Translations under genes and position numbers: made by a program | Source: Alphaproteobacteria bacterium | Lineage (GTDB): Bacteria > Pseudomonadota > Alphaproteobacteria > Rhodospirillales > Rhodospirillaceae | Direction: 5' to 3' | DNA length: 34,317 nt | Assembly (NCBI GenBank): GCA_016869315.1 | Contig: VGEM01000003.1 | Location: 1-34,317, forward strand | Shown: piece by piece, positions 1 through 34,317 of the stretch | Numbering within the stretch: position 1 is the first letter of the stretch | Layout of the letters: the number at the start of each line of letters is the position of its first letter | Notes under the pieces: model-generated | Database searches by the model: none | Told to the model about the DNA's origin: nothing | Seen by the model: only the letters and a program-made list of their open reading frames with translations

Positions 1-292
1 CCTCGGCGTGCACGGCGTCGGCCACCTTACGCCATCCGGTAACTTGCGCATCGTCATGGATACCCGGTGTACGCCAGTATCCCTTTCCCGCGCGACTTGG
101 CTGCACCCCCTCAGTCACGATCATTCCAGCGCTTGCCCTCTGGCGGTAATAGTCCACCATCATTGCAGTCGGGACATCGCCGAAGCCCGCCCGATCTCGA
201 GTCATCGGGGCCATGATGATGCGATTGGAGAGGTCAATGGCGCCAAGAGAGATGGGGCTAAAAAGGCTTTTGGACATTCGTTCTTCTGCCAT
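1..292 (-). CDS. Old Yellow Enzyme family NADH:flavin oxidoreductase, N-terminal part
   Basis: The reverse strand encodes about 97 residues from an ATG at 292 to the window edge, so only the N-terminus is present. It starts MAEERMSKSLFSPISLG and contains the family features N-R-I-I-M-A-P-M-T-R, a D-Y-Y-R-Q-R-A segment and I-V-T-E-G with the downstream G-Y-W-R-T-P-G-I, all typical of FMN-dependent ene-reductases of the NemA/OYE type. These enzymes reduce activated C=C bonds of enones with NAD(P)H in the cytoplasm. A second ATG at 277 could also be the start. It is divergent from the SDR at 359 across 66 bases. In a steroid island a role in reducing an unsaturated ketosteroid is plausible but is inference. 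The C-terminal two thirds, including most of the barrel, lie outside the window. Confidence 0.85.
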   Translation of the reverse strand, partial: MAEERMSKSLFSPISLGAIDLSNRIIMAPMTRDRAGFGDVPTAMMVDYYRQRASAGMIVTEGVQPSRAGKGYWRTPGIHDDAQVTGWRKVADAVHAE

Positions 293-311
293 TGAACGAT
301 GTTGACCGCAA

Positions 312-343
312 TTTGCGTTATCTTCTATGATTTTTTTTACGCA
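312..343. promoter_or_regulatory. Intergenic element with inverted TGCGT/ACGCA arms
   Basis: In the short gap between the divergent ene-reductase and SDR genes, TGCGT at 314-318 and ACGCA at 339-343 form inverted arms around an AT-rich centre; 327-342 matches the AT-rich-then-TACGC element seen in other gaps of this window. The spacing between arms is 20 bases. A role as a shared operator is inference from recurrence; no promoter hexamers are convincing. Confidence 0.35.
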
Positions 344-358
344 GATCAAGGAAACACG

Positions 359-1111
359 ATGAATTACAGGTTTCAAGGAAAAGCTGCATTGGTAACAGGG
401 GCGAGCGGCGGCATTGGTCGCGCGACGGCGCAAGCATTCGCCGCATCAGGGGCGATGGTAGTGGTCTCCGATGTGAACGATGCAGGTGGCCTTGAAACCG
501 TAAAACTTATTGCCGAGGCGGGTGGCAAGGCCGTGTTCCAGCATTGCGATGTTGTGCAGGCCAGCCAAGTTAAAGCGCTCGTCGACCGATCTGTCTCCGA
601 ATTCGGCAGATTGGATTTCGCTCACAATAATGCCGGCATCAATAACGTGGCGGCGAACGAGTATGATGATGAAGTTTGGGCGTGCGGCTTAGGGATCAAC
701 CTCACCGGCGTGATGCTTTGCATGCGTGAAGAGGCCGAAGTCATGCTGAAACAAGGCAAAGGCGCGATCGTAAACACTGCTTCGATCAACGGGCTTGTCG
801 GCAATCCCAGCCAGCCGGCATATGTCGCAGCGAAGCACGGCGTTGTTGGCCTCACCCGACATGGCGCGTTGCGCTGGGCCAAGAAGGGAATTCGCGTTAA
901 TGCGGTCTGCCCGGGGGTCATCGAGACACCGATGACCGCCCCGCTTTTCGGCAATCCCGAGATGCGCAAGGTCATCGATGGCATGACGCCGATGGGTCGC
1001 ATAGGACGGGCCGACGAAATCGCCGCCGCCGTGCTATGGCTTTGCTCCGATCAAGCAAGCTTTGTCACGGGACACCCACTGGTGATTGATGGCGGGGCTA
1101 CAGCCTTCTAA
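359..1111 (+). CDS. SDR family oxidoreductase (classical, 250 aa)
   Basis: A classical short-chain dehydrogenase: the dinucleotide motif TGASGGIG lies near residues 13-20, NNAG is present near residue 90, and the catalytic tetrad is completed by a Ser in N-T-A-S-I-N-G and the Y-V-A-A-K motif. It ends with the usual V-T-G-H-P-L-V-I-D-G-G. An NAD(P)-dependent hydroxysteroid dehydrogenase is the natural reading in this island, but the position oxidised cannot be told from the sequence. The ATG at 359 is chosen over the upstream one at 299 because AAGGAA lies seven bases before it and the Rossmann strand starts right after. It stands alone on the plus strand, divergent from the ene-reductase, and its end faces the Rieske gene, which ends 12 bases further on. 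Confidence 0.9.
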   Translation: MNYRFQGKAALVTGASGGIGRATAQAFAASGAMVVVSDVNDAGGLETVKLIAEAGGKAVFQHCDVVQASQVKALVDRSVSEFGRLDFAHNNAGINNVAANEYDDEVWACGLGINLTGVMLCMREEAEVMLKQGKGAIVNTASINGLVGNPSQPAYVAAKHGVVGLTRHGALRWAKKGIRVNAVCPGVIETPMTAPLFGNPEMRKVIDGMTPMGRIGRADEIAAAVLWLCSDQASFVTGHPLVIDGGATAF

Positions 1112-1123
1112 CCAGCTTGAGTG

Positions 1124-2206
1124 TCAGGCGACCTCGCCCCACGGCGCAGCCTTGGTGCCGCGAGACACATAATGGCCATTCACCCGTTTGTGGAATTCGG
1201 CCGCTCGCGCGCGCGGATTGTAGAACTGGCGATACCAGATCCGAACCTTGTCGAACGGGCCGTCGCCTTTCACCATCATCGGATTGATGCACGGACGCTT
1301 ATTGCCCCAGATTTCGAAATCTTGCGCAAATGCAAACTCTCCGGCTTTCTCGTAACTGTTGGCGGTAGCAATATCAGCCTCAGTCGGTTGAACGTTCGGC
1401 ACCTTCACCATCAGGCCGTACCACACCTTGATCACGCCATCATCGATTGGGGTGTGAGTAATCAGCATGTGTGATGGGTATTCGCCGATCATCACCGATT
1501 GCAGAATGCCTGGGCCAGTGTACCAGGTGTCATTGGTCATTGGCTCGCCACCTTGTGCCGCCAACGTCTTATGTCCTGCGGCCAGGATCTGGCGGACAAC
1601 GTGATCGGCAAACACATTCTCGAAGCGCGCCATTTCGATTGAACCGTGGACCGGCTCAAGATGCGCCTTGTCGGCCATGTTATCGACGACCTCCTGTGGG
1701 TGGCAGACTAGCTCGCCGAGCGAGCGAACATTCCAGTTCACCCAATGAGGCTGCCCGTAAGATTCGAAGAGTGGAAGTTCGTAGTCCGGCTCTCCGCCCT
1801 CAGGGTCATACCAAGTCCACACACAGCCGGCGCGCTCGATCACGCGCCAAGTCTTCAAACATGCAGCTTTGGGAATTGATGCCGGCGAATAGGGGATTTC
1901 GTTGCAACGGCCGTCGGGTCCGAACCGCCAAGCGTGGTAAGGGCAACGAATATTGTCGCCGACGACGTGCTCGCGGTCTTTCACAACATACGACGTTGTG
2001 TTGCGTGCCAAATGAGTCCCCATGTGCGGGCAATAAGCTTCCACCATGAAAACCCGACGACTCTGCTGACCACGGTACAGAACTAAATCCTGACCGAAAT
2101 AGCGGACTGCCATCGGCACCGCCGTCACCTCGGAAGCGGCCGCGACCATGAACCACCCGCGTGGAAACGTGAATTCCCCTAGCCGATAGTCAGCAGTTTT
2201 GGCCAT
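1124..2206 (-). CDS. Rieske 2Fe-2S oxygenase, KshA-like (360 aa)
   Basis: The oxygenase component of a Rieske non-haem iron monooxygenase. The 2Fe-2S ligands are C59/H61 (CPHMGTHL) and C88/H91 (CPYHAW). The mononuclear iron site is N-M-A-D-K-A-H-L-E-P-V-H with D179, H182 and H187, and a later acidic residue in A-Q-D-F-E-I-W is a candidate third ligand. Length and motif spacing resemble 3-ketosteroid 9-alpha-hydroxylase (KshA), which hydroxylates C9 and triggers opening of ring B. The start has GGGGAG eight bases upstream. No ferredoxin reductase (KshB) is encoded in the window, so electrons must come from elsewhere. The 125-base gap upstream follows the Lrp pair on the same strand, so it may have its own promoter. 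Substrate position is inferred, not shown. Confidence 0.88.
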   Translation of the reverse strand: MAKTADYRLGEFTFPRGWFMVAAASEVTAVPMAVRYFGQDLVLYRGQQSRRVFMVEAYCPHMGTHLARNTTSYVVKDREHVVGDNIRCPYHAWRFGPDGRCNEIPYSPASIPKAACLKTWRVIERAGCVWTWYDPEGGEPDYELPLFESYGQPHWVNWNVRSLGELVCHPQEVVDNMADKAHLEPVHGSIEMARFENVFADHVVRQILAAGHKTLAAQGGEPMTNDTWYTGPGILQSVMIGEYPSHMLITHTPIDDGVIKVWYGLMVKVPNVQPTEADIATANSYEKAGEFAFAQDFEIWGNKRPCINPMMVKGDGPFDKVRIWYRQFYNPRARAAEFHKRVNGHYVSRGTKAAPWGEVA

Positions 2207-2323
2207 CAGATTCGCTCCCCGTCTATGGCATGAAAGGCTACAGCGAATCGCAATATATTTTCAATAAAATTACGAACGTATCGAAATAATCTATTTTTGA
2301 CATATGATTGCGAAATCAATTGT

Positions 2324-2337
2324 CAGATAATTTACGC
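2324..2337. promoter_or_regulatory. AT-rich TACGC element at the end of the regulator pair
   Basis: The bases CAGATAATTTACGC overlap the stop codon of the downstream Lrp gene and sit at the upstream end of the 125-base AT-rich gap before the Rieske gene. The gap also holds TTACGAACGTATCGAA, a loose inverted repeat. The match to the element in other gaps is partial and this copy could be chance because part of it is coding. Confidence 0.2.
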
Positions 2338-2838
2338 AGAATTGTCTGCTTCCTCTGGGGTTAAACTGAGGTCAGCTGCCGTTATTCGCGCTACCCGGGC
2401 GTTGTATTTAATCGTCTTCACCGCAATCGATGTCTCGACGTGATGTACGCCGGGAATCGCCAAAATGCGTTCCGAGGCAACCTCGAACAAGCTGTCCAGC
2501 GTATCAAAAAGGCAGACGACCCAAATATTGAATCTGCCCAACGTGATCGTAACTGCGTTGACCAGTGGAACATCCGCAATTTTCGTTGCGATACTGCGCA
2601 CATCTTCGACACAGGCCTGGACGCCTATGAATGCAAGTTTCGAAGTGTTCTCCAATCCGAAATCGGTAATCGCAGTAAAGGTCATTAGCCGTTCTTGCTG
2701 CAACCGTTTGATGCGCCCCCTCACTGTCCCTTCAGTCACGTTGAGGTCTGCAGCGATTTTACGATTCGAAATCCGCGCATCATTGCCCAGAATATCAATT
2801 ATCTGGCGGTCGAGATCGTCGATCTGAACTTTACTCAT
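2332..2838 (-). CDS. Lrp/AsnC family transcriptional regulator (168 aa)
   Basis: An N-terminal helix-turn-helix (residues about 8-60, beginning D-L-D-R-Q-I-I-D-I-L-G, with the recognition region N-V-T-E-G-T-V-R-G-R-I) is followed by an Lrp-type ligand-binding (RAM) domain around T-L-G-R-F-N-I-W-V-V. Such proteins form octamers or dimers and respond to small effectors. Translation is coupled to the paralogue just upstream: its stop at 2840 is one base from this ATG. It has a C-terminal extension of about 15 residues relative to its neighbour. The two regulators are the only recognisable transcription factors in the window, so control of the steroid genes by them is a reasonable guess. The effector is unknown. 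Confidence 0.92.
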   Translation of the reverse strand: MSKVQIDDLDRQIIDILGNDARISNRKIAADLNVTEGTVRGRIKRLQQERLMTFTAITDFGLENTSKLAFIGVQACVEDVRSIATKIADVPLVNAVTITLGRFNIWVVCLFDTLDSLFEVASERILAIPGVHHVETSIAVKTIKYNARVARITAADLSLTPEEADNSA

Positions 2839-2839
2839 G

Positions 2840-3313
2840 TTAATTCCGCGCTTCGATCGGGGCTATGTCGAACTTGTATTTAATGACGTCGACCGCAATT
2901 GCTGGCGTCATCGAATGTATGCCACGCACCTTAGAGAACTTCTCGAAAAGTAACTTCGGAAGCTCATCGAAGTCGCGGAGGACAACGAGCATGTCGATAT
3001 CGTAGCGCCCGGTGACCAAATGCGCCGCGAACACTTCCTCGAACTCGGCAAGCTCCGCGGCCACTTCAGAAGCGGGTCGACCATCGACTTCGATCGCCAT
3101 CTCCATAAGCACATTATATCCATGCGCCGCGAAATCGGAGACGGCCACCACGCGCAGTTTGTCGGCGTCTTCCATGCGACGAATGCGAGTCGATACTGTA
3201 GCGGCGGTCAAACCCAGATTATCGGCAATCTGTTGATTCGTAGCCCTGCCATTAATCCGCAATTGGGCGACGATGTTCCGATCAATATCGTCGACAGTGA
3301 AATTCTCACTCAT
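2840..3313 (-). CDS. Lrp/AsnC family transcriptional regulator (157 aa)
   Basis: First gene of the tandem regulator pair. Residues about 7-62 form the AsnC-type helix-turn-helix (D-D-I-D-R-N-I-V-A-Q-L-R, N-G-R-A-T-N-Q-Q-I-A-D). The C-terminal domain carries V-T-G-R-Y-D-I-D-M-L-V-V, the usual glycine-containing ligand-site strand. The ATG has GAGG eight bases upstream. The two proteins share domain order and some sequence (both have an A-V-K/D-V-I-K-Y-K/N pattern near the end), suggesting an old duplication with divergence and possibly a heteromeric assembly. No TetR-type KstR or KstR2 homologue, the usual steroid repressors of actinobacteria, is present. Confidence 0.93.
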   Translation of the reverse strand: MSENFTVDDIDRNIVAQLRINGRATNQQIADNLGLTAATVSTRIRRMEDADKLRVVAVSDFAAHGYNVLMEMAIEVDGRPASEVAAELAEFEEVFAAHLVTGRYDIDMLVVLRDFDELPKLLFEKFSKVRGIHSMTPAIAVDVIKYKFDIAPIEARN

Positions 3314-3432
3314 AGGTGACGCCTCAATTTTACAGATGACCCTGCCCCGATGGCACGCGACAGGTCAACAAACTTCTCTGACGGATATACACGGACCACA
3401 CACCAACGCATCAAAAACCTTCCGAAATACGC

Positions 3433-3450
3433 GACACCTTCCCAGGTGTC
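3433..3450 (-). terminator. Hairpin at the 3' end of the MFS gene
   Basis: GACACC at 3433-3438 and GGTGTC at 3445-3450 form a perfect six-base stem with a six-base loop, overlapping the MFS stop codon on the minus strand. A T-rich run appears only about twenty bases further on, so this is a weak candidate for a terminator; it could equally be an operator-type palindrome before the regulator genes. Confidence 0.25.
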
Positions 3451-4720
3451 ATGCGTGCTTATGGATCAGCGCTCGGTCAAGCTCGATGCGGCGGCTCGCA
3501 AACCATGCAAAAAGCGTGGCAATGAGGCCGATCGGAATAATAATCGTAAGCGCCACTCGTAAAGAGTGTGCGTCGTTGCCAAACGCCTCACTGAGAAGAC
3601 CCGTTGCCCACGGCCCTACGAAATAAGCCAGCAGGGTCGTCACTGCAAGGAACAGAGCTGTAGCAGTAGCGCGGAAACGGGCAGGTAAAATGTATTGCAG
3701 TGTCGCATATATGCCAACCGACCACCCACCGCCCAAAAGGCCGGACGGAATGGCCAGCAACTTGGCCAACGCGAACGAATCAGCCCACGTAGCCGCCAGG
3801 ATCGCGCATGTTGCCGAGCCCATCGCAAACGCCGAGAGCCTCACCGGCCATGCCATACTGTACTTAGCCATACGATCCGAGATCGCGCCAAAACACAGCA
3901 TTCCGACCAATCCCGCTAGTCCAAAATTTACAGCAAACGCGGTTTTCGCGGCCACAGGATCGAGCCCATAACCACGCGTAAGTAACTCCGGCCCCCAATA
4001 CCCGAACGCAACCCCAGAGAGCGCGCCAAGTCCGAAGGCAAACATCATCAGCACGAAACTGGCATTGCGCGCCAATAGAGCGACGAGCGCAGTCATCGCA
4101 ATGGTGGATTGGCTGCGTTCGCCTCTTGGGGCGATCTGTCCGGGATCACGGACGATCATTGCGGTCAATACGCCCAGAACAATGCCGAGCACACCGAGCA
4201 AGTGGAAAGCGAAACGCCAGTCCTGATAAGCCGCGAGCGCCGGCCCGCCCGCTTGACCAATGATTTGGCCAAAATAGGTCGCGAGCCCCAGGATCGCGAA
4301 TGCAATGCCACGTCGTTCAGGCTTGAAATAGTCCGAGAGTAGCGAATATGCGGGCGCAACGAATGCCGCCTCGCCGATACCCACAGTTGCACGCGCCACC
4401 AAAAGGCTCGTCTGCCCGGTCGCCATTCCTGTTGCAACGGTCGCAGCACTCCATAACACGCACCCGCCGGCGATGATCACCACGCGCGAATATCTGTCGG
4501 CCAGACGTGCGAATGGCACACCGAGTACGACATAGAGGACGATAAATGCGGGCCCCATCAGAAGGCCCATCATCGCATCGCCAAGTCCGAACTCTTGCTT
4601 GATTGGTCCAATAAGTCCTGTGATCAGATAACGGTCGGCAAAATTGAAGATTGAGACCATCAGTAAGACGGTCAGGACAATCCAAGGGTTAGTTAGCGTT
4701 CTCGTTTGATCTTGGGTCAA
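3449..4720 (-). CDS. MFS transporter, spinster-like (about 423 aa)
   Basis: A twelve-helix major facilitator protein. The first helix carries N-F-A-D-R-Y-L-I, and the loop 2-3 signature G-V-P-F-A-R-L-A-D-R-Y-S-R matches the conserved MFS motif; this arrangement is typical of the spinster-like branch common in sphingomonads. It probably moves a steroid or a lipophilic acid across the inner membrane, in or out. I place the start at the TTG at 4720, which overlaps the stop of the upstream SDR (TTGA) and gives a short N-terminus before helix 1; an ATG at 4771 would overlap the SDR by 55 bases. It is translationally coupled to that SDR and forms one unit with it. Confidence 0.88.
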   Translation of the reverse strand: MTQDQTRTLTNPWIVLTVLLMVSIFNFADRYLITGLIGPIKQEFGLGDAMMGLLMGPAFIVLYVVLGVPFARLADRYSRVVIIAGGCVLWSAATVATGMATGQTSLLVARATVGIGEAAFVAPAYSLLSDYFKPERRGIAFAILGLATYFGQIIGQAGGPALAAYQDWRFAFHLLGVLGIVLGVLTAMIVRDPGQIAPRGERSQSTIAMTALVALLARNASFVLMMFAFGLGALSGVAFGYWGPELLTRGYGLDPVAAKTAFAVNFGLAGLVGMLCFGAISDRMAKYSMAWPVRLSAFAMGSATCAILAATWADSFALAKLLAIPSGLLGGGWSVGIYATLQYILPARFRATATALFLAVTTLLAYFVGPWATGLLSEAFGNDAHSLRVALTIIIPIGLIATLFAWFASRRIELDRALIHKHA

Positions 4721-5475
4721 TCGCGTAGCACCGATCCGCCGTTGACGTGCCAGACCTGACCATTGATCCATTGGCCGTCGTCCGACGCGAGGAAAGCCAC
4801 CGCGCCAGCAATATCTCCTGGCTGGCCTAAACGAGTATGCGGCAGGGCCGCGAGAGCGGCTTTGGCAAAATCTTCACTGAGATGCTGTTTCAACGCTTCC
4901 GTCATAACAACACCAGGGCAAATGCCGTTGGCGCGAATGCCCTTTTTGCCGAATTTGCGTGCGACGTGTCGCACCAGTGCGTGAATCGCATTCTTCGTCA
5001 TCGGATATGCCACCTGAATCGGATTACCCGAGATCGCTGCTCCCGATGATGTGTAAATCATTGTTCCACTGCCGCGCTCAAGCAACACAGGCAATGCCGC
5101 TTGCGTCGCCAGGAAATGGCTCTTGGTGTTTATCGCAAATGAATTGTCCAACACATTCTCGGGACAGTTTAGAATGTCGACATCGCCCTCCGTGCCGCCT
5201 GCAAGATTGGAATGGTAAAAATCCAAGCTACCGAACTCGTCTAGAGCGGCCTTCACGATCGCGGCTTGGGAAGCAGCCTTGGTTCCGTCGAGATACATGC
5301 CGATAGCCTTACCGCCACCGCTGCGGATGGAGACAGCGATTTCTTCCGCCCATGCCTGATTGATATCGCCAATGACGACAGCAGCACCCTCTTCGGAAAG
5401 CCTGCGCGCTGTCGCTGCGCCGATACCGCGGCCCCCGCCCGCAACGACGCCAACTTTTTTTGCTAAGCCGCGCAT
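4717..5475 (-). CDS. SDR family oxidoreductase with atypical NNAG motif (252 aa)
   Basis: A classical-length SDR with the cofactor loop A-G-G-G-R-G-I-G at residues about 12-19, an acidic residue after strand 2 (I-G-D-I-N) that favours NAD, a catalytic Ser in Y-T-S-S-G and the pair Y-P-M-T-K. The structural motif NNAG is replaced by S-N-L-A-G-G, which is unusual. The C-terminal I-N-G-Q-V-W-H-V-N-G-G is intact, so the fold is expected to be complete. It is the first gene of a two-gene unit with the transporter and is divergent from the SDR at 5603. Hydroxysteroid dehydrogenase is the likely role; the position is unknown. Confidence 0.9.
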   Translation of the reverse strand: MRGLAKKVGVVAGGGRGIGAATARRLSEEGAAVVIGDINQAWAEEIAVSIRSGGGKAIGMYLDGTKAASQAAIVKAALDEFGSLDFYHSNLAGGTEGDVDILNCPENVLDNSFAINTKSHFLATQAALPVLLERGSGTMIYTSSGAAISGNPIQVAYPMTKNAIHALVRHVARKFGKKGIRANGICPGVVMTEALKQHLSEDFAKAALAALPHTRLGQPGDIAGAVAFLASDDGQWINGQVWHVNGGSVLRD

Positions 5476-5485
5476 TACCCCGCCG

Positions 5486-5528
5486 ATACGCTTTATGCGT
5501 TTAATAAGTGGCTATATAATACGCGTAT
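5486..5528. promoter_or_regulatory. Palindromic ACGC/GCGT elements between divergent SDR genes
   Basis: The gap 5476-5602 contains ACGC-TTTAT-GCGT at 5488-5500 and the perfect ten-base palindrome ATACGCGTAT at 5519-5528, with centres about 30 bases (three helical turns) apart. A further palindrome, TTGCGCAA, lies at 5558-5565. Two symmetrical sites on one face of the helix between divergent genes suggest a regulator-binding region; the regulator is not identified. Confidence 0.45.
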
Positions 5529-5602
5529 GGCGGTCAAATCAAAACATTATTTATGTTTTGCGCAATCTAGTACGTGACGATAGTGGGGGAGAAGAATTGA
5601 CC

Positions 5603-6388
5603 ATGACAGGCCGATTGGCGGGGCGCAATGCGCTTATCACCGGAGCAGCCGAGGGCATCGGCAAGGACATAGCCCGGCGCTTTGCTCGCGAGGGCGCAAA
5701 CGTAATCGTGGCGGACATAAATCAAGCGCTTGGCCAAGACACTGCGGACGCTATCCAGGCCGAAGGCGGATTGGCGCGCTTCGTGGCCGTCGATGTCACC
5801 AATAAGCAGGGCGTGCTGGACTTGATGGAAACAGCCGGGGCGGTTGATATCCTCGTGAACAACGCTTGGCACGGACAGGGAGGAATAGGTCGGGTGGAAA
5901 ACAAGCGCGACGATCAGTTTGAGGCATCGTTGCGCATGGGCCTACATGCCTGCCAGTGGACAATGCAGGCCACATTTCCCCATATGAAGGCGCAAGGTTG
6001 GGGCCGGATCATCAACATGGCTTCGCTTAACGGCGTGAATGCACACATCGGCAGCGCCGACTACAACGTTGCAAAAGAAGCATTGCGTGCGCTCACCCGC
6101 ACTGCGTCGCGCGAGTGGGCGCTGTACGGCGTCTGTTGCAACATCGTCTGCCCTGCGGCGCTGTCAGAATCTACGCGGCGCATTATGGTCCAGCAACCTG
6201 GCATGATCGAACGGATCAGTGCCGCGAATCCTATGGGCCGGTTGGGCGATCCTGAAACTGATATCGGTGGCGTGTGTACTTTCCTCGCCAGCGACGACGC
6301 CGCCTATCTGACTGGTAACACGTTGTTCGTAGATGGCGGCGCTCACATTAACGGCGTTGCTTTGGCACCTGATTTAGGAGACGCGTAA
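5603..6388 (+). CDS. SDR family oxidoreductase (261 aa)
   Basis: A short-chain dehydrogenase with T-G-A-A-E-G-I-G at residues about 13-20, V-A-D-I-N after strand 2 (NAD preference), a catalytic Ser in N-M-A-S-L-N-G and Y-N-V-A-K. NNAG reads N-N-A-W-H-G here. The C-terminus runs about ten residues past the usual V-D-G-G-A-H end. The ATG at 5603 is preceded by GGGGGAG; an in-frame TTG at 5597 is closer to that ribosome site and remains possible. The much longer open frame upstream is non-coding. It is a single-gene plus-strand unit between two minus-strand operons, ending 31 bases before the amidase stop. Likely a hydroxysteroid dehydrogenase. Confidence 0.9.
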   Translation: MTGRLAGRNALITGAAEGIGKDIARRFAREGANVIVADINQALGQDTADAIQAEGGLARFVAVDVTNKQGVLDLMETAGAVDILVNNAWHGQGGIGRVENKRDDQFEASLRMGLHACQWTMQATFPHMKAQGWGRIINMASLNGVNAHIGSADYNVAKEALRALTRTASREWALYGVCCNIVCPAALSESTRRIMVQQPGMIERISAANPMGRLGDPETDIGGVCTFLASDDAAYLTGNTLFVDGGAHINGVALAPDLGDA

Positions 6389-6418
6389 CCTGGCGGCACG
6401 TGCCAATTGAAGAAGGAC

Positions 6419-7927
6419 CTACAGAGATGTGGGACGCCGGCCAATCCATGGCGCTGCTCGTTCCAATTGACCTGCAAGACGGAACAAAGACGCTTCGTCG
6501 CCATAACGGCCAGTGAACATTATCCCAATCGGTAGAGCGGTCGAAGATGTGGCAAGCGGAATCGACATAGCTGGCTGGCCAGTCATATTGGCGAGTTGCG
6601 TGAAGGGCGAGAAGGTCGCAATGCGCTGCGCCCACTTATTGAAGTCCGATTCGCTCGATAGGCCAATCCAACCCAGTTCCGGCGGCAGTGCGGCGACGGT
6701 AGGAGAAAGTATCACGTCGTAGTCATTCATAAACCCGGCCATCTCAATGGCCGCCGTCTGCATCGTGCTATTCGCACGAGCGAAATCGATACCACTGGTC
6801 TTCTGGCCGTAGTCAACGAAAGCGAGTGTGATCGGCTCTAATAAGTCCGGACCTGGAATTAAGCCGGTCAACTTGGCGCGATCAAGCACGTCAGCGGCGA
6901 TCGACGAAGCACTGAGCACGAAACTTGCGGCTCCTAACGCCGCGGCATCCAGTTTGGGCGCGGCTTCCTCGACGTGATGCCCAAGACTTTCGCAAAGCCG
7001 CGCTGCAGTCCGCGCCGCTTCCTCGACTTCCGGATCCACAGGGCTGCGCGAGATCGGATTCAGCATGAGCGCGATTCGCAAAGCCCCTGGCTCCTTGTCA
7101 ACCTGAGAGAGGAAACTCTCTGTAGGAGTGGGCGCCGCGTAACGCGATCCAGCCTCGACACCATGCGTTACGTCCATAATCGCAGCCGAATCTCGGACGG
7201 TGCGCGTGAGAGCGTGGTGCACAGAAAACCCGCCCCAACCTTCTGTGCGTGGCGGGCCCATCGGGATGCGACCTCGGCTTGGCTTCATCCCGAATAGTCC
7301 GCAGCATGAGGCGGGGATACGGATCGATCCGCCACCATCGGTGGCATGCGCGGCCGGTATGACACCAGCAGCGACCGCAGCGGCGGCTCCGCCTGAAGAT
7401 CCGCCTGCAATACGAGAAAGATTCCACGGATTCCGAGTTGCCCCGGTCAGCTTATTCTCGGTTGTCCCGGTCAGGCCGAATTCAGGCGCAGTGGTTTTTC
7501 CGAAGATGACGAAGCCCGCGCGTTGCGCGCGCAGCACGAGTTCCGACGTTACAGTGGGACGATACCCGTGGTAGAAACGGCTGCCGTTTTCCGTGACCTC
7601 GCCCGCAATATAGGTGTTGAGATCCTTGAGTAACCACGGCACCCCCGTGAACGGTCCTTGCGGGAGGCCGCGCGCGATTGCTGCCCGCGATAATTCGTAA
7701 TGCTGTTGCGCTATGAAGTTGAAGCGCGGATTAAGCGACTCCGCTCGCGCGATGGCCTCCTCCAGCACCTCGTAGGGTGACACTTTTCTCTCGCGGATCA
7801 ATTCTGCCAATCCAAGTGCGTCGTGAGTGTCGAGCGGACTTGTGCGGCGTGTAATCGCGCTGGCGCTATCAGCCATACTCAATGTCGATGCCGAAGTCGC
7901 GGCGATCATGTCTCGACGACCTATCAT
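6419..7927 (-). CDS. Amidase signature family protein with a Tat-like N-terminus (502 aa)
   Basis: An amidase-signature serine hydrolase. The catalytic Ser-cisSer-Lys triad can be placed at K101 (L-L-K-D-L-N), S177 (A-G-G-S-S-G-G) and S201 (T-D-G-G-G-S-I-R-I-P-A), with the usual 24-residue spacing between the serines. The ATG at 7927 (GGAAAA upstream) is preferred to a longer frame that would run into the Rieske gene. The N-terminus M-I-G-R-R-D-M-I-A-A-T looks like a twin-arginine signal, though the hydrophobic stretch is weak. It is last in a unit CoA ligase-amidohydrolase-Rieske-amidase. In sphingomonads, amidases of this family have been linked to bile-acid side-chain degradation or to deconjugation; which applies here is not visible. 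Confidence 0.9.
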   Translation of the reverse strand: MIGRRDMIAATSASTLSMADSASAITRRTSPLDTHDALGLAELIRERKVSPYEVLEEAIARAESLNPRFNFIAQQHYELSRAAIARGLPQGPFTGVPWLLKDLNTYIAGEVTENGSRFYHGYRPTVTSELVLRAQRAGFVIFGKTTAPEFGLTGTTENKLTGATRNPWNLSRIAGGSSGGAAAAVAAGVIPAAHATDGGGSIRIPASCCGLFGMKPSRGRIPMGPPRTEGWGGFSVHHALTRTVRDSAAIMDVTHGVEAGSRYAAPTPTESFLSQVDKEPGALRIALMLNPISRSPVDPEVEEAARTAARLCESLGHHVEEAAPKLDAAALGAASFVLSASSIAADVLDRAKLTGLIPGPDLLEPITLAFVDYGQKTSGIDFARANSTMQTAAIEMAGFMNDYDVILSPTVAALPPELGWIGLSSESDFNKWAQRIATFSPFTQLANMTGQPAMSIPLATSSTALPIGIMFTGRYGDEASLFRLAGQLERAAPWIGRRPTSL

Positions 7928-7955
7928 ACCGTTTTCCAATAGGGCGGCTTTGATC

Positions 7956-9038
7956 TCATGCCTGCGCGTAGTAGCGCGAATAGTATTTGCGGAATTGGGG
8001 AATCGGCCCATCACCGTCGCAAATGATCGGGTTAGGTTGATATTTCTGCCTGTCCCAAACCACCTTATCCTGATCAAACTGCTTGCAGATGTCGCGGATC
8101 AGAGCTTTGGCAACACCAGCGCGCTCCCCTTCGGCCTGCGCGCGTGGCTGCGTAAAGCAGAAACGCGCATGCACATGGTCAAGCTCCACCGGCGTCACGC
8201 AAGCAACGAGCAGCGTTTCTGAGATTCCGGTAAAGCGCGTCCAACTCTGGCCTGGCCCCATCGTGTCGTAGCTAATGCCTCCATCGACCTCGCCCCACGG
8301 CGTGCCCATTTTCGCCTTCACATCTGCGCCACGTCCCCACTCACCCCAGCGCAATTCGCCAAGCGGCACGTTCGCCGTGCCGTGGACAAATTTGAAATGC
8401 GCCACATCCACGCCGTTCTCGGCCATGTTTTGGATCGATCCCCAGACGTTCCATTCATGGATTTCGTAATCGGTCCACGCAGGATTGGCCGCCTCTGGCA
8501 GGTTCTCGACCTTGAATAGCGGTTCTATATCTTCCGGGTGATACCACATCCAAATCCACCGGTTGGCTTCGATGACGTGCCACGTCCGCGTGCATTTGCG
8601 CCTCACTTGAGGCGGAATGATTCGGGCGTAGGGAATTTCCTTCACGACGCCTTCCTCACCGTCATAGCGCCAGGCGTGAAATGGACATTCCAGCAAATTG
8701 CCACGCACCTTGCCGCCATGCCCCATGTGCGCGCCAATATGTTTGCAATAAGCATCGATAATGCGAACCTTGCCGTCCTCACCGCGCCACATCGCAAAGT
8801 CCCTAGCGAAGTAGCGCAACGGTTTAACCTGGCCAATGGCGAGGTCTGCCGATAGTTCGATCGGATACCATCCGAATGGAAATCCGATATTGAGACTTCG
8901 CTCCTCCACCGAAGCGCGCCCCTTTACTTCGGCAAGGCGCCAGTCGATCAAATCCTGGCCACGCAACTTTTCGAGAATCTGCCAGACAGCAACCGGGGGC
9001 GTGCGCGCATCGGTAGCAACGGCTTTGATGTCGGCCAT
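7956..9038 (-). CDS. Rieske 2Fe-2S oxygenase of the side-chain module (360 aa)
   Basis: Rieske ligands are C98/H100 (CKHIGAHMG) and C118/H121 (CPFHAW); the non-haem iron site is N-G-V-D-V-A-H-F-K-F-V-H with D211, H214 and H219, plus an acidic residue in the late segment F-D-Q-D-K-V-V-W. It is KshA-like in overall plan but distinct from the oxygenase at 1124, with an extra N-terminal stretch of about 50 residues. The ATG at 9038 has a strong GGAGAAA site; an upstream TTG at 9053 is rejected. It lies between amidohydrolase and amidase genes, so it may oxygenate the side chain or C17 region rather than C9. Its reductase is not encoded nearby. Confidence 0.88.
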   Translation of the reverse strand: MADIKAVATDARTPPVAVWQILEKLRGQDLIDWRLAEVKGRASVEERSLNIGFPFGWYPIELSADLAIGQVKPLRYFARDFAMWRGEDGKVRIIDAYCKHIGAHMGHGGKVRGNLLECPFHAWRYDGEEGVVKEIPYARIIPPQVRRKCTRTWHVIEANRWIWMWYHPEDIEPLFKVENLPEAANPAWTDYEIHEWNVWGSIQNMAENGVDVAHFKFVHGTANVPLGELRWGEWGRGADVKAKMGTPWGEVDGGISYDTMGPGQSWTRFTGISETLLVACVTPVELDHVHARFCFTQPRAQAEGERAGVAKALIRDICKQFDQDKVVWDRQKYQPNPIICDGDGPIPQFRKYYSRYYAQA

Positions 9039-9055
9039 AGGTTTCTCCAGCAATG

Positions 9056-9925
9056 TTATTTGAGATCGAAAACCCTAATCGCGTTCTCGCGCAGGAATTT
9101 GGGCCACACGTCATCCTTCAAGGGGACGCTCTGCATGTCAGAAAAAATACGATCTAGGCTGAGTCCCATCGGGAAGTAGCCCGCATAAATAATCTTGTCG
9201 GCACCGCGCGTGTTCGCATAGTCAATAATCGCTTTGGGATAGTGCTTGGGCGCGAAGGCACTGGTCGAATAATAGAGGTTTGGCCACTTTAGCATGAGCT
9301 TCACCGCCAGAGCTTCCCACGGCTCGGCTCCGTGACGCATCACGACTTTCAGATCGGGAAAGAACCAACATACTTCATCGAGATACTCGACCTTTTGCGT
9401 TTCCATCGGAATACGTGGACCAGGTATGCCGGCGTTCAGCAGTATCGGAATGCCAAGTTCTACGGCGCACGTGTAGAGTGGAAACATGTATTTGTGGTTG
9501 ATCGCCACCTGCGGCAGCGTCCCAGCCGGAAACACGCTGATTGCCGATAGCCCGACCTCGGCGTGTACGCGTTTAATACGGCGGAGTTCGTCCATGCCGT
9601 TATTCGGATTGCAGGGCAGATCAAAGAAGAAGCGGTCACCGTATTTTTCCTTAGCACGATAAGATGTCGCGTTGTCATTCCAGCCCACCAGCGCTTTATC
9701 GATATTGAAACGATCCATCTGATCGACGGTCCAAGCAACATAGTCATCGACTTTCCGCGTTTGCGGGATGTCCTTGAACATGTACTGCGCGGGCATCGCA
9801 AACTGGTCGAGCGTTTGCCGATCCTTGATCAGTGGGCGGAAGGGAGCGAACCACTCGGCGCGATCATCGGCTTCCGGAATACCGAGCATCGTGTCGATGA
9901 TACGAATGTGGGCGGGCATTCCCAT
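9056..9925 (-). CDS. Amidohydrolase-2 fold protein lacking the usual metal ligands (289 aa)
   Basis: Overall sequence follows the ACMSD-like amidohydrolase-2 barrel: an I-I-D strand at the start, I-P-I-L-L-N-A-G-I-P in the middle, V-V-M-R-H-G-A-E-P with H198, and a K-I-I-Y-A-G-Y-F-P strand near residue 247. The metal motif DxHxH is, however, D11-T-M-L; the ligand His after the central strand is N164; and the usual catalytic Asp of the F-G-S-D-Y-P strand is Tyr 250. Only H198 of the standard set is left. The protein may act without a metal, use another chemistry, or be structural. The ATG follows GGAG by eight bases, directly after the CoA ligase stop, so it is coupled to that gene. Function within the side-chain module is unknown. 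Confidence 0.85.
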   Translation of the reverse strand: MGMPAHIRIIDTMLGIPEADDRAEWFAPFRPLIKDRQTLDQFAMPAQYMFKDIPQTRKVDDYVAWTVDQMDRFNIDKALVGWNDNATSYRAKEKYGDRFFFDLPCNPNNGMDELRRIKRVHAEVGLSAISVFPAGTLPQVAINHKYMFPLYTCAVELGIPILLNAGIPGPRIPMETQKVEYLDEVCWFFPDLKVVMRHGAEPWEALAVKLMLKWPNLYYSTSAFAPKHYPKAIIDYANTRGADKIIYAGYFPMGLSLDRIFSDMQSVPLKDDVWPKFLRENAIRVFDLK

Positions 9926-11611
9926 TCAAGGTTCTCCAATATTATTCGGCAGCAATAGCTTCGGCCATTCGGCACGAAGCGCGACCTTGTCGATCTTGCC
10001 AATATGATTGCGGGGTAACGGCTTACTTAAGAAAGCGACCTGACCCGGCGCCTTGTATCGCGCGAGCCTTTCGCCAACCCACTGGATCACTGCTGTTTCA
10101 TTCCGTGAATCGCCTACCACGACTGCGACTAGACGTTCGCCGAGCCGCTCGTGAGCGATACCGAATGCTGCGCATTCAGTGACTCCGGGCATTTCGCCCA
10201 GCACACGCTCTACCTCAGCGCAATAAATGTTCTCGCCACCAGAAATGACCATGTCTTTCACACGATCAACAATGAAGATGTAACCTTCTTTGTCGAGATA
10301 ACCGACATCGCCGGTTCGCAGCCAGCCATCAGGCGTGAATGCCGCGATGGTTTCTTGCGGCCGGTTCCAATACCCTTTCATTACCAATGCGCTGCGCACG
10401 AGGATCTCGCCGGTTTGGCCAATGGGCAACCCCAAACCGTCGGGACCGGCAATCCGCACATCCGCCAACGGCAACACGCGGCCCGCCGAAGCGCGGTTGC
10501 GGATAAAATCCTCGCCCACTGCTAGAGCGAACGCGCCCGATGTCTCAGTCATGCCGTAACCGGTGCCCATTACCGCTTGCGGACAAGCCGCCCGCACTTG
10601 GTCGAGCAAATTAACAGGCAGCGCTTGCCCGCCGGACGCTACGTTGCGCAGCGAGGACAAATCGGCATCCTTCAGTCGTGCGCGATGCAGTAGGTCCCAC
10701 AACATTGTCGGGACCGCCGAGAATTGGGTTATCTTCTCATGCGCGATGAGGCGAACCGCCTCTTCGGCATCCCAGCGGCGCATGATAACCACCTTTGATC
10801 CAGCCAGCAGCGGCGACAGGAATACCGAACCGAGCCCGGAAATGTGGAATAGCGGATAGACCAACAGAGCGGCCTGGCGAGGCAAGTTGGCGATAATCGT
10901 TTCGACCGGCACGCCGTGCGTCTTAGCCATATTGTGCATAACCATCGTGCCAGAAAGTTGCGCTGCCATCAGGCCGGTGATTAGACTTCTGTGAGACAGG
11001 ATGGCGCCTTTCGCACGACCCGTAGTCCCGGATGTGAAGAGGATCGCGCATGCGTCGTCGGCTCGAGCGACATCAGGCTCAAGGGCAGGCCTCGTCTCAC
11101 CGCGCATGATCTCGGATGACTCGAATGGCTGGGTTAGATCCAGTATCCGTCCGGTGTAGCCCCCGACACGAATCAATTTCGCACGGGTCGTATCTGCCAG
11201 GACGATATGGGGCGTTGCATCGTCGAGCATCGCAACAATCTCGCCCGATGCGCCGCGACTATTGAGCAACACCGCTACGCCGCCCGCCTTCATCACCGCC
11301 AGGAACGCAACCATCCACTCCGCGCGATTGCGCATGCAAATCGCTACTCGATCACCACGACGAATTCCCAACATCGGGACGAGTTGATCGCGCCATGCGA
11401 AGAGTTCTTCGAACGAAAGTCGCCGCTCGACGCCGCTCGACGAAAAGTCGACAACGAAAGTTTTATCGCCATGCCGCAGGCGCGCATTCTCAATCATCAA
11501 ATTAAGGTGGGGCGCGGCATTGACGAACTGGCGCACGCCGCCAATTTCTCCCAGCTCAAAAGGCGTTCCAGGAGCAGTCACTGCGGCAAAAACGGGATCG
11601 ATTAGAATCAT
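9926..11611 (-). CDS. AMP-dependent acyl-CoA ligase (561 aa)
   Basis: A class I adenylate-forming enzyme. Core motifs are the P-loop L-F-T-S-G-T-T-G-R-A-K-G, the A5 region G-Y-G-M-T-E-T-S, the A7 hinge W-L-R-T-G-D-V-G-Y and the C-terminal P-R-N-H-I-G-K-I-D-K with the catalytic Lys. These enzymes activate a carboxylate with ATP and CoA. In steroid pathways the substrates would be the bile-acid or sterol side-chain carboxylate or the C/D-ring propionate (FadD3 role); position in a module with amidase and Rieske genes favours the side chain, but FadD3 is not otherwise found here and so remains open. The start at 11611 lies nine bases after the preceding SDR and has no strong ribosome site. Confidence 0.93.
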   Translation of the reverse strand: MILIDPVFAAVTAPGTPFELGEIGGVRQFVNAAPHLNLMIENARLRHGDKTFVVDFSSSGVERRLSFEELFAWRDQLVPMLGIRRGDRVAICMRNRAEWMVAFLAVMKAGGVAVLLNSRGASGEIVAMLDDATPHIVLADTTRAKLIRVGGYTGRILDLTQPFESSEIMRGETRPALEPDVARADDACAILFTSGTTGRAKGAILSHRSLITGLMAAQLSGTMVMHNMAKTHGVPVETIIANLPRQAALLVYPLFHISGLGSVFLSPLLAGSKVVIMRRWDAEEAVRLIAHEKITQFSAVPTMLWDLLHRARLKDADLSSLRNVASGGQALPVNLLDQVRAACPQAVMGTGYGMTETSGAFALAVGEDFIRNRASAGRVLPLADVRIAGPDGLGLPIGQTGEILVRSALVMKGYWNRPQETIAAFTPDGWLRTGDVGYLDKEGYIFIVDRVKDMVISGGENIYCAEVERVLGEMPGVTECAAFGIAHERLGERLVAVVVGDSRNETAVIQWVGERLARYKAPGQVAFLSKPLPRNHIGKIDKVALRAEWPKLLLPNNIGEP

Positions 11612-11620
11612 TCAGGTGCT

Positions 11621-12493
11621 TCAATAGACAGCAGCGGGGTTTTTCTGACGCGGGCTGCCCAGCATTTCGCGATAGGACGGCCTCGCCTGACCTCGATCAG
11701 AGAGCCCCAAATTGCCAGCGACTTCGGCGCCGATGAGGGTCTGGCCGGAAAGGTCTTCCCGGTCAGGCGCGCGATCAATCCCATCTATGATGTGCGCAGT
11801 GAATTCAGGATTTTCCGCGGTTTCGAGGAAGCCCTTGTACTGTTCGGGATTAGTCTCGCGGGCGATCAGCGAACGCTCAGTCACCAGCGGGCCCATCCAG
11901 ATCGAAACCGCGATCACGCCTGTGCCGCGTAAATCATGCTCCATGTCATGCGCGAACTTATCGATCCCGGCTTTTTGCGCTCCATAGGCCGGGCCATGCA
12001 TGTAGCAGGAGGCGCCGAACGATGAACCGAACGCGATCACGCCGCTGCGTCGCGGCACCATCAGTTTGGCCGCATGCCAGCTCGCGACATAAGCGCTCCG
12101 CAATCCGACATCGAGTATGCGAACAGCATCCAGTTCTTTTTCCCAGAACGGTTTTTTCTCAAGTAGTTGCTGGTGGATATAGGTGGCGTTATTGACAAGC
12201 ACATCGAGCCGACCCTGTTCTTGCTTAATCCTGGCGAACAACGCCGCCACCTGCGCATCATCGCCATGGTCACAGATTACAGGGATTCCCTTGCCGCCAG
12301 CGGCGCTCACTTCCGCCGCCGTCTCCATGACGGTGCCCGGCAGAACCGAACCGTCCCATCCGATTGCATCGCCTGGCGTAATTGTGCGGCCAGTGACGTA
12401 AACAGTGTAGCCCAGTTCACCGAAGCCCCGCGCGATTCCGCGACCGGCGCCGCGGCTTCCGCCCGTGACGAGTGCAATTCTGGCAAGCGACAT
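11621..12493 (-). CDS. SDR family oxidoreductase, DHRS1-like (290 aa)
   Basis: An extended-length classical SDR resembling the DHRS1 group: T-G-G-S-R-G-A-G-R-G-I-A near residues 10-21, Y-V-T-G-R-T (NADP-type Arg after strand 2), N-N-A-T in place of NNAG, a catalytic Ser in F-G-S-S-F and Y-G-A-Q-K. It has a C-terminal extension of about 40 residues after the substrate region (I-I-D-G-I-D-R-A-P, then L-S-G-Q-T-L-I-G-A-E-V). The ATG at 12493 with GAGAGG upstream is chosen over one at 12511. It heads the ligase-amidohydrolase-Rieske-amidase run, nine bases before the ligase. A ketone or hydroxyl of the steroid or its side chain is the probable substrate. Confidence 0.9.
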   Translation of the reverse strand: MSLARIALVTGGSRGAGRGIARGFGELGYTVYVTGRTITPGDAIGWDGSVLPGTVMETAAEVSAAGGKGIPVICDHGDDAQVAALFARIKQEQGRLDVLVNNATYIHQQLLEKKPFWEKELDAVRILDVGLRSAYVASWHAAKLMVPRRSGVIAFGSSFGASCYMHGPAYGAQKAGIDKFAHDMEHDLRGTGVIAVSIWMGPLVTERSLIARETNPEQYKGFLETAENPEFTAHIIDGIDRAPDREDLSGQTLIGAEVAGNLGLSDRGQARPSYREMLGSPRQKNPAAVY

Positions 12494-12557
12494 ACAATCA
12501 CCTCTCTTCAACTGATCGCTTCACACGGCCCATTTTACAAAGTGCGGAGTTAAAAGG

Positions 12558-12571
12558 CAAAGATTCTACGC
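12558..12571. promoter_or_regulatory. Weak copy of the AT-rich TACGC element
   Basis: CAAAGATTCTACGC lies in the 165-base gap (12494-12658) upstream of the SDR-ligase-amidase unit; TTATGCGCAG occurs about 35 bases away at 12603-12612. The match to the better copies in other gaps is partial. The gap is long enough to hold a promoter for the side-chain unit, but I find no clear hexamers. Confidence 0.22.
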
Positions 12572-12658
12572 AAACGGAAATATATCTGCATTTCTATATC
12601 AGTTATGCGCAGAAATCAGAGCGAATCCACACCCGTCACTCTTCGCAAAACTCGCCCC

Positions 12659-13423
12659 CTAACAGTCTAGTTTCGCTTGCCCACCGTCCAGCGGAATAGT
12701 CGCTCCCGTCAGATACCCCATGTCCGAGCTGCACAATGACACCACCGCACGACCGATGTCCTCTTTGAGCCTTCCTACGCGCCCCGGTGGAATCGTACGG
12801 AAGAATGCTTTGGCCTCGTCGGGATTCCGAGCGATCCAACCTTCGAGACCGGGAGATTCGGCGTGCGGCGCGATAGCGAGAACCCGTATCCCGTCGCGAC
12901 CCCACTCCGCCGCCGCGGCGCGGGTTAGCGTGCGGATCGCCTGCTTGACCGCATCATAAGCACCATAACCAGTCATGTCCCAACGCACTCCAGCCGAAGA
13001 GGCAAGATTGATGATCGCTCCTCCGCCGCGGGCCGCCATGATTGGGTGGACCAATTTCATCAGACGTAATGTTGCAAGCGGCCCGGACTCGAACCCGGCC
13101 ACGAACGCTTCATCACCAACATCGAGCAATTTCCCAAGCGGCACCTCTTGGGCATTATTGACTAAAATGTCGATTCCGCCGAAACGCTTCTGAACGGCGG
13201 CCACGGCAGCAATGATATCTTCTGGATCCTTCACGTTGCCAGTCAGCGCAATCGCCTCGCCACCGTGCTCCACAATTGCTACACAGGTCGCATCCAGCTT
13301 CACTGCAGTCCTGCCGAACACTGCAACTTTGGCGCCGGCAGCGGCGCGGCTGAGAGCAATTCCCAGCCCTACGCCTTGCCCACCGCCCGTGATCAATGCC
13401 ACTTTCCCAGTCAGATCACCCAT
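12659..13423 (-). CDS. SDR family oxidoreductase (254 aa)
   Basis: A classical SDR: T-G-G-G-Q-G-V-G near residue 12, V-F-G-R-T after strand 2 (NADP-type Arg), N-N-A-Q replacing NNAG, catalytic Ser in N-L-A-S-S and Y-D-A-V-K. The late region I-A-P-H-A-E-S-P-G differs from the usual P-G-x-x-x-T. The ATG at 13423 is chosen because it starts the Rossmann strand at the normal distance and follows GGCGGGG; the alternative ATG at 13456 lies inside the AT-rich TACGC element and lacks a ribosome site. It is divergent from the SDR at 13548 and is separated from the next minus-strand gene by 165 bases, so may be its own unit. Confidence 0.88.
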   Translation of the reverse strand: MGDLTGKVALITGGGQGVGLGIALSRAAAGAKVAVFGRTAVKLDATCVAIVEHGGEAIALTGNVKDPEDIIAAVAAVQKRFGGIDILVNNAQEVPLGKLLDVGDEAFVAGFESGPLATLRLMKLVHPIMAARGGGAIINLASSAGVRWDMTGYGAYDAVKQAIRTLTRAAAAEWGRDGIRVLAIAPHAESPGLEGWIARNPDEAKAFFRTIPPGRVGRLKEDIGRAVVSLCSSDMGYLTGATIPLDGGQAKLDC

Positions 13424-13453
13424 AGGCCCCGCCACAATATTCGTAATTCTTGG

Positions 13454-13480
13454 CATATTTTAATACGCGTTTAATTGACA
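13454..13480. promoter_or_regulatory. TACGC element with adjacent -35-like TTGACA
   Basis: CATATTTTAATACGC at 13454-13468 matches 16789-16803 at 13 of 15 positions. It runs into ACGCGT (13465-13470) and is followed by a consensus-like TTGACA at 13475-13480 in the direction of the SDR at 13548; the expected -10 position is only weakly TATAAT-like. A regulator binding here would overlap the promoter of both divergent SDR genes. Confidence 0.4.
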
Positions 13481-13547
13481 TATATTTGATGAAAGCTTCA
13501 ATTGCGTGACTATGTGGGATTACGGACCATGCCGGGGGTGAGGAAAC

Positions 13548-14321
13548 ATGACTGCGAATTTTGCCGGACAAGTTGCGATCGTCACCGGCGGCAGCGACGG
13601 GATAGGCTTAGCCACCGCGACGCTACTCGCACGCCGCGGCGCCAACGTCGTCATCTGCGGTCGGCGCCAGGAAATGCTCAACACGGCATGCGCGGTCATC
13701 CGCACTGAAGGCGGCAAAGTCGAAGCCGTGGCCTTGGACGTTTCAGAATACGCGGCTTTCACAGCAATGATCGAGGAGGTCGGCTGCAAGCAAGGCCGTC
13801 TCGACATGATGGTGAACAATGCCATGTCGACACATTACGCCCCTATCAGCCGTCTTACACTCGAACATTGGCGCAAGGATTTTTCCGTCAACGCAGAAGC
13901 AGTTTTCGTCGGAACGAAAGCCGCAATGAAGATCATGGCAGCGGCGGGCAAGGGAGCGATTGTCAACATCTCGTCCACTTGTGGTATCCGTGCCGCTGCA
14001 AACATGTCCAGCTATTCGGCATCGAAGGCGGCGATGATCCAGTTCACGGCGGTGGCCGCAATGGAAGGCGCCCGATCGGGCATTCGGGTCAACGCCGTTG
14101 TGCCCGGACAAGTGCAGACAGCCGGGACTCAGGAATTTGCTGCGCGCGCACCCGCTATTGCAGCAAAGACAACGGATGCAATTCCGATGGGCCGTGGCGG
14201 TCGCCCCGAAGAGTTGGCAGAGGCGATTGTCTTTTTACTGTCCGATGCCGCCAGCTACATCACCGGCACCGCGCTGACGGTTGATGGTGGCAAGGCCGCA
14301 CAACTGTACCTCCCCGCGTAA
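13548..14321 (+). CDS. SDR family oxidoreductase (257 aa)
   Basis: A classical SDR with T-G-G-S-D-G-I-G at residues about 13-20, I-C-G-R-R after strand 2 (NADP preference), N-N-A-M replacing NNAG, catalytic Ser in N-I-S-S-T and Y-S-A-S-K. The ending G-T-A-L-T-V-D-G-G is canonical. The ATG has GAGGAAAC directly upstream. It precedes the KstD-like flavoprotein by 31 bases and is likely co-transcribed with it, which suggests that it produces or consumes a ketosteroid handled by that enzyme, for example a hydroxysteroid dehydrogenase. The exact position is not predictable. Confidence 0.91.
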   Translation: MTANFAGQVAIVTGGSDGIGLATATLLARRGANVVICGRRQEMLNTACAVIRTEGGKVEAVALDVSEYAAFTAMIEEVGCKQGRLDMMVNNAMSTHYAPISRLTLEHWRKDFSVNAEAVFVGTKAAMKIMAAAGKGAIVNISSTCGIRAAANMSSYSASKAAMIQFTAVAAMEGARSGIRVNAVVPGQVQTAGTQEFAARAPAIAAKTTDAIPMGRGGRPEELAEAIVFLLSDAASYITGTALTVDGGKAAQLYLPA

Positions 14322-14352
14322 CGCAACGATTACGGGGCTTGTAGGAAGCGAA

Positions 14353-16050
14353 ATGACCCAATCGTGGGACAAGCAAGTAGATGTGCTCGTCGTCGGGTCT
14401 GGCGCGGGCGGACTGCTCGCCGCGCTAGTCGCGGCGCGGAATCAAGCAGACGTGCTGGTCGTAGAAAAGGAAGCTTTGTGGGGAGGAACCTCCGCCACTT
14501 CGGGTGGAGGCATCTGGATTCCGGCGAGCGACCAGGCCCTCGCTGCCGGGTTCACTGATAAAGTGGACGACGCCTTCACCTATGTCCGCAAACTTTCGGC
14601 CGCTAACGTGCCGGATGAGAATATCCGCGCGTTTGTCGAAAATGCTGCGGCAATGTTGCGCTGGCTCTCTGCCAATACTGACATTCAATATTGCGCCTTT
14701 CCCTATCCAGATTACCACGCTGAAGAGCCGGGCGGTTCTCCCAAGGGGTTTCGCACGCACATGCCGCTGCCGCTTGACGGCCGCGTGCTAGGGGATGATG
14801 TCGCGACAATGCGTTTCGCCTCACCCGCCGCCTGCATGTTCGACTACCTGAACTGGCACTTCGACGAAACCTATATCATGCTGTTCCGTGCTCCAGGCTG
14901 GTGGAAGCATCTGGTCAAGAGTCTTGCGCGCTACTGGTTCGATTGGCCATTCCGCTTCACGTCGCGCAAAGATCGGCGCCTCACTTTGGGTAACGCACTT
15001 ACGGGCGGCCTGCGTCGCGCGCTCAACAAGCTTAATGTCCCACTCTGGCTCAACTGCCCGATGGAAAGTCTGATTTTGACCAACGGCGCCGTGATAGGCG
15101 CGCTTGTGCGGCACGACGGGAGATCTTTGCGCATCCGAGCACGCAAGGGTGTTGTGCTGGCCGCAGGCGGCTTTGATAAGAACCAAGCAATGCGCAACAC
15201 CTTCGCGCCGCTTTATCGCAATGCGCAATTCTCGGGCGGAACGGCCGGCAATACCGGAGACAGTATTCGCGCGGGCATGGCAGCTGGAGCAGCGACGCTG
15301 AACATGCAGTCGGCGTGGGCTGCGCCCGTGTTCTATATCCCCGGCGAAGACCGTGGTCGCCTTTGTACGATCGAACGGGCCTTGCCCGGCAGCATCATGG
15401 TCGCCCAAGACGGTAAACGTTACCTCGACGAAGCAGCCTCTTATCATATCGTTGGCCAGCAGATGGCACGGCGTCATGCCGAACGAGGCGACGCATTGCC
15501 TAGTTGGTTCGTATTCGATCACCGTTATCGCCATTCTTATCCAGTTGGCCCGCTATATCCGCTTAAGCCCGACTGGATGCACAATCGCGCCATCCGTTCG
15601 ATCCTCAAGAAAGGCCGGACTATTGCAGAACTTGCAGCGGCCATCGGCGTCGATCCAACGGCGCTAGAAGGTACGGTCAATCGCTTCAATGCTAATGCGG
15701 CCAAGGGCGAGGATCCGGATTTTAATCGTGGCACTCCAGCTTACGACAGAATGTATAGTGACCCACGCGTGACGCCTAATCCCTGCCTGCGTCCGCTCGA
15801 TCAGGCACCCTTTTATGCTATGCCGATATATCCCGGCGACATTGGCACCAATGGTGGATTGTTGACTGATCCAAATGCGCGGGTACTCGACCAGAGCTCC
15901 CGGCCGATTCCTGGTCTTTACGCCATCGGCAACAACGCTGCCTCCACGATGGGCGAGAGTTATCCCGGCGCGGGCGTAACGATTGGGCCGGCACTCACCT
16001 TCGGCTATCTCGCTGCACGCCACATTACTGGCGGCACGAATGATCTATAA
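14353..16050 (+). CDS. kstD: FAD-dependent 3-ketosteroid delta1-dehydrogenase-like flavoprotein (565 aa)
   Basis: A succinate-dehydrogenase/fumarate-reductase-fold flavoprotein. The FAD dinucleotide motif is V-V-G-S-G-A-G-G-L near residue 15, followed by the E-K-E-A-L-W-G-G-T-S-A-T-S-G-G region. The C-terminal E-S-Y-P-G-A-G-V-T-I-G-P-A contains Y537 and a nearby Gly, matching the Tyr-Pro-Gly-x-Gly catalytic segment of KstD, which removes the C1/C2 hydrogens of ring A. It is longer than the best studied KstD (about 510 aa). The ATG at 14353 has AGGAAG six bases before it; the longer frame overlapping the SDR is rejected. It is convergent with the SnoaL gene, two bases between stops. A different delta-position is possible, so the name is provisional. 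Confidence 0.78.
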   Translation: MTQSWDKQVDVLVVGSGAGGLLAALVAARNQADVLVVEKEALWGGTSATSGGGIWIPASDQALAAGFTDKVDDAFTYVRKLSAANVPDENIRAFVENAAAMLRWLSANTDIQYCAFPYPDYHAEEPGGSPKGFRTHMPLPLDGRVLGDDVATMRFASPAACMFDYLNWHFDETYIMLFRAPGWWKHLVKSLARYWFDWPFRFTSRKDRRLTLGNALTGGLRRALNKLNVPLWLNCPMESLILTNGAVIGALVRHDGRSLRIRARKGVVLAAGGFDKNQAMRNTFAPLYRNAQFSGGTAGNTGDSIRAGMAAGAATLNMQSAWAAPVFYIPGEDRGRLCTIERALPGSIMVAQDGKRYLDEAASYHIVGQQMARRHAERGDALPSWFVFDHRYRHSYPVGPLYPLKPDWMHNRAIRSILKKGRTIAELAAAIGVDPTALEGTVNRFNANAAKGEDPDFNRGTPAYDRMYSDPRVTPNPCLRPLDQAPFYAMPIYPGDIGTNGGLLTDPNARVLDQSSRPIPGLYAIGNNAASTMGESYPGAGVTIGPALTFGYLAARHITGGTNDL

Positions 16051-16052
16051 GT

Positions 16053-16688
16053 TCAATCCGCTCTGACTTTCACTTTAGGCAGTACGGCACCGCGCCGAAG
16101 CGCGTGCAGGAATCCTTCCAGCGGCGCTGGGTCGGCAAGTGGCCCACCGTGATCACCTTCGCGAGCCCAGAATTCGGCATAGCTGGGGAAAAGCTTGTGA
16201 AAGTTGCCTTCAGTCCATTCGGTGCCGGGCCAGCGCATCTTGTTGTTGCCGATGGGCGGCTTGTTGAGATCGGTGGCGTACCAATAGAGCGGCAGCCGTC
16301 GCGCGAAATACCATCGCGGCCCATCGGGGCCTGCTGCGCGGACATAGTCGTCGACATATATCATCTGCATGATGACCCATTCGTCTCCGGTCTCATGCTC
16401 GTTCTTTGAATAGACCATACCGTGCGCATGATCACGATCGTTGAACTCAATCACATGACCGCCGATATGGTGAGAAGTTCCGGTAAAGGGGGATCTCAGC
16501 GTAGTATCCATCCAGATTCGAAGCGCAAGACGGCCCACTTGGCCTTTGCCAACCTTAACATCAGCAGGAAACAACGAAACCATCGCATCCATATCACGCA
16601 TGTCGAGCGCGAGCGCATAGCGTGCCGCCAATTGCCGGATCGCATCGAGCGATTCCAACCGGTCAATGCGGGTCAAAAGCTGTTCCAA
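16053..16688 (-). CDS. SnoaL/NTF2-like protein, possible hydroxysteroid dehydratase (211 aa)
   Basis: A cone-shaped SnoaL-like (NTF2 superfamily) domain. After the helix L-E-S-L-D-A-I-R-Q-L-A come Y24 and D29, and histidines at 73, 74 and 78 (S-H-H-I-G-G-H); this Tyr/Asp at a spacing of five and the His on the following strand recall the bile-acid 7-alpha-dehydratase BaiE. The 7-hydroxysteroid dehydratase of bile-acid-degrading sphingomonads is also SnoaL-like, so loss of water from a ring hydroxyl is a sensible hypothesis. A C-terminal tail of about 50 residues is extra relative to BaiE. The start is a TTG with a strong GGGGAGGAAA site. It has its own divergent promoter region shared with the SDR at 16845. 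Confidence 0.85.
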   Translation of the reverse strand: MEQLLTRIDRLESLDAIRQLAARYALALDMRDMDAMVSLFPADVKVGKGQVGRLALRIWMDTTLRSPFTGTSHHIGGHVIEFNDRDHAHGMVYSKNEHETGDEWVIMQMIYVDDYVRAAGPDGPRWYFARRLPLYWYATDLNKPPIGNNKMRWPGTEWTEGNFHKLFPSYAEFWAREGDHGGPLADPAPLEGFLHALRRGAVLPKVKVRAD

Positions 16689-16773
16689 TCGGTTTCCTCC
16701 CCGTTCGCTAATTCGATAAATTCTCTAAAAAAGCGCCCGCATTTCACAAGATGACAGTCATATTTCATTTGCA

Positions 16774-16803
16774 TGCGTATCCAAAGATCATATTTTGTTA
16801 CGC
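16774..16803. promoter_or_regulatory. GCGT/ACGC arms between the SnoaL and SDR genes
   Basis: GCGT at 16775-16778 and ACGC at 16800-16803 are inverted arms 21 bases apart, close to the 20-base spacing of the arms at 314-343. The right part, CATATTTTGTTACGC at 16789-16803, nearly repeats 13454-13468. Position in a divergent gap fits an operator. The binding protein is unknown. Confidence 0.4.
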
Positions 16804-16844
16804 GCTAATTGCGACCCGCATCGCATCGTATTTTTGAGATGACC

Positions 16845-17585
16845 ATGCGTTTCAAGGGTAAGAAACTCTTAGTAACTGGCGCAGCCTCAGGTATTGGGCG
16901 CGCGACCGCGCTGTTCTTCGCTCGCGAAGGCGCCAAGGTGACAATCGGCGACGTCAACCAAGAGGGCTTGGCAGAAACCGCCGCCGCAATGCCGACGACG
17001 ACGCGCATGCAACCTTACGATGCCGCGGATTTCGCATCATGCCGAGCCCTGGTCCATGCCGCCGCGGTTGATGGCCTCGACATCGTCTGCAATATCGCAG
17101 GTATCCTCAAGTGGGGCTCGAGTCTGGATTTCGATCTTGTGGAGTTCGACCGGATCCTACGCATCAACACAACAAGCGTGTTCGCAATTTGCCAAGCCGC
17201 ATTGCCGCATCTCATCGAAAGCCGTGGCAACATCGTCAACACCGCCTCGTCCTCAGCACTCGTCGGCATTCCCTATACCATAGCGTATTCAGCTTCGAAG
17301 CATGCCGTGGCGGGCATGACTAAAGGATTAGCGATCGAGTTCGCTGCCAAGGGTGTGCGCATCAACGCTGTGTGTCCAGGTCATGTGAGGACGCCAATGA
17401 CGGCGTCGCCGCCACCAATGACGGGTATCGAATGGCCACTGGTGATGCGGAGCGCTCCCAAACTGGCCGAAGGCGTCTGCGAGCCGGACGACATTGCTGA
17501 AGCGATAGCTTGGCTAGCATCAGACGCAGCACGCAAGGTAACTGGGACGCTACTCAGCGTGGACGGCGGTCAGGTGGCAGGTTGA
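16845..17585 (+). CDS. SDR family oxidoreductase (246 aa)
   Basis: A compact [11 protein letters not shown] at residues about 11-18, I-G-D-V-N after strand 2 (NAD preference), C-N-I-A-G in place of NNAG, Ser in N-T-A-S-S-S and Y-S-A-S-K; the end [10 protein letters not shown] is canonical. One segment between strand 2 and strand 4 is shorter than in its paralogues. The ATG at 16845 is picked for its position before the first strand; 16839 (ATG) and 16809 (TTG) are in frame as well, and no ribosome site is strong. The 3' end overlaps the tail of the SnoaL gene on the other strand by 32 bases. Confidence 0.88.
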
Positions 17586-18030
17586 GCAGCGCGCGTGCCG
17601 CCTCAGAACCATCCAGCACTTGATTATCGCGTTTTAGCACGCACCACGATTCACCTTTGCGCACCATTTGCCAGCGATTGGCCGAAACCCGGTGGACTTC
17701 GAACGCTTCGCCCACACGACGAAACACCACGCTATGCCCATACGCGACCGCAACGTCGCCATCGAGTTGTAGCATCACTGGTCCCAGCAAATGCGCGCAG
17801 CCGTCGGCCATCAATTGGCGATGCATCGCTCCATCGAGCAGCGCAGCAATCGCGTCGCGCCCGCGTGCTTCGGCCATGCCGCCAACGGCATAACTCCCCT
17901 CATCCGCCCACAATGCAGCCGCGCCGGTAGCATCGCCGCTGTCTGCCAGTGGACCATAGCTCGCGATAAGAGTGCGGATCGCTTCGCGGTCCTCTAAGGC
18001 ACGCAATCGAGCAGCGAAGTCATCAACCAT
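17554..18030 (-). CDS. SnoaL/NTF2-like protein at the end of the hsa operon (158 aa)
   Basis: A single SnoaL-like domain with the helix L-E-D-R-E-A-I-R-T-L-I followed by Y25 and D30, and H80 in C-A-H-L-L-G. This is again the Tyr/Asp/His pattern of BaiE-type dehydratases; length is close to BaiE. It is not closely similar to the 211-residue SnoaL protein at 16053. Its ATG overlaps the stop of the flavoprotein gene by eight bases, so it is the last cistron of the hsaA operon. A dehydratase or isomerase acting on a ketosteroid is plausible; the NTF2 fold also includes delta5-3-ketosteroid isomerase, which is the main alternative. The 3' end overlaps the convergent SDR. Confidence 0.83.
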   Translation of the reverse strand: MVDDFAARLRALEDREAIRTLIASYGPLADSGDATGAAALWADEGSYAVGGMAEARGRDAIAALLDGAMHRQLMADGCAHLLGPVMLQLDGDVAVAYGHSVVFRRVGEAFEVHRVSANRWQMVRKGESWCVLKRDNQVLDGSEAARALLNLPPDRRPR

Positions 18031-19483
18031 GTGCAGCCTTCCGCCCGGCCTTCCGGCCGAAAAATGTGCAATCGGCGAGACTTAACCCCGACGAATAGCC
18101 ATGCCCCCAGGCGGGGAGTCCGCTTGTGCAGCGTCCTGCTGCAAACAGACCGGCAATAGGCGCGCCCGACCTATCGAGCACTTCGCCAGCGATTGAGGTG
18201 CGGAGTCCACCCAATGTGAAGAAACTAAAATAGCTGGTGGCGAAATTGAGTTCGAGCGCCACAAAAGGCCCCTGATCGAGCGGCGTGAGAATTGGCGTTC
18301 GCTTGTGGAACAGCGGATCACGCCCTTCACGCGCATGGTGATTGTAGAAATTCATCGTCGAGGACAACGTGTCTTCAGCCATCTCCAATTCTCGTTCAAC
18401 CTCCTCCCATGTCTCGCCCGTCGCGGCTATAGAAATGCGGGCAAAGCTTGGTGGCTGCGCGAAGTGTGCGCCATCCAGTAGGAGATAAACGCATGGACCC
18501 GGCTGATCGATCATCGCCCGGCTGACCCTGCCATGATAGCAATCCTCGTTGATGAAGCGCTGGCCTTGGCCGTTCACAAACACGCCGTAAGCATGGCTTT
18601 CTGGGATAATCCACGGACACGTCGTGAAGAACTGATCCATGTGAATCGCGTCGCCTCCGGCGCCCACGCCGAGTTCAATACCTGACCCATCATCCTTGTC
18701 ACCGATGGGATCGTTGATTCGAAACGTTTGCGGGCAATATTTGCGTCGCATTGCTTCGTTCATCACGAAGCCACCGGTGGCCAAAACAACACCGCGGTCA
18801 GCGCGTACATAGCGCTCTCGATTATCGATGCGCACGACCAGCCCGACGATACGATTTCCATCGGCGATGAGGGAAATGGCACGCGCATCGGTCACAACCT
18901 CAACACCATTGTCACGCGCCCGCACTTCGAGGATGTCGACCAGCGGCCTGCCACCGCCCCAGCCCATATGGCGGATCACGTGACCGCGCGGGGCCGGCGT
19001 AGCGATATCGCAAAAGGGCACAGCCGTTTCGCTGCCCGACCAAATCAAGGTTGAATCATCGCTCGGCTCAATATGCTTGCCCGCTAGATAATTGCCGCGA
19101 TAGGGCACGCCCTGCGCCTTGAGCCAAGCAAAGTGATCAACTGCTTCTGCGGCATACAAGTCGCACTTTGCTGCATCGGCACACGGTCCGCCAGACGCTT
19201 TCAGATAGGCGGCAAAAGCTTCGGTCTGATCTTCGAAGCCGGCCGCACGCTGCACTTCGGTACCGCCACGCCCACCTATATAAATTTCTCCGCCCGAGAG
19301 CCCAGAAGCGCCACCGCTGCCTGAATTGCGCTCGAACACCAACACCTTGGCTCCAGCTTCAGCGGCCTCGATTGCCGCACAAGCTCCCGCTGCGCCGAAC
19401 CCAATGATGACGACATCGCACATCATGTCCCAACCTGGCACGTCGGCAACGGGGGTGGGACGATGCAGCGACAACTTAGTCAC
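18023..19483 (-). CDS. FAD-dependent ketosteroid dehydrogenase, delta4-type-like (486 aa)
   Basis: FAD motif [10 protein letters not shown] near residue 25, with the downstream [16 protein letters not shown]. The C-terminal segment [18 protein letters not shown], followed by T-F-F-G-R-K-A-G, resembles 3-ketosteroid delta4-dehydrogenases (5-alpha or 5-beta acting) more than delta1 enzymes, which carry Y-P-G-x-G. It would introduce the 4,5 double bond into saturated 3-ketosteroids. The start is a GTG that overlaps the hsaF stop by eight bases, placing it in the hsa operon. Stereospecificity is not readable; a bile-acid context would favour a 5-beta substrate. Confidence 0.85.
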
Positions 19484-20516
19484 GGCGCGCTTTCAGCATG
19501 TCGAGCGCGACATCGACGATCATGTCTTCTTGCCCACCCACCATCTTGCGGCGTCCGAGTTCGACAAGGATTGCGCGAGTGTCGAGCCCATAGTCTTGGG
19601 CGGCCTTCTCGGCATGGCGCAGAAATGAGGAATATACACCCGCATAACCAAGTGAGAGCGTCTCGCGGTCGACCCGGACCGGGCGATCTTGCAACGGACG
19701 CACCAGATCTTCCGCGGCATCCATTAACTGCATCACGTCGCAACCGTGATTCCAGCCCTTACGGTCGGCAGCAGCAATAAACACTTCCAACGGCGCATTA
19801 CCCGCGCCAGCGCCCATGCCGGCGAGACTCGCATCGATCCGCACTGCGCCTTCCTGCGCGGCGACGATCGAATTGGCAGTGCCAAGCGACAAATTATGAT
19901 GCGCATGCATGCCGCGTTGCGTCCCGGGCTTTAGCACGCGGTCATACGCTTCGAAACGTGCGCGCACGCCGTCCATGTCGAGCGCACCGCCGCTGTCAGT
20001 GACATAAACACAATGCGCGCCATAGCTCTCCATCAGCAGAGCTTGCTTCGCGAGCAGTTCGGGCTCGATCATATGGCTCATCATTAGGAACCCAGAGACA
20101 TCCATACCCAAATCGCGCGCTAAACCGATGTGTTGCTTCGAAACGTCGGCCTCCGTGCAATGCGTCGCCACTCTGACCGAGCGTACGCCAATATCATAAG
20201 CGTAACGCAAATCCTCGACGGTACCGACCCCAGGTAAGATTAGTGTGGTGAGGACACTGTTCTCGATGACGTCAGCTACTGCCTCAAGCCACTCCCAGTC
20301 GGTATGAGCACCGAAGCCGTAGTTGAAGCTCGCGCCTGATAACCCGTCGCCATGGGCAACTTCGATCGCGTCTACACCGGACTGGTCGAGCGCTTTGGCT
20401 ATCGCGCGCACATGATCGATGCCGTACATGTGGCGAATGGCGTGCATTCCGTCACGCAACGTCACATCTTGGATGTAAAGTTTTTCGCCTGCCTCGACGT
20501 TGAACTTGCCAGTCAT
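19476..20516 (-). CDS. hsaF: 4-hydroxy-2-oxohexanoate/valerate aldolase (346 aa)
   Basis: A class II (divalent metal) aldolase of the BphI/DmpG/HsaF family. D-V-T-L-R-D-G-M-H carries R21, D22 and H25, and M-H-A-H-H-N carries the metal ligands H204 and H206. It splits 4-hydroxy-2-oxo acids into pyruvate and an aldehyde, which is channelled into the partner dehydrogenase. In steroid degradation the substrate is the six-carbon product of ring A, giving propanal. The ATG overlaps the stop of the dehydrogenase gene by four bases, fitting the known stable complex. Length is normal for the family. Confidence 0.95.
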
Positions 20517-21457
20517 GGTAGCTCCGCGGCAGCAGTCATCCGGCGCATCGCGATCAATTCCCCCGTGGCCTTGGCGGCCGCAGTCATGATGTCGAGGTTG
20601 CCTGAATAACAGGGTAGATAATCACCTGCGCCTTCGACCTCGAGATAAATACTCGTCTTAATACCAGTGAATTCGCCCATGCCAGGAATGCGTAGCCGGC
20701 TGTTGTCACCGAAGCGTTCGAATTGCACTTCCTGTTTCAGTCGATAGCCGGGCACATATGCCTGAACCGTTGCAACCATCGCTTCTACGGATGCGCGTAT
20801 TGCAGCCTGATCCGCATTTTCCGAGAGCGTGAACACTGTGTCGCGCATGATCATGGGCGGCTCAGCCGGGTTAAGGATAATGATTGCCTTGCCTCGCGTC
20901 GCGCCGCCAACCTGCTCAATCGCGCGTGCGGTGGTGCGCGTGAATTCGTCGATGTTTGCGCGGGTTCCCGGGCCAGCCGAGCGTGACGAAACTGAAGCAA
21001 CGATCTCGGCATAGTGCACCTTGGCGACCCGACTCACTGCAGCCACCATTGGAATGGTTGCTTGACCGCCGCACGTGACCATGTTGACGTTGGATTCGCT
21101 TAGATGCGCGTCCATGTTTACTGACGGCACCGTAAATGGGCCTATGGCGGCTGGCGTGAGGTCCACTACGTTAATGCCGTCGGCGCGCAAAACTGCATCA
21201 TGCGCCTTATGGGCATAGGCAGATGTTGCATCGAAGGCGATTCCGATCTCCGGATAGCACGCGAGTTTCTTCAAACCCTCGATTCCGTCGAGCGTCGTGG
21301 CGATGCCAAGCGAGCGCGCCATCGCAAGCCCTTCGCTTGCAGCATCAATACCGACAACCGCCGCCAACTGCATGTTCTGCGGATTCTTGATCATCTTTAT
21401 CATCAAATCAGTGCCGATATTCCCGGGTCCGATGATGACTGCCTTTACGCGTTTCAT
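20513..21457 (-). CDS. hsaG: Acylating acetaldehyde/propanal dehydrogenase (314 aa)
   Basis: Family BphJ/DmpF/HsaG. The N-terminal Rossmann motif is I-I-G-P-G-N-I-G at residues 8-15; C129 in M-V-T-C-G-G-Q is the thiolating cysteine. The enzyme oxidises the aldehyde released by the aldolase to acyl-CoA with NAD and CoA, here probably propanal to propionyl-CoA. The ATG at 21457 has GAGGAAA in front and is preferred to 21487, which lies inside hsaE. It overlaps hsaE by a few bases and hsaF by four, a typical coupled trio. Confidence 0.95.
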
Positions 21458-21467
21458 GCTGTTTCCT

Positions 21468-22250
21468 CTAAATGAAGCGAGCGACACAGCAACCGATACC
21501 GTACAATGTCATTTCAAACACATCGCCCTTCACCGCAGGCTCTAGCGGAACAAGCGATCCTGACAGGATTACATCGCCGGCATTAAGCGTGACGCCGTAA
21601 GCCCCAAGGGTATTGGCCAGCCACGCTACCGCATGCGCGGGATTGCCTTGAACCGCACTACCCAGCCCCTCAGACAACGGCGCGCCATTTTTAGTGACGG
21701 TGACCCGAAGCCTAGGCAAATCATGCGCACGTGGACTGGCGCGAGTGTCGCCCAGCACAAAAACGCCGCATGACGCATTGTCTGCCACGGTATCGATGAT
21801 CGAAATTTTCCAATTTCGAATGCGACTATCGACGATCTCGAAACAGGGCGCGATGCTTTCAGTTGCAGCGAGAACATCAGCGGCCGTAACGCCGGGACCA
21901 GATAGCGAGTCCCTGAGAATGAATGCAATCTCGGCCTCAGCGCGAGGGGCGATCAGGGCTTTTTCGCTAATACAAATGTCACCATCGGCCTGCATCCAAT
22001 CGGTTAGAAAACCGAAATCTGGCTGGTGCACATTCAGCATATCCTGCACCGCCTTTGAGGTGACACCAATCTTCTTACCGATTACCCGTTCTCCCGCAGC
22101 GAGACGGCGCCCCAGGAAATCGAGGCTGATCGCGTAGGCATCGTCGATAGTCAGCGCAGAGTCGCGCTCGATAAGAGGCGGCACGGTATATCTTCCGCGC
22201 AGCGCAGCGAAAAGCTCAGAACCGAACCGCTCAGCTTTAATGTTACTCAT
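21468..22250 (-). CDS. hsaE: 2-hydroxy-dienoate hydratase (260 aa)
   Basis: A member of the 2-oxopent-4-enoate hydratase/fumarylacetoacetase-related family (BphH/HsaE). Visible family features include G-K-K-I-G-V-T-S-K, the acidic A-R-A-E-A-E-I-A-F region binding the metal, and I-V-D-S-R-I. It adds water to the dienoate released from ring A by HsaD and hands a 4-hydroxy-2-oxo acid to HsaF. The ATG at 22250 overlaps the hsaB stop (ATGA) and replaces a longer frame that would run back into hsaB. Length is standard. Confidence 0.94.
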
Positions 22251-22753
22251 TGGTATTGCCCATTCAAATAAATGAGCGGCGGCACTTCGCCACATGCGCG
22301 CGCGTCACGCACCAAACCAATAGTGTTACTATGGCTGCGGTATTCGACTTCGCCATCAACGAGGAAGTCGATCATCGTCACCCCGTCCTCCAGCCAAGGA
22401 ATTCCGGAGTTGCTCGCCCGCCATTTGCCGAAGCCAAACCGTTCCGTGCTCGCTGCCGCGCCACGGAAGGCAAAAGGTACTGGCGCATACCTTCGTTCAA
22501 GCAGATTGCCGGTGAAGGATATACCTCGCCGGATCGCGCGCCGGATGCCGGTACCGCGACTGACGCAGACGAGCAACGAAAGTGGATCTAGCGAAACCGA
22601 CGTCACCGATGTCGCTGCCATGCCGGCCTATTCTCCGTCGCGATGGCAAGTCACGATCGCCACGGTGGAAGCCAACCGCCGCATAGCCGCGCGAAAATTT
22701 CCACACAGCAGTCCTACTTCACATTCGCCATCTTCCGTCTCACCGATACTCAT
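22247..22753 (-). pseudogene. hsaB: Flavin reductase component of the 3-HSA monooxygenase, interrupted by TAG
   Basis: Read from the ATG at 22753, overlapping the hsaD end, the frame gives 168 codons of a small flavin reductase (HsaB/HpaC type): residues 19-37 follow the family start (N-F-R-A-A-M-R-R-L-A, then V-A-I-V-T-C-H), and after codon 42 comes A-G-M-A-A-T-S-V-T-S-V-S-L-D-P, the flavin-binding strand. Codon 42 itself is TAG (22628-22630). Start and stop both fit the operon overlaps, so one base makes the difference between intact and broken. Translation could restart at the ATG at 22621 (124 residues), which would lack the first strand. Possible explanations: true nonsense mutation, sequencing or assembly error, or restart. 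If broken, another flavin reductase must serve HsaA. Confidence 0.88.
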
Positions 22754-23576
22754 CGAGGAAGGCTACCGAATAAGAGTTGAATTCACTGGCGCGTTCGACC
22801 TGCACCCAATGCCCGGTACGGGCAAAGGTAAGGCAGCGAGCGTGGCGGCACTGATCAAGGAAGTAGCGCGCCCCGCTTTCAGGGCAAAATTCGTCGTTCT
22901 GGCCCCACATCACGAAGATGGGCTGATTGATCTCGCCGACGCGGGGACCAAGATTTGGCGTCCGCATCCGCACCAGCACATCCTTTGGCTGTGTGCGCGC
23001 CACCGCAAAGCGTTCCTCGACCAGCGCTCCCGGTATTTGCGACACAAAATCGGGATGGACCAAATTAGATATCAGTCGGCGCTGTTCTTCGATGGTGAAA
23101 TTGGCACTGCCAAAACCCGACACCATTTTAGCGATGCCCGGCATCGTGAAATAGCTCGCCTGTTCTTCGATACATCCCGGCGCCATCAGGATCAGTGAAT
23201 GGCAGAAGCTGGGATGGTCGAGTGTCATCTGGATGGCAACTCCGCCGCCAAGAGAGTTGCCGACTATGCTGGCCGTTTCCACGTCATGCGCAACTAGCGC
23301 TTCGTACAACGTGTCAGTGAATAATTGGAGCGTATAGTCGATACCTTCGGGCTTGGAGGATTGGCCATATCCGATCAGGTCGGGCAAAATCACGCGATAT
23401 CCACCAGCGACGAACGCTTTATAATTTTGCCGGAAGTTCGAGGCCCCTGATGCACCAGGACCGCTGCCATGGATGAATACGACAGCCGGTCCTTCTCCAA
23501 CGGTTTTGAGGTGAATCTTGTGACCGCCTGAAACCGTGTAGGTCGCTTCCGCTAGATCCTTCACGTCGACGCTCAC
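22740..23576 (-). CDS. hsaD: Meta-cleavage product hydrolase, alpha/beta fold (278 aa)
   Basis: A serine hydrolase of the HsaD/BphD group. S108 lies in V-G-N-S-L-G-G, D228 in W-G-Q-N-D-E and H256 in T-G-H-W-V, forming the catalytic triad; the oxyanion region is H-G-S-G-P-G-A-S-G. It hydrolyses the C-C bond of the ring A cleavage product (4,9-DSHA), giving the C/D-ring propionate and a hydroxyhexadienoate. The start is GTG at 23576, overlapping the hsaA stop (GTGA). The next gene, the interrupted hsaB, starts inside its last codons. Confidence 0.94.
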   Translation of the reverse strand: MSVDVKDLAEATYTVSGGHKIHLKTVGEGPAVVFIHGSGPGASGASNFRQNYKAFVAGGYRVILPDLIGYGQSSKPEGIDYTLQLFTDTLYEALVAHDVETASIVGNSLGGGVAIQMTLDHPSFCHSLILMAPGCIEEQASYFTMPGIAKMVSGFGSANFTIEEQRRLISNLVHPDFVSQIPGALVEERFAVARTQPKDVLVRMRTPNLGPRVGEINQPIFVMWGQNDEFCPESGARYFLDQCRHARCLTFARTGHWVQVERASEFNSYSVAFLDEYR

Positions 23577-24787
23577 AGAAAATTGAAGGTAGGTGATTCG
23601 CTCATCATCGTGCCGATCACATCGCCCGTGCGATTATTGGGATCATTCGCGACATGGGCTCGCGCCGCGTTAAGATCGAGCCAAGGCTGAATGATCGCGC
23701 TGCTGGTATAAATTGCGCGTCCGCCCAGCAGCTGCATTACGTCGTCGATAAGATCGACCATGCGGCGAACAACAGTGGAGGACTGATACGCAAACATGGC
23801 CCGCCGCTCCATCGGAATTGCTTTGCCCTGGTCCGCAAGGCTTATCAACTCCTCGAAAGTCAGCTGTTGAACGACTTCCATTTCCTCAAGCTGCGAGTAC
23901 GCCTTAGCCATAGCTGCCTGCAGCATAGGATCCTGCTTTGAGGCCTTGCCGGTGTTTGTTGAAATGCGGCTTCGCATGATCTCCATAGCCGCCTTTAACG
24001 CAGCACGCGCGCCGCCGAAAGCCGCAGTCGAAACCGAGCGGACGAACACTTGCGCCCAAGGCAATCGGTACAACCGCGCAGTATTCACTGCCTGTCCTGG
24101 ATTTTGACAGAGGAAGCCATCGACAGCGCGGTGAGTGCGATATTCAGGAACGAAGACGTCATTGACGATGATGTCGTGACTGCCAGTCCCTTGCAGCCCA
24201 AAGGTGTGCCAGACGTCTTCATCGATCGTATAATCGTTGCGCGGCAGAAGGAAAGTGCGCATATCGAATGGGTCACCATCGCTCTTCGCCGGCACGATGG
24301 CGCCCAACAACACCCAGCGGCAATGCGTCGATCCAGTCGAAAAGCCCCAACGCCCTGAAAGGCGGAAGCCGCCTTCGACACGCGTAACCTTGCCAACCGG
24401 CTGATACGAAGAAGACACGAGCGTCGCAGCAGCCCCGCCCCAGACCTCTCGCTGCGCACGGTCATCGAACAGCGCTATTTCAAAAGGATGGCATCCTAAT
24501 ACGCCGTACATCCAACCCGTCGACATACAACCTTCGGCCAACAGTTTTTGTATGTCGAAGAAGACGTTGGGATGCATTTCATAGCCGCCCCAGCGCCGTG
24601 GCTGGAGGACGAGGAAAAACCCTGCCGCTTGCATTTCGGCAATCGTTTCAGCCGAGACGTTGCGGGCCTGCGTACACTGACGCGAGCGCGACCGCAGCTT
24701 TGGGATCATAGCGCGAGCTCGCTCGACCAGAATTTCGGGCGTCGGAATCACGGCTGCGCCAAGCTCCATTGCAAAAACGGTAGCCAT
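23573..24787 (-). CDS. hsaA: 3-HSA monooxygenase oxygenase component, acyl-CoA-dehydrogenase fold (404 aa)
   Basis: A group D flavin monooxygenase related to HsaA and HpaB-type oxygenases with the acyl-CoA dehydrogenase fold: A-E-T-I-A-E-M-Q-A-A-G-F, R-W-G-G-Y-E, S-G-R-W-G-F-S-T-G and H-T-F-G-L-Q-G-T-G-S-H-D are typical. It hydroxylates 3-HSA to the catechol 3,4-DHSA using reduced flavin from HsaB. The ATG has GAGGAGGG in front. It is the first gene of an eight-cistron minus-strand operon in which nearly all junctions overlap, and is divergent from the SDR-hsaC operon across 193 bases. Confidence 0.93.
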   Translation of the reverse strand: MATVFAMELGAAVIPTPEILVERARAMIPKLRSRSRQCTQARNVSAETIAEMQAAGFFLVLQPRRWGGYEMHPNVFFDIQKLLAEGCMSTGWMYGVLGCHPFEIALFDDRAQREVWGGAAATLVSSSYQPVGKVTRVEGGFRLSGRWGFSTGSTHCRWVLLGAIVPAKSDGDPFDMRTFLLPRNDYTIDEDVWHTFGLQGTGSHDIIVNDVFVPEYRTHRAVDGFLCQNPGQAVNTARLYRLPWAQVFVRSVSTAAFGGARAALKAAMEIMRSRISTNTGKASKQDPMLQAAMAKAYSQLEEMEVVQQLTFEELISLADQGKAIPMERRAMFAYQSSTVVRRMVDLIDDVMQLLGGRAIYTSSAIIQPWLDLNAARAHVANDPNNRTGDVIGTMMSESPTFNFL

Positions 24788-24873
24788 TTCCGACCCTCCT
24801 CAATCCTCAATTTTAGATTTGAGCACGGCAGTTTCACGTCGTGCCCAGCGCACATAGTCGTAGAATTTTTTGT

Positions 24874-24889
24874 CATTTTATACGCAAAC
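24874..24889. promoter_or_regulatory. TACGC element between the two large catabolic operons
   Basis: CATTTTATACGC at 24874-24885 matches the element found in other gaps and is followed by AAACCGTCAATTG. It lies centrally in the 193-base gap between hsaA and the SDR-hsaC operon, where one site could control both directions. No convincing -10/-35 pair is visible on either strand. Nothing else gene-like is found in this gap. Confidence 0.4.
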
Positions 24890-24980
24890 CGTCAATTGAA
24901 AAGCGATTTAATGTAAGATAGTGTGTTTTTTTCCGTGCTGAAAGGCGCGAACACGTAACCAAACACGGGAAGACAGCAGC

Positions 24981-25754
24981 TTGGACCAGAGGCCAACCAT
25001 CGACCTCACGGGCAAAGTAGCCATCGTGACTGGAGCGACGCGCGGGCTGGGCCGAGAAATCGCCGCTGCCCTGGTGAACGCAGGTTGCACCGTCGCGATT
25101 TGTGGTCGCAATGCTCCTGCCGCCGATGCGGCAGGGACTGAGTTCCATCGTGTCGACGTCCGCGATGCCGGCGCTGCGCGCGCATTTGTCGATACTGTCG
25201 CCGCTACGCACGGCAGGCTGGACATACTGGTCAATAACGCGGGTGGTTCTCCTCCCGGCCGGGCGGAGGATGCGAGCCCCCGTTTTGTTGAGGCAATCCT
25301 AAAACTGAACTTGGCCGCACCCCTCTATATGGCGCAAGCGGCGTACCCTCATATGCTTGCGGCCAGTGGCGGCAGTATCGTCAACATCGCCAGCGTATCT
25401 GGCATTCGCCCGTCACCCGGCACTGCAGTTTACGGTGCTGCTAAGGCGGGCCTGCTCAACTTGACCCAGAGCTTGGCGCAAGAATGGGGAAAATCAGGAA
25501 TTCGGATCAACGCAATCATCGCTGGCCTGATGGCTACCGAGAACGTGGAAGCTACTTACGGAGACGCTGCCGCACAAGCTGCGGTCGGCGCATCAATGCC
25601 GCTTCGCCGCATGGGGACCGGATCGGATCTCGGCGGCGCAGTTTTATGGCTCTGCTCGCCGCTCGCCTCATGGGTCAGCGGCGCGCGCATCAATGTCGAT
25701 GGCGGGGGCGAACGCCCGTATTTTCTGAGTCTAGTAAAAGGGGCGGAAGCGTGA
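24981..25754 (+). CDS. SDR family oxidoreductase heading the hsaC-ipd operon (257 aa)
   Basis: A classical SDR with T-G-A-T-R-G-L-G at residues about 14-21, I-C-G-R-N after strand 2 (NADP preference), the full NNAG motif, Ser in N-I-A-S-V and Y-G-A-A-K. No ATG is available before the Rossmann strand, so the TTG at 24981, preceded by GGGAAGA, is the most probable start. Its stop overlaps the hsaC ATG (TGATG). Because it opens the operon for ring C/D degradation, a dehydrogenase for a C/D-ring intermediate or for a ring hydroxyl is plausible; it has no obvious counterpart in the mycobacterial kstR2 gene set. Confidence 0.9.
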   Translation: MDQRPTIDLTGKVAIVTGATRGLGREIAAALVNAGCTVAICGRNAPAADAAGTEFHRVDVRDAGAARAFVDTVAATHGRLDILVNNAGGSPPGRAEDASPRFVEAILKLNLAAPLYMAQAAYPHMLAASGGSIVNIASVSGIRPSPGTAVYGAAKAGLLNLTQSLAQEWGKSGIRINAIIAGLMATENVEATYGDAAAQAAVGASMPLRRMGTGSDLGGAVLWLCSPLASWVSGARINVDGGGERPYFLSLVKGAEA

Positions 25755-26668
25755 TGTCGGTTAAGGCGCTTGGATATGTGGTGATCGAAACCGCTAACCG
25801 AGGAGAATGGGAGCGTTTCCTAACCCGCGTCGCGGGGGCGATGAAGGGCAAAAGTCCGCGCGCAGATGTCGATCTCTATGTAGTCGACGGACGTTCATTT
25901 CGTTTCTGGATTCAGCAAGGGACCAGCGAGTGTCTCCGAGCCGCCGCTTATGCAGTCAGCGGCGCGGAAGCATGGAATAATCTGATGAAAGCGATTTCTG
26001 CGGCAGGACAGGCCGTGGACGTGGGAAGTGCGCATGACGCAGCAGAGCGCGGCGTGGCCGCTTTTTTCCGCACCACCGACCCGGCCGGCAATAGACTGGA
26101 ATTCTATCACGGTGATACACACCATACGACAGCGTTTAAATCCCCAGTCGGCATGAGCGGCTTTGTAACGGGGGAGATGGGCCTGGGCCACGCGGTTTTT
26201 GCAGCGCCGAAGTTCGCCGCGACGCATGCCTTTTATCGTGACGTGATCGGCTTCGGAGATACTGACCTGCCGAGTTTCTTCTTGATGGGTCCCGACGGCC
26301 CCGAGATGCGCTTCGCCTTTATGCATGGATCGAGCGGACGACATCACAGTCTAGCGTTGGGCGAGATGCCCGTTCCGCCGTCTGGTTGCGTCCATCTCAT
26401 GCTGGAGATGTTATCGCTGAACGATGTCGGCAAGGCCTATGACCGTATGCGTGCTGAAGGCTTTACGCAATCCGCCTCACTCGGCCGTCACGTCAATGAC
26501 GAAATGATCGGTTTCTACGTTCAAACGCCCGGCGGCTTCGATCTCGAGATCGGTTGTGAGGGACTGGTTATCGATCCATCCACTTGGAAACCCACTCGCC
26601 ACGAGCGCATTAGCGAATGGGGCCATGTCTGGGCGTGGCAGGAAGCCATGCGGCAGGCCGGACAATGA
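25754..26668 (+). CDS. hsaC: Extradiol catechol dioxygenase, 3,4-DHSA dioxygenase (304 aa)
   Basis: A two-domain type I extradiol dioxygenase. The C-terminal domain has Fe(II) ligands H146 (L-G-H-A-V-F), H214 (C-V-H-L-M-L-E) and E265 (D-L-E-I-G), and the catalytic histidine region R-H-H-S-L at 197-198. It cleaves the catechol ring A of 3,4-DHSA beside the hydroxyl. Unlike in mycobacteria, it is not with hsaA and hsaD but on the opposite strand. The ATG at 25754 overlaps the SDR stop; a longer frame back to 25484 is only antisense-like overlap with the SDR. The stop overlaps ipdA by four bases. Confidence 0.95.
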   Translation: MSVKALGYVVIETANRGEWERFLTRVAGAMKGKSPRADVDLYVVDGRSFRFWIQQGTSECLRAAAYAVSGAEAWNNLMKAISAAGQAVDVGSAHDAAERGVAAFFRTTDPAGNRLEFYHGDTHHTTAFKSPVGMSGFVTGEMGLGHAVFAAPKFAATHAFYRDVIGFGDTDLPSFFLMGPDGPEMRFAFMHGSSGRHHSLALGEMPVPPSGCVHLMLEMLSLNDVGKAYDRMRAEGFTQSASLGRHVNDEMIGFYVQTPGGFDLEIGCEGLVIDPSTWKPTRHERISEWGHVWAWQEAMRQAGQ

Positions 26669-27549
26669 CCGTGCTCGATAAGCGTATGACGCCGGCGGAA
26701 ATCGTCGGGGTACTGAAGGACGGAATGACCATCGGCATTGGCGGCTGGGGCCCGCGCCGCAAACCGATGGCCCTCGTCCGCGAAATTCTACGTTCACCAT
26801 TGCGCGACCTAACGATTGTGGCCTATGGCGGCGCCGATGTCGGAATGCTGTGCGCGGCCGGAAAGGTTCGCAAACTTGTTTTCGCATTCGTCTCGCTTGA
26901 TGCGATCCCGCTTGAGCCATGGTTCCGTAAAGCGCGCGAGGCAGGTCAAATAGAAGTGCTCGAGCTCGACGAAGGTATGTTGCAATGGGGCTTAAAAGCT
27001 GCGGCCTTCGGTTTGCCCTTCCTGCCAACACGTGTCGGCCTCGGCACCGATCTGGCCGAATTGAACGGTCTCAAGACCGTACAGTCTCCATACCCAGACC
27101 GCGAAGTCCTGATCGCGATGCCGCCGATTAAACTTGATGCGGCGTTGCTGCACGTTAATCGCAGCGACTGGCGTGGAAACGTCCAGCTACTTGGGCCCGA
27201 CACCCATTACGACGCTTGGTTCGCCAAAGCGGCCGAACGCACTTTCGTCAGTTGTGAGGAACTGGTCGAGCGGATGGAAGATGCGTATCCGGAGGACGCC
27301 ACATCGAACGAAATCGAACGCTGTTTTGTCAGTGGCGTGACTCAGATTCGTTATGGCGCGCATCCCAGCTCAATGCCCCCGGCCTATGGCTGGGATATGA
27401 AAGCATTCAAGGCATATACGGATGCGGCCCGCGATCCAGGCGACTGGACCGTAGTAGCGCAACGCTTCGTGGACACCAATGAAGCTGCTTATCTTTCAAA
27501 TTTTGGCGGGAAGGAGGCGGTAGCGGCTCTCCCGCTTCCGATTTTCTGA
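26665..27549 (+). CDS. ipdA: COCHEA-CoA hydrolase, alpha subunit (294 aa)
   Basis: A class I CoA-transferase-like alpha subunit with the N-terminal D-G-M-T-I-G-I-G-G-W-G sheet and the Y-G-G-A-D-V-G-M-L-C segment. Together with IpdB it matches the steroid ring C/D enzyme pair IpdAB, which is not a transferase but hydrolyses the last carbocycle of COCHEA-CoA. The ATG at 26665 overlaps the hsaC stop (ATGA); a longer frame from 26617 is unlikely. Length agrees with the mycobacterial protein (about 290). Adjacent ipdB, ipdC and echA20 make the assignment strong. Confidence 0.93.
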   Translation: MTVLDKRMTPAEIVGVLKDGMTIGIGGWGPRRKPMALVREILRSPLRDLTIVAYGGADVGMLCAAGKVRKLVFAFVSLDAIPLEPWFRKAREAGQIEVLELDEGMLQWGLKAAAFGLPFLPTRVGLGTDLAELNGLKTVQSPYPDREVLIAMPPIKLDAALLHVNRSDWRGNVQLLGPDTHYDAWFAKAAERTFVSCEELVERMEDAYPEDATSNEIERCFVSGVTQIRYGAHPSSMPPAYGWDMKAFKAYTDAARDPGDWTVVAQRFVDTNEAAYLSNFGGKEAVAALPLPIF

Positions 27550-28340
27550 TGCGCGACATTACTCTCGCTGATCTATGCATCTTCGCCTGTTCGGAGGCTT
27601 TTCGTACTGAGCGCGAAATTGTCGCCACCGGAATTGGCCCGATCCCCCGAATTGGCGCGGGTCTTGCCAAGCTTACCCATTCGCCGGGGCTGTTGATGAC
27701 TGATGGCGAGGCTTATCTGGTGGAGCAGCCTGTACCACTGGGACCACGCGGTGATTACAGTCCGAAATTTGCGGGTTACCTGCCATTCTCCCGTTTTTTC
27801 GACAGTGCGGTGTGGAGCGGCCGGCGCCACGCGATGGTGACGCCCACGCAAATTGACCGCTTCGGGCAGACCAACTTGTCGCGACTTGGCGGAACGCATG
27901 CTCATCCCAAAACACAGATGCTGGGCGTCCGCGGCTTTCCGGGCAATTCAGTTTACCACACAAATTCCATGTTCGTTCCGGCACATTCGCCTCGCGTTTT
28001 CGTTTCAAGCGAAGTCGATATGATATCGAGCGCGGGCTATAATCCTGCCCGGCGCATTCCGGGCGGTAATTATTCCAGCATCGACCTCAAACGGATCGTC
28101 ACTAACTTATGTGTGATGGATTTCGGCGGTACGGGCCAGGCGATCCGCGTGATTTCGTTGCACCCGGGTGTTACCTTCGAGCAAGTGCAAAAGGCTACTG
28201 GCTTCGCGTTGGAGCAAGGTGCCCTGATCGAAACCCCGCTTCCAGGAGAAGAGTTGCTGGCAATTATTGATCAGCTCGATCCTCACTCGATTCGCGCTTC
28301 CGTCATTAAGGACAATCCTCCCGCGAGGCCGAAATCATGA
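27549..28340 (+). CDS. ipdB: COCHEA-CoA hydrolase, beta subunit (263 aa)
   Basis: Beta subunit of the IpdAB pair. The N-terminus D-L-C-I-F-A-C-S-E-A-F and the segment G-L-L-M-T-D-G-E-A-Y-L-V are typical of this group; classic transferase catalytic signatures are not obvious, in line with its hydrolase role. It starts at an ATG that overlaps the ipdA stop (TGATG) and ends with a four-base overlap with the following hydratase gene. Works as an alpha2beta2 complex in the cytoplasm on a ring C/D CoA thioester. Confidence 0.93.
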   Translation: MRDITLADLCIFACSEAFRTEREIVATGIGPIPRIGAGLAKLTHSPGLLMTDGEAYLVEQPVPLGPRGDYSPKFAGYLPFSRFFDSAVWSGRRHAMVTPTQIDRFGQTNLSRLGGTHAHPKTQMLGVRGFPGNSVYHTNSMFVPAHSPRVFVSSEVDMISSAGYNPARRIPGGNYSSIDLKRIVTNLCVMDFGGTGQAIRVISLHPGVTFEQVQKATGFALEQGALIETPLPGEELLAIIDQLDPHSIRASVIKDNPPARPKS

Positions 28341-29236
28341 GCGACGACCTCGTCCCCCGTCAAAGCCAGTCTCCGGTTTACGAAACTGAGACGCCGATCC
28401 GATACGAGACTGATGGCTCGGTTGCGTGGATCATGATGGACCGTCCGAAGTTCAACAACGCGCAAAACTCTCAGATGACGTATGCCCTTGACGCGGCATT
28501 CCAACGTGCTGCGGACGATGACGCAATTAAGGTCATAGTGTTGGGCGGCGAAGGAAAGCACTTCAGTGCAGGCCACGATATAGGCACGCCTGGCCGCGAT
28601 CATCTGGTGCCATTCGAGCGCACGATGCTGTTCGGAGATCATACAACGCGACCTGGTGCGGAATTGCTCTACACGCGCGAGCAGGAAATTTATCTCGGCA
28701 TGTGCCGGCGTTGGCGTGACATTCCGAAGCCGACGATAGCGATGGTCCACGGCGCATGCATCGCGGGCGGGCTGATGCTGGCGTGGGTCTGCGACCTTAT
28801 CGTGGCGTCAGACGACGCGTTCTTCCAAGACCCGGTGAATCGCATGGGGATTCCGGGTGTCGAATATTTTGCGCATGGTTTCGAATTGCCGCCGCGCATC
28901 GCGAAGGGCTTCTTGCTGCTTGGCGAACGTATGCCAGCCACGCGCGCCTATCAGTTCGGCATGGTCAACGAGGTCGTTCCGCGCGAGCAACTGCGCGAAA
29001 GAACTTCGACTATGGCGCATGAACTCGCCGCACGCCCACGCCTGGGCAACTGGCTGACCAAGCAAGCGCTGAACCACGTCGAAGACTTGCGCGGAAAACG
29101 CACCGCAATGGACGCCGTGTTCCATATGCATCATTTCGCCCATGCCCAGAATGATTTGGTCAGCGGCAATTCATTAGGCGGGCTCGATGCTGCCGCGATG
29201 TCCAAGGCAAACAAGAAACAAGCGAAAACGGAATGA
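28337..29236 (+). CDS. Enoyl-CoA hydratase/isomerase family protein (299 aa)
   Basis: A crotonase-fold protein with G-K-H-F-S-A-G-H-D at about 73-81 and H-G-A-C-I-A-G-G-L-M at about 138-147, the two backbone segments forming the CoA oxyanion hole. The region where hydratases carry the catalytic Glu reads F-Q-D-P-V-N-R-M-G-I-P, so the chemistry may differ. It has a 20-residue N-terminal and a 30-residue C-terminal extension (ending in a Lys-rich tail) and is not the EchA20 orthologue, which lies further on. Inserted between ipdB and ipdC, it probably handles another ring C/D or side-chain CoA ester. The precise reaction is unknown. Confidence 0.9.
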   Translation: MSDDLVPRQSQSPVYETETPIRYETDGSVAWIMMDRPKFNNAQNSQMTYALDAAFQRAADDDAIKVIVLGGEGKHFSAGHDIGTPGRDHLVPFERTMLFGDHTTRPGAELLYTREQEIYLGMCRRWRDIPKPTIAMVHGACIAGGLMLAWVCDLIVASDDAFFQDPVNRMGIPGVEYFAHGFELPPRIAKGFLLLGERMPATRAYQFGMVNEVVPREQLRERTSTMAHELAARPRLGNWLTKQALNHVEDLRGKRTAMDAVFHMHHFAHAQNDLVSGNSLGGLDAAAMSKANKKQAKTE

Positions 29237-29239
29237 GCC

Positions 29240-30301
29240 GTGGCTAACCCACTCGCCACCCCCCTCACCGTGCGCCTTGGCTGTCGGCTGCCAATAATCC
29301 AGACCGCCATGGGCTGGGTGGCGACACCTCGTCTTGTCGCAGCGGCCAGCAACGCCGGCGCGTTCGGCTTTCTAGCGGCTGCGGTGATGAACCCTTCTGA
29401 AGTTGCAGAGAATATCGCCAAACTGCGCGATCTAACGGTCCATAATTTCGGCGTTAATTTCCATAGTTTTCAGCCCGGCGCATCAGAAATTGTCGAGATC
29501 ATCCTCGCCAATCGTAACCGTGTACGCGCTGTCAGCTTTGGACGAGGGCCAGACGCTCGAATGATCGGCCGTTTTCGCGATGCCGGCATCTTGTGCATCC
29601 CTACCGTTGGTGCCGTGAAGCATGCGCAGAAGATGGCGCAATTAGGGTGCGACATGATCACCGTACAGGGCGGCGAAGGAGGAGGACATACTGGCGCCGT
29701 CCCAACCACTGTCTTATTGCCGCAGGTGCTCGACAGTGTTGACGTGCCGGTAATAGCCGCTGGTGGTTTTGCCGATGGGCGCGGGCTTGCTGCCGCGCTT
29801 GCTTTTGGCGCGTGCGGAATCGCGATGGGAACGCGATTCCTGATGACAGAAGAAAGCCCGGTGCCGGCCGATCCTAAGGCGGCCTATGTCCGGGCTGGAA
29901 CCAACGATATTGTGGTTTCTACAAAGGTCGATGGCGTTCCTCAGCGAATGATTCTCAATCCACTCTTGCGCCGAATCGAGCGATCCGGATGGATTGGTAT
30001 GTGGAAGCGCGCGATCGAAGCAGGCATCGAACTAAAGCGCCAAACTGGACTTAGCTTCGCCGAAATAATACGTACTGCGCGCGCCATGACCACGCATGGT
30101 GAGATGCCGTTGGAACAGGCCGTGATGGCTGCGGCCGCACCAATGATGATTCAGCGCGCTGTTGTCCATGGCGATGTCGAGAACGGCCTCATGGCAACCG
30201 GTACCGTCGCCGGACGCATTAACGACTTACCGAACTGCGCCGACCTCATCGGCCAAATCGAAACCGACGCGCGGCAGCGCATTTCAGCGCTGTGCGGATA
30301 G
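29240..30301 (+). CDS. ipdC: Flavin-dependent 5-OH-HIC-CoA reductase, nitronate-monooxygenase-like (353 aa)
   Basis: A TIM-barrel flavoprotein of the nitronate monooxygenase/IpdC group: Q-T-A-M-G-W-V-A at the start, Q-G-G-E-G-G-G-H-T-G near residue 145, A-A-G-G-F-A-D-G-R-G and M-G-T-R-F-L as phosphate-binding loops. In steroid degraders IpdC introduces unsaturation into the C/D-ring CoA ester before ring cleavage. Length matches the mycobacterial protein (about 355). The start is GTG three bases after the previous stop. Neighbours ipdAB and echA20 support the call. Confidence 0.9.
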   Translation: MANPLATPLTVRLGCRLPIIQTAMGWVATPRLVAAASNAGAFGFLAAAVMNPSEVAENIAKLRDLTVHNFGVNFHSFQPGASEIVEIILANRNRVRAVSFGRGPDARMIGRFRDAGILCIPTVGAVKHAQKMAQLGCDMITVQGGEGGGHTGAVPTTVLLPQVLDSVDVPVIAAGGFADGRGLAAALAFGACGIAMGTRFLMTEESPVPADPKAAYVRAGTNDIVVSTKVDGVPQRMILNPLLRRIERSGWIGMWKRAIEAGIELKRQTGLSFAEIIRTARAMTTHGEMPLEQAVMAAAAPMMIQRAVVHGDVENGLMATGTVAGRINDLPNCADLIGQIETDARQRISALCG

Positions 30302-30310
30302 GACAGACTC

Positions 30311-31060
30311 ATGCCAATCACTTATACCGTCGCTGACCGTATCGCGGAAATCGTCTTCGATATGCCCCCGGTCAACGCTTTCGATAGCAAAACGTGGAAC
30401 GCCATCCCTCCGATAATCACGGAAGCCGCACGCAATCTGGATGTGCACTGCATCTTAATTCGTGCTGCAGGTCGGGGCTTTTGCGGCGGCGTTGATATCA
30501 AAGAGATGCAAGCGCACCCTGAGCGCATAACTTTGCTGAACCGCGGCAATTATCTGACGTTCAAGGCAATCCGCGATGCTGAGGTGCCAGTTGTCACTGC
30601 GGTGCACAAGTTCGTAATCGGCGGAGGCATCGGCATCTGCGGCGCGTCAGACACAATCATCGCCGCTGATGACGCATATTTCTCGTTGCCTGAAATTGAT
30701 CGTGGCGCAATGGGTGGGGCAAGCCATCTTTCACGCATGTTGCCGCTGCATAAGGTGAGAGCGACCTTCTTCACCGGCGGCAATGTTACCGCTCCAGAGG
30801 CTTATCGACTTGGCGGCGTCGAAAAGGTCGTCCCGCGTGCCTCGCTCGAAACTGAGGCACGCGCATTTTGCAGCTTGATCGCGTCCAAATCGCGTAAAGC
30901 GTTGGTCATCGCCAAGGAGGCGCTGAATGGACTCGAGAATCGCGATGTCGACCGAGGCTATCGGTGGGAGCAAGGTTTCACGCTCGAATTGTACATGCAC
31001 GCGGACAGCCAGAAGGCGCGCGACGCTTTTGTCGAGACAGGTGAGACTGCGAGATTCTAA
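30311..31060 (+). CDS. echA20: Ring C-opening enoyl-CoA hydratase homologue EchA20 (249 aa)
   Basis: A crotonase whose sequence closely follows EchA20: M-P-I-T at the start, P-P-V-N-A-F, R-G-F-C-G-G-V-D-I-K-E-M-Q, V-I-G-G-G-I-G, S-L-P-E-I-D-R-G-A-M-G-G-A-S-H-L-S-R and Y-R-W-E-Q-G-F-T-L-E-L. EchA20 opens ring D of a C/D-ring CoA intermediate by hydrolytic C-C cleavage, giving COCHEA-CoA for IpdAB. An AGGA site precedes the ATG; the stop overlaps the next ATG (TAATG). High confidence because of motif identity and position. Confidence 0.93.
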   Translation: MPITYTVADRIAEIVFDMPPVNAFDSKTWNAIPPIITEAARNLDVHCILIRAAGRGFCGGVDIKEMQAHPERITLLNRGNYLTFKAIRDAEVPVVTAVHKFVIGGGIGICGASDTIIAADDAYFSLPEIDRGAMGGASHLSRMLPLHKVRATFFTGGNVTAPEAYRLGGVEKVVPRASLETEARAFCSLIASKSRKALVIAKEALNGLENRDVDRGYRWEQGFTLELYMHADSQKARDAFVETGETARF

Positions 31061-32223
31061 TGCAGCTAACTTATACTCCCGAACAGGAAGCGTTTCGCGC
31101 TGATGTCCGCGCTTGGATGCAGGCCAATGTCCCTCGCGAGCCACTCGCCACATTGGAATGCCGAGAAGGCTATGACCAGCATGTCGCTTGGGAGCGCACC
31201 CTCGCATCTGACAATTGGGGCATGGTCACTTGGCCAGAAGCCTACGGAGGACGGGGTCTTGACCTGATCCAATGGCTCATCTTCGAGGAAGAATATTTCC
31301 GAGCAAACGCACCGAACCGCGCGAACCAGAACGGCATCTTCTTGCTCGGCCCGACGATCATGGAATACGGCACCGAAGAGCAGAAACAACGGTTTCTCAA
31401 GCCGATGGCCAAAGGCGAAGTAATTTGGGCGCAGGCTTGGTCAGAACCGGGAGCCGGATCGGACCTGGCTGCGATTTCATCACGCGGAGTGCGCGACGGC
31501 GATCATTACGTGCTGACCGGACAGAAAACGTGGTCGAGCCGTGCCGCCTTTGCGGATTGGGGCTTCGGCATTTTTCGAACTGAGCCAAACAGCAAGCGCC
31601 ACAAGGGCCTCAGTTTCATTCTGTTTGACTTAAACACGCCAGGCATCACCCGACGCCCGATCCGCCAGTTGCACGGCGAAGCTGGCTTTGCCGAATTGTT
31701 CTTCGACGACGTCAGGGTACCAGTGGAAAATCGCCTGGCGGGTGAAGGTGAAGGCTGGAACGTGGCAATGGCGACGGCAGGCTTCGAACGCGGCCTGATG
31801 CTTCGCTCCCCCGGACGCTTTCAGGCGACGGCGAAGCAACTAATCGATTTATATCGCAAACACGAATCGCACGCCTCTCCTGGTGCGCGAGAAGCTGTGA
31901 TTCAAGCCTGGGGCGCTGCCCAAGCATATGCATACAACACCTACGCGGTGGCTGCGAAGATCATTGCAGGCGGCAAGATCGGCGCCGAGGCGAGCCTGAA
32001 CAAGATTTTCTGGTCCGAACTCGACCGCACGATGCACCGCACCGCGATGCAATTGCTCGGCGCGCAGGCTGAACTAAAGCGGTTTGCCGACGGCACTTTG
32101 AATCATTGGCTTGAAGGTTATATTTTTTCGCTGTCGGGTCCGATCTATGCAGGGTCCAACGAAATACAACGCAACATCATCGCTGAACGCCTGTTAGGTC
32201 TCCCGCGCTTGGGGGCAGGCTGA
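31060..32223 (+). CDS. Acyl-CoA dehydrogenase, FadE30/FadE31-like subunit (387 aa)
   Basis: A full-length acyl-CoA dehydrogenase. The FAD/substrate loop is Q-A-W-S-E-P-G-A-G-S-D-L-A, and the end is I-Y-A-G-S-N-E-I-Q-R-N-I-I-A-E-R-L-L-G, where the MCAD-type catalytic Glu is Ala, as is normal for steroid FadE alpha subunits. It is coupled (TGATG) to a shorter dehydrogenase gene, the pattern of alpha2beta2 steroid acyl-CoA dehydrogenases. Expected role is dehydrogenation of the propionate chain or later ring C/D CoA esters. Which mycobacterial FadE it equals cannot be fixed by eye. Confidence 0.92.
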   Translation: MQLTYTPEQEAFRADVRAWMQANVPREPLATLECREGYDQHVAWERTLASDNWGMVTWPEAYGGRGLDLIQWLIFEEEYFRANAPNRANQNGIFLLGPTIMEYGTEEQKQRFLKPMAKGEVIWAQAWSEPGAGSDLAAISSRGVRDGDHYVLTGQKTWSSRAAFADWGFGIFRTEPNSKRHKGLSFILFDLNTPGITRRPIRQLHGEAGFAELFFDDVRVPVENRLAGEGEGWNVAMATAGFERGLMLRSPGRFQATAKQLIDLYRKHESHASPGAREAVIQAWGAAQAYAYNTYAVAAKIIAGGKIGAEASLNKIFWSELDRTMHRTAMQLLGAQAELKRFADGTLNHWLEGYIFSLSGPIYAGSNEIQRNIIAERLLGLPRLGAG

Positions 32224-33167
32224 TGGATTTCAGCTTTTCCGAAGACCAGCGCAGTCTTGTCCAAGGCGCGCGCGCATATTTTAGCGGAAGATATGGCCCC
32301 GAAGTTTTGCGCCGCCTGGATCTCGATGGATTATGTAATCCGGAAATCTGGAAAGGTTTGACGGAGATGGGTTTGACCGGCCTGCTCGTACCAAGCGAGC
32401 AAGGTGGCATGGGCATGGGGCTGGTCGAAGGCGCACTGATTGCCGCAGAATGTGGGCGAGTGGCTCTTGCGGAACCGTTGGTGGATACGGCATTGATCGC
32501 TGTTCCGTGGTTGATCTCTCGCGGAGACACCGAAGCGCTTGCGAAGATCGCGGCCGGTGAGAAGCGTGTAGCTATTTCTCACGTTATCAATCCTTGGCTT
32601 AACGACGGCGACGGCACACCACTCGAGAGCATCGATCCGCTTCGCCATCTCACCACTGTCGAGGATGCCGAGAACGATCCATTTCTGCTCGACCTGGGCG
32701 CCTTAATGAGTGCCGCGCAATTAATTGGGGTCGGCGACGCGATGCTTAGTCAAGCCGTGGAGTATGCGAAAATTCGAACGCAGTTCGGTCAGCCGATCGG
32801 CGCGTTTCAAGCAATCAAGCACCAGCTCGCCAACTGCGTGGGAGCCATCGAATTCGCCAAACCTGTCGTTTGGCGCGCTGCGCAGGCGATGCAGGACGCT
32901 CTTCCACTAGCGCCGGTCCATGTCAGCCACGCCAAATTCGCCGCGACAGACGCTGCGACGCTCACTGCAGAGACCGCCATCCAAGTGCATGGCGCCATGG
33001 GCTACACCTATGAAGTTGACTTGCACTTCTGGATGAAACGCTGCTGGGCCCTAGCAGGTGCCTGGGGAGACCGGGCTTTCCATCTTCGCCGCATTGATCA
33101 CGCCGTACTTGGTGGCGAAGGCAATAAGTGGCCGCTCGCGATCGGCCCAGAACACACATTTTCCTGA
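32223..33167 (+). CDS. Acyl-CoA dehydrogenase, FadE32/FadE33-like partner subunit (314 aa)
   Basis: A shortened acyl-CoA dehydrogenase (about 310 rather than 380 residues), with D-F-S-F-S-E-D-Q-R at the N-terminus, Y-A-K-I-R-T-Q-F-G-Q-P-I-G-A-F-Q in the C-terminal domain and Q-V-H-G-A-M-G-Y-T-Y near the end. The middle beta domain appears reduced, a feature of partner subunits in heterotetrameric steroid dehydrogenases. It starts on the last base of the upstream stop and is therefore translationally coupled. It probably completes the active site of the 387-residue subunit. Confidence 0.9.
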   Translation: MDFSFSEDQRSLVQGARAYFSGRYGPEVLRRLDLDGLCNPEIWKGLTEMGLTGLLVPSEQGGMGMGLVEGALIAAECGRVALAEPLVDTALIAVPWLISRGDTEALAKIAAGEKRVAISHVINPWLNDGDGTPLESIDPLRHLTTVEDAENDPFLLDLGALMSAAQLIGVGDAMLSQAVEYAKIRTQFGQPIGAFQAIKHQLANCVGAIEFAKPVVWRAAQAMQDALPLAPVHVSHAKFAATDAATLTAETAIQVHGAMGYTYEVDLHFWMKRCWALAGAWGDRAFHLRRIDHAVLGGEGNKWPLAIGPEHTFS

Positions 33168-33177
33168 GGATCAGCGA

Positions 33178-34317
33178 TTGCCCGAGGCATATATCATCGA
33201 AGCAGTCCGCACGCCGATCGGACGGAAAAAGGGTGCGCTTGCTGGTGTGCATCCGGCAGATCTCGCCGCACATCCGATTAAAGCGCTGATGCACCGCTGC
33301 GGTATTGATCCGAATGCGGTGGACGACGTCGTCTGGGGATGTTGCGACACTATCGGGCCTCAAGCAGGCGACATTGGGCGCACTGCTTGGCTAGTGGCAG
33401 GTATGCCCGAGCATGTTCCTGGCACGACGATTGATCGGCAGTGTGGTTCCTCGCAGCAAGCGGTGCACTTCGCTGCGCAAGGCGTCATGTCAGGCACGCA
33501 AAATCTCATTGTTGCCGGCGGTAGCCAGGCGATGAACGCAATCCCGATCTCGGCAGCGATGTACGCTGGCCAGCCATTTGGCTTTCAGGACCCATTCACA
33601 GGGGCAAAAGGCTGGGTCGAGCGCTATGGCAAAGGCCTGCTCAATCAGATCGATTCAGCAGAAAGGATTGCCGGAAAATGGAACATTTCCCGCGAAGAAA
33701 TGGAGCGCTTCGCACTTGTCTCTCATCAGCGCGCCGTGGCAGCCACTATCAATGGCTGGTTCACGCGCGAGATCAGTGAGTTGAATGGTCTCGCACTGGA
33801 TGAGACGATCCGAGCAACGACCACATTGGAAGGCTTGGCTGCGCTGAAACCTGTGCAGGAAGGCGGCCGCATTACCGCCGGCATCGCCAGTCAGAATTGT
33901 GACGGCGCAGCGGCGCTCCTGATCGCTTCTGAGCGGGGCGTGAAAGATCACAGCTTGAAACCTCGCGCTCGCGTCCATCACCTTTCCGTACGTGCGGATG
34001 ACCCGGTATGGATGCTGACGGCCCCCATCGCCGCCACGCGCCATGCTTTGCAAAAAGCAGGAATGACCATCGCCGATATCGACTTGTTCGAATGCAACGA
34101 GGCTTTCGCCAGTATTCCGCTCGCCTGGATGCAAGAACTCGAGATCCCGCATGAGAAGGTCAATGTGCACGGTGGTGCCATCGCACTTGGCCACCCGCTG
34201 GGCGCAACAGGCGCGCGTCTCATGACCACTCTTCTGCACGCACTTGAACGCACCGGCGGTCGCTATGGCCTTCAGACAATGTGTGAAGGTGGCGGTCAGG
34301 CCAACGTAACGATTATT
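33178..34317 (+). CDS. fadA6: Thiolase, FadA6-like, cut by the window end (at least 380 aa)
   Basis: The frame starts at TTG 33178, eight bases after GAGGA, and stays open for 380 codons to the last base of the window. Thiolase catalytic residues are C89 (D-R-Q-C-G-S-S), H339 (L-G-H-P-L-G-A-T-G) and C369 (C-E-G-G-G-Q); N-E-A-F is also present. In family members the chain ends a few residues after this point, so only the tail and stop are missing. It would perform the thiolytic steps of ring C/D beta-oxidation. It is the tenth cistron of the plus-strand operon, 10 bases after the FadE partner gene. Confidence 0.93.
   Translation, partial: MPEAYIIEAVRTPIGRKKGALAGVHPADLAAHPIKALMHRCGIDPNAVDDVVWGCCDTIGPQAGDIGRTAWLVAGMPEHVPGTTIDRQCGSSQQAVHFAAQGVMSGTQNLIVAGGSQAMNAIPISAAMYAGQPFGFQDPFTGAKGWVERYGKGLLNQIDSAERIAGKWNISREEMERFALVSHQRAVAATINGWFTREISELNGLALDETIRATTTLEGLAALKPVQEGGRITAGIASQNCDGAAALLIASERGVKDHSLKPRARVHHLSVRADDPVWMLTAPIAATRHALQKAGMTIADIDLFECNEAFASIPLAWMQELEIPHEKVNVHGGAIALGHPLGATGARLMTTLLHALERTGGRYGLQTMCEGGGQANVTII

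Follow-up and report, generated by a model that had tools for sequence, protein, structure and literature searches.

Degradation of bile salts and other steroids by sphingomonads is well known, yet the removal of the side chain in these bacteria has stayed obscure because the known aldolases are absent. In Sphingobium Chol11, the closest described system, the side-chain locus encodes SclA (Nov2c230), a monooxygenase (Nov2c228), the amidase Bsa (Nov2c227), Scd4B (Nov2c222) and Scd4A (Nov2c221) (PMC8399759, PMC12175502). SclA and Scd4AB act on the C5 side chain, and hydroxylated steroids, of which Nov2c228 is the suspected source, build up in delta-sclA and delta-scd4A mutants (PMC8399759, PMC12175502). 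Chol11 lacks Shy1, Sal1, Sad and Sal2 and has no known aldolase, and its side-chain route is largely unknown; Sal2/Ltp2, a second ligase and a second ACAD are likewise reported absent (PMC8399759, PMC12175502). The retro-aldolases Sal and Ltp2 of other systems employ Tyr-based acid/base catalysis without a metal or a Schiff base, with a pair of Tyr residues plus an oxyanion-hole His in Ltp2 and Tyr and Cys in Sal (PMC12329534). In Caenibius tardaugens, a gene of the bsdI cluster annotated as an 'amidohydrolase' is up about 21-fold on cholate (PMC12882949). No reaction assigned to the protein encoded between SclA and Nov2c228 was found in the literature searched. Nov2c229 itself is named in none of the papers found; two AEM 2021 papers on the Chol11 locus lay outside that search, so an earlier proposal of its role is possible.

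Gene content of the locus

The window (the whole stretch of DNA analysed, 34,317 nucleotides) contains a steroid 9,10-seco degradation cluster with two KshA-type Rieske oxygenases, KstD-like flavoproteins and many SDRs. The features relevant here are the following.

2332..2838, minus strand: Lrp/AsnC regulator, Nov2c223 position
2840..3313, minus strand: Lrp/AsnC regulator, Nov2c224 position
3449..4771, minus strand: MFS transporter, Nov2c225 position
4717..5475, minus strand: SDR, 7alpha-HSDH-like, Nov2c226 position
6419..8077, minus strand: amidase, Nov2c227 position (bile-salt amidase Bsa)
7956..9053, minus strand: KshA-like Rieske oxygenase, Nov2c228 position; the true start may be further downstream
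9056..9925, minus strand: AHS, our name for the amidohydrolase-superfamily protein P0001, a metal-ligand-free Amidohydro_2 barrel protein of 289 aa (PF04909 profile, alignment, predicted fold)
9926..11611, minus strand: AMP-forming acyl-CoA ligase, SclA/CasG-like (steroid-24-oyl-CoA synthetase), directly upstream of AHS
18023..33167, both strands: steroid-nucleus degradation genes (Pfam; Hsa and Ipd names by family and order)

The genes in 18023..33167 include KstD-like and HsaF/G/E/D/A-like genes on the minus strand, and HsaC-like, IpdA-like CoA-transferase, EchA20/IpdC-like and acyl-CoA dehydrogenase genes on the plus strand. The ligase scores 371 bits against NF052580 (CasG), below the cut-off of 750, and the amidase ORF overlaps the Rieske ORF, the actual amidase start probably being located within the ORF. 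AHS is the second gene of a tight minus-strand run, with its ATG abutting the ligase stop and the Rieske ORF only 2 nt further on, in full agreement with the tight operon described in the initial annotation. We identify the AHS module with the sphingomonad locus for the C5 side chain of bile salts.

An amidohydrolase-superfamily protein that has lost its metal ligands

The AHS gene runs on the minus strand from an ATG at 9925 to a stop ending at 9056 (289 codons), and there is no open frame on the plus strand of 9056-9925. The PF04909 (Amidohydro_2) profile matches residues 81-288 with 69.9 bits (cut-off 26.4), whereas NCBIfam models gave zero matches to AHS and 50 relatives. By descent, as indicated by both the profile score and the (beta/alpha)8 barrel, AHS belongs to the amidohydrolase superfamily PF04909; it is an altered form within a known superfamily, and the fold itself is not new. 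The codons of the diagnostic residues, all on the minus strand, are as follows.

9893..9895: D11, which corresponds to the D of DxHxH, invariant
9887..9889: M13, at the position of the first HxH His, M in 37 of 40 sequences
9881..9883: G15, at the position of the second HxH His, G in 37 and S in 3 of 40
9434..9436: N164, at the position of the strand-5 ligand His, variable
9332..9334: H198, the strand-6 His, kept and invariant
9176..9178: Y250, at the position of the strand-8 Asp, invariant throughout the clade

Residues 11-15 read D11-T12-M13-L14-G15, and in the alignment columns 11/13/15/164/198/250 show D-M-G-N-H-Y in AHS against D-H-H-H-H-D in canonical relatives (for example, L018, L024, L026, L028, L029, L032 and L061). 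Since these relatives align His at 13, 15, 164 and 198 and Asp at 250, the residue register is correct, and minus-strand translation together with the alignment reproduces the residues read in the initial annotation (D-T-M-L at 11-14, N164, H198 and Y250). From knowledge of the ACMSD-type mononuclear enzyme family, we take columns 13, 15, 164 and 250 to be the metal ligands and column 198 to be the strand-6 catalytic, second-shell His. On this basis, AHS has lost all four metal-ligand positions and retained the catalytic-type H198; the initial annotation was thus right about the loss itself and understated its extent in writing that almost all ligands had gone, given that H198 belongs to the second shell. 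Compared with metal-dependent enzymes of the ACMSD/LigJ type, AHS has M13 and G15 in place of the HxH of strand 1, N164 (N, C, F or T across relatives) in place of the strand-5 His and Y250 (40/40 sequences) in place of the strand-8 Asp, and shares only the strand-6 His (H198, also in 40/40). These residues are incompatible with the usual metal-dependent amidohydrolase activity.

Conservation and phylogeny of AHS

A whole-protein genome search identified AHS orthologues with 39-66% identity in other families of the class, and a pattern-seeded scan yielded at least 577 AHS loci, of which 80 were kept. Among these, identity is mostly 78-90% in Sphingomonadaceae, about 70% in Hellea and its relatives in the Hyphomonadaceae, and about 60% in MAGs of gamma- and deltaproteobacterial or myxococcal origin; a PS1-clade bacterium is represented as well. 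The scan patterns contained H198 and Y250, which biases residue conservation in that set, and conservation was therefore rechecked on 40 sequences from the whole-protein search, obtained without patterns. D11, R98, N108, R171, Q177, D183, H198, E201, W203, K209, Y219, T221, S222 and Y250 are invariant in all 40, and Y250 is present in every orthologue down to about 40% identity. Column 13 contains M in 37 sequences and L or F in the other three, so that among the residues whose conservation the initial annotation had left to be seen in homologues, D11 and Y250 are fixed and M13 nearly so. The recurrence of Y250 and M13 across orthologues exceeds chance. Column 164 is occupied by N in 33, C in four and F in three of these sequences, and by N in 70, C in 15, F in three and T in two of 90; a role of N164 as a functional replacement ligand is ruled out by this variability.

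Among close Novosphingobium copies of AHS, dN/dS is 0.03-0.13; only these pairs were used because dS has reached saturation when the window gene is compared with its nearest relatives. Together with the invariant residues, these values rule out a decaying gene, a pseudogene or a lone mutant. The AHS protein is under strong constraint, and position 164 lies outside any fixed site. The catalytic face is only slightly better conserved than the rest of the barrel (0.79 vs 0.75). On the whole, the metal-site loss, the retained barrel, the lack of decay and the tight operon of the initial annotation are all upheld, the absence of decay by the low dN/dS and the invariant pocket residues, and it is the weight placed on N164 that has to be withdrawn.

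In the tree, the AHS family forms a single clade with the state D-M-[GSN]-[NCFT]-H-Y, within which L038 and L122 have F or L instead of M. The neighboring PF04909 clades show either partial losses (such as D-V-N-Q-H-D) or a full canonical site, and the replacement of the strand-8 Asp by Tyr is the mark of the AHS clade. The D-V-N-Q-H-D clade includes L002 (G000 C402), L003 (G000 C12) and about 30 loci among L004-L060; its members have lost the first two His and the strand-5 His and retain the strand-6 His and the strand-8 Asp. This clade is large, so partial loss of the metal site is widespread in the neighboring region of PF04909. We also observe an actinobacterial relative with 30% identity on a Mycobacterium branderi plasmid (L145:7935-8828), with the state D-W-N-N-H-D and thus a retained strand-8 Asp, which is located near enoyl-CoA hydratase, thiolase and OB-fold genes and is a possible outgroup for the loss of the Asp.

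Predicted fold and pocket

AlphaFold2 (50 sequences) predicts an eight-stranded (beta/alpha)8 barrel for AHS (pLDDT 85.3, pTM 0.86), with strands at 9-14, 75-81, 99-104, 128-131, 161-164, 194-197, 217-222 and 245-248 and poorly predicted short segments at 44-48 and 134-136. The best PDB matches have the same fold, so the rest of the barrel is indeed conserved, as initially stated. D11/M13, N164, H198, T221/S222 and Y250 lie within the C-terminal ends of strands 1, 5, 6, 7 and 8, respectively, or immediately beyond them, and in the model are predicted to occupy the usual pocket of the barrel fold. The fold and profile neighbors that follow the best match, BB4693, are 2,6-dihydroxybenzoate decarboxylase, LigJ (2gwg) and ACMSD.

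There is no second strictly invariant His in a non-redundant set of 19 AHS sequences. An alternative complete metal site was considered and, at the level of sequence and secondary structure, is ruled out, the invariant D71, D183 and E201 forming no HxH-like set. Nor is there an invariant Lys at a pocket strand end (K209 and K213 are on the helix 204-213 and position 227 is K or R), which makes a Schiff-base (class I) aldolase unlikely.

Gene neighborhoods and probable correspondence with Nov2c229

The order of ten genes in Sphingobium TomTYG65 (ligase, AHS, Rieske, amidase, SDR, MFS, Lrp, Lrp, acd, fadE30) fits the Chol11 numbering one for one, and the window retains the equivalents of 230 to 223. 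This match places AHS at Nov2c229, between SclA and Nov2c228, and AHS indeed lies between the SclA and Nov2c228 Rieske genes of the Bsa-Scd4 locus, as members of the Nov2c229 group should. Thus, by gene counting along the published locus numbers, we infer with good support that AHS is the Nov2c229 orthologue and acts in the removal of the C5 side chain from bile-acid-type steroids.

In 53 of the 63 loci with enough flanking sequence, AHS is immediately preceded by the ligase and followed within 2.7 kb by the Rieske gene. Among 301 genomes of one sphingomonad-type family, AHS is present in 38 and the Rieske partner in 31, all 31 of which have both; the chance probability of this 31/31 overlap is 7.5e-36 with phylogeny ignored, so it is not a significance value. 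The remaining seven of the 38 AHS genomes, without the Rieske partner, all have more divergent AHS copies. AHS, still annotated as an amidohydrolase, is consistently found alongside the SclA ligase and the orphan Rieske hydroxylase of the pathway.

Other arrangements are found as well. Sphingomonas jatrophae (L119) has the order ligase-AHS-Rieske-ACAD-ACAD. Genes for a GMC oxidoreductase and an AraC regulator come after such compact ligase-AHS-(Rieske)-ACAD-ACAD operons (L118:13218-15760, L119:14662-17230). Croceicoccus estronivorus (L113) has AHS-Rieske-ACAD-ACAD followed by ligase, MaoC and alpha/beta hydrolase genes; the genes are arranged as in bsdI, the cholate-induced cluster of Caenibius tardaugens, a likeness that applies to the remaining genes given that L113:9255-9947 had no Pfam match corresponding to the TetR gene of C. 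tardaugens. Often, a further CoA ligase that is only distantly homologous to the SclA-like protein (24-29% identity) is encoded immediately before the SclA-like gene, between it and an SDR gene (L062, L066, L069-L071, L073-L075, L082-L085 and others); the window has no such gene. In at least 15 Sphingobium and Novosphingobium strains (H1-H15), including the TomTYG and TomMM strains, the AHS gene is carried on plasmids of 0.5-1.3 Mb; the locus of Sphingobium TomTYG65 (L144) is on one such plasmid.

Origin of the contig

The window is an entire contig (C3 of G000) of a genome bin of 577 contigs. Its GC content is 0.57, whereas 20 other contigs of the bin have 0.59-0.65, and its tetranucleotide distance is 0.23-0.25, against at most 0.164 among the same 20. 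AHS and its Rieske partner are present in one of 73 genomes of the family to which the bin is assigned, and neither is found in the other 72. Given this outlying composition and absence, the contig is either mis-binned sphingomonad-like DNA or the result of recent horizontal transfer. The argument on the AHS family is unaffected by the origin of the contig because it is based on many independent genomes.

A possible role in side-chain cleavage

The retro-aldol or hydratase-like enzyme and the accessory protein suggested in the initial annotation are both still candidate roles. The pathway context favors a C-C lyase step, and AHS is a well-placed candidate for the step missing from steroid side-chain degradation in sphingomonads. 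Tentatively, we infer that AHS is the missing lyase. SclA would form the C24-CoA thioester, Scd4AB would introduce the delta-22 double bond to give the delta-22 enoyl-CoA, and the Rieske enzyme would hydroxylate the steroid, by hypothesis at C17. AHS might then cut the C17-C20 bond by a vinylogous retro-aldol reaction involving neither a metal nor a Schiff base, with the invariant Y250 and/or H198 accepting the proton of the 17-OH and pocket residues such as R171, T221 and S222 holding the thioester dienolate. Such cleavage of 17-hydroxy-delta-22-24-oyl-CoA would give a stabilized dienolate thioester and a 17-ketone, so that the products would be the 17-ketone and a C5 enoyl-CoA, and this single step could stand in for the two Sal/Ltp2 cycles that are absent from sphingomonads. 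As a hypothesis, this would be the simplest chemistry that uses a ligase, a single dehydrogenase, a single hydroxylase and just one more enzyme. Taken as a whole, the reading of AHS as the Nov2c229 orthologue and the missing metal-free lyase of C5 side-chain removal has a probability of roughly 0.38. Counted against it are the MaoC hydratase in the C. tardaugens-type cluster of L113, which is suited to ordinary beta-oxidation, the seven of 38 AHS genomes that lack the Rieske gene, and the conservation of the catalytic face that barely exceeds that of the barrel.

The presence of the Rieske gene only alongside AHS (31/31, adjacent genes) and the loss of all metal ligands would also fit a pseudoenzyme that assists the Rieske oxygenase or the CoA ligase by binding the steroid or serving as a chaperone. 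This is unlikely given that the invariant barrel-mouth residues R171, H198, W203, T221, S222 and Y250 resemble a catalytic or substrate-binding set and that AHS is also found without the Rieske gene. A Sal-like retro-aldolase that converts 22-hydroxy-24-oyl-CoA (the hydrated delta-22 compound) to acetyl-CoA and a C22 aldehyde, with the Rieske enzyme serving elsewhere, would fill the place of the Sal1 missing in Chol11 by the chemistry of CtSal and would agree with the MaoC gene of the L113-type cluster. We consider it rather unlikely because the C3 remainder is left unaccounted for when Sal2/Ltp2, the second ligase and the second ACAD are reported absent in Chol11, and because the ligase-AHS-Rieske-amidase stretch of the window contains neither MaoC nor enoyl-CoA hydratase.

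AHS might instead be a hydratase that replaces Shy1, also missing in Chol11, and adds water to the delta-22 enoyl-CoA, LigJ (2gwg) being both a fold and a profile neighbor. Going by family knowledge, LigJ depends on its zinc ligands, all of which are missing in AHS, and we know of no precedent for the hydration of a CoA thioester by an amidohydrolase fold, which makes this possibility improbable. LigI-like hydrolysis of steroid esters, lactones or conjugates, or hydrolysis of glyco/taurocholate, is suggested by the annotation and by the fold matches 2ffi and 4dia, and the latter reaction has been proposed for the cholate-induced 'amidohydrolase' of C. tardaugens (PMC12882949). Yet LigI retains D248 where AHS has Tyr, all metal ligands for amide hydrolysis are missing, and the bile-salt amidase Bsa is already encoded in the neighboring position, so a hydrolase is equally improbable. 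The metal-free lyase accordingly remains our preferred, if tentative, reading of AHS.

Comparison with known systems

At the level of gene content, the AHS locus resembles Chol11 Nov2c221-230 and the bsdI cluster of Caenibius tardaugens, with which it shares SclA, the Rieske monooxygenase, the Bsa amidase and Scd4AB. The best PDB match of the protein, the uncharacterized BB4693 of Bordetella bronchiseptica (3irs, 3k4w; profile E 4e-22, TM 0.75), likewise has the strand-6 His and no strand-8 Asp, but has only about 22% identity to AHS, has Ala at the position of Tyr250 and lacks the PGPR and STSAFAPK motifs. ACMSD, gamma-resorcylate (2,6-dihydroxybenzoate) decarboxylase and the 4-oxalomesaconate hydratase LigJ share the barrel fold and the strand-6 His with AHS; they are zinc or other metal enzymes, whereas AHS has none of the four ligands. 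LigI, the 2-pyrone-4,6-dicarboxylate (PDC) lactonase, is a metal-independent enzyme of the amidohydrolase superfamily, and PDC hydrolases of this type (4dia, 2ffi) are among the fold matches of AHS. The strand-8 catalytic Asp that LigI-type lactonases require (Asp248 in LigI) is Tyr in AHS (Y250), and the motifs differ. Finally, Sal1, Sal2 and Ltp2 have a thiolase fold complexed with a DUF35 hydratase domain, in contrast to the TIM barrel of AHS, which is not homologous to them. What AHS might share with these enzymes, as a proposal only, is the retro-aldol cut of hydroxylated steroid CoA thioesters with a Tyr as the acid/base.
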